Below, piece by piece: positions 1 through 64,000 of a stretch of DNA of 64,000 nt. The position numbers were made by a program, and so were the translations under genes. Origin of the DNA: Viridibacillus arenosi (lineage in GTDB: Bacteria > Bacillota > Bacilli > Bacillales_A > Planococcaceae); contig NZ_MSPW01000002.1 of NCBI RefSeq assembly GCF_001955655.1, forward strand, positions 248,001 to 312,000. The letters are read 5' to 3'. The notes under the pieces are model-generated. The model searched no databases and was not told the DNA's origin. It saw only the letters and a program-made list of their open reading frames with translations. Position 1 is the first letter of the stretch. The number at the start of each line of letters is the position of its first letter.

Positions 1-4
1 TTAC

Positions 5-634
5 ATGGATTTTACACAACCGAATGTAGAATTCTTTTTTGATTTAAATAAAAACAGATTATTTACGCGTAATAATGAAAATTTTATTAATAGTCTAGGT
101 AGAAATAATTTAAATACGCTAGGGAATGTATCGCTTTTTGATATATTTTTAAGTAAAGATCGTATTATTGAACCGCATTATCATCAAAATGCTTCGGAGT
201 TAGTATATTGTATTTCAGGATCTGCAGTCGTTTCTTTGATTAACCCATTTACTAATAAAGTGTCACATATACCGATTACCCCTGGGCAAGTTGCGAACAT
301 ACCTCAAGGTTGGTGGCATTGGGAAATAGCGACAAAAGAAAAAACGCATTTACTTGCTATTTTTGATGCCCCGTATCCAGAATCTATATTAGGGTCGGAT
401 CTCCTTACAAAAACACCTACTGAAGTACTTGCTTATGCTTATTGTTTAGATCCTAACCAATTGAAAAAAACGCTTGCACCTTTAAATAATGAAACAATAC
501 TCATTGGCCCAACTGACAATTGTTTGAAACAGCCAAAGAACACCAACATAGAACAACCTAGCATACCTATGACAAACTATCATCCATATTATAACGCTGT
601 ACAGAATCCTTATTATTATGGAGGAGGGCATTGA
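5..634 (+). CDS. Single-domain cupin protein with Tyr-rich tail
   Basis: A 209-residue protein with one cupin beta-barrel. The metal site is intact: H58-Y-H60 with E65 forms the first cupin motif, and a G-x5-P-x-G-W-W-H stretch (H105) forms the second, so a bound metal is likely. The substrate cannot be read from sequence; oxalate decarboxylase-like, dioxygenase-like and purely structural cupins share these motifs. The last 40 residues leave the domain and are rich in Pro, Asn and Tyr, ending in YYYGGGH, a composition reminiscent of spore coat or exosporium proteins (inference only). The start lies 5 bases from the window edge, so its ribosome binding site is not visible and a start further upstream cannot be excluded. 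Confidence 0.75.
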   Translation: MDFTQPNVEFFFDLNKNRLFTRNNENFINSLGRNNLNTLGNVSLFDIFLSKDRIIEPHYHQNASELVYCISGSAVVSLINPFTNKVSHIPITPGQVANIPQGWWHWEIATKEKTHLLAIFDAPYPESILGSDLLTKTPTEVLAYAYCLDPNQLKKTLAPLNNETILIGPTDNCLKQPKNTNIEQPSIPMTNYHPYYNAVQNPYYYGGGH

Positions 635-821
635 TCATACTTTGCATGTTGTTCGTATATAGGGCTAGAAGTTTTTTGATGAATATGATGAATAAAGGAC
701 AACATCGAAAAAAAGTAAAGTTAACTAGGTCGATAAATAAGGTTCCTTTGTGTCTTTTTTAGAATCTCTTCTTAATGAATCGATGAGCCTAACGAAAAAC
801 TGGGTCATACAAGAAAAAGTC

Positions 822-853
822 AAAAAGACCGTCATCCAAATGGATAACGGTCC
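822..853 (-). terminator. Rho-independent terminator of gltS
   Basis: On the minus strand a hairpin with arms near 853-842 and 837-827 (one mismatch) is followed by five T residues, immediately after the gltS stop codon. Confidence 0.8.
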
Positions 854-858
854 TATTA

Positions 859-2040
859 TTATTTGAATAGATTAATGGTAGTGATAATGATTGGTATTGC
901 AAAAACATCAATTAAAAATGCGCCAACGATTGGTACGATTAAAAATGCTTTACGAGATGGTCCGAAACGGTTTACAACAGCTGACATGTTAGCCATTGCA
1001 TTTGGTGTTGCACCTAATCCGTGTCCAGCAAAACCAGCAACCATTACAGCAGCGTCGTAGTTTTTTCCAAGGATACGGAATAACACGAAGATACTAAATA
1101 CGACGATAAATAATACTTGAACAAATACGATGGCAAATAATGGTAATGCTAAATCTGCGATTTCCCAAAGTTTAATACTCATTAATGCCATTGATAGGAA
1201 GATACCTAATGTCACGTCACCAATTAAGTTAACACTCTTCATATGAACTGAATGTGGTTTAATTTTATCTAAAACATTTCGTACAATGACAGCAGTAAAC
1301 ATAGCACCTACATATCCTGGAAGAACAAATCCTGTAGCTTCTGAGAATAATGTGCCTAAATATGTACCAACCGCCATACAGAATGTAATGATAAACACTT
1401 GGAATAGAAAAGATTCAGAAGTAATTGGATAGTCATCATCCTCGTGGCTAGCAACTTCCTCTTCTTCTGCAGGTTTCAAGTCGTGTTTAGTGATTAAATA
1501 TTTAACAATCGGACCACCAATAAGACCGCCTGCTACAAGACCACATGTTGCAGCCGCAGCGCCAATTGTCATCGCTGAGGAAATTCCGAGATCCTCTAAT
1601 GTTTGTCCGAACGCAGCGGCAGAACCATGTCCACCTTCCATTGATACAGCTCCAGCCATCATGCCAATTAGAGGGTCGATGCCAAATAATGATGCAAGTG
1701 AGACACCGATTACATTTTGCATAAGTGCTAAAAAGCCACAAGCTAGCCAATAAATGATTAGTAATTTCCCGCCAAGCTTTACTAATTTAAAACTTGCCCC
1801 TAAACCAACAGTCGTGAAAAAAGTAATCATAAACAAACTTTGTAAAGAGGTATCTAATGAAATTTCTAAAGTGCCCGTTGCTTGTAAAATAGTCGCAAGT
1901 GCTGCGAATATTAAGCCCCCAACAACCGGTGCTGGAATACAAAAACGCTGTAAAACCCCTATTTTTTTAATGATAAAGCTACCTAAAGTTAATAGAGCAA
2001 CCGCTAAAAAGACGGTTGTTATTTGATTGATTTCTAACAT
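859..2040 (-). CDS. gltS: Sodium/glutamate symporter, GltS family
   Basis: A 393-residue polytopic membrane protein, close to the roughly 400 residues usual for GltS. It shows the two inverted structural repeats of the family, each with a Gly-rich re-entrant motif: GGHGSAAAFG in the first half and GHGLGATPNAMANM in the second. A charged cytoplasmic linker (Glu/Asp-rich, near residues 190-205) separates the halves. The expected role is Na+-coupled uptake of glutamate across the cytoplasmic membrane. It overlaps the end of the upstream formimidoylglutamase-like gene by 7 bases and has an AAAGGGGT ribosome binding site inside that gene, so the two are co-transcribed. Pairing a glutamate-releasing enzyme with a glutamate carrier suggests a small amino-acid utilisation unit. 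Confidence 0.88.
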   Translation of the reverse strand: MLEINQITTVFLAVALLTLGSFIIKKIGVLQRFCIPAPVVGGLIFAALATILQATGTLEISLDTSLQSLFMITFFTTVGLGASFKLVKLGGKLLIIYWLACGFLALMQNVIGVSLASLFGIDPLIGMMAGAVSMEGGHGSAAAFGQTLEDLGISSAMTIGAAAATCGLVAGGLIGGPIVKYLITKHDLKPAEEEEVASHEDDDYPITSESFLFQVFIITFCMAVGTYLGTLFSEATGFVLPGYVGAMFTAVIVRNVLDKIKPHSVHMKSVNLIGDVTLGIFLSMALMSIKLWEIADLALPLFAIVFVQVLFIVVFSIFVLFRILGKNYDAAVMVAGFAGHGLGATPNAMANMSAVVNRFGPSRKAFLIVPIVGAFLIDVFAIPIIITTINLFK

Positions 2041-3002
2041 CTACCATACCCCTTTATAAAAGAAACTATTGCTTCGTTGACGAAATATGCCCCTAATTTT
2101 GTCGTTCTTCCCCCTTCGTCTAACGATGGATTCACTTCACAAATATCAAATGACACCGTTTTGTCATCACTTGTCACAAATTGAATAATAGAACGTACAA
2201 TTTGTGGAGATAAGCCAAACGGAGAAGGTGCACTAACACCAGGTGCAAATGCAGCGTTCAATACATCTGTACAAAGTGTTAGCAACACTGCGTCATGGTT
2301 ATCGATAAATTCTTGTAACTCGCTTTTATAAAGTTGAGATGAATCAGTAATTAGCTCATCTTCATAGATGTAGTGAACACCAAGTTCATCTGCTTTTTCG
2401 AATAATTCCATTGTATTGCCATAACGTTGAATACCAAGTACAAAATAGCTAGCATTCATATCTTTTTCTAAAATTTGACGGAACATCGTACCAGATGATG
2501 GCTCAATTTCATATGAGCGCAAGTCAAAATGCGCATCAATATTGATTATGCCGAGTTTTTTATCCGGTCCAATCGCTTCTCTAATTCCTAAGTAATGGCC
2601 ATATAGAGTTTCGTGACCTCCTCCGAGCACGATACACTTAGATTTAGAATTTAAAATTTTAGTAACAGCTTTACCTAGTTCAATTTGAGCTTCTTCAAGA
2701 TACGAACCTTTACATGCTATATTTCCAGCGTCCTGTAATTTACTTTCAGAAGGCAGTATCCAAGGCAAACTTGATAATGAGGATCTTATAGCATTAGGAG
2801 CAGCAGCTGCGCCAAGACGTCCTTGATTTCTTCTAACGCCTTCTTCACATTCAAAGCCAATAATGGTTGAAGTGGAAGTTGTACTTTCCTTGATTTCTTG
2901 AATATTAATTGGTTCGACTGCTTGATGGTATCGAAAACTCACTCGATTTGTCGGATGGTCTATACGACCTTGCCATTGTTCTTTAGTAATCATTGTATAC
3001 AT
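2034..3002 (-). CDS. hutG: Formimidoylglutamase-like ureohydrolase (arginase family)
   Basis: A 322-residue ureohydrolase. Metal-binding motifs visible are GGGHE and NIDAHFDLR. The third motif reads T-L-C-T-D-V-L-N followed by AFAPGVSAPSPFGLSP; the APGVSAP form is typical of formimidoylglutamases, whereas arginases and agmatinases usually have SxDxDxxDP-APGTGTP. The likely reaction is N-formimidoyl-glutamate to glutamate plus formamide, but no other histidine-degradation genes are nearby, so the substrate is an inference. The start at 3002 was chosen because GAGGTG lies 7 bases upstream; the frame stays open to 3062 but without a suitable ribosome binding site. Co-transcribed with gltS and divergent from a LysR regulator, which probably controls it. 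Confidence 0.75.
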   Translation of the reverse strand: MYTMITKEQWQGRIDHPTNRVSFRYHQAVEPINIQEIKESTTSTSTIIGFECEEGVRRNQGRLGAAAAPNAIRSSLSSLPWILPSESKLQDAGNIACKGSYLEEAQIELGKAVTKILNSKSKCIVLGGGHETLYGHYLGIREAIGPDKKLGIINIDAHFDLRSYEIEPSSGTMFRQILEKDMNASYFVLGIQRYGNTMELFEKADELGVHYIYEDELITDSSQLYKSELQEFIDNHDAVLLTLCTDVLNAAFAPGVSAPSPFGLSPQIVRSIIQFVTSDDKTVSFDICEVNPSLDEGGRTTKLGAYFVNEAIVSFIKGYGRC

Positions 3003-3062
3003 ATATTTCACCTCAACGTTTAGAATAATTAAAATTGATTGTAAATTCATTATATATTTCAT

Positions 3063-3088
3063 TAATTATAATTTCTAATATATAATTA
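3063..3088. promoter_or_regulatory. Inverted repeat between hutG-like gene and LysR gene
   Basis: TAATTATA and TATAATTA form a perfect 8-base inverted repeat separated by 10 bases, in the 132-base divergent intergenic region. LysR-type regulators commonly bind imperfect dyads of this geometry (T-N11-A type) next to their own promoter. The region is very AT-rich, so chance occurrence is a real possibility. Confidence 0.4.
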
Positions 3089-3134
3089 TTATAAAATAAT
3101 AGTTAAAAACTATAAGTGGAGAGAGATAATAATT

Positions 3135-4022
3135 ATGGATTTAAAAAGATTATATTATTTCATCACAATTGTGAATAATAAAAGTTACTCTAAAGCAGCT
3201 GAAAAACTACATATATCGCAACCTTCCTTAAGCAATGCAGTAAAGAAGCTAGAACATGAAGTTGGAGCACCTTTACTTGAAAGAAGTACTCGAAAATTTG
3301 TATTAACGGATGCAGGTGAATTGCTATATACGAGAGCAACTATCATGTTATCTCAAATGGATATTATGAATAAAGAAATGAAGGAAGTAATAGTTGGAGG
3401 AAAAGGTGAAATTGTACTTGGTATAATTGAATCACTTAAGACTTGGCTACCTAATTTGATCTATACCTATAAACAAAGTTACCCGGCTATGGTATTTAAG
3501 CTTTTTGATGTACTAAGCGTAGAGCATGTTAAACACTCTCTTCAAACATATAAATCACATGCAATCATTACGAATCAATTGATTTATGAGGAGGATATAG
3601 AATCGATTCCACTTTATAAGGAACGATTAGTAGCTGTGTTGCCTCAAGGACATCCACTAACAAAAAAAGCTAGTTTGAGCTTAGCTGATTTAGAGCAGGA
3701 ATCATTCATTATTAGTACAGAAGGTTTTCAAACACGAATAGATATTATAAATGCCTTTAAAGTTGGGCAATTAAACTTAAACATTCAATTTGAGATAGAG
3801 CGTTTTGAAACAGCAGTTTCTTTAGTGAGAAATAATTTAGGGGTTACAATTGTCCCTGAAAATTATGTTATGGAGCCAATCGACAAAACAGTTGTCCAAA
3901 GACCGATTGATCATCCTTCCCTTGAAAGAACAGTCTATCTAGCATATATGAAAAATCGTCATCTTCCAGTAGCGATACAACACTTTTTACAGTCAGTTGA
4001 GCAGCATTTTCCAGCCAATTAA
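3135..4022 (+). CDS. LysR-family transcriptional regulator
   Basis: A 295-residue LysR-type regulator. Residues 1-60 form the winged helix-turn-helix (YSKAAEKLHISQPSLSNAVK and LLERSTRKFVLTDAG), followed by a linker helix and a periplasmic-binding-protein-like effector domain from about residue 90. The start follows a GGAGAGAG ribosome binding site. It is transcribed divergently from the hutG-like/gltS pair, the usual arrangement for a LysR activator and its target operon. The effector is unknown; glutamate or a related amino acid would fit the neighbours (inference). Confidence 0.85.
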   Translation: MDLKRLYYFITIVNNKSYSKAAEKLHISQPSLSNAVKKLEHEVGAPLLERSTRKFVLTDAGELLYTRATIMLSQMDIMNKEMKEVIVGGKGEIVLGIIESLKTWLPNLIYTYKQSYPAMVFKLFDVLSVEHVKHSLQTYKSHAIITNQLIYEEDIESIPLYKERLVAVLPQGHPLTKKASLSLADLEQESFIISTEGFQTRIDIINAFKVGQLNLNIQFEIERFETAVSLVRNNLGVTIVPENYVMEPIDKTVVQRPIDHPSLERTVYLAYMKNRHLPVAIQHFLQSVEQHFPAN

Positions 4023-4266
4023 CCTGTGTAGTATATTTTGGAAGGTGACTTCGATTATATACGATAGAAGACGGTTATAATGGGAGAAAGTCGCCTTTGT
4101 TACTATGTGAGATATAGAGTTTCTACCTATATAAATATTGGAAGTAAAATCCTTTTTATTGAACTTGTTGCTTTGAACTTCCACTATCTAAGAGGGAATA
4201 TGGGTGTGTAAAATGTTTTTGTGTATATGCAAAATATGATAAAATAGAGTGGGAGAGTGAGCACAC

Positions 4267-5262
4267 ATGCGAAAAAAACGACACAATATTCTAAAACAAG
4301 ATAATGTCATTGTGTTTCCTGGAGCTATTAATAAACTAATAGCTGATGGGCATCACTATGCAGAGCATTATCAATATGACTTAGCTGTGCAAGCTCTTAG
4401 TGAAGCATTGCAGTATACTGAAGGCGATGAAAGTACGCTTAGTGTATATGCTTTCTCCTTATATGAAATACGAAATTTTGAAAAAGCGAAAGAGGCATGT
4501 GAGAAATTACTCGCGATAGGTCCTCATAAATACATAGAAGCGATGGAGTTATATCTCACTGTCTGCATGGAATTGAAAGAGTTCAATCAGGTAGAGGAAT
4601 TAATCAGATCATTACTTGAAGAACAAGTCATTCCAGAGGAATCAATTCCTAAGTTTATTCGCTTGCAAGAACTTAATGCTCGTATAGCAGAGAATCTTAT
4701 TCAGGCAGATGAGCCGGTAGTCGATCAGGAGATTGATAGTACAGCGTTACAACCAGATCATTTTTTCTCTTTATCTTATATGAAACAGTTTCAATTATTG
4801 CAGAGTATTCGACATGTTAATATTCGTCATATAAAAGAGGAAATTGTAGCCATTATCGAAGATGACCGAATCCACCCCTTACTTCAAAGTGAGGCATTGT
4901 TATTGCTAGTAAATCAACAAGTTGATACAACGGTGAAGGTTACAAAATTCAATGTTCTGTGTACGGTTAATCCTGTCGAGTTAGCAGAACCATCTGCCTT
5001 ACCTGTTACAGAAGCGGTCTTGGCAATTGTTGAAGATGAGCTACAGCAAGAACCATCGGCATTAGATATGGTACAATATTTGATACAACGACATATTGTC
5101 GTAACTTATCCATTTGAATGGTTCGATTATGAAGCACGGGAAATAGCGGATGGCTACGTTGACTTTGTACATGCAATGTTCGGAGAAGTAAAGGAAACTG
5201 ATTACGACTTGATGGACTTTTTCCACAAGCTTGAGCAACTTTCTGAACTGCCTGACGTATGA
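4267..5262 (+). CDS. ysoA: TPR-repeat protein, YsoA-like
   Basis: A 331-residue soluble protein. Residues 20-125 contain tetratricopeptide-type helical pairs (for example the stretch from YQYDLAVQALSEALQYTE onward, and NFEKAKEACEKLLAIGP). The C-terminal half is acidic and helical without a recognised motif. It precedes trigger factor directly, the position of the TPR gene ysoA in B. subtilis, and the symbol rests mainly on that synteny. No enzymatic motif is visible; a protein-protein interaction or chaperone-adaptor role is an inference from the TPR fold and the neighbourhood. The ATG follows a GTGGGAGAGTGAG ribosome binding region. Confidence 0.7.
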   Translation: MRKKRHNILKQDNVIVFPGAINKLIADGHHYAEHYQYDLAVQALSEALQYTEGDESTLSVYAFSLYEIRNFEKAKEACEKLLAIGPHKYIEAMELYLTVCMELKEFNQVEELIRSLLEEQVIPEESIPKFIRLQELNARIAENLIQADEPVVDQEIDSTALQPDHFFSLSYMKQFQLLQSIRHVNIRHIKEEIVAIIEDDRIHPLLQSEALLLLVNQQVDTTVKVTKFNVLCTVNPVELAEPSALPVTEAVLAIVEDELQQEPSALDMVQYLIQRHIVVTYPFEWFDYEAREIADGYVDFVHAMFGEVKETDYDLMDFFHKLEQLSELPDV

Positions 5263-5268
5263 AATAAG

Positions 5269-5296
5269 TTGAAAGTATAGCTATCTATGATATACT
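5269..5296 (+). promoter_or_regulatory. SigA-type promoter of tig
   Basis: TTGAAA (5269-5274) and TATACT (5291-5296) are spaced by 16 bases, about 70 bases upstream of the trigger factor start. Confidence 0.6.
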
Positions 5297-5367
5297 AAAA
5301 TGGTTGTCAAAATCGTAAAAACGAATGAATTGTCTAACATTTGAAATTATTTTTGGAGGTAGAATAA

Positions 5368-6654
5368 ATGTCAGTGAAATGGGAAAAACAAGAAGGTAAT
5401 ACTGGATTATTAACAGTAGAAGTATCTGCTGAAAAAGTAAACGAAGCTTTAGATCAAGCTTTCAAAAAAGTAGTAAAACAAATTAACGTACCGGGCTTCC
5501 GTAAAGGTAAAATGCCTCGTCAAATGTTCGAACAACGTTTTGGTGTTGAATCATTATACCAAGATGCATTAGAAATCTTAGTAAATGGTAACTATCCATT
5601 AGCTCTTGATGAAGCTGGAGTAGAACCAGTTGATCAACCAGAAATCGACTTCGAAGCTATTAATAAAAACGAAGCGTTCACGTTCACAGCGAAAGTAACT
5701 GTTCGCCCAGAAGTAACTCTTGGTGACTACAAAGGTTTAGAAGTGACTAAACAAGACACTGCTGTAACTGATGAAGAAATTGAAGCTCAATTAAAAGAAC
5801 AACAAGAACGTCTAGCTGAGCTAGTTGTTAAAGAAGATCAAGCAATCGTAACTGGCGATACTGCTGTTATCGATTTCGAAGGTTTCGTTGATGGCGAAGC
5901 ATTCGAAGGCGGAAAAGGCGACAACTACTCACTTGAAATCGGTTCTGGTTCATTCATCCCAGGATTCGAAGAACAATTAGTAGGTGCAAAAACTGGCGAA
6001 GCTAAAGAAGTTGAAGTAACTTTCCCAGAAGAATACCATGCAGCTGAATTAGCTGGTAAAAAAGCTACTTTCAAAGTAACTATTAATGAAGTTAAAGGTA
6101 AAGAACTTCCTGAGCTAAACGATGATCTTGCAAAAGAAATCGATAGCGAAGTTGAAGGTTTAGATGCTCTACGTACTAAACTAAAAGAAAAAACTGCAGC
6201 TGAAAAAGCAACTGCTTCTGAAACAGCTTTACGTGATGAATTAGTAGAAAAAGCAGCAACTAACGCTTCTATGGATATTCCAGAAGCTATGATTAACACT
6301 GAAATTGATCGTATGATGCAAGAATTCACTCAACGCCTTCAAATGCAAGGTATGAATCTTGATCTTTACTACCAATTCTCAGGACAAGACGAAGCAGCTC
6401 TTCGTGGACAAATGAAAACTGACGCTGAAAGCCGCGTTCGTGTATCATTAGTTTTAGAAGCAATTGCTGAAGCAGAGAAAATCGAAGTAACTGAAGAAGA
6501 TTTAACTGCTGAATTAGAAAAAATGTCTGCACAATTCGGTATGGATGCAGAACAAATTAAAACTGCTTTAGGTGGTACTCATGTTTTAGAACACGATATC
6601 AAAATCCAAAAAACAGTTGAGTTCCTAGCTGAAAACGCAAAAATTACTGAGTAA
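5368..6654 (+). CDS. tig: Trigger factor, ribosome-associated chaperone
   Basis: A 428-residue trigger factor of normal length. The N-terminal ribosome-binding domain has the signature [17 protein letters not shown] (about residues 44-60), the FKBP-like prolyl isomerase domain spans about 160-245, and the helical C-terminal chaperone domain follows. It binds the ribosomal exit tunnel (protein L23) and nascent chains. Ribosome binding site GGAGG lies 9 bases before the ATG. It has its own promoter and a strong terminator, so it is probably monocistronic. Codon use is very uniform, as expected for a highly expressed gene. Confidence 0.97.
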
Positions 6655-6682
6655 TATTTAAATAGCATCATGAATTGATAGG

Positions 6683-6716
6683 ACAAGGTACGTGGTTTTT
6701 AGCGTACCTTGTTTTA
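6683..6716 (+). terminator. Rho-independent terminator of tig
   Basis: ACAAGGTACG and CGTACCTTGT form a perfect 10-base stem followed by TTTTA. Confidence 0.88.
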
Positions 6717-6850
6717 TCACATACATAATTAGCACTTTGTAATACATAGAGAGAATTATAAAGCAAAGTGTTACAAGCTATACAAAATCATTATATTTGA
6801 TAATGTTAACGTAATCTTGTAACATTATTGCTTGAATAGGGGTGAAATAA

Positions 6851-8119
6851 TTGTTCAAATTTAATGACGAAAAAGGCAACTTAAAATGCTCATTCTGTGG
6901 CAAACCACAAGAACAAGTTCGTAAACTGGTTGCAGGACCAGGTGTATATATTTGTGATGAATGTATCGAGTTGTGTTCTGAAATCGTAGTTGAAGAACTA
7001 GGTACAGAAGAAGAAGTAGAATTAAAAGATATTCCGAAACCGAAAGAGATACTTGCAATTTTGGATGATTATGTCATCGGTCAAGAGCGTGCGAAAAAAG
7101 CCCTATCTGTTGCAGTGTATAATCACTATAAACGTGTAAACTCAAACAGTGTAATTGACGATGTAGAACTTTCAAAATCTAATATCGTGTTAATCGGCCC
7201 AACTGGTAGTGGTAAAACATTACTAGCCCAAACATTAGCGCGTATTATTGATGTACCGTTTGCTATTGCAGATGCTACATCCTTAACAGAAGCTGGTTAT
7301 GTTGGTGAGGATGTAGAGAATATTCTACTTAAACTGATTCAATCTGCTGATTACGATATCGAACGTGCTGAAAAAGGGATTATTTATATTGATGAAATCG
7401 ATAAAGTAGCCCGTAAATCAGAAAATCCATCGATTACACGTGATGTATCTGGTGAAGGTGTACAACAAGCGCTTCTGAAAATTTTAGAAGGCACAGTTGC
7501 TAGCGTTCCTCCTCAAGGTGGACGTAAACACCCACATCAAGAATTTATCCAAATCGATACAACTAATATTCTATTCATCGTTGGTGGAGCATTCGACGGA
7601 ATTGAATCTATTATTAAGCGTCGTTTAGGTCAAAAAGTAATTGGCTTCGGTTCGAATGGTAAGAAAGACGAACTTGAAGATAATAACTTGATGAAATATT
7701 TAATCCCAGAAGATCTATTAAAATTCGGATTAATTCCTGAATTTATTGGTCGTCTTCCGGTTTTAGCAAGTCTTGAACAACTAGATGCGGAAACACTTGT
7801 TCAAATTTTAACTGAGCCTAAAAACGCGCTTTCTAAGCAATATCAAAAAATGCTAGCTCTTGATGACGTTGAACTTGAATTCAATCAAGATGCATTATTG
7901 GAAATTGCTAAAGAAGCAATCGAACGCAAAACAGGTGCTCGTGGTTTACGCTCAATTATTGAAAACATTATGTTAGATGTTATGTTTGAACTACCTTCTC
8001 GCGATGATATTGCAAAATGTATCATTACGAAAGAAACGATTACAGAAAAAGCTCGTCCAAAACTTTTACTTGAAGATGGAACTGAGTTAAAATCAGACAG
8101 CGAAAAAACATCTGCTTAA
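6851..8119 (+). CDS. clpX: ATP-dependent Clp protease ATP-binding subunit ClpX
   Basis: A 422-residue AAA+ unfoldase. The N-terminal C4 zinc domain (CSFC at about 14-17, CDECIELC at about 36-43) binds adaptors and substrates. The Walker A motif GPTGSGKT (about residue 118), Walker B DEIDK and the ClpP-docking loop VIGFGS are intact. Together with ClpP (encoded elsewhere) it unfolds and degrades tagged proteins in the cytoplasm. It starts with TTG; the GGGGTGA ribosome binding site just upstream and the family N-terminus ([17 protein letters not shown]) support this start. Confidence 0.98.
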
Positions 8120-8132
8120 TAACTGATTGAAA

Positions 8133-8184
8133 AGCTGGCTTCGAAAAAGTGCCAATCAGCACTACTCGAAAGCTGGCTTTTTTT
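8133..8184 (+). terminator. Rho-independent terminator of clpX
   Basis: The transcript can fold AGCUGGCU with a second AGCUGGCU copy through two G-U pairs, continued by UUCGA/UCGAA and AGUGC/GCACU, followed by a run of T. The outer arm therefore looks like a direct repeat in DNA but pairs in RNA. Confidence 0.75.
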
Positions 8185-8306
8185 AAAATTAATTTCAGTC
8201 GATAAACACTTATGAAGAGTGAAATTGAAATGGTAATCATTTCTGTAATTAATAATGTTTGATTTGCGGGTAAATCGGACAAAATCTAATGGAGGTGATC
8301 ACCCGC

Positions 8307-10634
8307 ATGACTGAAGTAAAAAGAACAAAAAATATCCCATTATTACCCTTAAGAGGTTTACTAGTTTATCCCACGATGGTATTACATATCGATGTAGGTC
8401 GAGAGCGCTCTGTTGCAGCTCTTGAACATGCAATGCTGGAAGATAATCTTATTTTCTTAGTCACTCAAAAAGAGATGAGCATTGAAAATCCTACGCTGGA
8501 TGATTTATATACAGTCGGGACAGTCGCATATGTAAAACAAATGCTAAAGTTACCCAATGGAACAATTCGTGTTCTAGTTGAAGGTCTAAATCGTGCGAAA
8601 GTCGTTGATTATCGTGATGGAGAAGAATTTGCAGTTGTAGAAATTGAAAACTTTGAAGATTCAAAAACTGTAGATGCTGAAACAGAAGCCTTAATGCGTA
8701 CTCTTTTAACTTATTTTGAAAAGTACTCGAAAGCTTCGAGTAAAGTAACAACAGAAACATATGATACTGTTGCTGATATTGAAGAACCAGGACGCTTTGC
8801 AGATATGGTTGCTTCTTATTTGCCGTTGAAAATTAATGGCAAACAAGAGATTCTTAAAATCATCGACGTAAAGGAGCGTTTGGAAATATTAATCCAACGT
8901 TTACATGATGAGCAAGAAGTATTGAATCTTGAGAAAAAGATTGGCTCTAAAGTAAAACGTGCAATGGAAAAAGCGCAAAAGGAATTCTATTTACGTGAAC
9001 AAATGAAGGCTATTCAAACGGAACTTGGTGATCGTGAAGGCAAAACAGGTGAAGTATCTGAATTGAAAAAGAAAATTCAAGAATCAGGAATGCCTGAATC
9101 TACATTAAAAGCTGCGTATAAAGAATTGGATAGATACGAAAAATTGCCTGCAGCAGCAGCTGAAAGTGGCGTTATCCGTAGTTATATTGATTGGCTTGTT
9201 GCTTTACCATGGAAGGAAAAAACCGAAGATAGACATGATATTAAAATGGCAGAAAAAGTTTTAAATCGTGATCATGAAGGACTTGATAAAGTCAAAGAAC
9301 GTATTCTTGAGTATTTATCAGTTCGACAATTAAAACAATCTTTACGTGGTCCTATTTTATGTTTGGCGGGACCTCCTGGAGTAGGTAAAACTTCTTTGGC
9401 AAAATCGATTGCAGAAGCTTTAAATCGTAAATTTGTCCGTATTTCACTTGGTGGTGTACGTGATGAGTCTGAAATTCGTGGGCACAGAAGAACTTACGTG
9501 GGTGCGATGCCAGGACGTATCATACAAGGTATGAAAAAGGCCGGTACAGTAAACCCTGTATTTTTACTTGATGAAATCGATAAGATGTCGAATGATTTCC
9601 GAGGAGATCCTTCAGCCGCTATGCTTGAAGTATTAGACCCAGAACAAAACAATTCATTTAGTGATCATTACATTGAAGAAACTTATGATTTATCAAATGT
9701 ATTATTTGTTGCGACAGCAAATGATTTAAGTACGATTCCTGGTCCATTGCTTGATCGTATGGAGATTATAACTATCGCAGGTTATACAGAGCAAGAAAAG
9801 CATGAAATTTCGAAAAAACATCTTATTCCGAAACAACTGAAAGAGCATGGTATGTCAAAGACACAATTGCAAATTCGCGATGATGCTATTATTGATCTAA
9901 TTCGATATTATACTCGCGAAGCAGGTGTTCGAGGATTAGAACGTCAAATTGCAACATTATGCCGTAAAGCAGCAATGCAAATTGTTGCGGGTGATAAAAA
10001 ACGTGTGGTAATGGCGGCTAAGAATCTTGAAGATATTCTTGGGAAACATCGTTTCCATTACGGCCAAGCTGAAACAGAAAATCAAATAGGTGTGGCGACT
10101 GGGTTAGCGTATACAACAGTTGGTGGTGATACTTTACAGATTGAAGTGTCATTAACACCTGGTAAAGGCAAATTGCAGTTAACTGGTAAACTTGGAGACG
10201 TGATGAAGGAATCTGCTCAAACGGCTTTATCTTATGTCCGTTCAAAATCAGAGGACCTTAATATTGACCCGGAATTTTTTGACAAACATGATATTCACAT
10301 TCATGTACCAGAAGGAGCCGTACCAAAAGATGGTCCATCAGCGGGGATTACAATGGTTACAGCTATAACTTCTGCAATAACGAAACGTCCAATCCGACGA
10401 GAAATTGGGATGACCGGTGAAGTGACGTTGCGTGGACGAGTATTACCAATTGGTGGTTTGAAAGAAAAAACGTTAGGGGCGCATCGTGCAGGCTTAACGA
10501 CAATTATTTTACCGAAAGACAATGAACGCGATATTGATGATATACCAGATAGTGTTCGTGAACAGCTTTCATTTAAGATAGTGTCAAACGCAGATGAAGT
10601 ACTGGAAATAGCGTTAGACGGAGGAGAAATATGA
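8307..10634 (+). CDS. lonA: ATP-dependent protease La (LonA)
   Basis: A 775-residue Lon protease. It has an N-terminal substrate-recognition domain (about 1-200), a coiled helical linker, an AAA+ domain with Walker [13 protein letters not shown] and Walker B FLLDEIDK, and a C-terminal protease domain with the catalytic serine in PKDGPSAG and the partner lysine about 43 residues later. It degrades misfolded and regulatory proteins in the cytoplasm. The ATG at 8307 was preferred over the upstream in-frame start at 8289 because GGAGGTGATC lies just before it. In B. subtilis lonB separates clpX from lonA; here nothing does. Its stop overlaps the ysxC start by 4 bases. Confidence 0.97.
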
Positions 10635-11212
10635 AAGTTAATAATGTAGAGATGGTCATTAGTGCAGTACGACCAGCACAATATCCAGAGGATGGTCTGC
10701 CAGAGTTCGCTTTGGCAGGACGTTCAAATGTAGGTAAGTCATCTTTTATCAATCGAATGATTGGACGTAAAAGTATGGCGCGTATTTCATCTAAACCAGG
10801 AAAAACTCAAACACTAAATTTTTATAAAATTGAAGAGCAATTGTTCTTTGTGGATGTTCCAGGTTATGGTTATGCGAAAGTTTCAAAATCTGAGCGTGAA
10901 GCTTGGGGACGAATGATCGAACAATATTTCACAAGCAGATCTCTATTAAAAGCGGTTGTGTTAATTGTGGATATTCGTCATAAACCAACAGTTGATGACT
11001 GTATGATGTATGATTTCTTGAAGCATTACAATATCCCATGTATCGTCGTTGCAACGAAAGCGGATAAAATTGTAAAAGGTAAATGGGAAAAGCATAAAAA
11101 AGTCGTGAAAGATGTATTGGACATGGATCCAAATGATCCGCTTATCTTATTTTCTTCTGAAAAAAGCATGGGTATGGACCAAGCTTGGGCAGAAATCGAA
11201 AAAAGAATGTAA
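10631..11212 (+). CDS. ysxC: Ribosome-biogenesis GTPase YsxC/EngB
   Basis: A 193-residue small GTPase of normal size. The G motifs are GRSNVGKSS (G1), DVPGYGYA (G3) and TKADK (G4). YsxC is needed for late assembly of the 50S subunit. It overlaps lonA by the sequence ATGA, with GGAGGAG just upstream, so the two are translationally coupled. A hairpin terminator follows. Confidence 0.96.
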
Positions 11213-11224
11213 CAGTTTAATAGG

Positions 11225-11258
11225 AAGAGCGCGAGTGATAGTTGCTTGCGCTCTTTTG
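11225..11258 (+). terminator. Rho-independent terminator of lonA-ysxC
   Basis: AAGAGCGC pairs with GCGCTCTT across a 15-base loop, followed by a T-rich stretch. Confidence 0.75.
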
Positions 11259-11428
11259 TTATGTAGTGAATAGTTATGTGCTCGTTTGGGGAAAATAATA
11301 TATAAAGCAATAAGGTTGTTGTTCGACAAATTTTTTGATACACTTACATTATAATTATTCTAAATAAGACGCGTGCTATTATCATTCATATACCGTTCAC
11401 AATTAAAACTAGCTGTGACGGACATTTA

Positions 11429-11437
11429 TGCTATAAT
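11429..11437 (+). promoter_or_regulatory. Extended -10 promoter of the hem operon
   Basis: TGCTATAAT is a perfect extended -10 element (TGn plus TATAAT), about 40 bases upstream of the hemA start. No good -35 box is evident at the right spacing. Confidence 0.6.
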
Positions 11438-11478
11438 AGAAATCGTGAATTAGATGAACGTGAGAGGTGTATGATTTC

Positions 11479-12843
11479 ATGCATACCATCGTAGTAGGCT
11501 TGAATTATAAGACAGCTCCAGTAGAGATTCGTGAAAAATTCTCATTTATTGAGAGTGAAATACCGAATGCTATGAGAGCTCTTCAAAGTGAAAAAAGCAT
11601 ATTAGAGAACGTAATTGTATCTACATGTAACCGAACAGAAGTGTATGCTGTTGTCGATCAATTGCATACCGGACGACACTATATAAAACAATTCCTGGCA
11701 GATTGGTTTAAAGTTCCTGTTGAAACTTTTTCTGCTCATTTATATATTCGTGAAGATGAACAGTCGATGGAGCATTTGTTCCGCGTAACTGCAGGGATAG
11801 ATTCAATGGTACTTGGAGAAACGCAAATCCTTGGACAAGTGCGTACAAGCTTCTTGAATGGGCAAGAAATCGGTGCAACTGGTACTGTTTACAATAAACT
11901 ATTTAAGCAAGCTATTACATTTGCAAAACGCGCGCATGGTGAAACAGCTATCGGCGAAAATGCAGTGTCTGTTTCTTATGCGGCAGTAGAACTTGCTAAG
12001 AAAATCTTCGGCTCATTACAACAAAAACATGTTGCTATTTTAGGCGCAGGTAAAATGGGTGAGTTAGCTACTCAAAATTTGTATGGTAGTGGTGTTGGTA
12101 AAGTAACGGTGATTAACCGTACATTTGAGAAGGCGGAATTACTTGCCTCTAAATTTGAAGGAACAGCAAAATCAATGCAAGAGCTACAATGCACACTTCT
12201 TGAAGCTGATATTTTAATCAGTTCAACTGGTGCGACAGACTATGTTATTGATTTTGAATTAATGCAATTTGTAGAACGTTTAAGAAAAGGAAAACCATTA
12301 TTTATGGTAGATATCGCTGTACCTCGTGACTTAGATCCGCGTATTGGCGATTTACCAAATGTTTTCCTATATGATATTGATGATTTACAAGGCATAGTTG
12401 AGGCGAACCTAGCTGAGCGTGAACGTGCTGCTAAGCAAATTTCGTCAATGATTGACACTGAAATTCATGAATTCCAAGACTGGTTATCAACACTTGGTGT
12501 TGTACCTGTAATTGCTGCGCTTCGTAAAAAAGCAGCAACAATTCAAGAGGAAACAATGCAAAGTATTGAAAACAAAATGCCTGATTTAACAGAACGTGAG
12601 AAAAAAGTGTTAAGTAAACATACGAAATCAATTATCAATCAATTATTAAAAGAACCAATTTTGCAAGCTAAGGAAATGGCTAGTTCAGCAAAAGCAAATG
12701 AACAATTACAGCTTTTCCAACAAATTTTCGGAATTGAGAATGATGTGCAAGATGAAGTGAAAAAACACCAATTAGAAGAAAAAAATCGAATGCAAAAAAT
12801 AGCAGAAGAAGCACAATCTTCTAGTCCTGGATTATCATATTAA
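11479..12843 (+). CDS. hemA: Glutamyl-tRNA reductase
   Basis: A 454-residue HemA, the usual length in Bacillaceae. It reduces glutamyl-tRNA(Glu) to glutamate-1-semialdehyde with NADPH, the first committed step of heme synthesis. The catalytic cysteine lies in [11 protein letters not shown], the NADPH-binding domain has GAGKMGE, and the C-terminal helical dimerisation domain follows. The ATG at 11479 matches the family start ([19 protein letters not shown]); GAGAGGTG lies 9 bases upstream. The frame is also open to a GTG at 11467. It heads a six-gene tetrapyrrole operon. Confidence 0.96.
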
Positions 12844-12942
12844 TGAAATTTGTTTAGGAGGCGTTTTCGTATCTGTATGGTAAACTAATAGATGCGAAAT
12901 CGTCTTTTTTTCGAGATAAAGTTAAAAATAAAGGAGTAAGTT

Positions 12943-13773
12943 ATGGCTGATTTGACGATGACAAGACTACATGAAGCGATGGTCGTCTTATATGCAATCA
13001 GTCTTGTATTCTATTTTATAGATTATTTAAATAAGGATGCAAAAGCTCACCGTGTTGCATTTTGGCTACTTTCCATCGTATGGATTTTACAATCAGTTTT
13101 TTTAGTAATGTATATAGTGGAGACACATCGTTTCCCTATACTATCGTTGTTTGAAGGAATCTATCTATACGCTTGGTTATTAATAACCATTTCGATTCTT
13201 TTACATTGCGTATATCGAGTAGATTTACCAGTATTCTTCATCAACGTAATTGGATTCATCTTCATGACGATACATACATTTGCACCATCGCAAATTACAC
13301 AGTCGCCAGTAGGTGAGGCACTAAGCTCTGAGCTTTTATTTATCCATATTACGTTTGCAATACTTTCGTACGTGGCATTCTCACTATCGTTTGTTTTTTC
13401 GACATTATATTTGATTTTATATAATGTATTAAAGAAAAAGAAATGGACTAAGCAATGGACGAGACTTCCATCATTACAGCAAACTGAGCAAGGAATGACG
13501 GCTTCATTATTAACGGGTATACCGTTATTATTAATAAGTTTAATTTTAGGACTACAATGGGCATATTTAACATTAGATAACATATCTGTATTTGATGTGA
13601 AAATTGTTGGTTCATTTGTTTCGTTGTTAATATATTGTTTCATCATTTATGGAAATCGAAAAAGGAGATTACATTCGACAAGTTATGCGTGGGCTCATGT
13701 GTATGCATTTCTATTTGTAATCATTAACTTCTTTTTAGGAAGTAAGTTATCTGATTTTCATCTCTGGTATTAA
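12943..13773 (+). CDS. hemX: HemX, CcsA-like membrane protein
   Basis: A 276-residue polytopic membrane protein, with about eight hydrophobic segments, of the cytochrome c assembly (CcsA/HemX) family. In B. subtilis HemX lowers the cellular level of HemA and is not itself an enzyme of the pathway. Position between hemA and hemC is the conserved Bacillus arrangement. Ribosome binding site AAAGGAG precedes the ATG. Confidence 0.9.
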   Translation: MADLTMTRLHEAMVVLYAISLVFYFIDYLNKDAKAHRVAFWLLSIVWILQSVFLVMYIVETHRFPILSLFEGIYLYAWLLITISILLHCVYRVDLPVFFINVIGFIFMTIHTFAPSQITQSPVGEALSSELLFIHITFAILSYVAFSLSFVFSTLYLILYNVLKKKKWTKQWTRLPSLQQTEQGMTASLLTGIPLLLISLILGLQWAYLTLDNISVFDVKIVGSFVSLLIYCFIIYGNRKRRLHSTSYAWAHVYAFLFVIINFFLGSKLSDFHLWY

Positions 13774-13791
13774 TAGAAAGGTTGGATTATT

Positions 13792-14724
13792 GTGAGAAAA
13801 ATAGTAGTAGGTTCAAGAAGAAGTAAACTGGCTTTAACGCAAACTAATTGGTTTATCAATCAAATGAAACAGGCGGGTGCTCCGTTTGAATTTGAAGTCA
13901 AAGAAATCGTGACTAAAGGTGACCAAATTTTAGATGTCCAACTTTCTAAAGTCGGCGGTAAAGGACTTTTTGTAAAAGAAATCGAACAAGAACTCTTTGA
14001 TAAAGGAATTGATTTTGCTGTCCATAGTATGAAGGACATGCCTGCAGTTCTGCCCGAAGGTCTTGTAATCGGCTGTATCCCTCCACGTGAAGATGCACGT
14101 GATGCTTTCATTTCAAAAGGTCATGTGAAATTTGCTGATCTACCAAAAGGTGCTGTTGTTGGAACAAGTAGCTTACGCCGCAGTGCACAATTATTAGTCC
14201 AACGTCCAGATATCGAAATCAAATGGATTCGTGGAAACGTAGATACGCGTTTAGCGAAACTTGAAACGGGCGAATATGATGCGATTATTTTAGCAGCAGC
14301 AGGTCTTAAACGACTAGGCTGGAGTCAAGATGTCGTAACAGAATACTTATCTGCTGAAATGTGTATCCCTGCTGTTGGGCAAGGTTCTCTTGGTATTGAG
14401 TGTCGTAGTGATGATGCTGAATTATTAGCCGAGCTTGCTAAATTAACAGACAAAGCAACTTGGGAAGAAGCACATGCAGAGCGCGCATATCTTGCAGCAA
14501 TGGATGGCGGTTGCCAAGTACCAATCGCAGGTTACGCAAAATATGATGGAAAACAAATTGAACTAACAGGTTTAGTAGCAGCCCCAGATGCGTCTGTTAT
14601 TTATAAAGAAACAGTGACAATGGAAGATGCTAAAGCAGCTGGTGAAGAAGTTGCTCGTATTTTAACAGAGCAAGGAGCCTTTGATTTAATTCAAAAAGTA
14701 AAGGCTGAGCAAGATGCTGAATGA
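13792..14724 (+). CDS. hemC: Porphobilinogen deaminase (hydroxymethylbilane synthase)
   Basis: A 310-residue HemC. It joins four porphobilinogen units into hydroxymethylbilane on a dipyrromethane cofactor. The cofactor-attaching cysteine is in [12 protein letters not shown] and the hinge region has [16 protein letters not shown]. The conserved Arg cluster [11 protein letters not shown] is present. It starts with GTG behind GAAAGG. It overlaps hemD by 11 bases. Confidence 0.97.
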
Positions 14725-15478
14725 TTTATCTCTTAATGGAGACAAAATCGTATTAACAGGCACACATGTTACAGCAGCTGTGAAAAAGCAAATTGAACAA
14801 TTAGGCGGTCAGGCTATACACCTACCGCTTATTACTGTTAATGAGATTAAAAGTGACATGGACCGACAACGACTTGAAAAAAGTAAGCAGTATGATTGGC
14901 TTATTTTCACAAGTCAAAATGCGGTCCTTGCTTTTATAAGTAAAATACAGCGTTTTCATTTCCAGGCATCTGAGTGGTCATGTAAAGTGGCTGCTGTTGG
15001 TACAAAAACAGCCGAAGCTCTTGAAGAAATAGGTTTTGAGATTAAATTTATGCCATCAACTTTTAGTGCAGATGTATTTGTACAAGAGTTTCCTACAATT
15101 GCAGGAGACAATGTATCCTGTCAATTTTTTAAGGGTTCGATGGCAAAGGATACTATAGTAAAAGGTTTATCTTGTCATGTCGATGAATGGACTGTCTATG
15201 AAACCGTTCAAACGACAGAACATACTACAGAACTGCTAACACTTTTAAAAGAATCGACAAATGTAAGTATTGCCTTTGCAAGTCCATCTGCAGTAGAGGT
15301 TTTTTCTGAGCATGTAGCAAAGGTAATCGGTTGGCATTCATTTATGGTTCTATCCATTGGACATATCACGGAGCGAGCGCTAATTAAGGCGGGAGCTAAA
15401 GTTGATATAATGCCACCGACCTATACAATGAAAGCTTTGATTCAAGAGTTAGCTAATAGAAAGGAACATCTAAAATGA
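14714..15478 (+). CDS. hemD: Uroporphyrinogen-III synthase
   Basis: A 254-residue two-domain HemD, a fold with low sequence conservation; identity rests on length, the stretches [11 protein letters not shown] and [15 protein letters not shown], and position between hemC and hemB. It cyclises hydroxymethylbilane to uroporphyrinogen III. No strong ribosome binding site is seen; translation is probably coupled to hemC, which it overlaps by 11 bases, and it overlaps hemB by 4. Confidence 0.92.
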
Positions 15479-16458
15479 AAGATTTAACATTTAAAAGACA
15501 CAGACGTTTACGTCAATCTGCTACTATGCGTTCAATGGTAAAAGAAACATATTTGCATAAAGAAGATTTCATCTATCCCATTTTCGTCATGGATGGCGAA
15601 AATATTAAAAATGAAGTATCTTCTATGCCAGGCGTTTTCCAATTTTCAATTGATCGTTTAGGTGAGGAAATGGATGAAGTAGTATCACTAGGTATTCCTT
15701 CGGTTATTCTTTTTGGCTTACCTGCCGAAAAAGACGAAGTAGGTACTCAAGCTTTCCACAATCACGGTATTGTTCAAGAAGCAACTCGTTTTGTGAAAAA
15801 AAATTACCCAGAAATCGTTGTTATTGCAGACACATGCCTATGTGAATTTACTTCTCATGGTCACTGTGGCGTCGTTAATGACAAAGAACAAATTTTAAAT
15901 GATCCTTCACTAGATTTATTAGCAAAAACGGCAGTTTCTCAAGCAGAAGCAGGAGCAGACATTATTGCACCATCTAATATGATGGACGGTTTTGTAGCAG
16001 CGATTCGTAAAGGCTTAGATGATGCTGGATTTGAAGATGTTCCAATCATGTCTTATGCAGTAAAATATGCCTCAGCATACTATGGGCCATTCCGAGATGC
16101 GGCTGATGGCGCACCTAAATTTGGTGATCGTAAAACATATCAAATGGATCCTGCAAATCGTATGGAAGCAATGCGTGAAGCTACTTCAGACGTAGAAGAA
16201 GGAGCAGATTTCTTAATCGTTAAACCAGCATTAGCTTACTTAGATATTGTACGTGATGTACGTAATAACTACGATTTACCGATTGTTGCTTACAATGTAA
16301 GTGGCGAATATGCGATGGTCAAAGCGGCATCTATTAATGGCTGGATTGACGAAAAACAAACGGTCCTAGAAACACTGCTAGGTATGAAACGCGCAGGTGC
16401 AGACTTAATCATTACTTATCATGCAAAAGATGCAGTTCGTTGGATGGAGGGAAAATAA
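15475..16458 (+). CDS. hemB: Delta-aminolevulinic acid dehydratase (porphobilinogen synthase)
   Basis: A 327-residue HemB that condenses two 5-aminolevulinate molecules to porphobilinogen. The zinc-site cysteines are present ([14 protein letters not shown]), placing it in the Zn-dependent group. The two active-site lysines are in [15 protein letters not shown] and [16 protein letters not shown] overlap with hemD indicates coupling. Confidence 0.97.
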
Positions 16459-16461
16459 TTC

Positions 16462-17754
16462 ATGACACGTTCATATGAAAAATCAAAACAAGCTTTTCAA
16501 GAAGCAGTAAACTTAATGCCAGGTGGCGTAAATAGTCCAGTTCGTGCATTTAAAGCAGTGGATATGGATCCCATTTTCATGGCTAGTGGTAAAGGAGCAA
16601 TCATTACGGATATCGATGGTAATGATTATATTGACTATGTATTATCATGGGGTCCACTAATTATTGGTCACACGCACCCTGATGTTGTAGCTGCTATTCA
16701 AAAAGTAGCTGAAACAGGAACGAGCTTCGGTGCTTCTTCACTAGTAGAAAATGAACTAGCAAAAGTAGTAATAGATCGTATTCCTTCAATCGAAATGATT
16801 CGTATGGTATCTTCAGGTACGGAAGCAACAATGAGTGCAATCCGTGCAGCACGTGGCTTTACAGGAAGAGATAAAATTTTGAAGTTCGAAGGTAGCTATC
16901 ACGGACATGGTGATAGCTTACTGATTAAAGCTGGTTCGGGTGTCGCAACACTTGGTTTACCAGACAGCCCAGGTGTACCATTGGGAATTGCTCAAAACAC
17001 ATTAACTGTTCCTTATAATGATTTAGAATCTGCTAAACTTGTCTTCGAAAAATTCGGCGAAGAAATTGCTGCAGTAATCGTTGAGCCAGTTTGCGGTAAT
17101 ATGGGTGTGGTTCCTCCGTTACCAGGATTCCTTGAGGGATTACGTGAACTAACAACAAACGCTGGCTCACTATTAATCTTTGATGAAGTAATGACTGGTT
17201 TCCGTGTAGGGTATCATAGTGCTCAAGGTCACTTTGGTGTAACACCAGATTTAACTTGTCTTGGTAAAGTAATCGGTGGTGGACTACCTGTAGGTGCATT
17301 CGGTGGTAAGCGTGAAATTATGGAGAAAATTGCTCCGGCAGGTCCAATCTATCAAGCGGGTACATTATCAGGTAACCCACTTGCAATGTCTGCTGGTTTA
17401 GCAACAATAAGTCATTTAAAACCTGAAACATATGATTACTTCACAAAATTAGGGGATCAATTAGAAGCAGGTTTCCGCGAAGCTGCAGAAACTTACAATA
17501 TCCCGCACACAGTAAATCGTGCAGGTTCAATGATTGGTTATTTCTTAACGAATGAGAATGTCATTAACTTTGAAACGGCGAAAACTTCTGATTTACAATT
17601 GTTTGCTGAATACTACGGTTTAATGGCGAATGAAGGAATCTTCTTGCCGCCGTCACAATTTGAAGGTGTATTTGTTTCTACAGAGCACACTGAAGAACAT
17701 ATTGCAAAGACAGTTCAAGCTTTCCAAAAAGTATTTAAACAACTTGCACGCTAA
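16462..17754 (+). CDS. hemL: Glutamate-1-semialdehyde 2,1-aminomutase
   Basis: A 430-residue class III aminotransferase-fold enzyme that converts glutamate-1-semialdehyde to 5-aminolevulinate. The PLP lysine is in [18 protein letters not shown], the PLP-anchoring aspartate in [18 protein letters not shown] lies 8 bases before the ATG. It is the last gene of the hem operon; a terminator follows. Confidence 0.97.
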
Positions 17755-17769
17755 TATAATAGTAAAAGA

Positions 17770-17805
17770 AAAAGGCTTTCTCCATTTAGAGAAGGCCTTT
17801 TTTTA
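17770..17805 (+). terminator. Rho-independent terminator of the hem operon
   Basis: AAAGGCtTTCTC pairs with GAGAAGGCCTTT around a six-base loop and is followed by seven T. Confidence 0.85.
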
Positions 17806-17930
17806 TGCATGTAAATACATTGATAATGTACCTAATATAAATAATCTTTATCATAGAGCATCAATGACTTTAATGGATCCGATCAACAAACGAATAACTA
17901 AAACCGTTTGCTCTAAGGACATAACATAAT

Positions 17931-17960
17931 GCATATTCACGATACTATCAAGCATATAAT
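17931..17960 (+). promoter_or_regulatory. SigE-like promoter of the SpoVID-like gene
   Basis: GCATATT (17931-17937) and CATATAAT (17953-17960) are separated by 15 bases. This fits the mother-cell SigE consensus (KMATATT, about 14-15 bases, CATACANT) closely and sits about 30 bases before the start codon. Confidence 0.6.
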
Positions 17961-17988
17961 CTATTAGATATATGAAGGAGGTCAAGCT

Positions 17989-18558
17989 ATGCAACATATT
18001 TCCTGGGAAATCGCAGAAGGATTTAACTTCCCTGAAAGTTTTGGTAAACCGCAAGATACGTCGAATGTGAAAATTACACCTCGTTGGACACAAGAAGAGT
18101 CAGGTGAATCAGTATTCTTAACAGGTATTTATCATATTTCTGCCAATGTAGCATTTGCAGAAGGAGAAACACCACATCATGGGACTTCAACTTGGACAAC
18201 AATAGAGGATTTAGACATGCAAGGAGAATCGGGTTATTTTGAATATGCTGTGCCGTTACATGTAAATTTGCCGCGAGATCGAGTGAATAAAGACGTCCCT
18301 GTAGAAATAAAAGTAGACTATATTACGACAACATTCCAAGATGATGGTAGCTGTCATTTTAGCTGGCAAGCGACATGTAATTATGAGGAGCCGCAAGCTG
18401 CTACTGCACAAGTAGAAGCAGAAGTAGTAGAAAGTTCTTCTACCACTACTGCTGAGGCAAGTGCTCAAGAAATACCAGAATCTGATGCGCTCTTATGGGA
18501 TTTAGAAGAAGCATATACGATTAAAACGTATAATTTAAAGGAAATCCGTAAACAGTAA
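17989..18558 (+). CDS. Short SpoVID-like spore coat morphogenesis protein without LysM
   Basis: A 189-residue protein at the spoVID locus (between hemL and valS). Residues 1-130 resemble by eye the N-terminal beta-rich domain of SpoVID: a TGIYHISA segment, then FEYAVPLHVNLPRDRV, which parallels the PVDITIPKNKV region of B. subtilis SpoVID. B. subtilis SpoVID is about 575 residues, with a long acidic middle and a C-terminal LysM; here only about 60 residues follow (Ala/Glu/Ser/Thr-rich, then a short tail with WDLEEAYTIKTYNLKEI), and no LysM is visible. The upstream SigE-like promoter supports mother-cell expression. Ribosome binding site AAGGAGGT is strong. Assignment is by eye plus synteny; it could instead be an unrelated sporulation protein. 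Confidence 0.65.
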   Translation: MQHISWEIAEGFNFPESFGKPQDTSNVKITPRWTQEESGESVFLTGIYHISANVAFAEGETPHHGTSTWTTIEDLDMQGESGYFEYAVPLHVNLPRDRVNKDVPVEIKVDYITTTFQDDGSCHFSWQATCNYEEPQAATAQVEAEVVESSSTTTAEASAQEIPESDALLWDLEEAYTIKTYNLKEIRKQ

Positions 18559-18729
18559 GTACCACAATAAGGCTAATACCAAAAGTAATATAATGTCTCC
18601 TGTTGTCGGGATGATGATTACACGAATACCTTGGAAGCAACAAAGAGGAATGATAATACTTCTACAGTAAAACCTTGTTTTCCGTAGCCAAGGTGGTAGA
18701 AAATAAGGGTTATATTTTCGACGTGACAT
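18535..18729 (-). CDS. Small membrane protein, function unknown
   Basis: A 64-residue protein on the minus strand. The coding claim rests on a strong ribosome binding site (AAAGGAGG 10 bases before ATG) and a protein-like layout: a basic, aromatic N-terminus (MSRRKYNPYFLPPWLRK), then a hydrophobic C-terminal segment (DIILLLVLALLWYLLF) that should span the membrane. Two cysteines are present (one at about 22 and one in PLCCF region). It converges on and overlaps the SpoVID-like gene by 24 bases. I do not recognise the family; a small sporulation-associated membrane protein would fit the location but is a guess. Confidence 0.6.
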   Translation of the reverse strand: MSRRKYNPYFLPPWLRKTRFYCRSIIIPLCCFQGIRVIIIPTTGDIILLLVLALLWYLLFTDFL

Positions 18730-18805
18730 GAAATGTAGTCCTCCTTTCTAAAAAACTTGAAAATGCATCTTTTTTTCGATACAATAAGGTCATCTTAATA
18801 TAGAT

Positions 18806-19042
18806 GCATAGATAGGGAAGAGTAGAATGCATTGTGTTTGCCAAAGAGAGGAAACGTTAGGTGCGAGTTTCCGCTTACACACATTTGAAGGTCGCCCTGG
18901 AGCAGTTTCTGTGAACCTGATAAAGCTTAGCAGAAGCCGGTTAGAAGCCGTTATACAATGAAGTGTCAGCACGTTTTTTGTGTTGAAATAAAGGTGGTAC
19001 CGCGAATTCAACTCCTTCGTCCTTTTTAGGCGATAGGAGTTT
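18806..19042 (+). promoter_or_regulatory. T-box riboswitch controlling valS
   Basis: A tRNA-sensing leader. The T-box proper AAGGTGGTACCGCG lies at 18991-19004 and is followed by a terminator formed by AACTCCT and AGGAGTT (about 19010-19042) with a T run. Upstream, GGAAAC and GTTTCC form the apical part of Stem I around a loop containing AGGTGCGA. A GTC triplet at 18891-18893, on the 3' side of Stem I, is the likely specifier codon for tRNA-Val, matching the downstream valyl-tRNA synthetase. Uncharged tRNA-Val should favour the antiterminator and raise valS expression. Confidence 0.9.
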
Positions 19043-19105
19043 TTTATTTGCAAAAAACTACAAGTTACTTCGTTGTTAACAAAAAATTAAAAGGAGGTCG
19101 TCAAA

Positions 19106-21757
19106 TTGACAGAACAACAAACGACATCAATGCCAACGAAATATGATCCACAGTCAATCGAACAAGGGCGTTATGAATGGTGGCTAAAAGGCGAATTCTT
19201 TAAAGCACAACCTGAAAGTGGCAAAGAGCCATATTCAATTGTAATTCCACCACCAAACGTAACAGGTAAACTACACTTAGGGCATGCTTGGGATACAACA
19301 TTACAAGATATTCTAATTCGTATGAAACGTATGCAAGGATACGATGCACTTTGGTTACCGGGTATGGACCATGCGGGTATCGCAACACAAGCAAAGGTAG
19401 AAGCGAAACTTCGTGAAGAAGGCATTACTCGTTATGACTTAGGTCGCGAAAAGTTCGTAGAAAAAACATGGGAATGGAAAGAAGAGTATGCAGGTCATAT
19501 TCGTCAGCAATGGGCAAAAATGGGTCTAGCGCTAGATTATTCTCGTGAACGTTTCACATTAGATTCAGGACTTTCTGATGCAGTAAAAGAAGTATTCGTA
19601 AAACTTTATGAAAAAGATTTAATCTACCGTGGCGAATATATCATCAACTGGGATCCTGCGACAAAAACAGCGTTATCTGATATCGAAGTTATTTACAAAG
19701 ATATACCAGGTGCTTTTTATCACTTCAAATATCCATTAACTGAAGGAACTGGAACAATTGAAATTGCTACAACTCGCCCTGAAACAATGCTAGGTGATAC
19801 TGCAATCGCTGTTCACCCTAAAGATGAACGTTACCAACATCTAATCGGCAAAACAGTGACATTACCAATTGTAGGTCGCGAAATTCCAATCATAGCAGAT
19901 GAGTACGTTGAAATGGAATTTGGTACGGGTGTTGTGAAAATTACACCAGCTCATGACCCGAATGACTTTGAAGTAGGTAACCGCCATGACTTACCACGTA
20001 TTCTTGTAATGAATGAAGATGGTTCAATGAATGATAATGCTGGTAAATACAAAGGTATGGATCGCTTTGAATGCCGTAAAGCAATCGTGAAAGATTTACA
20101 AGACATGGGTGTTTGCTTCAAAATTGAGGATCATATGCACTCAGTAGGACACTCTGAACGTTCTGGTGCTGTTGTTGAGCCGTATCTTTCAACACAATGG
20201 TTCGTTAAAATGCAACCACTTGCAGATGCATCATTAGAGCTTCAAAAAGATGAAGAAGGCAAAGTGAACTTTGTACCTTCGCGTTTTGAAAATACGTATT
20301 CCCGTTGGATGGAGAATATCCGTGATTGGTGTATTTCACGTCAACTTTGGTGGGGTCACCGAATTCCAGCTTGGTACCATAAAGAAACTGGTGAAATTTA
20401 CGTAGGTACGGATGCTCCAGCTGATGCTGAAAACTGGAATCAAGATACTGATGTATTAGATACTTGGTTCTCATCTGCATTATGGCCGTTTTCAACGATG
20501 GGCTGGCCAGATGAAGCCAACGAAGAATTTAAACGTTATTACCCAACAAGTACATTAGTAACGGGTTATGATATTATATTCTTCTGGGTTTCTCGTATGA
20601 TTTTCCAAGGCATTGAATTTACTGGAACACGTCCATTCGAGGATGTATTAATTCATGGTTTAGTTCGTGATGAACAAGGACGTAAAATGTCTAAATCACT
20701 TGGTAACGGCGTTGATCCAATGGATGTTATCGAAAAATACGGTGCTGACTCATTACGTTATTTCTTAGCAACTGGTTCTTCTCCAGGTCAAGATTTACGT
20801 TATTCAAATGAAAAAGTAGAAGCTGTTTGGAACTTCTCAAACAAAATTTGGAATGCTTCACGCTTTGCTTTGATGAACATGGAAGGCATGACTTACGATG
20901 AAATCGATTTAACTGGTAAAAAATCAGTAGCAGACCAATGGATTCTAACTCGTCTGAACGAAACAATCGAACAAGTAACAACTTTAGCTGAGAAATTTGA
21001 ATTTGGTGAAGTAGGTCGTCAATTATACAACTTCATCTGGGATGATTTCTGTGACTGGTACATCGAAATGGCGAAATTGCCATTATACGGTGAAGACGAA
21101 GCAGCGAAGAAAACAACGCGCTCTGTATTAGCATATGTTTTAGATAATACAATGCGCCTGTTACATCCATTTATGCCATTTATCACAGAAGAAATTTGGC
21201 AAAACCTTCCGCATGAAGGCGAATCAATTACAGTAGCTGCTTGGCCGACAGTTGATGAAACATTAACTTCACAAGCACAATCGAATAACATGAAATTACT
21301 AATGGACATTATCCGTGCTGTTCGTAACATTCGTGCTGAAGTACAAACACCAATGAGCAAAAAAGTACCTTTATATGTTTCAGCTAAAGATGCTGCAACG
21401 CTTGCAGTACTAGAAGATAACAAAGCGTATCTAGAAAAATTCTGTAACCCAGAGCCGTTAACACTTGGCGAAGGCATTGAAGCTCCTGGACAATGCATGT
21501 CAGCTGTTGTATCTGGTGCAGAACTATTCTTACCACTTGAAGGATTAATCGATGTAGCGGCTGAAATTGAGCGCTTATCGCATGAACTTGAGAAATGGGA
21601 TAAAGAAGTGAAACGTGTTCAAGGTAAACTGAACAATGAACGTTTCGTATCTAAAGCTCCAGATGATGTTGTAGCTGCTGAACGTGCAAAAGAAGCGGAC
21701 TATATTGAAAAATATGCTACAGTGGAGAAACGTATTAACGAATTGAAAAATATGTAA
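19106..21757 (+). CDS. valS: Valyl-tRNA synthetase
   Basis: An 883-residue class Ia synthetase of normal length. The HIGH motif is in [16 protein letters not shown], the KMSKS motif in [14 protein letters not shown]. The editing domain (with [12 protein letters not shown]) lies between them, followed by the anticodon-binding domain and a C-terminal coiled coil from about residue 810 (rich in Glu/Lys heptads). It starts with TTG behind AAGGAGG. Expression is set by the upstream T-box. Confidence 0.98.
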
Positions 21758-21758
21758 T

Positions 21759-21798
21759 CAAAAAAATCGCTCAAGTATTTTACTTGAGCGATTTTTTT
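21759..21798 (+). terminator. Rho-independent terminator of valS
   Basis: AATCGCTCAAGTA and TACTTGAGCGATT form a long perfect stem with flanking A and T runs. Confidence 0.9.
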
Positions 21799-22028
21799 GA
21801 TATTAAAACGAACAATTTTCGGTAAAATATGAGAAATTATTGTAATTTAATTCTCAACAGATATAAGTTGAAAGATATTTTAGTTCTATTGAAATTAATC
21901 CTGCAAGGAAAAGTCAAGTGGTAATTATAACTAAAATGTAATGTAGTTATTGTTCTTTATAATGGCTTATAATAAGAAGGTAATTGATTAAATAACAAGC
22001 ACAATATACATACCAGGAGTGTTGAATA

Positions 22029-23324
22029 GTGTTTACAAATATAGAACAGTGCGTCGAGTTTTTAACCTCATTAAAAAAAGGTAGTAGTACATCGATTCCA
22101 TTAGAAGTCGTTACTTCATTATTACATGAGTTTGGCGACCCCCAACATACTTTTAAAACAATCCATTTAGCAGGTTCAAACGGCAAAGGCTCTACTTTAA
22201 ATGCATTAAAGGAAATATTAAAATACAGTCAAGTAGAAAAAGTAGGCTGCTTTGTTTCTCCACACTTAGAGCGCATAAATGAGCGTATTACAATTAGTGA
22301 CAAGCAAATTACGGATGAGCAATTCCTGTTATACGTCAATAAGGTGTTTGCTGCAATAGATGAAAAGGACGGAGTATACCCAAGTTTTTTTGAAATTATG
22401 ACAATTGTTGCTTTCCTCTATTTTGCAGATGAGAAAGTAGATGTTGCTCTAATTGAAACAGGTATTGGTGGCAAATTAGATTCAACTAATGTGATTGATC
22501 CCGTCATTTCAATAATTACAACGATTTCTTTAGAACATACAGCGATTTTAGGTGATACTTATGATGAAATTGCTTATCAAAAGGGTGGCATTATTAAAGA
22601 AAATAGACCTGTAGTGACAACGGTAGAGAATGAAGATGCAATAGAAGTTCTTCGGAAAATAGCAGAAGAGAAGCATGCACCTATAGCTATTTTTAACGAG
22701 GATTTTACGGCAACAAAAGTCACTCAAAAGGAACATACACAGATGTTTAATTACTCTAAAGGTGATTATGCCATAAATGATGTTGAATTACTTATGGCAG
22801 GTCCTCATCAAATTAACAATGCTTCATTAGCTATTACAACGGCATTATTGTTAAAAGATGCTGGATACTTTGATATTACAGAAGAAGCTATTCGAAAAGC
22901 TTTAAAAGAAGCTAAATGGGCGGGACGTTTTGAAGAGTATGGTCATCTTATCGTAATTGATGGAGCGCATAATCCTGAAGGAACAGAAGCACTAATTGCA
23001 ACATTAAAAGCGAAATATCCGACGAGGGAATACGATTTTATCTACGCCGCGCTACAGGACAAAGATCATCTAAAAAGTATTAAGATGATGGCGGAAGTGG
23101 CAGCATCTATGACATTTACGCAAATAAGTATGCCTAATGCCGCACCAGCTGCAGAATTAGCAGCATTATCACAGCACCACCATACTTATTTTGATGCAGA
23201 TTGGGAATGTGTAGTGAAACGAGCAGTTGAGGAAAAAGAGGACGAGCATGTATTGGTCATAACAGGATCTCTTTATTTTATTTCTGAAGTACGTGCATTT
23301 TTAAACAATAAAGTGAAGCAGTAA
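22029..23324 (+). CDS. folC: Folylpolyglutamate/dihydrofolate synthase, first copy
   Basis: A 431-residue Mur-ligase-fold enzyme that adds glutamate to dihydropteroate or folates. The P-loop is in GSNGKGST, the metal/ATP motif in GIGGKLDSTN, the lysine expected to be carbamylated in YQKGGIIK, and the C-domain motif in IDGAHNPEGTEAL. The N-terminal pterin-region motif SPHLERINERI is canonical. It starts with GTG behind CCAGGAG. A second homologous gene follows after 13 bases. Position after valS is that of folC in B. subtilis. Confidence 0.93.
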   Translation: MFTNIEQCVEFLTSLKKGSSTSIPLEVVTSLLHEFGDPQHTFKTIHLAGSNGKGSTLNALKEILKYSQVEKVGCFVSPHLERINERITISDKQITDEQFLLYVNKVFAAIDEKDGVYPSFFEIMTIVAFLYFADEKVDVALIETGIGGKLDSTNVIDPVISIITTISLEHTAILGDTYDEIAYQKGGIIKENRPVVTTVENEDAIEVLRKIAEEKHAPIAIFNEDFTATKVTQKEHTQMFNYSKGDYAINDVELLMAGPHQINNASLAITTALLLKDAGYFDITEEAIRKALKEAKWAGRFEEYGHLIVIDGAHNPEGTEALIATLKAKYPTREYDFIYAALQDKDHLKSIKMMAEVAASMTFTQISMPNAAPAAELAALSQHHHTYFDADWECVVKRAVEEKEDEHVLVITGSLYFISEVRAFLNNKVKQ

Positions 23325-23337
23325 ACGGGGTGCCGAC

Positions 23338-24591
23338 ATGATTCCTAAATTAGATCATTATAAAGAAAAGTGGGGTGTCCGTAGTGATGCCTCTATAAAG
23401 CCAGGGTTAACAGCTATTACTGAAGCATTGCAATTAGTAGGGAACCCACAAGAAAAATTATCCGCAGTCCATGTAGCAGGTACAAATGGCAAAGGCTCAA
23501 CAATTACTTTTATAGAACATATAAGTAAGGCTCATGGACTGTCAACCGCTACATTTATGTCTCCGTGTATTGAAGATGTACACGATCAAATTCAGCTAAA
23601 TGAACAACCCATTAAACCAGAAGAAATGGATGTAGTATTTAGTATCATGGCGGATGCGGGATTAGATGGAAAGCTAACAGATTTCGAACTGTTAACAGTA
23701 GCAGCCTTTTTAGCTTTCGAGCGCTTAGCACCTGATATTACTATTATCGAATGTGGTATGGGGGGACGCTTTGATAGTACTAATGTTGTGACGCCAATCG
23801 TGTCAGTTGTACCTAGTATTGCTATAGAGCATACAAATTTTTTAGGCTCGACTATAGAAAGTATTGCTATGCATAAAGCAGGTATTATTAAAAAACAAAG
23901 GCCTGTGGTGACAGGTGTGTTACCAACTGAAGCGATGGCTATATTTACACAAGAAGCGGAAAAACTTCGCTCACCATTACTTGTCTACAATGAAAATTTC
24001 ACCGTTACAGAGGAAAACTCGACGGAAATATACATGGCTAATGATGTACGAATCACGAACTTAACACGTACAATGCCAGGGCTGCATCAGCGTAGTAATA
24101 TGGCTCTAGCAATTACAGCATTTAATATCGTTGCACAAGTAAATGGAGTAAAAACAAATGTCGAGGCATTTCGAAATGGGATTCAAAGTGCTCAGTTAGC
24201 ATGTCGCTTTGAACAACTTGCACCGAATCTCTATATTGACGGGGCACATAATCCAGCGAGTGCTAAAAGTTTGGTCGATGCGATTCAAGAGCGATTTCCT
24301 AATGAACCCATTCACTTTATCGTGGGCATGCTTGGGGATAAGGATATACGTGGAGTTTTAGCAGAATTAGAAAAAGTAGGTACTACCTTTACTTTTGTAA
24401 ATATAGCGAATGATCGTGCGATGGCTGCTGATGAGATTATGAAAATGAGTTATGCGGAAAATAAATCGACAACATATGACATTTTGACTACTGTTCAACA
24501 AAAGTTGCTGTTGAATGAAGTAATTATCATGACTGGTTCCTTATATTTGTTAGCAAAATGGCGAAAAATATTGCATGAAACATTTAATTGA
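23338..24591 (+). CDS. FolC paralog, second copy in tandem
   Basis: A 417-residue homolog of the preceding protein with all core nucleotide motifs: GTNGKGST, GMGGRFDSTN, HKAGIIKKQRP and IDGAHNPASAKSL. It differs in the pterin-binding region, where SPHL is replaced by SPCIEDVHDQI, and the two copies are clearly divergent, so this is an old duplication rather than a recent one. The most likely explanation is split dihydrofolate synthase and folylpolyglutamate synthase activities, but which copy does what cannot be told from sequence. It is co-transcribed with the first copy (13-base gap). Confidence 0.85.
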   Translation: MIPKLDHYKEKWGVRSDASIKPGLTAITEALQLVGNPQEKLSAVHVAGTNGKGSTITFIEHISKAHGLSTATFMSPCIEDVHDQIQLNEQPIKPEEMDVVFSIMADAGLDGKLTDFELLTVAAFLAFERLAPDITIIECGMGGRFDSTNVVTPIVSVVPSIAIEHTNFLGSTIESIAMHKAGIIKKQRPVVTGVLPTEAMAIFTQEAEKLRSPLLVYNENFTVTEENSTEIYMANDVRITNLTRTMPGLHQRSNMALAITAFNIVAQVNGVKTNVEAFRNGIQSAQLACRFEQLAPNLYIDGAHNPASAKSLVDAIQERFPNEPIHFIVGMLGDKDIRGVLAELEKVGTTFTFVNIANDRAMAADEIMKMSYAENKSTTYDILTTVQQKLLLNEVIIMTGSLYLLAKWRKILHETFN

Positions 24592-24605
24592 ATTTCTTTA
24601 AATGG

Positions 24606-24634
24606 ATGACTTTGGTAAAACGATTTGCTATAAT
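24606..24634 (+). promoter_or_regulatory. Promoter of the diguanylate cyclase gene
   Basis: ATGACT (24606-24611) and TATAAT (24629-24634), 17 bases apart, with a TGn extension just before the -10 box, about 45 bases upstream of the start codon. Confidence 0.6.
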
Positions 24635-24678
24635 TGCTTAAAAGTAGGCATAAATACTCACGATGAGAGGTGTGAGAA

Positions 24679-26388
24679 GTGAATTTGTCACTAAAGTTCA
24701 GATGGGCCGTATTTATAGTATGGTTGGCAACTGTACCAATTGGTTTAAATTTGGTATACCACTATTTTCCTCCACCAACTTATATTAATTGGTCTGAGTT
24801 AATAGGTTTCATAGTATTGGCGATCATTACAGCCATTTTCCCTTTTGTTATAAACGGGGTCCCTTTATTTTTTATGCAATGGGTAAACTTAGCGGTCTTT
24901 TTGAAATATGGTTTATTTATAGAATTAATTGTATTCCAAATTGCACTGATTCCCTTTTTATATCGTGCAAAGTTACTTAAGTTAAGTCTATATCGTATAC
25001 CTTGGAATTCGATAATGTTTTTCCTCGTCTCTTTCATCAGTGGTTTACTTTTTATCTTAATTGGTGGAGAATTTGGTTCGCTTAACATTCCTCATATTGT
25101 CTTATTCGGAATGTTTTACTTATTTATGAATACATTTGTGAATCATGTATTACTGAAATTGAGCTTAATCGTTATGAAGAAAAGAGCTCCATTTCTAACA
25201 AAAGATGATTATTGGGACTATAATAGTATGCTATTTACTTTTCCTATGGGGTTAACACTATATCTACTGTCGGAATATGTGGGTCCTATATCATTTGTTT
25301 TACTTGGATTGCCATTCTTGATAGTGACTCAGATTTTAAGAATGTATAGTACATCAGAAAGAGTAAATGAATACTTATCGTTGGCTGCCCATTTTGGCCA
25401 TCAGTTAGGGGATCGCTTAACGAGTGATGAAGTTGTGGATTTATTTATGGGTAAAACAATTGAAATCATGCCTGTAGATCATGCTTACATTATCGATATA
25501 GTGAATGGTCAGCTACAATTCCTTAGATCACATGAAAATGGAGTATGTACAGCAGTTAATATCTCTCATGAAAATATTTTAAAAACACCTATCAAAGAAA
25601 TAATGAATACTGAACAAACAATTGTCTACAATCAACAGACCGAATGGATAGGGATGGGGATAGGTTTTTTACCTTTTGCTACACAAAGTATAGTAATGAT
25701 GCCAATCTCGAGAAATCAAAAAATGGTAGGAGTTTTCTTATTAGCTTCTAATAAGAAAAAGTTCTTTGAAGAATATAAAATTCGTATATTAGATATACTA
25801 TGTTCTTATTTTGCTGTTTCAGTGGAGCGGTCGCGTTACATTGAGGCGACAATAAACAAAAGTGAGCGCTGTGGTTTAACTGGGTTATATAATTACAGAT
25901 ATTTCGAAGAACAACTTACAGTTAAAATGCAACAATTAATGGACGGAGAAATACGTCAACTTTCGTTAATAATGCTTGATATTGATCATTTCAAACTTAT
26001 TAATGATACGTATGGTCATCAAAGTGGCAATAGCATTTTATGTGACTTCGCTCGTACTTTAGAGGGAGAAGTGGGAAGTAAAGGACTATTAGCTAGATTT
26101 GGTGGTGAGGAATTCGTTATTTTACTTCCCAATATGTCTAAAAGTGAGGCACTGCACTTAGCTGAAGATATTCGTATGAATGTGCAACATAAGTTATTTG
26201 AAATTGGATCCGATTTGAGTTTGAGCCATATAAAAGAACATGTCACAATCACGACAAGTGTTGGTGTCTCAACTGCTCCTGAAGATTGTGATAAACCAAT
26301 GGCATTAATACGAAACGCTGATAGGGCTTTGTATGTAGGAGCTAAACAAAAAGGGCGTAATCGAGTAGCGGAGTATCTAAAAACCTAA
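24679..26388 (+). CDS. Membrane-bound GAF-GGDEF diguanylate cyclase
   Basis: A 569-residue protein. Residues 1-225 contain about six hydrophobic segments, residues about 235-390 look like a GAF sensory domain, and the rest is a GGDEF domain with the substrate motif LDIDHFKLINDTYGHQ and the active-site loop GGEEF at 475-479. It should make c-di-GMP from two GTP. The inhibitory RxxD site normally five residues before GGEEF reads GSKG, so product inhibition at this site is probably absent. It starts with GTG behind GAGAGGTG. It is the first gene of the type IV pilus region, and the downstream PilB has MshEN-like motifs, so it may set pilus activity (inference). Confidence 0.9.
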   Translation: MNLSLKFRWAVFIVWLATVPIGLNLVYHYFPPPTYINWSELIGFIVLAIITAIFPFVINGVPLFFMQWVNLAVFLKYGLFIELIVFQIALIPFLYRAKLLKLSLYRIPWNSIMFFLVSFISGLLFILIGGEFGSLNIPHIVLFGMFYLFMNTFVNHVLLKLSLIVMKKRAPFLTKDDYWDYNSMLFTFPMGLTLYLLSEYVGPISFVLLGLPFLIVTQILRMYSTSERVNEYLSLAAHFGHQLGDRLTSDEVVDLFMGKTIEIMPVDHAYIIDIVNGQLQFLRSHENGVCTAVNISHENILKTPIKEIMNTEQTIVYNQQTEWIGMGIGFLPFATQSIVMMPISRNQKMVGVFLLASNKKKFFEEYKIRILDILCSYFAVSVERSRYIEATINKSERCGLTGLYNYRYFEEQLTVKMQQLMDGEIRQLSLIMLDIDHFKLINDTYGHQSGNSILCDFARTLEGEVGSKGLLARFGGEEFVILLPNMSKSEALHLAEDIRMNVQHKLFEIGSDLSLSHIKEHVTITTSVGVSTAPEDCDKPMALIRNADRALYVGAKQKGRNRVAEYLKT

Positions 26389-26390
26389 TT

Positions 26391-26426
26391 AATAGCTAAG
26401 AGATTCCTAGAATTCTCTTAGCTATT
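26391..26426 (+). terminator. Hairpin terminator after the diguanylate cyclase gene
   Basis: AATAGCTAAGAGA and TCTCTTAGCTATT form a 13-base perfect stem. The T run is short, so termination may be partial. Confidence 0.65.
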
Positions 26427-26533
26427 GCAACATATAATGATTAGCAGAATACATATCAGTTAAATATTTTTTACTTATGAATGCCTGCATTTCTACACTA
26501 TTTAAAAATAAGCAATGAAAACTTGAAATATAA

Positions 26534-27079
26534 AAGAGAGGATGTACTAAAATCAATCAATTTGAATTTTTAAACAAAGATCCTGGAAGTAGACAGTTAG
26601 ATAAGGTTCTTCGTGCACTCCAGAATATTGAACAGCTAACTATCACGAAGATTGATCATATTGTGATTAAAAATGATGTAGACATTTCATTAAATAATTT
26701 GTCAGGAAAAGAATTAGTAGATGGAATAACGAATCATAGTAGTGAATCAATAATTACTGATGAAAACCTGTCCTTTAATCATTCATCAGTAAATCAACAA
26801 GTAGAAGAAATTCAGTATGCAACTCCCGTGTGTTCAAATGCATCTGTAAAGTCCTCACTTAAGCCCGAATGTATAACATTTGATGCAATGCTAATCTCTC
26901 CAAATTATGACGATGTCTATGATTTTATAAAAGAAGTAGAAAGATTAGATCGTATCGTCCGTATAGACAAAGTAAACTTTTCAGTTCCAAACGGAGATCA
27001 AGTTTTAAATGGTTTGAAAGAAACCATTCAAACGACATTAAAGCTCACGACTTTTTATTGTAGGGATAAGTCTTATTAA
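26534..27079 (+). pseudogene. 5'-truncated pilO-like remnant
   Basis: The frame is open from 26534 to 27079, but its only usual start codon is a GTG at 26663 that lies inside a region already similar to PilO. Upstream of that GTG, KVLRALQNIEQLTITKIDHI parallels NVINAIEQVELVSETNVIDI of the intact PilO encoded at 37464-38174; at the C-terminus FIKEVERLDRIVRIDKVNF parallels FLKEVEVLPRIMRIDSVEY. The N-terminal membrane helix and coiled coil of PilO are missing. A ribosome-binding-like GAGAGGA (26536-26542) is followed at normal spacing by ATC (26552), which suggests a lost ATG or a rare non-canonical start. It may be a dead copy of pilO or a soluble PilO-domain protein. Confidence 0.65.
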
Positions 27080-27251
27080 TTTTAATTACTGAAGTTGGTT
27101 GTAGAATACTTTTTCTATGTGGTTAGTATTCTTTTTTAGTTGAGACGAGGAACATTTAGGTTATAGAAGATTCCTTAAATGGATTCCAAATGAGTTTTTA
27201 GTTCAAGAGACCAATAAATTTTTCTGTAGAAAATGTGCGAAAGAATAATTA

Positions 27252-27296
27252 AAAAGGCGTTTCAAAGTTAATTCTTCAACTTTGAAACGCCTTTTT
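27252..27296. terminator. Bidirectional terminator between pilO remnant and pilX
   Basis: AAAAAGGCGTTTCAAAGTT pairs with AACTTTGAAACGCCTTTTT around a short loop. A and T runs on both sides allow termination in both directions. Confidence 0.88.
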
Positions 27297-27366
27297 GTGT
27301 TTAACAATATCCTTAATTTTTTTAGTTATTTATTAAAAGAATTAATACTATTATATTACTATTATA

Positions 27367-28827
27367 TTACTCTTCTATTAAAGCTCCTTGAGATGATAAT
27401 TGTTTAGGGTCATCATAAGACGGAACTGTTTCAATAGGTATAGGGTTAGAGGAAGCATATTGAACATATGATCCACCTGAAGCAGTAAAAGATTTTGCAA
27501 TAACTGCTCCTGTAATATTTCCACTACCTGATAAAGTAACATCTGCGTTTGGTGCGAAAAATACTTTAGTAATGGCTGAAGAAGCTCCATCTAATTCAAC
27601 TTTACTTCCTCCAGAATAAATATCCCCTTGGAATCCTCCGCTACCTCCAAATTTAATATTGGCGTTTTTTGCATATAGTGATCCAAAGATCCTTTGATCA
27701 CCAGCCATGTTTATTGCATTATTTCCTTTGTAATACACTTTTAGTTTGGATATACTCCCATTGTTGTTTACTGTACTTGAAGAGTTTGTAGTTATTTTAT
27801 CTTTCACATAAATAGTTAATTTTCCAGAACCTATTATGTTTATATGTCCATTATCAATATTTAAGTGGTCTACTAAGAGGGACTTGTCTGTATTACCAAC
27901 ATTGATCGTTAATGAATAGTTACTAGATAGTATGATATTTTTAAATTTCATATTATTTGTCATATTAAGTGTGTATTTGTTAGTAAGGTAGTGATTAATT
28001 AATAAATCGCCATTTTGTATGACATTTGTCTTTTCGGAGTCATTTTTTTTGACTAGCTCATTATTAGGGTATTTCAATTGCTCTAAATTTTTAAAATCAT
28101 CCTCTGGGAAAGAAGGTAACTCGATATCAATAGGAGTGCTAAGATCTGCTTTAGGTTTATGTCCATAATACGCAGGAATATCTATACTCCCGGGATTAGA
28201 TGATTCGGTTGCAATATCTGCCCCATAAATATTAGCGCTTCCTGATAATGAGATAGTATTTTTAACATGGACTGCATATTTAGGTGTATATGTCTCGGGT
28301 GTTGGAGTCGTTTCAACAACTAAATATACAATATATTCTTGTGTTACTGTTCTTTTTTTGCCTCCAATTTCACCTGTTGATTTTATATAGTATTTGTTAG
28401 AGTCATCTTTATCTTTTGTTAATATTATTGTTGATTTCGGTTTTTTGCCAAAATGTTCTTCATAATTACTAAACTGATTGACTGTTGAGCTTGCAATATT
28501 TTGCTCAGCTTGAGTGTAAAAATAGTCTGTGAAATTAAACTTTAATTTTTCTTTAGTAGTTAAAGTTTCATAGTGATTTTTAGTGGAAATGAAAGCATCG
28601 TTTACCTTGTTATTAAGTTCTTCTCTTTTTTGTACAATACCTGCTTCTGCAATATAGTATACCGATTGATCTGTACGTTCACCTGAAGATTGCTTCATTG
28701 TTGTTGCAGTAACGCTCATCAATGAAACACCAAGTATCGACATAACAACCAGTACCATAAGGACGATAATTAGTGTATAGCCATTTTCATTTTTTAAAGT
28801 GTGGTTATGTTTATATAATTTTCTCAT
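27367..28827 (-). CDS. PilX-like type IV pilus minor component
   Basis: A 486-residue protein with a prepilin-like N-terminus: basic leader, NENG followed by YTLIIVLMVLVVMSILGVSL, then a helix with TTMKQSSGERTDQSVYYIAEAGI, a segment typical of PilX-type proteins. The Glu normally at position 5 of the mature pilin is not present (YTLII), as often seen in PilX and GspK-type tip subunits. The C-terminal half (about 190-460) has repeated short beta-strand motifs (IYGADIATESS, IFGSLYAKNANIKFGG, FQGDIYSGGSKVELDG, ITGAVIAKSF), suggesting a beta-helix. It is the last gene of the minus-strand minor-pilin operon and overlaps the gene before it by one base. Confidence 0.8.
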   Translation of the reverse strand: MRKLYKHNHTLKNENGYTLIIVLMVLVVMSILGVSLMSVTATTMKQSSGERTDQSVYYIAEAGIVQKREELNNKVNDAFISTKNHYETLTTKEKLKFNFTDYFYTQAEQNIASSTVNQFSNYEEHFGKKPKSTIILTKDKDDSNKYYIKSTGEIGGKKRTVTQEYIVYLVVETTPTPETYTPKYAVHVKNTISLSGSANIYGADIATESSNPGSIDIPAYYGHKPKADLSTPIDIELPSFPEDDFKNLEQLKYPNNELVKKNDSEKTNVIQNGDLLINHYLTNKYTLNMTNNMKFKNIILSSNYSLTINVGNTDKSLLVDHLNIDNGHINIIGSGKLTIYVKDKITTNSSSTVNNNGSISKLKVYYKGNNAINMAGDQRIFGSLYAKNANIKFGGSGGFQGDIYSGGSKVELDGASSAITKVFFAPNADVTLSGSGNITGAVIAKSFTASGGSYVQYASSNPIPIETVPSYDDPKQLSSQGALIEE

Positions 28828-29246
28828 TAGTTTCCACTCCTAACGACTATGTTTGTTTCAACAGTTTTGCCATCAAGATTTGTTATTTTTATATTCCATG
28901 AATTTTCTTTGTATTCAACCAAGAATTCTTCAATATTAGTAGCGAATGGTACACTGTTTTTCGTGATGCCATTTGTACTTTTATCGAATCTATATTCTTC
29001 ATTTTTTACTTTTATCCCATCTTTAATAGAGACAATATCAGTTGTTTTTCTCATTTCTTTTGTAATGACTTTTAAGACATATGAAACCTCATGAAGCTGC
29101 TGATTTTTATTTAATTGTTTGTCGTATTGTTTAGAACTAGACAATTGAACGTTGAATATTAAAGTAGCAACTAAAGCGGATATAACGATAACTGCGAGTG
29201 TCTCTACTAATGTAATTCCCTTTTCGTTGTTTGCTATATTCTTCAT
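28827..29246 (-). CDS. PilW/PulJ-like minor prepilin
   Basis: A 139-residue prepilin. The leader ends in NEKG and the mature helix begins ITLVETLAVIVISALVATL, with the conserved Glu at position 5. The rest is a small variable globular domain. Start 29246 was chosen for the GTGAGG ribosome binding site six bases upstream; the open frame extends to 29264. Coupled on both sides by short overlaps. Confidence 0.8.
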   Translation of the reverse strand: MKNIANNEKGITLVETLAVIVISALVATLIFNVQLSSSKQYDKQLNKNQQLHEVSYVLKVITKEMRKTTDIVSIKDGIKVKNEEYRFDKSTNGITKNSVPFATNIEEFLVEYKENSWNIKITNLDGKTVETNIVVRSGN

Positions 29247-29254
29247 TGTTTGCC

Positions 29255-29680
29255 TCACTTCCATACGAATACATTTTCCATTTGTGCTTTCGGAGTAACC
29301 TCTTTGTTCTCATAGACAGTAATAACTATGTTCGTTAAATTAGGTGCATTTGTGTTTTTTTTAAGCTTTAATTTAATAGTATTTTTAGCTTCTGTTTTAA
29401 TGAATTCAACCCCATTAGCTTCAAGCGTATAGCCTAAACTTTTTAAGGCTTTTTCTTGATTGCTCTCCTTTTTACTCACTGCATAGGCCTTTTCCATTTC
29501 TGACTGTGCGATATAAGTCGCATCTACTATATTTTCTGAGCTCTTTCCTGTTTTTGCTGTTTGGATAAAGAAGGTAAAAAATGTTATTAGTAGAATTACT
29601 AATATAACGAAAGATGCCAAAACTTCAATAAGTGTGAATCCTTTTTCATTTGAATGAAACATCTTATAGAATTTCTTCAT
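29255..29680 (-). CDS. PilV-like minor prepilin
   Basis: A 141-residue prepilin with leader ending SNEKG and mature N-terminus FTLIEVLASFVILVILLITF, with Glu at position 5. The segment IAQSEMEKAYA shortly after the helix is typical of PilV/GspI-type subunits. GAGG lies 8 bases before the ATG. First gene of the minus-strand minor-pilin operon, divergent from the VanW gene. Confidence 0.82.
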   Translation of the reverse strand: MKKFYKMFHSNEKGFTLIEVLASFVILVILLITFFTFFIQTAKTGKSSENIVDATYIAQSEMEKAYAVSKKESNQEKALKSLGYTLEANGVEFIKTEAKNTIKLKLKKNTNAPNLTNIVITVYENKEVTPKAQMENVFVWK

Positions 29681-29965
29681 TTTTAAAACCTCTTTCGTAA
29701 GATTGATGGAATATATTTTTCAACAATATGAGGTGATAGATAAAATAAAATGCAAGTGGTTCAAATAACCTGTTTTATATATTAAACTATACACTTATAT
29801 CATACCTTCTTCTGTGATATATAGCATATGTTTTCATTGATTATTCACAAAAAACATTTTAAATTGTGATAAAAGTCGTATCTTTTAGGATAATTTTTAT
29901 TTATAATCTAGTTTATAGATGAGGATATACGAATATACAAAAAAATATAATAGGAGAATTAGAAT
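29681..29965. other. Divergent intergenic region between minor-pilin and main pilus operons
   Basis: A 285-base, very AT-rich interval that must hold promoters for both pilus operons. TATAAT at 29902-29907 on the plus strand is a candidate -10 box, but no convincing -35 box accompanies it. No open reading frame or stable hairpin was noticed. Confidence 0.4.
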
Positions 29966-31282
29966 ATGAGGTTATTTACGAAATTTACAATAATTACACT
30001 GCTAGTATTCGGTTTTCTTGTTTCATTTGAATATAACGGGGATAAAGCATTAGCTGCTCCAAAAGGTTCTACTATAGGTAATGTATCTATAGAGAATTTG
30101 TCTAAGGAAGAGATGAAAAAACAGTTAAATGCAGCCGTTGATACATGGCAAAGTAGCGAAATATTGATAATGGTTGGGGAAAAAGAGATTTTATTGACCG
30201 GGGAAGATTTCAAATTCGATATAAATGCCTCTATTAGACAATATGAACTTAGTATTGAGAAACCTTGGTATGCGTTTTGGGAAAAGAAACGTATTGTACA
30301 TGAGTCTTTGATTGTAGAAGCAAATCCTACTTTAAAAGAGAAAATTGAAAACCAAACAAATTTAAAAGATGAAAATTTAATTACTCAAATTCTTGAAGCG
30401 GCATCTTATCTGAAGAGTTCTCCGATTAAGGTTGCAGTTAAAGATATATCAATCGATCAAGCTGAACGAATTTCATTTGAAACGATAGCTTTGAGTGAAA
30501 GCCAAACCGCAGAAATTTCGAAAATTGTTGCTCAATTAAATGGTTTTATAATTGAGCCGGAAAATGAAGTTTCATTTAATGAACTAATAGCCAATGCTTC
30601 TAACAATGAAAGTGTAATGACGATTGTAGCATCGGCTTTATATAGTTCAGTAGTACAAAGTAGCTTTGAAATTTTGGAAAGACATCAAGCTAATGAAATT
30701 CCAACCTATGTGAATCCAGGGTATGAAGCTGTTGTTAATCCAATATTTAAAAAAGATTTGCGATTTGTATCCCATAGTAAAGTACCAGCAAAAATTGTTG
30801 CTACAGTAAATTCAGGTGAATTAAAAATTGAACTATATTCTCTACGAGGCAATCCAAAAGTGTCAGTCTTTGAAGAGGATAAAAAAAATGTTAAGCCTCG
30901 AACTATTTATCGATATTCTTCTTATTTAGAAGAAGGAGAAAGAGAGATAGCTCAACAATCAGAATCAGGTCTACAACTAGTAATTTATCGTACAGTCACT
31001 AATGATGATGGAAATGAAAAGACAGAATTAATAAGTCAGAATTACTATGCTCCACAAAATGAAATTATTGAGCTTTCATCAAAACAAACACCGGTTGATT
31101 TGAATTCTGCAAGTGGAGAAGAAGTTTCAGAAGAATGTAATGAGGATGATACCTCAGATGTTTGCAAACCAACAACTACTAAACGAAAAAAAGCAACTAA
31201 AAGTAAAAATGGTAGTCCTGTTCCCGAAGGAAGCTACTATACCGAAACAGGGGATATTGTAACACCTGGTGATTCTAAATAA
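29966..31282 (+). CDS. Divergent VanW-family exported protein at head of pilus operon
   Basis: A 438-residue protein with an N-terminal signal peptide or anchor (about 8-22, ending near KALAAP). Residues about 190-285 resemble the VanW domain (IIEPENEVSFNEL, SALYSSVVQSSFEILERH, YVNPGYEAVVNP). The usual GGG-x-CQ stretch of VanW proteins is replaced by NNESVMTIVAS, so it is a diverged member. A small beta domain follows (about 290-370), then a low-complexity tail with two cysteines and a Lys/Thr-rich stretch. It is the first gene before pilB; an extracellular, wall-associated role in pilus passage is an inference. Ribosome binding site AGGAGA. Confidence 0.78.
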   Translation: MRLFTKFTIITLLVFGFLVSFEYNGDKALAAPKGSTIGNVSIENLSKEEMKKQLNAAVDTWQSSEILIMVGEKEILLTGEDFKFDINASIRQYELSIEKPWYAFWEKKRIVHESLIVEANPTLKEKIENQTNLKDENLITQILEAASYLKSSPIKVAVKDISIDQAERISFETIALSESQTAEISKIVAQLNGFIIEPENEVSFNELIANASNNESVMTIVASALYSSVVQSSFEILERHQANEIPTYVNPGYEAVVNPIFKKDLRFVSHSKVPAKIVATVNSGELKIELYSLRGNPKVSVFEEDKKNVKPRTIYRYSSYLEEGEREIAQQSESGLQLVIYRTVTNDDGNEKTELISQNYYAPQNEIIELSSKQTPVDLNSASGEEVSEECNEDDTSDVCKPTTTKRKKATKSKNGSPVPEGSYYTETGDIVTPGDSK

Positions 31283-31305
31283 GGTTGCAAAGAGGTGAAG
31301 GAGAA

Positions 31306-32970
31306 ATGAGTAAGGTAAAAAGAAAAAGACTCGGGGATTTATTAGTTGAAGCTAACGCAATTACTCAGGAGCAGTTAGATTATGCTCTAAAGAGTAGAAA
31401 TATAAATGAAAGACTTGGAGATTTTCTAATCAGAGAAAATTTACTAACAGAGCAATTATTAATTGAAGTACTAGAATTCCAATTAGGCGTACCTCATATT
31501 AGTATCAGTCAATATGCAATTGAACCGGAACTCATTCAACTAGTACCAAAAGAATTAGCTAAACGTTCGTTATTAATGCCTTTGACGCGTGAAAAGAATA
31601 AATTACTCATTGCTATGGCTGATCCTATGGATTATTTCGCGATAGAAGAAGTTCGTATGGTGACGGGCTGCCAAATAGAAACGAGTATTGCAACGAAGGA
31701 TGATTTATACCGTTCTATTTCTAAATACTATGATTTACAGGAGACAATGGATGCGGCGTTGAATGATTTTATCCCACTAGAAAAGGATGAAGAAGTAGAA
31801 ATTTTTGATGATGATTCTCCTATTGTTAAGTTAGTTAACCAAATTATCTCGAATGCTGTTGTTCAAAGAGCGAGTGATATTCACTTTGACCCACATGAAA
31901 CTGAACTACGTATTCGATTACGTATAGATGGTGTATTAAAAACAGAGCGTTCCCTTCCGAAACATATGCAAAATATGATCATCGCTCGTATTAAGATAAT
32001 GGGGAATTTGAATATTACAGAAAATCGTTTACCACAGGATGGGCGAATAAAGGCAAATATTAATCTTCACCCGATTGATATTCGATTATCTACGTTACCT
32101 ACAATTTATGGTGAAAAAGTTGTTATGCGTGTTTTGGATTTGAATAATTCACACGGAGATATTCGAAAGCTTGGGTTTTCAGATAATAACTTAGTGCATT
32201 TTAAAAAAATAATTTCTAAACCGAATGGAATCGTACTTATTACAGGTCCAACGGGTTCCGGTAAATCTTCTACATTATCTGCGACATTACATCATCTAAA
32301 TGGTGAAGATGTCAATATCGTGACAGTTGAGGATCCAGTTGAATATCAAATGGATGGTGTAAATCAAATTCAAGTTCGTGAAGAAATAGGATTGACGTTT
32401 GCTACTGGTTTAAGATCTATTTTACGTCAAGATCCAGACATCGTCATGATAGGTGAAATCCGAGATTTAGAAACAGCGCAAATTGCGACTCGTGCATCTC
32501 TAACTGGGCACCTAGTATTAAGTACATTACATACGAATAGTGCGGTTGAATCTATTTCTAGATTGATTGATATGGGGATTGAGCCGTTTTTAATTTCATC
32601 ATCAGTTGTCGGAGTAGTGGCGCAGCGTCTTGTTAGACGAGTCTGCCGTGATTGTGGTGAGTATCATGACTTATCTATACAGGAACAGGAGATTTTTGTG
32701 AAACATAATGTCCACGTTGAAAAAGTAAAGCGTGGTAAAGGATGCCCGTCATGCAATAAGACGGGATATAGAGGGCGACTTGCAATTCATGAAATACTCG
32801 TAGTCGATGATTATATAAAAGAATTGATACTAAATAAAGCAGGAATTGCAACGATTAAAAAGCAAATGTATAACAAAGGCTATCGAACATTATTAGAAGA
32901 TGGACTGTTAAAGGTAGCGGAGGGTATTACAACGACAGAAGAAATATTACGTGTAGCGACTGATAACTAG
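31306..32970 (+). CDS. pilB: Type IV pilus extension ATPase PilB, with MshEN-like N-terminus
   Basis: A 554-residue GspE/PilB ATPase that powers pilus polymerisation at the inner membrane. The N-terminus has two consecutive MshEN-like motifs: RLGDLL at 8-13 with L24/L28, and RLGDFL at 36-41 ending LEFQ (Q59), spaced as in c-di-GMP-binding domains; the first motif ends in R31 instead of Gln and the glycines are replaced. Then come Walker A GPTGSGKSS (about 314), Walker B region DPDIVMIGEIRD (about 383), His box and a four-cysteine zinc motif (CRDC about 446, CPSC about 479). Start 31306 was chosen for GAGGTG eight bases upstream. Confidence 0.95.
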   Translation: MSKVKRKRLGDLLVEANAITQEQLDYALKSRNINERLGDFLIRENLLTEQLLIEVLEFQLGVPHISISQYAIEPELIQLVPKELAKRSLLMPLTREKNKLLIAMADPMDYFAIEEVRMVTGCQIETSIATKDDLYRSISKYYDLQETMDAALNDFIPLEKDEEVEIFDDDSPIVKLVNQIISNAVVQRASDIHFDPHETELRIRLRIDGVLKTERSLPKHMQNMIIARIKIMGNLNITENRLPQDGRIKANINLHPIDIRLSTLPTIYGEKVVMRVLDLNNSHGDIRKLGFSDNNLVHFKKIISKPNGIVLITGPTGSGKSSTLSATLHHLNGEDVNIVTVEDPVEYQMDGVNQIQVREEIGLTFATGLRSILRQDPDIVMIGEIRDLETAQIATRASLTGHLVLSTLHTNSAVESISRLIDMGIEPFLISSSVVGVVAQRLVRRVCRDCGEYHDLSIQEQEIFVKHNVHVEKVKRGKGCPSCNKTGYRGRLAIHEILVVDDYIKELILNKAGIATIKKQMYNKGYRTLLEDGLLKVAEGITTTEEILRVATDN

Positions 32971-32981
32971 GATGTGAGGAA

Positions 32982-34025
32982 ATGGCAAAATCTATTATAG
33001 AATTACTAATTTATGCGGACGACAGTGACGCTTCAGATTTACATGTAACTGTAGGTGTACCTCCGCATTATCGGATTAACGGACAATTGCAACCGTATGG
33101 AGAAGAGAATCTGACACCTGATGATTTAGAGCTGATGATAAAAGAAATTCTGCCTCCGCATCGTCAGGAGGAATATGAAATAAAAGGTGAAGTTGATTTC
33201 AACTACTCACTCCCTGGAAGATGTCGGTTCCGTATGAACGCCTATCATCAGCGCAATAGCTGTACATTAGCAGCACGTAAAATTACATCTGAAATTCCAA
33301 CAATCGATCAATTAGGCATGCCGGAAGTATTGAAAAATTTATGTAGTAAACCCCAGGGGCTCATTCTTGTAACAGGACCAACAGGCTCAGGTAAATCTAC
33401 AACTTTAGCCGCAATGATTGACTATATTAACACCAATAATGCGAAACATATTATTACGCTAGAAGATCCTATTGAATATTTGCATAAACATAAAATGTCG
33501 ATTGTAAACCAACGAGAAGTAGGAACAGATACGAATAGCTTTGCAAACGGTTTACGTTCAGCTCTTCGTCAAGATCCAGATATTATTCTAGTAGGAGAAA
33601 TGCGTGATCATGAGACGATTTCAACAGCAATTACAGCTGCTGAAACAGGACATTTAGTCATGGCGACATTACATACAAGTAGTGCTCCAACGACAATTGA
33701 CCGTATTATCGACGTCTTCCCACCTCATCAGCAAAGTCAAATTCGTATTCAGCTAGCGAATGTGTTACAAGGAATTATTTCACAGCGACTGTTTAAACGA
33801 ATAGACAAGCCAGGTAGAGTAGCAGCAACAGAAATTTTAGTACATACTCCATCTGTTTCTAATTTAATAAGAAATGATAAAGTACATCAAATTCCGAATA
33901 TCATGCAAACAAATCGAGCAGTTGGCATGCATACAATTGAAAGTTCTATTCAACATCTTTTAGCGAAGAAAATAATAGATTTTGAAATTGCCAAAACGTA
34001 TTTGAATGCAGGTGAATTTGGATGA
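32982..34025 (+). CDS. pilT: Type IV pilus retraction ATPase PilT
   Basis: A 347-residue PilT, which drives pilus disassembly and twitching motility. It lacks the MshEN and zinc regions of PilB. Walker A GPTGSGKSTT, the Asp box DPIEYLH, Walker B DPDIILVGEMRD and the His box ETGHLVMATLHT are present. A C-terminal SNLIRNDKVHQIPNIMQT corresponds to the PilT retraction signature. The presence of PilT argues for a retractile pilus rather than a secretion-only pseudopilus. Overlaps pilC by 4 bases. Confidence 0.96.
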   Translation: MAKSIIELLIYADDSDASDLHVTVGVPPHYRINGQLQPYGEENLTPDDLELMIKEILPPHRQEEYEIKGEVDFNYSLPGRCRFRMNAYHQRNSCTLAARKITSEIPTIDQLGMPEVLKNLCSKPQGLILVTGPTGSGKSTTLAAMIDYINTNNAKHIITLEDPIEYLHKHKMSIVNQREVGTDTNSFANGLRSALRQDPDIILVGEMRDHETISTAITAAETGHLVMATLHTSSAPTTIDRIIDVFPPHQQSQIRIQLANVLQGIISQRLFKRIDKPGRVAATEILVHTPSVSNLIRNDKVHQIPNIMQTNRAVGMHTIESSIQHLLAKKIIDFEIAKTYLNAGEFG

Positions 34026-35227
34026 CAGTATATCGCTATAGTGGTCGGTCATCAAAGGGATCTACGGAGAAGGGAACTATTGAAGCTGGCACCAAGCAAT
34101 TAGCCGTTAAAAAATTGCGAGATCAAGGCATTAATCCTAGACAAATTGAAGAATCCAAAAGTATTTTGCACAAAGATTTATCGCTTGGTAGTGGAGTGAA
34201 AAATGAGGACTTTGTTATTTATTGTCGCCAATTTGCAACGCTGATTCGAGCAGGTATATCGATCGTAGAAGCAACACGGATTCTTAGTGCGCAAACGTCT
34301 AGTAAGGCGCTAAAAAAAGCTTTAGTTAGTGTGGAAGAGGATATACGCTCCGGTATTGCTTTTTCTGCCTCAGCAGCAAAATATCCTAAGATTTTTCCGA
34401 CGCTCTTTATCAATATGATGAAAGCTGGGGAAGCAACAGGTAATTTAGATGACACATTAGATCGAATGGCTTTTAGCTATGAGAAATCGTTTAAATTACA
34501 GAAGAAGATTCAATCGGCTATGACTTACCCGATTGTGTTAGTTATATTAATCGTTTTTGTGGCCGTTTTTATGCTGCTATGGCTTGTCCCAAGATTTACA
34601 GCGTCCTTTGCTAGTTTTGGTGCTGAACTACCAGCCATTACATTGGTTGTCCTGGCATTTAGCGATGCTTTGAAAAAATTCTGGTGGCTATTTTTACTCG
34701 TAGCTATAGTTGCAATCGGAGGATTTGCTTTTCTATTTAAGAAGAATGAAAAAATTAATTTTATGACGCACTATATCCTACTGAAAATGCCGATTTTCGG
34801 AAAAGTACTGCAAAAATCGGCTATTGCTCGTATGACTAGAACGTTATCAACCTTATTTAGTAGTTCAGTCCCCATATTAAGTGCTTTAGCTATTGTTGAG
34901 AAAATTATCGGTAACCCTGTAATAGAAGAAGTGATTAGTGAATCTAAAAGTTCATTAGAAAAAGGGAGTCCACTATCGCAGCCGTTAGAGAAAAGCTGGG
35001 TATTCCCACCACTTGTAACGCAAATGGTTGCTATCGGAGAGCAAACGGGTTCTTTAGATTATATGCTAGAAAAAATAGCGGAGTTTTACGAGGATGACGT
35101 GGATCGTACAGTCGATTCGCTGAAATCCTTAATTGAACCATTAATGATTTTGCTATTAGCAGCTATTGTTGGATTTATAGTAGCAGCCATTATGCTACCG
35201 ATGTTTAATTTATATGAACAAATCTAG
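34022..35227 (+). CDS. pilC: Type IV pilus inner-membrane platform protein PilC
   Basis: A 401-residue PilC/GspF protein. An N-terminal region (1-55) is followed by two homologous GspF domains (about 65-190 and 270-395), with three membrane helices (near 170-190, 215-240 and 370-395). The conserved motifs ATRI and GEATGNLDDTL in the first domain and GEQTGSLDYMLEKIAEFY in the second are clear. It links the ATPases to the growing pilus. Confidence 0.95.
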   Translation: MTVYRYSGRSSKGSTEKGTIEAGTKQLAVKKLRDQGINPRQIEESKSILHKDLSLGSGVKNEDFVIYCRQFATLIRAGISIVEATRILSAQTSSKALKKALVSVEEDIRSGIAFSASAAKYPKIFPTLFINMMKAGEATGNLDDTLDRMAFSYEKSFKLQKKIQSAMTYPIVLVILIVFVAVFMLLWLVPRFTASFASFGAELPAITLVVLAFSDALKKFWWLFLLVAIVAIGGFAFLFKKNEKINFMTHYILLKMPIFGKVLQKSAIARMTRTLSTLFSSSVPILSALAIVEKIIGNPVIEEVISESKSSLEKGSPLSQPLEKSWVFPPLVTQMVAIGEQTGSLDYMLEKIAEFYEDDVDRTVDSLKSLIEPLMILLLAAIVGFIVAAIMLPMFNLYEQI

Positions 35228-35242
35228 TGAATTTTTAATTGG

Positions 35243-35332
35243 AAGGAGGTGAAAGGACAAATGACAACCGAGCAAGTACAACTAACATCTAAGGATCAAC
35301 TTACATATACGAAAAAAGGAGGTTTTATCATG
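35243..35332 (+). promoter_or_regulatory. Two in-frame ribosome binding sites and starts before pilA
   Basis: AAGGAGGTGA (35243-35252), close to a perfect anti-16S match, precedes ATG at 35261. A second strong site, AAGGAGG (35316-35322), precedes ATG at 35330 in the same frame. The first start would give a 36-residue leader before the prepilin cleavage site, the second a normal 13-residue leader. Confidence 0.7.
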
Positions 35333-35770
35333 AATAAGATCAAAAAAATGATAAAAAATGAAAGAGGTATGACTTTAATCGAACTATTAGCAGTAATCGT
35401 TATTATCGCGATTATCGCACTAATCGCTATTCCTGCGATTGGGAATATTATAAATAACTCAAATGATAAAGCAATTTTAGCCGACGCTTCAAATATTCTT
35501 TCTGGAGCGAAAATTGCATTTACAGATGGAGAATGTTCAGAGAATGAATGTACAGCGGACCAGTTGAAAAGTTTTGTAACTAAAGATGGCACTGATTTAT
35601 CGGGTGTTTCTGTAAAACGTGCTGATGGTGTTTATACTGTTACGTATCCTGCATTAGCAGAAATGAAAGGGAAATTCAAAGACGAAGCTACAGATGGAAC
35701 AATTACAAGTGATAAATTAGCGAAATTAATGGGTAACAAGAAGGAAACAACTCCACCGACAGGAAATTAA
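35330..35770 (+). CDS. pilA: Major type IVa-like prepilin PilA
   Basis: A 146-residue prepilin. The leader MNKIKKMIKNERG ends at the cleavage site and the mature protein starts MTLIELLAVIVIIAIIALIA, with Glu at position 5; methionine rather than phenylalanine is residue 1. The globular domain has one cysteine pair (GECSENEC) likely to form a disulfide, and a short Pro/Thr-rich end. A longer form starting at ATG 35261 is possible. Its place after pilB-pilT-pilC, strong ribosome binding sites and a hairpin just downstream fit the main, abundant subunit. Confidence 0.9.
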   Translation: MNKIKKMIKNERGMTLIELLAVIVIIAIIALIAIPAIGNIINNSNDKAILADASNILSGAKIAFTDGECSENECTADQLKSFVTKDGTDLSGVSVKRADGVYTVTYPALAEMKGKFKDEATDGTITSDKLAKLMGNKKETTPPTGN

Positions 35771-35775
35771 AAAAG

Positions 35776-35859
35776 TACAGCAGCCTCCGCTGCTGTATTC
35801 CCTTTAATCTTTCGTTGAAGAAAGCCATAGATAGCATTTCAAATGCATTCCCGGCTTTC
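35776..35859 (+). promoter_or_regulatory. Tandem hairpins between pilA and pilM
   Basis: TACAGCAG (35776-35783) pairs with CTGCTGTA (35790-35797) around six bases. A second structure pairs GAAAGCC (35820-35826) with GGCTTTC (35853-35859) and contains an inner GCATTT/AAATGC stem. Neither has a long T run. They could attenuate read-through into pilM or protect the 3' end of pilA mRNA. Confidence 0.6.
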
Positions 35860-35901
35860 TCCACCGAAGTATTAAAGCTTTTCGATGTGGGAGGTACTCT
35901 G

Positions 35902-36876
35902 ATGATATTTAAGAAGAAAAAGCGACAACTGTCATTTATATATAATGATTATGCAATGCATATGTTAGCAGTCAGTTCAAATGATTTAGAGCAGGCTACA
36001 ATAGAAGGTATTCCTTTAGATGAAGGTATTGTGGTGGATGGTGTCATTGAAGATGAGCTTTCTTTTTTTGAGCTACTAAAGGAGCAAGTAAAAAAATATG
36101 GACTTAAAGGTCAGAATGTACGCTTTTTTGTGCCTGATAGTACAGTCATGATGAAGGTAATTGAGCATCCACAGGAATTAAAGGGAGAAGAAGCGATTAA
36201 AGAGTATGTAGAGATGGAGCTAGGACGTTCAATTCATCTACCATTTGAAGATGCACTTATTGATATTTATGATGCACAGGCTGGGGATGGAAAGGCGACT
36301 TTATTTGCTACGAGTGCAGATGAGATTCAGAAGTTGACGGGGCTATTAGCTGATGCTGGCTTATCACCTGTTGTAGCGGATATTAAAGCGATTTCTAATC
36401 TACGTTTGCTTGAAATGGTTATGCCGAATATACATAACAGCATTACGCTAATTACAGATTGGTCTATTAATGAGCTCTCAATAACAATTTATTCGCAAGG
36501 GGAAGTCGAATTTTTACGCTATCAAACGATTAATACAGAGCGTAGTAAATGGTACCCGAAACACACGGAAGATGCTTTTGATTATGCTTACAGTGATGAT
36601 GTGATGAATTATAAAACAGCATTAATGGAGCCGTTATCTGAAATTGATCGTATTTTAAACTTTTATCACTATTCTTTAAATAAAGGTGAAAAGAGCGTAG
36701 GGAATATTGTTGTTATAGGAGATTCTCCTGAGCTGCTATACATCATTGACATGCTAGAAAGTCAATTAACTTTGCCGGTACATACTTTAACAGATTCAGT
36801 GATTACTAGTAAGTTTCCTAACTTTAAGGCATCACAATCAAGTTTAATTGGACTAGCCTTAAAGGAGGTAGAGTAG
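35902..36876 (+). CDS. pilM: Type IV pilus assembly protein PilM
   Basis: A 324-residue cytoplasmic, actin/FtsA-like PilM. The stretches IVVDGVIEDELSFFELLKEQ and NVRFFVPDSTVMMKVIE match the start of PilM proteins. Start 35902 has GGAGGT just upstream; the frame is open to 35815 without a ribosome binding site. PilM binds the N-terminal peptide of PilN, which is encoded next. Confidence 0.87.
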   Translation: MIFKKKKRQLSFIYNDYAMHMLAVSSNDLEQATIEGIPLDEGIVVDGVIEDELSFFELLKEQVKKYGLKGQNVRFFVPDSTVMMKVIEHPQELKGEEAIKEYVEMELGRSIHLPFEDALIDIYDAQAGDGKATLFATSADEIQKLTGLLADAGLSPVVADIKAISNLRLLEMVMPNIHNSITLITDWSINELSITIYSQGEVEFLRYQTINTERSKWYPKHTEDAFDYAYSDDVMNYKTALMEPLSEIDRILNFYHYSLNKGEKSVGNIVVIGDSPELLYIIDMLESQLTLPVHTLTDSVITSKFPNFKASQSSLIGLALKEVE

Positions 36877-36879
36877 GGT

Positions 36880-37467
36880 ATGATTCCAGATATTAATCTC
36901 TTACCTAAGATAGAAAGAAAAAAGACAAATAGTCTACTTTTTTGGTTATTTGTAGCTGTCATTTGCTTGTTATTTATTGCTATTGGGGTGAAATATTTCT
37001 CGTTAAAAAGTGAGGTTGAATCTTTGTCCTCAGAGCAACAAGGTTTATCAACAAAAATTGATCGTTATAAAGACCAAATCGCGAATATTCAGAAGCAATC
37101 ACAAGGTACACTTGCACAATCTGTACAATTTGTTGAATCGGTTTCATACCCGGTTGCACCGATTATTGATAGTTTAGAAGGTCATCTTGAATCGTACGAA
37201 AAGCTTACGGATATTAAATACGGTCCTGAAGGTATTGTAGTGACAATCGACTTTGAAACGCTTAACGACGTATCTCTGTATGTTCAAAAATTATTAATGG
37301 ATCATTTATATACAGATGTCCAAATTGAAAAAGTAACTTCTTTTAAACCAGAAAAAAACGAGTATAATGACGCCGATTCAGATGAGGATTTAGTACCCCG
37401 CTATACAGCAGAGTTTAAATTGGCTATTAGTAATTCAGATTTACTTGCGGAGGTAGAACGTCCATGA
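36880..37467 (+). CDS. pilN: Type IV pilus assembly protein PilN
   Basis: A 195-residue bitopic membrane protein. The N-terminal peptide MIPDINLLPK is the conserved PilM-docking motif. One membrane helix (about 20-42) is followed by a coiled coil (about 43-75) and an external ferredoxin-like domain. It forms the PilM-N-O alignment complex. Overlaps pilO by 4 bases. Confidence 0.9.
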   Translation: MIPDINLLPKIERKKTNSLLFWLFVAVICLLFIAIGVKYFSLKSEVESLSSEQQGLSTKIDRYKDQIANIQKQSQGTLAQSVQFVESVSYPVAPIIDSLEGHLESYEKLTDIKYGPEGIVVTIDFETLNDVSLYVQKLLMDHLYTDVQIEKVTSFKPEKNEYNDADSDEDLVPRYTAEFKLAISNSDLLAEVERP

Positions 37468-38174
37468 ATTCTTTAGGGAGTAATGAGAAATCAGCATATA
37501 TTCTTATCGGAATACTTGTTATCACAATCTTAGGCGCTATCTTTTATTACGCGGTATATCCAAAAATGGAGGAAAGTAATTCATTGAAATATCAAATCGC
37601 GGATATGAAGAAAGAGGCAGCCACACTAGATGAACAGCTTGATATAATGAAGGAAGAACAAAAAGCTAATGAGAAAAGTATGAGTGAATTAAAAACGAAA
37701 GTACCGTTAGATCGTGATTTAAGTAATGTGATTAATGCTATTGAACAAGTGGAATTAGTAAGTGAAACGAATGTAATTGATATTACATTTAATAATTATG
37801 ATGAGACAGTTAAAGAGACAATCCAAATGGAAGAAACCTCAACAAATAAGGAGCCACAAAATCAAGCAAGTAGTGATAATGTGAATGGTAATGATGAGAG
37901 CGAAACGTCGGTTACTCCTGTTTCGCCGATTGCATCTAGTAGTCTACCAGAAAAATTAAAGCTAATATCAATGACGCTATCAATTAATGCAAAGGATAAA
38001 AAAGAAATAAGAGCTTTTTTAAAGGAAGTTGAAGTATTGCCTCGTATTATGCGTATTGACTCTGTTGAGTACGAAATACCAAATACAGATGTACAAAGTT
38101 CAGGGGCAGATGAAGCGCATGAAGCTACCGTTCAACTCACAGTATTCTACTACGAGGGTTCAGTAGAAGAATAA
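37464..38174 (+). CDS. pilO: Type IV pilus assembly protein PilO
   Basis: A 236-residue protein with one membrane helix (about 12-33), a coiled coil (about 35-80) and an external domain. A Ser/Asn/Glu-rich insert (about 125-155) splits the external part. The C-terminal LKEVEVLPRIMRIDSVEYEI is the segment matched by the remnant at 26534-27079. It pairs with PilN outside the membrane. Confidence 0.88.
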   Translation: MNSLGSNEKSAYILIGILVITILGAIFYYAVYPKMEESNSLKYQIADMKKEAATLDEQLDIMKEEQKANEKSMSELKTKVPLDRDLSNVINAIEQVELVSETNVIDITFNNYDETVKETIQMEETSTNKEPQNQASSDNVNGNDESETSVTPVSPIASSSLPEKLKLISMTLSINAKDKKEIRAFLKEVEVLPRIMRIDSVEYEIPNTDVQSSGADEAHEATVQLTVFYYEGSVEE

Positions 38175-38195
38175 ACTATAATAAGAGGGATATAA

Positions 38196-38951
38196 ATGAT
38201 AATTGTTTATGCACTATTCTTTTTTATATTTGGTCTAGTTTTTGGTTCGTTTTTTAATGTAGTTGGGTTAAGAGTACCTAAGGGAGAGTCTATTGTTAGC
38301 CCGCCTTCACATTGTACAAATTGTCAAAGGCGGTTAACAACTAGGGACTTAGTACCTGTGTTATCTTTTTTGTTTTTGAAGGGTAAATGTAGAAAGTGTG
38401 AAACGAAAATTCATTGGGTATATCCGTTAACGGAATTTGTGACAGCTTTTCTTTTTACATTGGCGTATTTGGAATTGGGATTAAATCCTGAATTGATTAT
38501 TGCACTATTATTTATTTCCTTATTAATCATTATTACAGTTTCAGATATTGCGTATATGTTGATTCCTAATAAGATTTTATTGGTTTTTGGAGTGCTCTTA
38601 GTGGTTGGACGTTTTTTCATCCAGTCGAACCCATGGTGGGACAGTATTGTTGGGGCATTTGGTGGATTTTTAATATTATTACTCGTTGCGATCCTGTCGA
38701 AAGGTGGGATAGGGGGCGGGGATATTAAATTATTCTTCATCATTGGACTAGTACTTGGTATTTATTCGACATTACTTGCGTTATTTTTGGCGTCGGTTAT
38801 TGGTTTAATAGTAGGCGTTGTACTATTAAACTACCGAAAGCAAGGGCGTAAAACTCCGATTCCTTTTGGTCCATCGATTGCATTGGCAAGTATCATTACT
38901 TATTTTTATGGCGAACAAATTCTCGAATGGTATATGAATTTGTTATTTTAA
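38196..38951 (+). CDS. pilD: Prepilin peptidase PilD/ComC
   Basis: A 251-residue polytopic type 4 prepilin peptidase. The cytoplasmic zinc loop (CTNC and CRKC) and the two catalytic aspartate regions (VSDIAYMLIPN and GGGDIKLFF) are intact. It should cleave and methylate the four prepilins here and, as the only such gene in view at the comC position, perhaps the competence pseudopilins encoded elsewhere (inference). Last gene of the pilus operon; a terminator follows. Confidence 0.95.
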   Translation: MIIVYALFFFIFGLVFGSFFNVVGLRVPKGESIVSPPSHCTNCQRRLTTRDLVPVLSFLFLKGKCRKCETKIHWVYPLTEFVTAFLFTLAYLELGLNPELIIALLFISLLIIITVSDIAYMLIPNKILLVFGVLLVVGRFFIQSNPWWDSIVGAFGGFLILLLVAILSKGGIGGGDIKLFFIIGLVLGIYSTLLALFLASVIGLIVGVVLLNYRKQGRKTPIPFGPSIALASIITYFYGEQILEWYMNLLF

Positions 38952-38967
38952 CAAGATAAATTTTATG

Positions 38968-38997
38968 GACAAGACGACAAGAGTCTTGTCTTTTTTT
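38968..38997 (+). terminator. Rho-independent terminator of the pilus operon
   Basis: GACAAGAC pairs with GTCTTGTC around a seven-base loop, followed by seven T. Confidence 0.88.
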
Positions 38998-39034
38998 ATG
39001 GTCATCATGCTACGGTTAATAGAGGGGTGATGAC

Positions 39035-39661
39035 ATGAAATTTGAATCTAGAAATAATAAAAAAATGCTGCTCTTGTCTATGGTGCATGGTGTGATTATT
39101 GGTGTGGCAGGAGTATTTCTATTTTTCATTGCATTGCATTTTTTTGATGGACAGGCAGAAAAGCAAGTTACTAATGATAAGAAAACTGCATCTAAAACGA
39201 CAACAACTGCTAAGGCTGATGACAAAGCATATACCTTTTATGCACAACAGTATGGTGTTTTTTCAAGTGAGCAATCCGCGACAGAATTTTTAGGTACTAA
39301 TCCGAAACTATATACTAGTGCGATCGTTTCATTTGGCGGTCAATATTTTGTATGGTCTGCAGTTGGAACGAAGGAAAAAGAAATTAAAGAAAGAGTAGAT
39401 AAAGATTCTTTCGTAAAAAAGATTAGCTTTAGCGGTGCTAAATGTGAAAGTCCGGCACTTGTCGAAATGCCCAAAGTACTGAGTGCATCAAAAGTGTCAA
39501 AGTTTACTTTTGAAGGCGGTAAGAAAAAGATTGATCCACCTTCTAAATGGGCTTCTAACATTGAAGCAGTGTCAAAGGTTTCGGACGATATTCTAGTAAT
39601 CAGATTGCAGCTAATTAGCCATTATACAGCTCAAAACAAATGTCTCAAAATTGGATTTTAA
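39035..39661 (+). CDS. SpoIIB-like membrane protein with SPOR-like region
   Basis: A 208-residue protein with a basic N-terminus, one membrane helix (about 12-35), a Lys/Thr-rich linker and an external domain. Residues about 68-120 (YTFYAQQYGVFSSEQSATEF and VSFGGQYFVWSAVG) look like a SPOR peptidoglycan-binding fold. It lies between the prepilin peptidase gene and maf, the position of spoIIB in B. subtilis, whose product localises to the septum during engulfment. It is shorter than SpoIIB (about 330 residues) and sequence similarity is weak, so the assignment is mainly positional. Confidence 0.6.
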   Translation: MKFESRNNKKMLLLSMVHGVIIGVAGVFLFFIALHFFDGQAEKQVTNDKKTASKTTTTAKADDKAYTFYAQQYGVFSSEQSATEFLGTNPKLYTSAIVSFGGQYFVWSAVGTKEKEIKERVDKDSFVKKISFSGAKCESPALVEMPKVLSASKVSKFTFEGGKKKIDPPSKWASNIEAVSKVSDDILVIRLQLISHYTAQNKCLKIGF

Positions 39662-39699
39662 GGTGTTAAAACCCATCAAATCTCGATTTTAACACTTTT
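39662..39699 (+). terminator. Rho-independent terminator of the SpoIIB-like gene
   Basis: GTGTTAAAA pairs with TTTTAACAC, followed by TTTT. Confidence 0.75.
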
Positions 39700-39747
39700 G
39701 AAAAAAATGTCATTTCGATTATGATGTCAAAAAAGGAGGGAATTGAA

Positions 39748-40359
39748 ATGACTTTAAATCCAGTAACGACTATTGTTTTAGTGAGCCCGAAAGGCAATGC
39801 TGAGGATATTTTTGCTCGCATTAAAATACCTTATGAGGTTGAGTATCATCATGTAGCCATTGATTATCCTTCAACTACATCACCTTTGGATTTTACTGTG
39901 TACTGTTCTTTTGTGACTTTGTGGCGTCAATTTATGGTAGAGCATAATAAGGCATATATTTCTACGAAAAGAACCGTTAGCATCAATGGTGAAATTATGA
40001 GCCCCCCTACTACTAGACAAGCTGCATATCGTTATTTAGCTAAACTATCAAATCGTCAACATATTGTAACGACTGCGATCGCAGTTAGATATCTTGGACA
40101 GCTAACAATGGTTGTAGTTGAGTCCAAAGTAACGATGAAAAAATTATCTCAAAAAATAATTGAACATTATGTTGAAACAGGGGAACCTTTTGAACATGAT
40201 ATTGGTTATAATATACAAGGATTAGGGGCAAATTTATCGGAATCTATCGAGGGTGATTTTGATAATGTCGCGGGATTACCAATTGACTCTTTGCAAGAGC
40301 ATCTAATTAACAAAAAGATTCTCGATGTAAAGGAAGGGGAGATAGTCGATGTCTACTGA
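39748..40359 (+). CDS. Degenerate Maf-family protein, catalytic motifs lost
   Basis: A 203-residue protein at the maf locus (before radC). The C-terminal two thirds are Maf-like: LSNRQHIVTTAIAV, YVETGEPFEHDIGYNIQG, IEGDFDNVAGLPI. However the signature residues of Maf nucleotide pyrophosphatases are gone: SPRR reads SPKG (13-16), the GADT region reads ISTKR (71-75), LGKP reads MSPP (84-87), and DKAGAYGIQ reads HDIGYNIQ. It should therefore not hydrolyse nucleotides by the usual mechanism. The frame is intact with a strong AAAGGAGGG site, so it is probably expressed. Overlaps radC by 11 bases. Confidence 0.8.
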   Translation: MTLNPVTTIVLVSPKGNAEDIFARIKIPYEVEYHHVAIDYPSTTSPLDFTVYCSFVTLWRQFMVEHNKAYISTKRTVSINGEIMSPPTTRQAAYRYLAKLSNRQHIVTTAIAVRYLGQLTMVVVESKVTMKKLSQKIIEHYVETGEPFEHDIGYNIQGLGANLSESIEGDFDNVAGLPIDSLQEHLINKKILDVKEGEIVDVY

Positions 40360-41047
40360 CACTATTAAACCAATGATGATCCGTGATGTGCACCAAGATG
40401 ACCGCCCAAGGGAACGATTAAAGCGACAAGGAGCAGAGAGTTTATCGAACCAGGAGCTTATCGCAATATTATTACGGACAGGAACGAAGGAAGAATCTGT
40501 TTTACATATTGCAAATCGAGTTTTAACTTCTTTCGAACAGCTTCACGAATTAAAGCATGCAGCCATTGAGGAAATCATGGCTGTTAAAGGAATCGGGGAG
40601 GCAAAAGCGATTCAACTGCTAGCTGCCATTGAGCTCGGCAGAAGAATTTCGCAACAGCGAATAGAAGATCGCTATACTATTCGATCTCCTCAAGATGCAG
40701 CTACATACTTAATGGCTGATATGACTGCTTTACTACAAGAGCATTTCGTAGTGTTGTTTTTGAATGTTAAAAATCAAATTATTCATAAGCAAACGATCTT
40801 CATTGGTAGTTTAAATGCTAGTATCGTTCACCCACGTGAAATTTTTCGTGAAGCTGTTAAACGCTCTGCTGCTTCGCTTGTTTGTGCGCATAATCATCCC
40901 TCAGGCAACCCCGCTCCTTCACCAGAAGATATTGAAGTTACAAAACGAATCCAGGAAGCCGGCTATATAATAGGTATAGAGCTTTTAGACCATGTCATAA
41001 TTGGGGACCACCAATTTATAAGTTTAAAGGAGAAAGGGTACATGTAA
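40349..41047 (+). CDS. radC: RadC-family JAB/MPN protein
   Basis: A 232-residue RadC of normal size. N-terminal helix-hairpin-helix region (about 15-75) and C-terminal JAB1/MPN metalloprotease-like domain with HNHPSGNPAPSPED, the H-x-H-x7-S-x2-D metal site. The function of RadC in Firmicutes is unsettled; the old DNA-repair name is not well supported. Position between maf and mreB is conserved. Confidence 0.93.
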   Translation: MSTDTIKPMMIRDVHQDDRPRERLKRQGAESLSNQELIAILLRTGTKEESVLHIANRVLTSFEQLHELKHAAIEEIMAVKGIGEAKAIQLLAAIELGRRISQQRIEDRYTIRSPQDAATYLMADMTALLQEHFVVLFLNVKNQIIHKQTIFIGSLNASIVHPREIFREAVKRSAASLVCAHNHPSGNPAPSPEDIEVTKRIQEAGYIIGIELLDHVIIGDHQFISLKEKGYM

Positions 41048-41141
41048 CACTGTAATTTTTCATTCCTTTCCGTTATAATAAAACTTATGATTTTATGACA
41101 GCTAAGAAAGTTATGGCTATAGAGAAAGGAAGAACATAATA

Positions 41142-42161
41142 GTGTTTGGATTAGGTGGGAAAGATGTCGGGATTGACCTCGGCACAGCAAATACATTGGT
41201 ATTTATTAAAGGAAAAGGAATCGTACTCAGAGAGCCTTCTGTAGTTGCGAAAAATACAAAAACAGGTGAAATCGTAGCAGTAGGTAACGATGCAAAAAAT
41301 ATGATCGGACGTACTCCAGGTTCAATCGTAGCAATCCGCCCAATGAAAGATGGCGTAATTGCTGATTTTGATATTACTACTACTATGATTCAATATTATT
41401 TACGTGAGGCTATGAAATCTTCTGGTGGTAACTGGAAAAAGCCGAATGTGATGATTTGTGTACCTTATGGTATTACATCTGTTGAACAACGTGCTGTTAT
41501 AGATGCATCTCGTCAAGCAGGCGCGAAAGATGCTTTCACAATTGAAGAACCATTTGCAGCGGCGATTGGTGCTAACTTACCAGTATGGGAACCAACAGGT
41601 AGTATGGTTGTTGATATCGGTGGTGGTACTACTGAGGTTGCTGTTATCTCATTAGGTGGTATTGTGACAAGTGAATCTGTACGTGTTGCGGGTGACGCAA
41701 TGGATCAAGCCATTACAGCTTATATTCGTAAATCATATAATTTAACAATTGGTGAACGTACTTCTGAATCTATTAAAATGGAAATTGGTTCTGCAAGCAC
41801 TGAAGGTCCAGAAGAGCGCATGGAAATTCGTGGTCGTGATTTAGTAACTGGTTTACCAAAAACAATTGAAATTTCTTCTATCGAAATTGCTGAAGCATTA
41901 CGTGAATCTATCTCTGCTATTATCGACGGCGTGAAGAAAACATTAGAGCAAACTCCTCCAGAGCTTTCTGCTGATGTTATGGAACGCGGTATTGTATTAA
42001 CTGGTGGTGGAGCTCTACTGAAAAGCTTAGATAAAGTTATCAGTAGCGAAACAAATATGCCGGTATTTATTGCTGAAAACCCGCTAGATTGTGTTGCGAT
42101 TGGTACTGGTATGGCGTTAGATCATATTGATTTAGTACGTCGTCAACAAACGAAAGGTTAA
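41142..42161 (+). CDS. mreB: Rod-shape-determining actin homolog MreB
   Basis: A 339-residue bacterial actin. Nucleotide-binding motifs are GIDLGTANT (phosphate 1), [12 protein letters not shown] (phosphate 2) and LTGGGALL (adenosine). It organises the elongation machinery at the membrane. It begins with GTG; GAAAGGAAG lies upstream and the N-terminus [17 protein letters not shown] is canonical. First gene of mreBCD-minCD. Confidence 0.97.
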
Positions 42162-42174
42162 GGAGGTTTAGGCA

Positions 42175-43092
42175 ATGCCACAGTTTTTCTCGAATAAGCG
42201 ATTAATTTTGCTGCTTGTCGGCGTAATTTTCCTAGTGGCATTGATTAGCTTCTCCTTACGCGATCGTCAAAACGCCTCGCTTCCTGAACAAATTATTAAA
42301 GATACAGTCGGTTTTGGACAATCTCTAGTGACCAAACCGGCTCACTACATAACAGGAATCTTTAATAATGTCGATGCATTATTAAACACGTATGATGAAA
42401 ATAAAAGATTAAAATCGCGTTTGGAAGAATTTGCAGTACTGCAGGGCGAAGTCAATGATTTGAAGATTGAAAACGACAAGCTAAGAGCTATAATTGACAA
42501 AAAAGAGGATTTAAAGAAATTTAATCCGATTCAAGCAACTGTTATTGCACGAAATCCAGATCAATGGGAAGAAAAGTTAATTTTGGACCAAGGTACGATG
42601 GATGGGATTAAAGTCAACATGGCAGTTAGAACATCTGAAGGCTTAATTGGTAAAATCGTGCAAACGACACCGTATACATCAGAAGTAGAGTTATTGACTA
42701 CCAATAATCCGAACTATCGTGTATCAGCGGTTGTTGCAAATAAAAAACAAGTATTTGGTCTAATAGAAGGTTTTGATGAGAAACGTAACGAATTAATACT
42801 AAAACGTATTGACTCTAGTTTGAAAGTGAAAAAGGGCGATAAAGTTATGACATCTGGTTTAGGTGGTATTTTCCCGAAAGGTATTTTAATTGGGGAAGTA
42901 ACAAAAGTTACTACAGATGATTATGGTTTAACAAAACTTGCTTATGTGAAACCAGCTGCTAACTTTTCTATGCTTGATCATGTCATTATTGCGAAAAGAG
43001 ATTCTATTAATATTGATGGTTCTGATGGTAATAGTACAAACAATGACGAAACAAATAAAACTACTACTAACACGACTGGGGATGGAGAATGA
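42175..43092 (+). CDS. mreC: Rod-shape-determining protein MreC
   Basis: A 305-residue bitopic protein: short cytoplasmic tail, membrane helix at about 10-27, a coiled coil (about 65-110) and the double beta-barrel external domain, ending in an Asn/Thr-rich disordered tail. It scaffolds the cell-wall elongation complex. Ribosome binding site AGGAGG; overlaps mreD by 4 bases. Confidence 0.94.
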   Translation: MPQFFSNKRLILLLVGVIFLVALISFSLRDRQNASLPEQIIKDTVGFGQSLVTKPAHYITGIFNNVDALLNTYDENKRLKSRLEEFAVLQGEVNDLKIENDKLRAIIDKKEDLKKFNPIQATVIARNPDQWEEKLILDQGTMDGIKVNMAVRTSEGLIGKIVQTTPYTSEVELLTTNNPNYRVSAVVANKKQVFGLIEGFDEKRNELILKRIDSSLKVKKGDKVMTSGLGGIFPKGILIGEVTKVTTDDYGLTKLAYVKPAANFSMLDHVIIAKRDSINIDGSDGNSTNNDETNKTTTNTTGDGE

Positions 43093-43619
43093 TGGTACGT
43101 TTTCTAATTCCTCTAGTCGCTGTTGTTTTGTTCTTTTTGGAAACTGAATTCGCCCTATTCTCACCGATTAAATGGAATGGTGAATTAGCTTATTTAGTAC
43201 CAAGATTTTTGATATTATATTTGATATTTCTTTCGATATACTACAATCGAAAACGAGCTATGCTATATGGATTAATTTTTGGCCTCTTGTATGATATCTT
43301 CTACATTGATATTATTGGATTATATTCATTTTTGTACCCATTTATTTGTTTTATAGCAGGTTCTACAGTAAAATATATCCATCAGCATTTGTTTGTAACA
43401 ACAACATTATCGCTACTATTAGTCGCGTTATTAGAGATTATCTTACATCAATTTTTCTTATTAATTTCATTTACGACTATTCCATTTTCAGAATTTTTAA
43501 ATCAGCGTTTAATACCAACAATGATAGCGAACTCGATTTTCCTAATTATGCTTGGTTGGACGTTTAGATATTTAATACAAGCGCGCGTATTGCAAAAAGC
43601 AAATCAATCCATTTTATAA
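43089..43619 (+). CDS. mreD: Rod-shape-determining protein MreD
   Basis: A 176-residue polytopic membrane protein with five or six helices, standard for MreD. Identified by length, hydrophobicity and position after mreC. The first two codons are both ATG, so translation may begin at 43089 or 43092. Confidence 0.9.
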   Translation: MMVRFLIPLVAVVLFFLETEFALFSPIKWNGELAYLVPRFLILYLIFLSIYYNRKRAMLYGLIFGLLYDIFYIDIIGLYSFLYPFICFIAGSTVKYIHQHLFVTTTLSLLLVALLEIILHQFFLLISFTTIPFSEFLNQRLIPTMIANSIFLIMLGWTFRYLIQARVLQKANQSIL

Positions 43620-43639
43620 AAAATCGTGAGGTGACGCAT

Positions 43640-44311
43640 TTGTCGACAAAGCAGCTAGTCTATATTAAAGGTACGAAGGATGGACTTGTGCTTCGACTAG
43701 ACGATCAATGCGCTTACTCAGAGTTAATCGATGAACTTAAGCGTAAGGTGTCCGAAGAAGGTATGGAAGGTCAAGCTGAAGTACAGATTCAATTAGGAAA
43801 TCGTTATTGTGATGAAGAACAATTAAAAGAAATATTGCATATTGTTCAGAAATCCGAGCATTTAAAAGTTTCAAAGATTAAGAGCGATGTAATTTCTGTA
43901 GAGGAAAGTAATCGTAGAGTGGTAGAAAGCAGATCAGCTACTTATGTTGGTATCGTACGATCGGGACAAACGATTCGTGCAGAAGGTGACTTAGTAGTTG
44001 TTGGAGATGTTAATCCTAACGCTAGAGTTGAAGCAGGCGGTAGTATTTTCGTCTTAGGGCGTTTGAAAGGAATTGCTCATGCTGGTTCAAAAGGCAACCG
44101 CGAAGCAGTTATAGCAGCGTCTTGGCTTGAAGCAACCCATCTACTGATTGCTGACTTGATGGAACTTATGACAAATGAATTAGCCGTTTTGTCCGAAACA
44201 CCTGAAATGGAATGTGCGTACATACATTCAAATGGTCATATTACGATTGACCGCTTGCAAGATTTGCGTTTATTTAGACCAAATCTGTCAACGTTTAAAG
44301 GAGGAAGCTAA
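43640..44311 (+). CDS. minC: Septum-site-determining protein MinC
   Basis: A 223-residue MinC. The N-terminal FtsZ-inhibiting domain starts YIKGTKDGLVLRLDD; the C-terminal beta-helical domain (from about 100) has VVVGDVNPNARVEAGGSIFVLGRLKG, here split by position only, and binds MinD. The TTG at 43640 was preferred to the GTG at 43631 because GAGGTG is then 7 bases upstream and the N-terminus matches the family. Confidence 0.93.
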   Translation: MSTKQLVYIKGTKDGLVLRLDDQCAYSELIDELKRKVSEEGMEGQAEVQIQLGNRYCDEEQLKEILHIVQKSEHLKVSKIKSDVISVEESNRRVVESRSATYVGIVRSGQTIRAEGDLVVVGDVNPNARVEAGGSIFVLGRLKGIAHAGSKGNREAVIAASWLEATHLLIADLMELMTNELAVLSETPEMECAYIHSNGHITIDRLQDLRLFRPNLSTFKGGS

Positions 44312-44312
44312 T

Positions 44313-45110
44313 GTGGGAGAAGCAATTGTAATAACTTCTGGTAAGGGAGGCGTTGGTAAAACAACGACTACTGCAAATCTAGGAACTGCATTGGCCCTTC
44401 AAGGAAAAAAAGTATGCTTAGTTGATACAGACATCGGTTTACGCAACCTTGATGTTATCCTTGGATTAGAAAACCGCATTATTTATGATTTAGTAGATGC
44501 TATTGAAGGACGATGTAAAATTCACCAAGCGCTTGTTAAAGATAAACGCTTTGATGAATTATTGTTTTTATTACCAGCTGCTCAAACGACAGACAAGACA
44601 GCAGTAACACCACAACAAATGAAGCAGTTAATTGGTGAATTAAAAAGAGATTATGATTTTGTGTTAATTGACTGTCCAGCTGGAATTGAACAAGGTTATA
44701 AAAACGCTGTTGCGGGTGCAGACAAAGCAATAGTTGTAACAACACCTGAGATTTCAGCGGTACGTGATGCAGATCGCATTATTGGTCTGTTAGAACAAGA
44801 AGAAATAGAACCGCCTAAATTAATTATTAATCGGATTCGTCCACATTTAATGAATCGAGGCGATACATTAGATGTGAACGAGATTACTACACACTTATCA
44901 ATTGATTTGGTAGGAATTATCCCGGATGATGAAAATGTGATTAGCTCATCTAATAAAGGTGAGCCGATTGTGATGGAGCCAACTACGCAAGCGGCTTTAG
45001 CATATCGCAATATCGTGCGAAGAATCCTAGGTGAATCAGTTCCACTTATGACTTTAGAAGGTGAGAGTAAAGGCGTTTTCGCTAAACTCAAATCACTATT
45101 TTCTAAGTAA
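44313..45110 (+). CDS. minD: Septum-site-determining ATPase MinD
   Basis: A 265-residue ParA-type ATPase. The deviant Walker A motif SGKGGVGKTT begins near residue 8, and the C-terminal amphipathic helix (VFAKLKSLFSK) is the membrane anchor. It positions MinC near the poles. The start is GTG at 44313, two bases after the minC stop, with AAAGGAGG eight bases before; the longer open frame into minC is not used. Confidence 0.96.
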   Translation: MGEAIVITSGKGGVGKTTTTANLGTALALQGKKVCLVDTDIGLRNLDVILGLENRIIYDLVDAIEGRCKIHQALVKDKRFDELLFLLPAAQTTDKTAVTPQQMKQLIGELKRDYDFVLIDCPAGIEQGYKNAVAGADKAIVVTTPEISAVRDADRIIGLLEQEEIEPPKLIINRIRPHLMNRGDTLDVNEITTHLSIDLVGIIPDDENVISSSNKGEPIVMEPTTQAALAYRNIVRRILGESVPLMTLEGESKGVFAKLKSLFSK

Positions 45111-45176
45111 GTTCTGAAGATGCTCGTCCATAATAGACAAGCCTTGAAGCCTGGTAAATAATGTTCTCGATTAGTT

Positions 45177-45215
45177 AGACTACTCAACACATAAAATGTG
45201 ATGAGTAGTCTTTTT
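45177..45215 (+). terminator. Rho-independent terminator of mre-min operon
   Basis: AGACTACTCA and TGAGTAGTCT with an inner CACAT/ATGTG form a long stem followed by TTTTT. Confidence 0.88.
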
Positions 45216-45391
45216 GTTTGGTAGGGAATATGTAAGGTGGAAATAGAACTTGAATTTCAGAGATAGTACAAAAAAGTACTATTAATTTAATTTATTTCTC
45301 TCTCTAATTAAAGTTAATATATTACATGTAAATGAATGAAGTACCTTCTCTACTCATATATTGCAATAAAGAATACTATGAGGTGAAGCGT

Positions 45392-45934
45392 TTGAAGAAT
45401 AAATTGAAGTGGATTTTGGCATTCCTCATTACACTTTGTGTTGTCATGATTTCAACACTTGAAAAAAACGGCACGATGCAGACGAATATTAAGCAAATTA
45501 CAAGTACTGGTGAAGATTTTGTAGTGCTACGAAATTGGACAAAGGGTTTGCTTAATCCAGATGCTAAAGAAGTTGATTCAATAACTGTTACAGCTCCTTT
45601 ATATGAGGGAGAGCTCGCTACATTTTCCACTTTACAGCCGTTCTCGAACGGTACTTTACTGTCTTATAAAGAGAATATAAGTATACGTGCCAAACAAGAT
45701 GGACTTGTCATTTTCACTGGCCATACGCAATCACTTGGGAAAACGATGACAGTTATTTATGAGAATGGAGAAAATGTTACGTATGGCTTTTTAGACGAAT
45801 TGACAATATTACCGTATACCTCAGTTAAGGAGGGAGAAACAATTTCGAATTTAACATCAGGGCGTCTTTATTTACAAGTTGAGAAAAAAGGAACTATGCT
45901 TGATTCAACCGCGATAAAAGAGTGGTTGAAGTGA
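45392..45934 (+). CDS. spoIVFA: Stage IV sporulation protein FA (SpoIVFA)
   Basis: A 180-residue protein with one membrane helix (about 5-25) and an external degenerate M23 (LytM-like) domain: IRAKQDGLVIFTGH and VTYGFLDELTILPYTSVKEGETI. The metal-binding histidines of active M23 peptidases are absent, as usual for SpoIVFA. It holds SpoIVFB inactive until signalled from the forespore. It is shorter than the B. subtilis protein (264 residues). TTG at 45392 was chosen for AGGTG six bases upstream. Overlaps spoIVFB by 4 bases. Confidence 0.85.
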   Translation: MKNKLKWILAFLITLCVVMISTLEKNGTMQTNIKQITSTGEDFVVLRNWTKGLLNPDAKEVDSITVTAPLYEGELATFSTLQPFSNGTLLSYKENISIRAKQDGLVIFTGHTQSLGKTMTVIYENGENVTYGFLDELTILPYTSVKEGETISNLTSGRLYLQVEKKGTMLDSTAIKEWLK

Positions 45935-46563
45935 GAGAGAAATTAAGCGTATTGAAATTTCGGATACATCCTACAATGATACCGATAATCATTATATTAT
46001 TGTTATCAGGCAATGTAGCACATTATGCCATGATTCTCGGTTCATTGCTTTGGCATGAATGCGGACATTTAATAGCAGCTAACAAATATAAGCTTAAAAT
46101 TGAAGGCTGCACGATCATGCCTTATGGAGGGGAAATTAGACTTGCAAAAACACAGCTGATTCGTAAAAAGTATAGGTTGGTTGTTGCGGCTGCAGGGCCG
46201 ATAGCTACTTCTTTTCTCTTGATTTTAGCTCTGTTCATGCCAGGGGCGATTCAAGAACCGCTGGTATACATACAGTTCTTTATTTTATTTATTAATCTAT
46301 TGCCTATTTGGCCGTTGGATGGTGGTCGTATAATCGAAATCTTATTAAGTGGAAAACGACCTCTATATGAAATACATGAGTTTTTTTTAAAGTATTCGAT
46401 TATTACGTGTTTAGCGGTTTTACTGTGCTGTATATTATTATTACCAAAATCGGTATTTTTGCTCTTTTTATTTCTTTTTATTTTATTTCAAAATATAAAA
46501 GAATGGCGATATCGGAAATATACTAAAGCATTTGAAAAGTATGCGTTGAATATATTGACGTAA
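45931..46563 (+). CDS. spoIVFB: Pro-SigK protease SpoIVFB lacking the CBS domain
   Basis: A 210-residue intramembrane S2P-type metalloprotease. The zinc motif HECGH (42-46) and the NLLPIWPLDGG motif (Asp130) are intact. B. subtilis SpoIVFB has 288 residues, the last 80 or so forming a CBS domain that binds ATP and pro-SigK; this protein ends soon after the last membrane helix, at the point where that domain would start. The following bases are the L21 leader, so the truncation is genuine in this sequence. GTG at 45931 overlaps the spoIVFA stop. Confidence 0.9.
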   Translation: MREKLSVLKFRIHPTMIPIIIILLLSGNVAHYAMILGSLLWHECGHLIAANKYKLKIEGCTIMPYGGEIRLAKTQLIRKKYRLVVAAAGPIATSFLLILALFMPGAIQEPLVYIQFFILFINLLPIWPLDGGRIIEILLSGKRPLYEIHEFFLKYSIITCLAVLLCCILLLPKSVFLLFLFLFILFQNIKEWRYRKYTKAFEKYALNILT

Positions 46564-46597
46564 TAGTTTCTATGTGGTAGTATTTTAATGTTATTGT

Positions 46598-46684
46598 TTG
46601 TAGCACCCGTGCTACTACAACCGCGCTGAAAAGGTTTTAAGTATCTTTCGGGATCACCTGATTGAGGGCGAGTCTGAGTTATAA
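46598..46684 (+). promoter_or_regulatory. L21 ribosomal leader
   Basis: The 5' untranslated region of rplU carries the conserved L21-leader sequence: ACCGCGCTGA, an AGGTTTTAAGTAT segment, GGATCACCTGATTGAGGGCGAG. A TAGCAC/GTGCTA hairpin (about 46601-46614) lies at its 5' edge. It is believed to mediate autoregulation by L21. Confidence 0.85.
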
Positions 46685-46698
46685 GAGGAGGTGCAGAT

Positions 46699-47007
46699 AT
46701 GTACGCAATTATCGAAACTGGTGGTAAACAAATCAAAGTTGAAGCTGGCCAAGAAATCTACGTTGAGAAATTAAACGCAGAAGATGGTGAAGTGGTTACT
46801 TTTGACAAAGTTTTATTCGTAGGTGGCGAAGCAGTTAAAGTTGGTGCTCCATTCGTGGAAGGCGCTACTGTAACAGCTAAAGTTGAAAAACACGGTCGTC
46901 AAAAGAAAATCGTTGTTTTCAAACTTAAAGCTAAGAAAAACTACCGTCGTAAACAAGGTCACCGTCAACCTTATACTAAATTAGTAGTTGAAGCTATCAA
47001 CGCTTAA
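46699..47007 (+). CDS. rplU: 50S ribosomal protein L21
   Basis: A 102-residue L21 of normal length. It begins [17 protein letters not shown] and contains [15 protein letters not shown] near the C-terminus, both hallmarks of L21, which binds 23S rRNA. GAGGAGGTG precedes the ATG. Confidence 0.98.
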
Positions 47008-47022
47008 TAGTGAGGTGATTAA

Positions 47023-47361
47023 ATGATCCAAGTAACGATTAATCACGATGAAAAAAGACATGTATCTTCATTTGAAATGAAAGGTCACGCAGATTTTGAT
47101 GAATCAGGGAAAGATTTAGTGTGTGCAGGCGCATCAGCAATTGCTTTCGGCACTGTTAATGCCATGTACCAACTATTAAATGTGGAACCTACAATTCAGC
47201 AAGAGGGTGAAGGTGGATATCTCCACGTCACATTGCCAGCCAATCTAGATGAAGAATTAGACAGTCGCTTACAATTAGTTGTTCAAACAATGGTTGCACA
47301 GTTGTATACAATTGTGCAAAGTTACGGACAATATATTCAGATATCATATTCCCAAATGTAG
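47023..47361 (+). CDS. prp: Ribosomal-processing cysteine protease Prp
   Basis: A 112-residue Prp (YsxB) protein. The catalytic pair is visible as H22 in MKGHADF and C34 in DLVCAGASAIAFG. Prp removes the N-terminal extension of ribosomal protein L27, which is encoded next and carries the recognition sequence. Located between rplU and rpmA as in other Firmicutes. Confidence 0.95.
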   Translation: MIQVTINHDEKRHVSSFEMKGHADFDESGKDLVCAGASAIAFGTVNAMYQLLNVEPTIQQEGEGGYLHVTLPANLDEELDSRLQLVVQTMVAQLYTIVQSYGQYIQISYSQM

Positions 47362-47670
<309 letters not shown>

Positions 47671-47681
47671 TTTCAAAAGCT

Positions 47682-47710
47682 AAGGACTGCATTTATTGCA
47701 GTCCTTTTTT
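47682..47710 (+). terminator. Rho-independent terminator of rplU-prp-rpmA
   Basis: AAGGACTGCA pairs with TGCAGTCCTT around TTTAT, followed by T. Confidence 0.88.
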
Positions 47711-47949
47711 AAATGAATAAGCAAGTATATATCTTTTAATCATGTCCAGGCATTCGCGCCACCCTCGAGGTCGTTTCAATTCCTCTAATGAAAGTAGGAA
47801 AGACAATTTCGTTTTCGGGCGTTCCAACGCTTCTCGGAGGTGAACGGGCACGATTGCGCTTTTATTATTCACTGGTAAAAAGTATGTTTTTAGTAACCAG
47901 TTCCTGTTCTAAATCGGCTTTCGCTCAAGTTAGCGGAAGCCTTGTTTTT
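47711..47949 (+). other. Unassigned structured interval before spo0B
   Basis: The space between rpmA and spo0B (349 bases) holds no convincing gene. Its first half is visibly GC-richer than its surroundings. ACTGGT (47871-47876) can pair with ACCAGT (47896-47901), and GGCTTTCGCT (47916-47925) with AGCGGAAGCC (47932-47941), the latter followed by TTGTTTTTC, a terminator-like end. A 33-codon frame from ATG 47742 has a basic product (starts MSRHSRHPRGRF) but no ribosome binding site. This could be a small RNA, a leader, or a decayed gene. Confidence 0.45.
47916..47949 (+). terminator. Terminator-like hairpin upstream of spo0B promoter
   Basis: A 10-base stem (one G-T pair) with a six-base loop followed by a T-rich tail. 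It does not belong to rpmA, which already has its own terminator 200 bases earlier. Confidence 0.65.
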
Positions 47950-47976
47950 CTAATGCGAGAAAAACCGATGAAAAAT

Positions 47977-47985
47977 TGGTATACT
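47977..47985 (+). promoter_or_regulatory. Extended -10 promoter of spo0B-obg
   Basis: TGGTATACT matches an extended -10 element, 35 bases before the spo0B start and just after the hairpin. A GAGAAA sequence 17 bases upstream is a poor -35 box. Confidence 0.5.
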
Positions 47986-48019
47986 GAAGACTGAACATCT
48001 TATTGGAGGAGTGTGTACA

Positions 48020-48556
48020 ATGACTGAAAAGCCTCTCACCGTAAATGAAGTGCTACGCTTTGCACACCATGATTTTTTAAATCAGCTTCAACTAATAAAG
48101 ATTAATTTGGATATGGGTCGTGTAGAGGATTCGAAGGAAGTAATTTCTGGAGTGGCCGAACAATGTCGTATCTTTTTCAATATTAATCAATTAGGATTAC
48201 CAAAAACGATTGAATGGTTACACACATTGAAATGGCGTTATCCGTCCTATCAAGTAACTATTCAAAGTAACGTTGATTCTGAGGTGGATATAGCATTAGA
48301 TGGACCGATCAAAGAACATTTAGAGCGGACTGTCTCCTATGTATACTCTTCATTAAACCCATATATAGAGCAAAATCTATCACTTCATATCAACTCAACG
48401 CAAGAACAATTAGAAATTTCATTTCATTTAAAAGGCTTATGGGATATGGAGCCATTCAAAGAAAAATTAGATCATCAATCCATAATGATTAAAAATAATC
48501 ATTATACAAATGAAGATTGGTGTTATTGCATAGAAGCAAGCAAGGAGGGTATTTAA
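48020..48556 (+). CDS. spo0B: Sporulation initiation phosphotransferase Spo0B
   Basis: A 178-residue Spo0B, the phosphorelay protein that passes phosphate from Spo0F to Spo0A. The phospho-accepting histidine is in the four-helix-bundle motif FAHHDFLNQLQLIK near residues 15-28. The C-terminal part is a degenerate kinase-like ATP-binding fold. GGAGGAG lies eight bases before the ATG. It directly abuts obg, the conserved Bacillus arrangement. Confidence 0.9.
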   Translation: MTEKPLTVNEVLRFAHHDFLNQLQLIKINLDMGRVEDSKEVISGVAEQCRIFFNINQLGLPKTIEWLHTLKWRYPSYQVTIQSNVDSEVDIALDGPIKEHLERTVSYVYSSLNPYIEQNLSLHINSTQEQLEISFHLKGLWDMEPFKEKLDHQSIMIKNNHYTNEDWCYCIEASKEGI

Positions 48557-49846
48557 ATGTTTGTAGATCACGTTAAAGTGTTTGTTAAAGGTGGAGACGG
48601 CGGAGATGGTATGGTGGCTTTCCGTCGCGAAAAATTTATACCAAATGGTGGCCCAGCAGGTGGCGATGGTGGTAACGGTGGAGACTTAATCTTTATCGTT
48701 GAAGAAGGACTACGTACATTAATGGATTTCCGCTATAAACGTCATTTTAAAGCAGAACGCGGTAATCATGGTATGAGTAAAAACCAACACGGTAAAAATG
48801 CGGAAGATTATTATGTAAAAGTGCCACCTGGTACAATCGTAACTTCTGAAGAAGATGGTAGAGTAATTGCTGATTTAGTAGAGCATGGTCAAACGGCAGT
48901 TATTGCTCGTGGTGGACGTGGAGGACGAGGAAACTCTCGTTTTGCTACACCTTCAAATCCAGCGCCAGAACTTTCTGAAAAAGGCGAGCCAGGACAAGAA
49001 CTTAATGTTATATTAGAGTTAAAGGTATTAGCAGATGTAGGTTTAGTCGGTTTCCCAAGTGTAGGTAAATCAACATTACTGTCAGTTGTTACTGCAGCAA
49101 AACCGAAAATTGGTGCATATCATTTCACAACAATTGTGCCGAACTTAGGTATGGTTGAAACAGAGGACGGCCGTAGTTTCGCTATGGCAGATTTACCAGG
49201 ATTAATCGAAGGAGCTCATCAAGGTGTAGGATTAGGACATCAATTCTTACGTCATATTGAACGTACGCGCGTAATCGTGCATGTGATTGATATGTCTGGT
49301 ATGGAAGGTCGCGATCCTTACGACGACTACTTAACGATTAACAAAGAATTAGAACAATATAATCTACGTTTAACAGAGCGTCCACAAATTATTGTTGCCA
49401 ATAAAATGGACATGCCTGATGCGGAAGAAAACTTACAAGCTTTCCGTGAAAAAGTTGGAGAAGATGCGAGAATTTTCGCGATTTCTGCTGTTTCACGTAA
49501 AGGATTGAAAGAATTACTATTCGCTGTAGCAGACTTATTAGAAGTAACACCTGAATTTGCATTGAACGATGTGGAAGAAGAAGAAACGGATGCGACTGTT
49601 TTATACAAACATGAATCACAAGGTCCGGACTTCGAAGTTTCACGTGATGATGATGGTTCTTACGTATTAAGCGGCTCTTCTATCGAAAGATTATTCAAAA
49701 TGACTGACTTTAGTCGTGAAGATTCAATTCGACGCTTTGCTCGTCAATTACGCGGAATGGGCGTTGACGAAGCATTAAGAGAACGTGGCGCTGAAAATGG
49801 CGATATTGTTCGATTACTTGAATTCGAATTTGAATTTATAGAGTAA
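48557..49846 (+). CDS. obg: Obg/CgtA GTPase
   Basis: A 429-residue Obg. The Gly-rich Obg domain (about 1-158) is followed by the G domain (GFPSVGKST, then [16 protein letters not shown] and NKMD) and the C-terminal OCT domain with [19 protein letters not shown]. It acts in 50S assembly, the stringent response and entry into sporulation. Ribosome binding site AAGGAGGG lies within the end of spo0B. Confidence 0.98.
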
Positions 49847-49865
49847 GAATTTAGGGGGAAAAGAG

Positions 49866-50321
49866 ATGAAAAATGTAGCAGATCAACGCTATTATTTAGT
49901 ACGCGAAGATGTTCTAACAGATGCCATGCAAAAGACACTTGATGCAAAGTATTTATTACAGACAGGTGCCGTTTCATCAATATGGGATGCTGTTAAGCAA
50001 GTAGATTTATCTCGTAGTGCATTTTATAAATATCGAGATGCTGTTTTCCCCTTCCACTCTATCGTTCAAGAACGTATTTTAACTGTTTTTTTACAGCTAG
50101 AAGACCGTAAAGGGACATTAGCACGTCTATTATCGACTGTTACAGAAACACATTGTAATATCTTAACTATTCACCAAACGATTCCGATTCAAGGAAGAGC
50201 GAACGTGACATTATCGTTAGATGTGACAGCGATGGATATAGAGTTAGATGATTTAATACAGCAACTAAAAAAATTAGATTTTGTAGAGTCAGCAGAGGTA
50301 ATTAGTTCAGGAGCATTATAA
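49866..50321 (+). CDS. pheB: ACT-domain protein PheB
   Basis: A 151-residue protein. The N-terminal region (YYLVREDVLTDAMQKTLDAK and DLSRSAFYKYRDAVFPF) looks helix-turn-helix-like, and the ACT domain spans about 72-148. It is the PheB (UPF0735) family, always next to pheA; the name comes from an old chorismate-mutase link that is not clearly established. Confidence 0.9.
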   Translation: MKNVADQRYYLVREDVLTDAMQKTLDAKYLLQTGAVSSIWDAVKQVDLSRSAFYKYRDAVFPFHSIVQERILTVFLQLEDRKGTLARLLSTVTETHCNILTIHQTIPIQGRANVTLSLDVTAMDIELDDLIQQLKKLDFVESAEVISSGAL

Positions 50322-50336
50322 GGGGGCTTTTTTGAA

Positions 50337-51212
50337 TTGACATCAAAAGAGTGGGAAAATAGAGTGGCTTATTTAGGCCCAACAGGCACGTTTACGTATT
50401 TAGCTACGCAAGAGTTATTTCCAAACGAATGGCTTATTCCTTACAAAACAATTCCAGAGTGCATTGAAGCGGTCGCATCCAATCAAGTGGATTTAGCAGT
50501 AGTACCTGTAGAAAATGCGCTTGAGGGATCTGTACCGTTAACGATTGACTATTTATATCATGAAGCGGATTTATATGTAGTTGGAGAAGTTTTATCTCCA
50601 ATTGCACAACATTTAATGGTAAATCCAAAATTTGCTGATCATTGGGAAGGTATTGAGGGTATATATTCACACCCTCATGCACTTGCTCAATGTCATAAAT
50701 ATTTGTACTACAGATTTAGAGGAATTCAGTTAAATCCAACGACATCGACGGCAGCGGCAGCACAGTATATAGCTGAAAACCCAGATCAATGTATTGCTGC
50801 AATTGGTAACAGTTCGGCAGCAGAAACTTATGGCTTAAAAATTGTTCAAGATAATATTCATGATTTCCATTTTAATCATACACGCTTTTTTGTTTTATCT
50901 AGAACCAATCAACGGATTGAAAGAGATCATCGTGATGAACAGATAAAAACAACGGTAATGATTACATTACCTAATGACCGTTCAGGAGCATTACATCAAG
51001 TACTATCCGTATTTGCATGGCGTCAAATCAACTTAAGTAAAATCGAGTCAAGGCCGTTAAAAACAGGACTGGGTGACTATTTCTTTATCGTTGACGTGTT
51101 AGAAGATGAAAATGCACCAATGATGAGAGGTGCGATGGATGAGCTATCTGCATTAGGATGCTCAGTGAAATCACTCGGCACTTATTATACATACCAAAAT
51201 AGCCATGACTGA
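50337..51212 (+). CDS. pheA: Prephenate dehydratase
   Basis: A 291-residue enzyme that converts prephenate to phenylpyruvate in phenylalanine synthesis. The catalytic domain starts AYLGPTGTFTYLA and has the motifs VVPVENALEGSV and SSAAETYGL. Residues about 200-285 form an ACT domain (LPNDRSGALHQVLSVFAW, KIESRPLKT) that binds phenylalanine for feedback inhibition. TTG at 50337 is the assigned start, with GGGGG upstream. Confidence 0.95.
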   Translation: MTSKEWENRVAYLGPTGTFTYLATQELFPNEWLIPYKTIPECIEAVASNQVDLAVVPVENALEGSVPLTIDYLYHEADLYVVGEVLSPIAQHLMVNPKFADHWEGIEGIYSHPHALAQCHKYLYYRFRGIQLNPTTSTAAAAQYIAENPDQCIAAIGNSSAAETYGLKIVQDNIHDFHFNHTRFFVLSRTNQRIERDHRDEQIKTTVMITLPNDRSGALHQVLSVFAWRQINLSKIESRPLKTGLGDYFFIVDVLEDENAPMMRGAMDELSALGCSVKSLGTYYTYQNSHD

Positions 51213-51221
51213 TATACGAGA

Positions 51222-51256
51222 AAAAACTCTTAGCATCTTTGCTAAGAGTTTTTTTG
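51222..51256. terminator. Bidirectional terminator between pheA and niaR
   Basis: AAAAACTCTTAGC pairs with GCTAAGAGTTTTT with A and T runs on both sides, serving the convergent genes. Confidence 0.88.
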
Positions 51257-51267
51257 TATGCTGGTAT

Positions 51268-51801
51268 TTAATTTGTCGTAATTAAAAAGCCTTTCGATTG
51301 TAATTGCTGTATAGCAAAATCTATTTTTTCTTCAGAGGAAGCAGAAATAAGATGGATATGAATTCCTTCTGTTAATTCCAATAGAAGATTCGAATTTGTA
51401 TCGGCAAGCTTTTGCATAAATTGTTGAACGTCATGACGACTAGAGACCATAATGGAAGCGGTAATCTCTCCATATACGGCATGTTCTACAGTAACGTTTT
51501 TGACTGTGACTCCCGCATCGACAAATATATTTAATTCTTCTTCTGTATCGGCAGATGTATGACGACATGCAATCTGACGTTCACAGCAGGTTGTATCTTC
51601 ATTAGAAGTAAATAGTATATACCCTTGGCTTGTCGCCATAATCGGTATGTTACGTGCTTTTAATAAGGCCATATCACTGACAATAACTTGTCTCGAAACG
51701 CTGGTGCGTTTAGCAAGTTCAGTACCCGTAATTGGTTGTCCCTCTTGCTTTAACATGTCTAAAAGAATATCTCTACGTTCTTCTCCTAATAATTTTTTCA
51801 T
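51268..51801 (-). CDS. niaR: Niacin-responsive transcriptional repressor NiaR
   Basis: A 177-residue regulator with an N-terminal HTH_11 domain (GTELAKRTSVSRQVIVSDMA) and a C-terminal 3H domain that binds nicotinic acid through metal-liganding histidines (CRHTSAD, VEHAVYGEI, SRHDVQQFM, GIHIHLIS). It represses NAD synthesis or niacin uptake genes. In B. subtilis it is divergent from nifS-nadBCA; those genes are not here. GAGGTG lies seven bases before the ATG. Confidence 0.92.
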   Translation of the reverse strand: MKKLLGEERRDILLDMLKQEGQPITGTELAKRTSVSRQVIVSDMALLKARNIPIMATSQGYILFTSNEDTTCCERQIACRHTSADTEEELNIFVDAGVTVKNVTVEHAVYGEITASIMVSSRHDVQQFMQKLADTNSNLLLELTEGIHIHLISASSEEKIDFAIQQLQSKGFLITTN

Positions 51802-51907
51802 CTAAATCACCTCGAATACAAGCATAAATTGCCCTTCTCAACTCATAGTGTAACATGAAAGGCACTCACTGAAATATAAAATCGGGTGACCAATTGTGAA
51901 AGCTTTT

Positions 51908-51916
51908 CATATGATA
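51908..51916 (+). promoter_or_regulatory. Possible mother-cell promoter -10 box of safA
   Basis: CATATGATA matches a SigK -10 (CATAnnnTA) exactly and a SigE -10 partly, 22 bases before the start codon. An AC dinucleotide lies 17 bases upstream. No SigE-type -35 box is evident. Confidence 0.4.
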
Positions 51917-51938
51917 GAAAGACGGAAGGAGGAAAAAA

Positions 51939-53339
51939 ATGCGCACTCATACGGTCCAAAAAGGCGATACTTTATGGAAAATCGCAAGACAGTATGGCAT
52001 TTCTTTTGAAGATTTGAAACGCTTAAATGCTCATTTGGCGAATCCGGATTATATCGTACCGGGTATGGAAATTTTCTTGCCTGCTGTACCAAAGAAGGAA
52101 GCGCCGAATCACTCACATAAGGAGCACCCAGTGAAAGAAGCACCAATACATCAGCCAGTAAAAGAAGCACCGATACACCATCCGGTGAAAGAGGCACCGA
52201 TACACCATCCAGTGAAAGAGGCACCGAAACATCACCCGGTGAAAGAAGCACCAAAACACCAACCGGTGAAGGAAGCACCAAAACATTATCCTGTAAAAGA
52301 AGCACCAAAACATGTACCAGTAAAAGAAGCGCCGAAACATGTACCAGTAAAAGAAGCACCTATTGTAGAGCCGGCACCAATTCCACATATGCATCCACAT
52401 GTGCAACAACGTCCAGTCAAAACACGTATAGAGTTTGTTGAACAACATGAGGAGGAAATAATTATTCAACCGTTAGTAGAAACTAAACCAACAAAACCTA
52501 TACAAACAAGCCCATCAGGGGAGATGCCACCAAGTCCACCACCACCAATTCCGCCAATGGGAATGCAGCCATGTCCACCGGAAATGCCGTCATGGCCACA
52601 GATGGGGATGCCACCATGTCCACCGGAAATGCCGTCATGGCCACAGATGGGGATGCCATCGTGTCCGCCGTCAGGAATGCCGCAGTGGGGTGGTGCAGAA
52701 CAAATGCCGATGCCTATGCCAATGCCGCAAGTACCAAATTGGCAAAATCAACAGCCTTGGCCACCAATGGGAATGCAATCAAGCCCACCGATGGGAATGC
52801 AACCAAGCCCACCAATGGGAATGCAACCAAGCCCACCAATGGGAATGCAACCAAGCCCACCGATGGGAATGCAACCAAGCCCACCGATGGGAATGCAACC
52901 AAGCCCACCGATGGGAATGCAACCAAGCCCACCGATGGGAATGCAGCCAAGTCCCCCATCAGGTTGGCAAATGCCTGAATCAACTAGAGATTGTGGATTT
53001 GATGAGTCTCCATTTATGGGACATCATCATGGTCCGCTACAACCAATGCAGCCGCAATGGCAACAACCAATGCAACCAGAATGGCAGCAACCAATGCAGC
53101 CACAGTGGCAACAATCAATGCAACCGCAGTGGCCGGTTCAGGGACAACAATGGCAGCAACCTGACATGATGATGCCAAGTATGCCAATGCAATTCTATCC
53201 AACGCCAATGCCGATGCCGATGCCGATGCCAACGCCAATGCCAATGCCAATGCCAATGCCAAATTGGAATACTTCTCCGTGCGGTTGTCAGCAACCACAA
53301 CCGTACCCGCAGCCGAGAACCTCTGTAGACTATAATTGA
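51939..53339 (+). CDS. safA: SafA-like spore coat morphogenetic protein with LysM and repeats
   Basis: A 466-residue protein. Residues 1-48 are a LysM domain (TVQKGDTLWKIARQYGISFEDLKRLN begins at about 3; peptidoglycan-binding type). The remainder is repetitive: nine 9-residue PVKEAP-type repeats (about 65-143), two 15-residue CPPEMPSWPQMGMP repeats, eight 8-residue PPMGMQPS repeats (about 275-338), four 8-residue PMQPQWQQ repeats (about 369-400) and a PMPMP tract. The gene follows niaR, as safA does in B. subtilis, where SafA organises the inner coat together with SpoVID. Repeat sequences are not those of B. subtilis SafA, so identity rests on the LysM, the Pro/Met/Gln-rich composition and position. 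AAGGAGG precedes the ATG. Confidence 0.82.
   Translation: MRTHTVQKGDTLWKIARQYGISFEDLKRLNAHLANPDYIVPGMEIFLPAVPKKEAPNHSHKEHPVKEAPIHQPVKEAPIHHPVKEAPIHHPVKEAPKHHPVKEAPKHQPVKEAPKHYPVKEAPKHVPVKEAPKHVPVKEAPIVEPAPIPHMHPHVQQRPVKTRIEFVEQHEEEIIIQPLVETKPTKPIQTSPSGEMPPSPPPPIPPMGMQPCPPEMPSWPQMGMPPCPPEMPSWPQMGMPSCPPSGMPQWGGAEQMPMPMPMPQVPNWQNQQPWPPMGMQSSPPMGMQPSPPMGMQPSPPMGMQPSPPMGMQPSPPMGMQPSPPMGMQPSPPMGMQPSPPSGWQMPESTRDCGFDESPFMGHHHGPLQPMQPQWQQPMQPEWQQPMQPQWQQSMQPQWPVQGQQWQQPDMMMPSMPMQFYPTPMPMPMPMPTPMPMPMPMPNWNTSPCGCQQPQPYPQPRTSVDYN
52131..52364 (+). repeat. 27-base tandem repeats in safA (PVKEAP units)
   Basis: Nine copies, the last partial, of a 27-base unit beginning GTGAAAGAAGCACC or a variant. Units encode PVKEAP(K/I)H-x and vary mainly at the last position (Q, H, Y, V), showing mixed synonymous and replacement changes. 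Confidence 0.95.
52569..52658 (+). repeat. Two identical 45-base repeats in safA
   Basis: The unit starting CCATGTCCACCGGAAATGCC occurs at 52569 and again at 52614 without differences over the 42 or so bases compared, implying a recent duplication. Confidence 0.85.
52761..52952 (+). repeat. 24-base tandem repeats in safA (PPMGMQPS units)
   Basis: Eight copies of a 24-base unit beginning CCACCAATGGGAATGCAA, nearly identical at the DNA level (A/G change at one third-codon position). Because the unit is a multiple of three, several other frames also stay open here; those are not genes. Confidence 0.95.
53043..53138 (+). repeat. 24-base repeats in safA (PMQPQWQQ units)
   Basis: Four copies of a 24-base unit beginning CCAATGCAGCCGCAATGG with scattered changes. 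The first three encode PMQP(Q/E)WQQ; the fourth changes its first codon to Ser and ends WPV. A short CCAATG/CCGATG hexamer tract follows at about 53200-53262. Confidence 0.9.
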
Positions 53340-53340
53340 T

Positions 53341-54204
53341 GTGAATCAAAGCGGTATTTTCAGGAGGGTTAAGCCAAACGTTTGGCAATGGACTATTAAT
53401 GGGCATAATTATTCGATTAAACGCTACACGAATAAAGGGACGGCTGACAAGGTTCGTATTGTTCATCAACAATTAAAAAAGGCTAAATTTCCGAATATAT
53501 TACCGGTTATTGCAAGTGATGATCCTACTGCTATTGTGCAACCGTGGGCATCTAATGTGCGAGCGGTAAAATTTAATCGTATGCAAGAACGTACTAAGAC
53601 GTTAGAATTATTATATAAATTACATGCAACAAATAGTGACATTAATTGGCCTGAGTTTGGGGTATTTTTGCCACAATATGATTTACAGTTAAAATGGCAG
53701 GATCGTTTATCAAAATTCAAGGCTAAAAAAGAACAAATAGCCCAGTTTTTGGGCGTCCCAGCTGTAGATCAGCTTATTATTTATGCGGAACAAGCTTTAA
53801 AAAGTATGCAACTAGTAAAAAATAAAAAAACAACAATTTTGCATGGAGATGTTGTGCATCATAATTTTCTAATGACGGAGAAAGGCAAGGTGTATTTGAT
53901 TGATTTTGATTTAGCAGCAGTTGGTCATGCTGAAGATGAAATCATCATGTGGATGCATCGTGTACTTCCTCATGTAGATTATAATTTGCCTAAACTTTTA
54001 GAGGAGCAGCCACTTTTGCAGGGATTTCCGAAAGAGCAATTACTGGCGATTCGTTATCCTAATGAGCTGTTAAGAGAATGGTTATATGTTGATGTCATTG
54101 CTACACAGCGCAAAGCGGCTTTCATCGAAGAACTTGTGGCATTTACGAATGTGGCGCTCTCATCTTGGCCAAAATTATGGTATGATAGTGGAAGTCTGGA
54201 ATAG
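53341..54204 (+). CDS. CotS/YsxE-like spore-coat-associated kinase-fold protein
   Basis: A 287-residue aminoglycoside-phosphotransferase/protein-kinase-fold protein. The catalytic loop is LHGDVVHHNFL and the metal motif is LIDFDLA, both intact; the N-lobe lysine is probably in YSIKRY (about 27). It resembles the CotS/YsxE/YutH family of spore proteins. In B. subtilis ysxE follows spoVID; here the gene instead follows safA directly (one base after its stop), so it is probably co-transcribed. The start GTG lacks a clear ribosome binding site, suggesting coupling. Substrate unknown. Confidence 0.75.
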   Translation: MNQSGIFRRVKPNVWQWTINGHNYSIKRYTNKGTADKVRIVHQQLKKAKFPNILPVIASDDPTAIVQPWASNVRAVKFNRMQERTKTLELLYKLHATNSDINWPEFGVFLPQYDLQLKWQDRLSKFKAKKEQIAQFLGVPAVDQLIIYAEQALKSMQLVKNKKTTILHGDVVHHNFLMTEKGKVYLIDFDLAAVGHAEDEIIMWMHRVLPHVDYNLPKLLEEQPLLQGFPKEQLLAIRYPNELLREWLYVDVIATQRKAAFIEELVAFTNVALSSWPKLWYDSGSLE

Positions 54205-54253
54205 AATAGGTGTTTGTCTTTTTTGAGAAAAGAAAATGACAAATAAAGCTTCA

Positions 54254-54284
54254 GATAGGTCGTTTAGGCGATCTATCTTTTTCT
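54254..54284 (+). terminator. Rho-independent terminator of safA-kinase pair
   Basis: AGATAG-G-TCG pairs with CGA-T-CTATCT, followed by TTTTT. Confidence 0.75.
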
Positions 54285-54367
54285 ACTGCCATTTGGACAA
54301 AGGTCCGACATCCTAATGTAACAAATAATATGCTATAATCATAGCGTTGAATATAAGGGGAATTGCC

Positions 54368-54988
54368 ATGTATGACTACATAATTGGACAAGTAACAAGA
54401 GTTACTCCAGAATATATTGTCATGGAGCAGCAAGGGATTGGCTGGCAATTATATACGCCAAATCCGTTTGCGTTTCATGTTCAAGAGGAATCACTGCAAG
54501 TCTATACGCATCATCACGTAAGAGAAGATGCACATCTACTATTTGCTTTTAAATCGTTAGAGCAACGTGAACTATTCCGCAAACTGATACAAGTATCAGG
54601 TATTGGACCTAAAGGAGCAATGGCCATTTTAGCAAGTGGCAACCCATCTCAAGTTATCCAAGCAATTGAGCAAGAAGATGAAGTTTTCCTTGTAAAGTTC
54701 CCAGGTGTCGGAAAGAAAACTGCTCGCCAAATGATTCTAGATTTAAAAGGAAAACTAGATGCTTTACTTGAAAATGTTGAGTTACCAAGTGGAGAAGATG
54801 AATTGCCGCTATTCGGAGTGAATCCGAATAAACATGAATTAGAGGAAGCTTTACTAGCGTTAACGGCATTGGGATATTCGGAGCGTGAGTTAACGAAAAT
54901 TCGACCGCAACTTGATGAAGATAATCAGCTTTCATCAACTGACGCCTATATGAAGAAAGCCTTACAACTATTATTAAAACAAAAATAA
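54368..54988 (+). CDS. ruvA: Holliday junction DNA helicase subunit RuvA
   Basis: A 206-residue RuvA. Domain I (OB fold) starts YDYIIGQVTRVTPEYIVME, domain II has two helix-hairpin-helix motifs (LIQVSGIGPKGAMAIL and LVKFPGVGKKTARQMI), and the C-terminal domain III contacts RuvB. ATG 54368 has AAGGGG seven bases upstream; the open frame extends to 54347. Coupled to ruvB. Confidence 0.96.
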   Translation: MYDYIIGQVTRVTPEYIVMEQQGIGWQLYTPNPFAFHVQEESLQVYTHHHVREDAHLLFAFKSLEQRELFRKLIQVSGIGPKGAMAILASGNPSQVIQAIEQEDEVFLVKFPGVGKKTARQMILDLKGKLDALLENVELPSGEDELPLFGVNPNKHELEEALLALTALGYSERELTKIRPQLDEDNQLSSTDAYMKKALQLLLKQK

Positions 54989-55006
54989 AAGAAAGGAGGA
55001 ATAGTT

Positions 55007-56011
55007 ATGGACGAGCGTGTTGTATCGAGTGAAGTATCCAATTTTGATGAACAATTTGAACAGTCATTAAGACCTCAAAATTTGGTTCAGTATATTGGTC
55101 AGCAAAAAGTAAAAGACAATTTGAAGATATTTATCGAAGCAGCGAGAATGCGGGAAGAAAGTCTTGATCATGTGCTTTTATACGGACCTCCAGGGCTCGG
55201 TAAAACGACTTTAGCGGCTGTTATTGCTAATGAGATGAATGTCCAAATTCGCATGACGAGCGGACCAGCAATTGAGCGTCCAGGAGATTTAGCTGCAATC
55301 GTCAGTTCTCTTGAGCCAGGGGATGTCCTATTTATCGATGAAATTCATCGTCTACCCCGAGCGATTGAGGAAGTATTGTACCCCGCAATGGAAGACTTTT
55401 GTTTAGATATTGTCGTAGGGAAAGGTCCTGCAGCGCGCTCTGTTCGACTTGACTTACCTCCTTTTACATTAGTAGGAGCAACTACAAGGGCAGGCGCATT
55501 ATCAGCTCCCCTTCGAGATCGCTTCGGCGTGTTGTTAAGATTGGAATATTATGACGAGCTTTCATTAACAGAAATTGTTTGTAGAAGTGCTGTGCTATTT
55601 GATGTGAACATTGATAAAATAGCAGCAAGAGAAATTGCTCGCCGGTCCCGTGGGACACCCCGTGTCGCAAACCGATTACTAAAAAGAGTTAGAGACTATG
55701 CTCAAGTTATTGGAGACGGGGATATTACACTAGAAATGGCACAAGCTGCACTAGAGTTGTTACAAGTCGATCCGTTAGGTTTAGATCATATCGATCACAA
55801 ATTAATTTCTACGATGATTGAACGTTTCCGAGGCGGTCCTGTTGGTTTAGATACGATTGCAGCAAGTATTGGGGAAGAATCAATGACAATTGAAGATGTC
55901 TATGAGCCCTATTTAATGCAGATTGGTTTCATCCAGCGAACACCAAGAGGACGCTTAGCGACTACATTAGCTTATGAGCATTTTGGCTATCCATTGCCAT
56001 CACAAACATAA
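55007..56011 (+). CDS. ruvB: Holliday junction branch-migration ATPase RuvB
   Basis: A 334-residue AAA+ motor. Walker [10 protein letters not shown], Walker B FIDEIHR, sensor 1 [18 protein letters not shown] and the C-terminal winged helix ([12 protein letters not shown]) are present. It drives branch migration with RuvA. AAAGGAGG precedes the ATG. Confidence 0.98.
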
Positions 56012-56029
56012 AACAAAAGGAAGTTAACA

Positions 56030-57082
56030 ATGAAATTAGAAGACTTTGATTTTGAATTACCAGAAGAGTTAATCGCACAAACACCACTAGAAGACCGCAC
56101 CTCAAGCCGTTTAATGGTAGTAGATCGTGATTCAGGTGAAGTGACACATCATACTTTCCGTGATATTATCGAAGAACTACACGAAGGTGATTGCCTTGTC
56201 TTAAATGATACACGTGTATTACCTGCACGTTTAATGGGTGTGAAAGAAGAAACAGGCGCGCATGTTGAAATATTACTATTAAAACAAACGTCAAATGAAG
56301 ATGAATGGGAAACGCTAGTGAAACCTGCAAAACGTGTGAAAGTAGGAACTGAAATTACTTTCGGTGAGGGCCTGCTAAAAGCGACGTGTACAGGTGAGTT
56401 AGATCATGGTGGAAGACTATTTAAATTCAACTACGAAGGAATCTTCTATGAAATCTTAGACCAACTTGGAGAAATGCCTCTACCACCATATATTCGTGAA
56501 AAATTAGATGATCAAGATCGTTATCAAACGGTTTTTGCGAAAGAACGTGGTTCAGCAGCGGCTCCTACAGCAGGTTTACACTTCACAACAGACTTATTAG
56601 ATGAAATTCGTGCAAAAGGTGTTAAAGTTGCTTTCTTAACATTGCATGTTGGATTAGGAACATTCCGTCCTGTTAATGTTGAGACGATAGAAACACATGC
56701 AATGCACTCTGAATTTTATAATCTAACAGAAGAAACAGCAACTATTATCAATGATACTAAAAGAAATGGTGGTCGTGTAATTGCAGTAGGTACAACATCT
56801 ACTCGTACACTTGAAACAATAGCAGAACGCCATGATGGTAACATTGTAGCTGATAGTGGTTGGACTTCGATTTTCATCTACCCAGGTTTTGAATACAAAT
56901 CAATTGATGGTTTAATCACAAACTTCCATTTACCAAAATCAACGCTAGTTATGTTAGTGAGTGCATTAACAACCCGTGAAATAATATTAAATGCTTACAA
57001 TATCGCAGTACAAGAACGCTATCGCTTTTTTAGCTTTGGCGATGCGATGTTTATCCGTCCAAAAGCAAAGAAAGGAAATTAA
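56030..57082 (+). CDS. queA: S-adenosylmethionine:tRNA ribosyltransferase-isomerase QueA
   Basis: A 350-residue enzyme that makes epoxyqueuosine on tRNA. Typical motifs are [33 protein letters not shown] and APTAGLHFT. It comes just before tgt, the preceding step of the pathway, with only 3 bases between them. Confidence 0.97.
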
Positions 57083-58228
<1,146 letters not shown>

Positions 58229-58272
58229 TTCTTGTATACTATTGAAAGAAATAGAAAGGGGGATTTTATTCA

Positions 58273-58542
58273 ATGGAATTTTTAACAGGTATTGGCCCGA
58301 TTATTCTTATGTTTGGTGTGATGTATTTACTATTAATCCGTCCAGCACAAAAACAACGTAAGAAAACATCTCAAATGCAAAATAGTTTATCACGTGGCAA
58401 TCAAATCGTGACAATCGGTGGATTGCACGGTGAAGTTGACGCAGTTGACGATACAACAGTTGTCATCAAAGTTGCTGATGGCACAAAACTTCGTTTCGAG
58501 CGCGCGGCGGTAGGTCGCATCGTTGAAGATGCAACTAACTAA
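58273..58542 (+). CDS. yajC: Preprotein translocase subunit YajC
   Basis: An 89-residue protein with one N-terminal membrane helix (about 5-23) followed by a basic RPAQKQRKKT stretch and a small soluble domain (NQIVTIGGLHGEVDAVDD). It associates with SecDF, whose gene lies 3 kb downstream. AAAGGGGG precedes the ATG. Confidence 0.95.
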   Translation: MEFLTGIGPIILMFGVMYLLLIRPAQKQRKKTSQMQNSLSRGNQIVTIGGLHGEVDAVDDTTVVIKVADGTKLRFERAAVGRIVEDATN

Positions 58543-58555
58543 TAAATGCGTTCAA

Positions 58556-58598
58556 AAGGACTATTCCACACTTATGTTGTGGAGTAGTCTTTTTTTAT
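58556..58598 (+). terminator. Rho-independent terminator after yajC
   Basis: GGACTATTCCACA pairs with TGTGGAGTAGTCT, followed by seven T. Confidence 0.9.
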
Positions 58599-58778
58599 GC
58601 ACAATATTTAAATAAGTATGTAACTGAAATTTGTAATAAGAGATTTTAAAGATAGTGTAGAACAATTAACTTTTTTAAATTAATTAGACGATAGTTTAAA
58701 AAGTAATATTTTAGATACTAATGTTTTTCGTATAAATCGTTCAATCTTACACATTCTATAATAAAAAAGGAGTCGTGT

Positions 58779-59420
58779 ATGAACGATTTATTGATTATCG
58801 GATTTCGTACCGTCTTTTTATATTTTGTTATTTTGATTATTTTTCGCCTCATGGGAAAACGGGAGGTTGGCGAGCTAAGCATGATTGATCTCGTCATATT
58901 CGTACTCATCGCTGAAGTTGCAGCATTTGCTATTGATGACCCGCAACGTAAGTTATTTGAATCTGTTCTGCCGATGATTATGCTGCTCGTTATCCAAGTT
59001 GTTTTGTCATTTATAACTTTAAAAAATAAAAAGATTCGTGATTTAATTGATGGTGGCCCGGTTACGATTATTCGAGATGGCGTTATTATGGAAAAGGAAA
59101 TGAGGAGGTTGCGATATAATCTAAATGATTTATTCCAACAGTTAAGAGAACAGCAGGTAGGATCTGTTCAGCAAGTTGCTTACGCATTTTTAGAGCCATC
59201 TGGTAATCTTTCTGTTTTCGTAAAAAATGAGGACACCCCTGTTCTACCATATATTGTTGATGGGGAAGTACAAAATCGCAATCTCCAGTTAACACAAAGA
59301 ACGGAAGAATGGTTAAGGGAAAAACTATTAGAGCAAGGTATTACTGACATTACGGAAATATTTTATTGCTGTTTTGAGGAGAATGAATTGCACATACAAA
59401 AAAAGGAAGCGGCATCATAG
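58779..59420 (+). CDS. yrbG: DUF421/YetF-family membrane protein, YrbG-like
   Basis: A 213-residue protein with three N-terminal membrane helices (up to about residue 85) and a cytoplasmic domain with IDGGPVTIIRDGVI, the DUF421 hallmark (UPF0702). Function is not established; related proteins in Bacillus are linked to spores and germination in some cases. The symbol follows its position beside yajC and spoVB. It converges on spoVB and overlaps it by 6 bases. Confidence 0.85.
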   Translation: MNDLLIIGFRTVFLYFVILIIFRLMGKREVGELSMIDLVIFVLIAEVAAFAIDDPQRKLFESVLPMIMLLVIQVVLSFITLKNKKIRDLIDGGPVTIIRDGVIMEKEMRRLRYNLNDLFQQLREQQVGSVQQVAYAFLEPSGNLSVFVKNEDTPVLPYIVDGEVQNRNLQLTQRTEEWLREKLLEQGITDITEIFYCCFEENELHIQKKEAAS

Positions 59421-59429
59421 CCGTTTCCT
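59397..59429 (-). terminator. Terminator of spoVB spanning the two overlapping stop codons
   Basis: AGGAAGCGGC (59404-59413) pairs with GCCGTTTCCT (59420-59429) with one mismatched pair. On the minus strand it is followed by a run of seven T, so it should end spoVB transcription, and it includes the stop codons of both convergent genes. Confidence 0.7.
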
Positions 59430-60932
59430 AATTGTTCTTGTTAAATACATAAAGTCACGCCATCTAATTTGATTGAAAAGCATTAAAAGTACAGAAAGTA
59501 TACCTAAGGTTATAGCACTATTCCAGATAACAGAAAGACCTGCAGTAGGCATTAGAATGGTACGAAATACTACTACGAAAATGAATATGCCATATGGGAC
59601 GACAAATAATCGGAAGCCGGTATGCAAATATTTCTTCTGACGAATAGTTGCGATATGTAAAAAGGATGTGACGAGAACGCCGAAACCAATCGCAATGACC
59701 GCACCTTTTTCCTGTAAACCTGATTGAGAAGCAAGGACGAACATAATAAACAATTTACCAATACCGCCATACACAGCATTCATCATAGCTGCATTCGCCT
59801 CATCTACTGCTTGTAAAATTGAATTTAGTGGACTTTGAATATAATAAAAGAAAAAGACAGGCGATAATAATTTCACATAGCCACGATTTTCTTGTAGGTG
59901 AAAAAGTTTCATCGCAAGTTCATCACCGTGAATGAAAAAATATGTAGCCGCAAAACAGCCTACAAGCGTCGATAATCGAAGTGAAATTTGGACACGATCT
60001 TTTAATAACCGGTGATTGCCACGAGCAACAGCATCACTTACAGCAGGAATGAGCACAACTGATAGAGCAAATGGTACAAAAGCTGGGAATAATAATAATG
60101 GAACAAGTACACCAGAAATGACCCCATATAATTTTGTTGCAACGACGGTTGTCATTCCGGCTAAGGTTAGCGCCTTTAAAAAGATAATGGGCTCTAAAAA
60201 CCATGTAAATGTACCAAAAATTTTACTACCAGTTGAAGGAAGAGCTACTTTTAATATTGGATTTGGTGGATAATACTCTTTTGATGGCTGTAGAACATCA
60301 GAACGCTTTACTTTTCGATAATGCCAATACAGATAGAGGAAAGCGACGGCTTCAGCAATTGCTGTAATGACCATAGCAAACCCTGCAGTTAGTGCTGGCT
60401 CTTCTACATTTACACCATAAGGTAATAAAAAAGTAATAAGAATAATACGGATAACCTGTTCCATTGTTTGAGACCAAGCCGTTTCAGCAATGCGTGCTAG
60501 TCCTTGAAAGAAAGATTTGAGCAGTGCGGATGCTGCGGCAACTGGAACCGTTGCCAAGCCAACATATAAAATAAGCATGGTCTGTCCGTCATGAAGTAAA
60601 TTGTTGGACAAATACGGAATGAAAAGCATTATCAAAGGAAATAAGATAATACCTGCAAGAAAGGTCAATAAAGTAGCTGTTCTCATTACAGCACTTAATT
60701 GTTCTTTCTTTTTTTTCGCGTGCAGTTCAGCGATGATTTTCGCTACAGCAATTGGAATGCCGAGTTGGACTAGGGATAGGAAGAAAATAAAAGCCGGATA
60801 TGCAGCCATATATGTGCCCACTGCCTCTTCGCCCGCAACCCTCATAAATTGCATTCGATACAAGAAACCCAAGAGCTTAGATAAGAACACAGCACCCATT
60901 AATAAAAAAGTGCCATGAAAAAAAGAAGTCAA
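59415..60932 (-). CDS. spoVB: Stage V sporulation protein B, MOP-superfamily flippase
   Basis: A 505-residue polytopic protein (about 14 helices) of the MATE/MurJ/polysaccharide-exporter superfamily. The N-terminus (GTFLLMGAVFLSKLLGFLYR, then GEEAVGTYMAAYP) is typical of SpoVB, needed for spore cortex synthesis and thought to move lipid-linked precursors. It starts with TTG behind GGAAGGG. Divergent from comN, as in B. subtilis. Confidence 0.93.
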   Translation of the reverse strand: MTSFFHGTFLLMGAVFLSKLLGFLYRMQFMRVAGEEAVGTYMAAYPAFIFFLSLVQLGIPIAVAKIIAELHAKKKKEQLSAVMRTATLLTFLAGIILFPLIMLFIPYLSNNLLHDGQTMLILYVGLATVPVAAASALLKSFFQGLARIAETAWSQTMEQVIRIILITFLLPYGVNVEEPALTAGFAMVITAIAEAVAFLYLYWHYRKVKRSDVLQPSKEYYPPNPILKVALPSTGSKIFGTFTWFLEPIIFLKALTLAGMTTVVATKLYGVISGVLVPLLLFPAFVPFALSVVLIPAVSDAVARGNHRLLKDRVQISLRLSTLVGCFAATYFFIHGDELAMKLFHLQENRGYVKLLSPVFFFYYIQSPLNSILQAVDEANAAMMNAVYGGIGKLFIMFVLASQSGLQEKGAVIAIGFGVLVTSFLHIATIRQKKYLHTGFRLFVVPYGIFIFVVVFRTILMPTAGLSVIWNSAITLGILSVLLMLFNQIRWRDFMYLTRTIRKRL

Positions 60933-61023
60933 TACTATCCCTTCCTTCTCAATTCAAGAAAATTCGTATACAATTATCCTATGCAAGAACAGAAGCGGAT
61001 AAAACTACCATAAAGGAAGTGAA

Positions 61024-61344
61024 ATGATGGCAATCGAGTACGAGGCTTTATTTCAAAAGTTTTTACCAGCTTTAATTAGTAAAAGAAATGAATTTATCAT
61101 GCAAGGTTTTAAAACGGTAACAGTGGAGGATATATGGGATGTATGTGTAAAAAAGAAATGGCGCAAGCGCAATATTCAGACATTGCGTCCTTATGAAATG
61201 GTTGAGGATTTATTTTCTTTAAGTACTGCACAATATATGACCTATACTCAAATCGAAGAATCAAAGACATCTAATTGGTTCTCAGAATTAAATCAAGACG
61301 AATTACAACTGCTATTACATGGGAATGGTAGTGAAGAACCTTAA
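61024..61344 (+). CDS. comN: Post-transcriptional regulator ComN-like
   Basis: A 106-residue small acidic/basic protein with TVEDIWDVCVKKKWRK, matching the ComN (YrzD) family, and lying between spoVB and secDF as comN does in B. subtilis. There ComN promotes localised translation of the comE operon with Rny/DivIVA involvement. The first two codons are ATG ATG; either can start. The C-terminal part from about 75 is less conserved. Confidence 0.8.
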   Translation: MMAIEYEALFQKFLPALISKRNEFIMQGFKTVTVEDIWDVCVKKKWRKRNIQTLRPYEMVEDLFSLSTAQYMTYTQIEESKTSNWFSELNQDELQLLLHGNGSEEP

Positions 61345-61387
61345 ATAAAAGTAAGAAAAGTTTTAAATAAATAATAAAAGGGTCAAT

Positions 61388-61416
61388 TTGACAGTGGAGT
61401 CTACCTGTTTCATAAT
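61388..61416 (+). promoter_or_regulatory. SigA promoter of secDF
   Basis: TTGACA (61388-61393) and CATAAT (61411-61416) with 17-base spacing, a near-consensus promoter. It leaves an untranslated leader of about 210 bases before secDF; I see no recognised riboswitch in it. Confidence 0.75.
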
Positions 61417-61634
61417 AGACCTGTTAAGTTTTAAAATTTGATGTTGTACGAATGAAACAAATTTTTTTACTAAAAAGCATTTTACGATACTTTTTATATC
61501 AGTTTTCATAAGGTATGAGCATTTAGTCTCGAAGTTTTTACAAGCTTTATGAATAAATTCGTGTCATAATATAGATTATTAAGTAAAATGTTTTATAAGT
61601 CATACCGCTGTATTTGTTTGAGGAGGAAGTTTGA

Positions 61635-63905
61635 ATGAAATTAAGAAGCCGTATCGTTGCTTTTTTACTACTAGTAGTTGTTTTAGGTGCAACGATGAGT
61701 ACGACTGTTCAAGGAGTCTTGAACAATATTAAACTAGGCCTTGATTTACAAGGTGGTTTTGAAGTTCTTTATCAAGTTGAGCCGTTAAGTGGTGGTCCGG
61801 AAATTACAGAAAATGATGTAAAGGATACAGCACAAGCACTATCACGACGTGTAAACGCACTGGGTGTTAGTGAACCGAGCATTCAAATTGAAGGTAAGGA
61901 CCGCATTCGTGTTCAGTTAGCAGGTGTGGACGATCAAGAATCTGCTCGTGAATTACTTTCAACTGAGGCTAATTTAACATTCCGTGATGTTAACGATAAC
62001 ATCTTGTTAGACGGAAATGATTTGAAACAAGGCGGTGCATCTGGTTCCTTTGACGATAAGAATCGTCCTATTGTTACTTTGAAATTAAAAGATCCAGCAA
62101 AATTTGCTGAAGTAACAGGGAAAATTGCAGCTATGGGAGAACCAAATAACTTATTAGTCATTTGGTTAGACTTTGAAGAAGGTAAAGACTCCTACGCAGA
62201 AGAAGTTAAAAAGGCAAAACCTAAATTTGTTTCTGCCCCAGGAGTATCGCAAGTCATCAATTCATCAGACGTTCAAATTTCAGGCGCATTTACTGTTCAG
62301 GAAACAAAAGATTTATCTGGTATTTTAAATGCTGGTGCATTACCTGTTAAATTAGTTGAGAAATATTCAACTTCAGTAGGAGCACAATTCGGTGACCAAG
62401 CGCTGAAAAGTACGGTTTTTGCAAGTCTAGTTGGTATTGGGTTAATCTTTATCTTTATGCTTGTATATTATCGTCTACCAGGATTGGTAGCGAATTTAAC
62501 ATTAGTTGTTTTCACATTTTTAGTACTTGTTATCTTTGACTGGATTAATGCAGTTCTTACGCTACCAGGTATCGCAGCAATTGTACTGGGGGTAGGTATG
62601 GCCGTAGATGCCAATATCTTAATGTACGAGCGTATTCGTGAGGAATTACGAGTTGGTAAGTCCATTAAGGCAGCGTTTAACTCAGGTTCGAAATCTTCAT
62701 TCTCAGCTATTTTCGATGCCAATATTACAACGCTTCTTGCGGCAGCTGTATTATTTATCTTCGGGACAAGCTCTGTTAAAGGTTTCGCAACAACATTAAT
62801 GATTAGTATTTTAGTCAGCTTTATCACAGCTGTTTGGGGAACTCGTATTTTACTAGGCTTACTAGTAAACAGCGGATACTTCGATGGGAAAACAGGTTGG
62901 TTTGGCGTAAGTAAAAAGAAAGTACACAAAATTGAAGAAGGCGTAGATACATTAGATTTAACAACACGCTTTGATAAATTAGATTTTGTTCATAATCGTA
63001 AAAAATATTACGCAGCTTCGTTAATCTTTATTATTGTAGGGTTTACCATTTTAGGAATCTTCAAGCTGAACTTAGGAATTGATTTCTCAAGTGGTACTCG
63101 TGTGGAAGTTAAAGCTGAGCAACAGTTAACGAAAGAAGAAGTTTCTGATTTCATCAAAAAAGCTGGATTTGAATCAGAGGATATTGTAATTTCTGGTGAA
63201 AACAAAGACATTGGTGTTATTCGATATAAAGAAGACTTCTCAAAAGAAGAAATTAAAACAGTTAAAGCTGAATTTAAAAAAGAATTTGGTCACGAACCAA
63301 GTATTAGCACAGTATCTCCAACAGTTGGACAAGAGTTAGTAAAAAGTGCAATCAAAGCATTATCAATTGCAGCTCTTGGAATCATCATATATGTTGCCTT
63401 CCGTTTCGAATGGCGTATGGGTGTAGGTGCGATTGTATCATTACTGCATGACGTATTCTTTATGGTCGCGTTATTTAGTTTCTTCCGTCTCGAAGTAGAT
63501 ATTACATTTATTGCGGCTGTATTAACGATTGTTGGTTATTCAATAAACGATACAATTGTAACGTTTGACCGTATTCGTGAAAACTTACATCGTGTTGGTA
63601 AAATTAAAGATTCTGAAGACCTTGCCAACATTGTTAATAAATCGCTTCGTCAAACTTTAGGACGATCTGTAAATACAGTATTAACAGTAATTATTGTAGT
63701 AGTTGCATTATTGTTCTTAGGTGCACCTTCAATCCAAAACTTCTCGATTGCATTACTAATCGGGTTAATTACAGGTATGTATTCGTCAATCTTTATCGCA
63801 GCTCAAGTTTGGTTCTCGTTGAAAAAACGCCAAATGAAAAAGCAAGGTAACTTAGACGTTGGTAAAAAGAAAAAACAATGGGGCACTGACGAACCAGTCG
63901 TATAA
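61635..63905 (+). CDS. secDF: Fused protein-export membrane protein SecDF
   Basis: A 756-residue RND-family protein with SecD and SecF joined, as in most Bacillales. The SecD half has LGLDLQGG near residue 37, the external P1 domain (about 60-255) and six helices; the SecF half begins around 440 (FTILGIFKLNLGIDFSSGTR) with six more. Motifs LGVGMAVDANILMYERI and VGYSINDTIVTFDRIREN carry the proton-pathway aspartates. It aids Sec-dependent export using the proton gradient. AGGAGGAAG precedes the ATG. Confidence 0.97.
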   Translation: MKLRSRIVAFLLLVVVLGATMSTTVQGVLNNIKLGLDLQGGFEVLYQVEPLSGGPEITENDVKDTAQALSRRVNALGVSEPSIQIEGKDRIRVQLAGVDDQESARELLSTEANLTFRDVNDNILLDGNDLKQGGASGSFDDKNRPIVTLKLKDPAKFAEVTGKIAAMGEPNNLLVIWLDFEEGKDSYAEEVKKAKPKFVSAPGVSQVINSSDVQISGAFTVQETKDLSGILNAGALPVKLVEKYSTSVGAQFGDQALKSTVFASLVGIGLIFIFMLVYYRLPGLVANLTLVVFTFLVLVIFDWINAVLTLPGIAAIVLGVGMAVDANILMYERIREELRVGKSIKAAFNSGSKSSFSAIFDANITTLLAAAVLFIFGTSSVKGFATTLMISILVSFITAVWGTRILLGLLVNSGYFDGKTGWFGVSKKKVHKIEEGVDTLDLTTRFDKLDFVHNRKKYYAASLIFIIVGFTILGIFKLNLGIDFSSGTRVEVKAEQQLTKEEVSDFIKKAGFESEDIVISGENKDIGVIRYKEDFSKEEIKTVKAEFKKEFGHEPSISTVSPTVGQELVKSAIKALSIAALGIIIYVAFRFEWRMGVGAIVSLLHDVFFMVALFSFFRLEVDITFIAAVLTIVGYSINDTIVTFDRIRENLHRVGKIKDSEDLANIVNKSLRQTLGRSVNTVLTVIIVVVALLFLGAPSIQNFSIALLIGLITGMYSSIFIAAQVWFSLKKRQMKKQGNLDVGKKKKQWGTDEPVV

Positions 63906-63931
63906 TTGAATACGAAAATGTTCAGCTCACT

Positions 63932-63971
63932 TAAACTACTCTGCACTTTAAAAGTGTAGAGTAGTTTTTTT
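63932..63971 (+). terminator. Rho-independent terminator of secDF
   Basis: AAACTACTCT with inner CACTT pairs with AAGTG and AGAGTAGTTT, followed by T. Confidence 0.88.
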
Positions 63972-64000
63972 GGATTTATAGCTATAGTTAAAGCTTGTTT

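Follow-up and report, generated by a model that had tools for sequence, protein, structure and literature searches.

The locus described here raised the question of whether a type IV pilus extension motor responds to c-di-GMP and, if so, whether the nucleotide is supplied by the diguanylate cyclase encoded nearby. Both genes lie in the window (the whole stretch of DNA analysed, 64,000 nucleotides from Viridibacillus arenosi), which belongs to a draft genome of 4.43 Mb. The host is a relative of Rummeliibacillus, and among named relatives its PilB was closest to that of Rummeliibacillus stabekisii (82% identity). From valS, which carries a T-box leader, the region ran through a pair of folC-like genes and the cyclase gene to a PilO-like fragment; three minor-pilin genes of opposite orientation and a VanW-G5 gene came next, followed by pilB-T-C-A-M-N-O-D, a SPOR-like gene, maf, radC and mreB (Table 1). 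It has the look of a complete type IV pilus locus of the retractable kind. Part of these names rests on gene order: pilN, pilO and pilD were identified by gene order and sequence, and pilM scored 56.5 bits against TIGR01175, under the cut-off.

Table 1. Features of the cyclase-pil region, with positions in the window.
Feature	Position	Strand	Evidence
GAF-GGDEF diguanylate cyclase, membrane; GGEEF at residues 475-479; no RxxD	24679..26388	+	PF00990 2.8e-39
PilO C-terminal fragment, partial pilO duplicate	26663..27079	+	PF04350 22.6 bits; 44% identity over 82 aa to PilO 37464-38174
Three minor-pilin genes: one PilX-like with DUF7305, two with N-methylation motifs	27367..29680	-	PF14341 4.3e-09; PF07963 4.2e-05, 4.4e-07
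VanW-G5 protein, directly 5' of pilB	29966..31282	+	PF04294 3.7e-11, PF07501 5.7e-08
PilB extension ATPase, N-terminal MshEN domain	31306..32970	+	PF00437 460.9 bits, PF05157 74.4 bits
PilB motif I, residues 8-31: RLGDLLVEANAITQEQLDYALKSR; last residue Arg, not Gln	31327..31398	+	
PilB motif II, residues 36-59: RLGDFLIRENLLTEQLLIEVLEFQ; 4-residue linker before motif II	31411..31482	+	
pilT, pilC, pilA-like pilin, pilM, pilN, pilO, pilD	32982..38951	+	T2SSE, T2SSF, N_methyl matches

The pilB reading frame was listed from a TTG codon (31285-32970), and its start is almost certainly the ATG at 31306, because a strong ribosome site (AGGTGAAGGAGAA) stands 5' of this codon; from this start the numbering used previously, RLGDLL at residues 8-13 and RLGDFL at residues 36-41, follows. 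PilB was identified as the extension ATPase by its T2SSE domain, its Walker A motif (GPTGSGKS), its zinc tetracysteine (CxxC...CxxC) and its position in the pil operon, together with pilT, pilC, pilM, pilN and pilO; against TIGR02538, the equivalog model for type IVa PilB, it scored 604.7 bits, under the cut-off of 675.65. The N-terminal domain was over both curated cut-offs (23.1 bits for PF05157; 53.3 bits with a cut-off of 38 for NF053729), and PilB was the sole match in the genome to the NCBIfam model of the MshE-type c-di-GMP motif. The two RLGD motifs of the preliminary description were confirmed; their spacing was indeed of the tandem type, but not exactly that of MshE (28 residues apart here, 29 in MshE).

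Each 24-residue motif of MshE contacts the ligand through Arg1, Leu2, the amides of Gly3 and residue 4, Leu17, Leu21 and Gln24, with Gly10 serving for a turn only (PMC5013675). PilB retained all of these contact positions but one: in place of Gln24 of motif I it has Arg31. Set against the canonical consensus (Wang 2016), R8, L9, G10, L24 and L28 of motif I and R36, L37, G38, L52, L56 and Gln59 of motif II were present, but the terminal Gln of motif I (Arg31 instead) and the 5-residue linker (4 residues here) deviated, and PilB was therefore classed as an MshEN variant, not as a canonical member. The glycines said earlier to be replaced in both motifs turned out to be the turn glycines at position 10, each Asn in PilB, whereas the RLG glycines were intact. 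Among substitutes, Asn is accepted most readily in turns of the glycine type.

Among MshE mutants, only the RLG glycines proved essential: changes of Gly11 or Gly40 abolish c-di-GMP binding, changes at Arg9, Asp12 or Gln32 alter the affinity about fivefold or less, and the search pattern of the MshEN authors itself permitted K or R at the last motif position (PMC5013675). Binding also persists in the Q190E and Q218E variants of Thermus thermophilus PilF (0.95 and 0.46 uM respectively; PMC11731258). The preliminary description had counted the Arg at the end of motif I against binding; the residue is there, but in view of these mutants and of the Lys or Arg found throughout the lineage it loses most of its force as a sign against binding. 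A basic residue 31 could pair with the phosphate usually held by Gln.

This lineage pattern was seen in an alignment of PilBs from 110 loci, in which the conservation figures were taken from 55 Bacillales PilBs. Position 24 of motif I (residue 31) was Lys in 53 of them, Arg in 2 and Gln in none, and the linker between the motifs usually had 4 residues. Gly3 of both motifs, Leu21 of motif I, and Leu17, Leu21 and Gln24 of motif II were invariant (for motif II these are G38, L52, L56 and Q59 of PilB). The mean entropy of the contact positions was 0.18 bit vs. 1.34 for the remaining subdomain, and none of 20,000 random position sets was equally conserved, a figure which treats relatives as independent and indicates the strength of the effect, not a probability. 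In the PilB tree, the Lys/Arg form fitted a single clade of 56 sequences (SH-aLRT 99), and the alignment rows inspected outside this clade retained Gln, which marks the deviation as a variant fixed in this lineage and not as decay. Judged from this tree, the basic residue and the linker shorter by one residue apparently had a single origin.

The AlphaFold2 model of the N-domain, built from 55 sequences, reached a pLDDT of 93.3 and showed the MshEN fold, a four-helix N-subdomain followed by an alpha/beta C-subdomain. Modelling of the PilB N-terminus against MshEN structures had been proposed earlier as a check, and the top PDB match was c-di-GMP-bound MshE (5HTL_B, Z 18.5, 2.0 A over 137 residues), with lower scores for XpsE (Z 16.4) and the PilF domains (about 15). 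This fold is common to non-binders (XpsE, PilF GSPII-A), and so the structural match supports kinship, not binding. Taken together, the kept contacts, the MshE-like model and the sole match to the motif model make PilB very probably a c-di-GMP-responsive extension motor, and control of the pilus by c-di-GMP is likely.

Pilus motors under direct control of c-di-GMP have been documented in Vibrio, Myxococcus, Thermus and Clostridium. Vibrio cholerae MshE (5HTL), the best structural match of the model, shares with PilB the role of extension ATPase, the tandem RLG motifs and the leucine triads; PilB differs from it in the Arg of motif I (not Gln), the linker of 4 residues (not 5) and Asn turn residues (not Gly). 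Clostridium perfringens PilB2 resembles PilB as a Gram-positive, pil-type extension ATPase with an N-terminal c-di-GMP-binding domain, but its motif is described as nearly identical to that of MshE (PMC11656802, via review), and the aligned Clostridium PilBs retained Gln in motif I. Thermus thermophilus PilF is a PilB-like ATPase with MshEN-type domains, three of them in tandem, unlike the single one here. In its GSPII-B, too, the strict consensus is not followed (Lys and Leu as first residues; motif II shortened by one residue), and this domain still binds at 6 nM. GSPII-A, whose motif II is degenerate and which has His at the Gln position, shows no binding; motif II is intact in the PilB described here (PMC11731258). 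The system is thus of a known kind, an MshEN pilus ATPase, and what appears to be new is the Bacillales site with Lys/Arg31 and a short linker, a putative binder. Searches of the open-access literature found no report of c-di-GMP control of Bacillales pil systems, and searches of the literature found no study of c-di-GMP binding by an MshEN domain with Lys or Arg at the end of motif I and a 4-residue linker.

The neighbouring cyclase (569 aa, GTG start) had a hydrophobic N-terminus, a weak GAF match (PF13185, E 1e-05, slightly under the cut-off) and a clear GGDEF domain (PF00990, E 2.8e-39) with a GGEEF signature and DIDHFKLIND. GSKG stood at the place of RxxD, so that the GAF-GGEEF architecture and the missing inhibitory site reported before were both found again, the GAF part by a weak match. 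The DxDxFKxxND and GGEEF motifs were retained in 35 of 35 cyclase sequences compared, none of which had the RxxD product-inhibition site. This site is optional, and diguanylate cyclase activity is possible without it. By its sequence, the cyclase appears catalytically intact.

Whether this cyclase belongs to the pilus was examined in a family sample of 37 genomes including the host, among which PilB was found in 28 and a cyclase orthologue in 19. The order valS-folC-DGC-pil-maf-radC was conserved, and the cyclase, usually 4-6 kb 5' of pilB, was present in 16 of the 19 family genomes whose pil genes lie in the valS/folC stretch but in only 3 of the 18 others (1 of 9 with pil elsewhere and 2 of 9 without pil; Fisher p 5e-5, uncorrected for ancestry). 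The 68 Bacillota PilB loci comprised 28 with the cyclase, 12 with folC and no cyclase, and 28 with pil elsewhere or a flank too short to see. Mapped on the PilB tree, the locus state required about 15 changes, and well-supported branches forced at least 9 of these. The association of cyclase and pil is old and repeated, yet loose. The cyclase, placed beside PilB in the preliminary description, is a conserved neighbour in many Bacillales but not an immediate one: 4.9 kb separate the two genes, occupied by the PilO-like fragment, the three opposite-strand minor-pilin genes and the VanW-G5 gene, and in the window the cyclase lies outside the pilB transcription unit, with genes of opposite orientation between the two. 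The minor-pilin genes stay adjacent to pilB in relatives.

All 28 loci with a neighbouring cyclase had an intact PilB site, as did 34 of the 37 without one, and three genomes with pil and no cyclase of the neighbouring type (G004, G009, G027) retained it. Conversely, two pil-less genomes, G023 (two copies) and G035, retained intact cyclases. In G035, a remnant of true pilO (7830-8069 of locus L152) was found between the cyclase and pilD, and the pilus genes were therefore deleted there. Other sources of the nucleotide were plentiful: the host genome encoded 16 GGDEF domains (15 besides the neighbouring cyclase), 7 EAL domains and 2 PilZ domains, both of the latter on contigs other than that of the window, and a GGDEF domain was present in all 61 genomes sampled. 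With 16 GGDEF and 7 EAL domains, a shared pool can feed PilB. No c-di-GMP riboswitch in the window was over the gathering score, at which a T-box and an L21 leader were the only hits.

The reading we prefer, with a probability of about 0.65, is that the MshEN domain of PilB senses c-di-GMP and thereby favours extension, the ligand coming mainly from the shared pool of the cell with a contribution from the neighbouring cyclase. A single c-di-GMP would span both RLGD motifs, its guanines read by backbone amides (of Asp and of the RLG glycine) and sandwiched by the leucine triads and the leading Arg. Gln59 would hold one phosphate/ribose edge; the other may be held by residue 31, Arg here and Lys in most relatives, replacing the usual Gln. 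Binding would presumably favour extension over PilT-driven retraction. In V. cholerae, c-di-GMP binding to MshE favours extension (PMC7096442), and weakened binding in T. thermophilus PilF leads to less twitching and adhesion (PMC11731258). The ATPase rate of C. perfringens PilB2 is unchanged by c-di-GMP binding (PMC11656802, via review), so the output of PilB may be conformational. The cyclase, an old member of a folC-pil chromosomal island, would probably link a membrane/GAF signal to surface life, but is neither the sole nor an obligatory source of c-di-GMP.

The earlier inference that local c-di-GMP from this cyclase gates the pilus was only partly sustained: the c-di-GMP site in PilB stood, given the kept contacts and the predicted fold, whereas gating by this cyclase did not, the site being as intact without the neighbour, the cyclase outliving the pilus genes in two genomes, 15 other GGDEF domains being encoded and the two genes lying in separate transcription units. 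As a full explanation, a pair in which the cyclase builds a local pool near the pilus base and specifically gates PilB is doubtful; such gating is possible, and the synteny (16 of 19 vs. 3 of 18), two genomes with cyclase, minor pilins, vanW and pilB all on the same strand (G006, G024) and the absence of the RxxD feedback site from all 35 cyclases are suggestive. Beyond the points just listed, the convergent genes between cyclase and pilB in the window and the roughly 15 changes of locus state argue against it. A stronger version, in which an entire Bacillales branch would combine a remodelled MshEN site (phosphate-binding Lys/Arg, short linker) with a resident, feedback-free membrane cyclase of the same chromosomal island, giving Gram-positive rods a dedicated pilus c-di-GMP loop, seems improbable. 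Somewhat easier to entertain, though still on the unlikely side, is that the cyclase has no connection with the pilus, being a housekeeping gene linked to folC and held in place by general gene-order conservation: the order valS-folC-maf-radC-mreB is conserved in itself and the cyclase outlasts pil in G023 and G035, but plain gene-order conservation does not predict that the cyclase is mostly absent altogether (present in 1 of 9) where pil lies elsewhere.

The signal might also run the other way, with the cyclase reading the state of the pilus or surface and reporting it to the whole cell. Pseudomonas aeruginosa SadC-PilO, given as a model in a review (PMC9210963), offers a precedent for a membrane diguanylate cyclase tied to the type IV pilus machinery, and differs from the reading preferred here in that the signal runs from pilus to cyclase. 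A membrane cyclase within a pil island would suit this scheme, but its persistence in two genomes after pilus loss and a PilO fragment behind the cyclase in only 2 of 3 congeners leave it with little probability. Decay of the domain, such that the altered motif I no longer binds and the domain has only a structural role, linking to PilM and the platform, is hardly more convincing. Motif I does break the strict consensus, the linker is shortened, the fold is shared with the non-binders XpsE and PilF GSPII-A, and GSPII-A likewise departs from Gln at the motif I position (His33, PMC11731258); however, XpsE, a known non-binder, lost many contacts together, whereas here the others are fixed and the replacement is strictly basic. 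A degenerate non-binding motif was thus set aside as the leading reading, the remaining contacts being fixed and the odd residue itself conserved. Sensing of c-di-GMP by PilB, mainly from the shared pool, would have wider meaning: a conserved site over a large Bacillales branch, together with the contrast between loci with and without the cyclase, would show the wiring of a second-messenger input to pili, and binding by the Lys/Arg variant would call for a wider motif in the prediction of MshEN receptors.

Some further variation was seen around the locus. The cyclase gene was duplicated in tandem at the locus in three genomes (G005, G022, G023). In a Lysinibacillus/Ureibacillus-like branch (eight loci) pil lay away from folC, and the cyclase orthologue was missing except in G014, where it was on another contig. 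The PilO C-terminal fragment directly after the cyclase was present in congener G002 and not seen in congener G001. The two tandem folC-like genes 5' of the cyclase (22029-24591 in the window) corresponded to a single gene in several relatives, and a VanW-G5 gene directly 5' of pilB was also present in most Bacillales pil loci examined.
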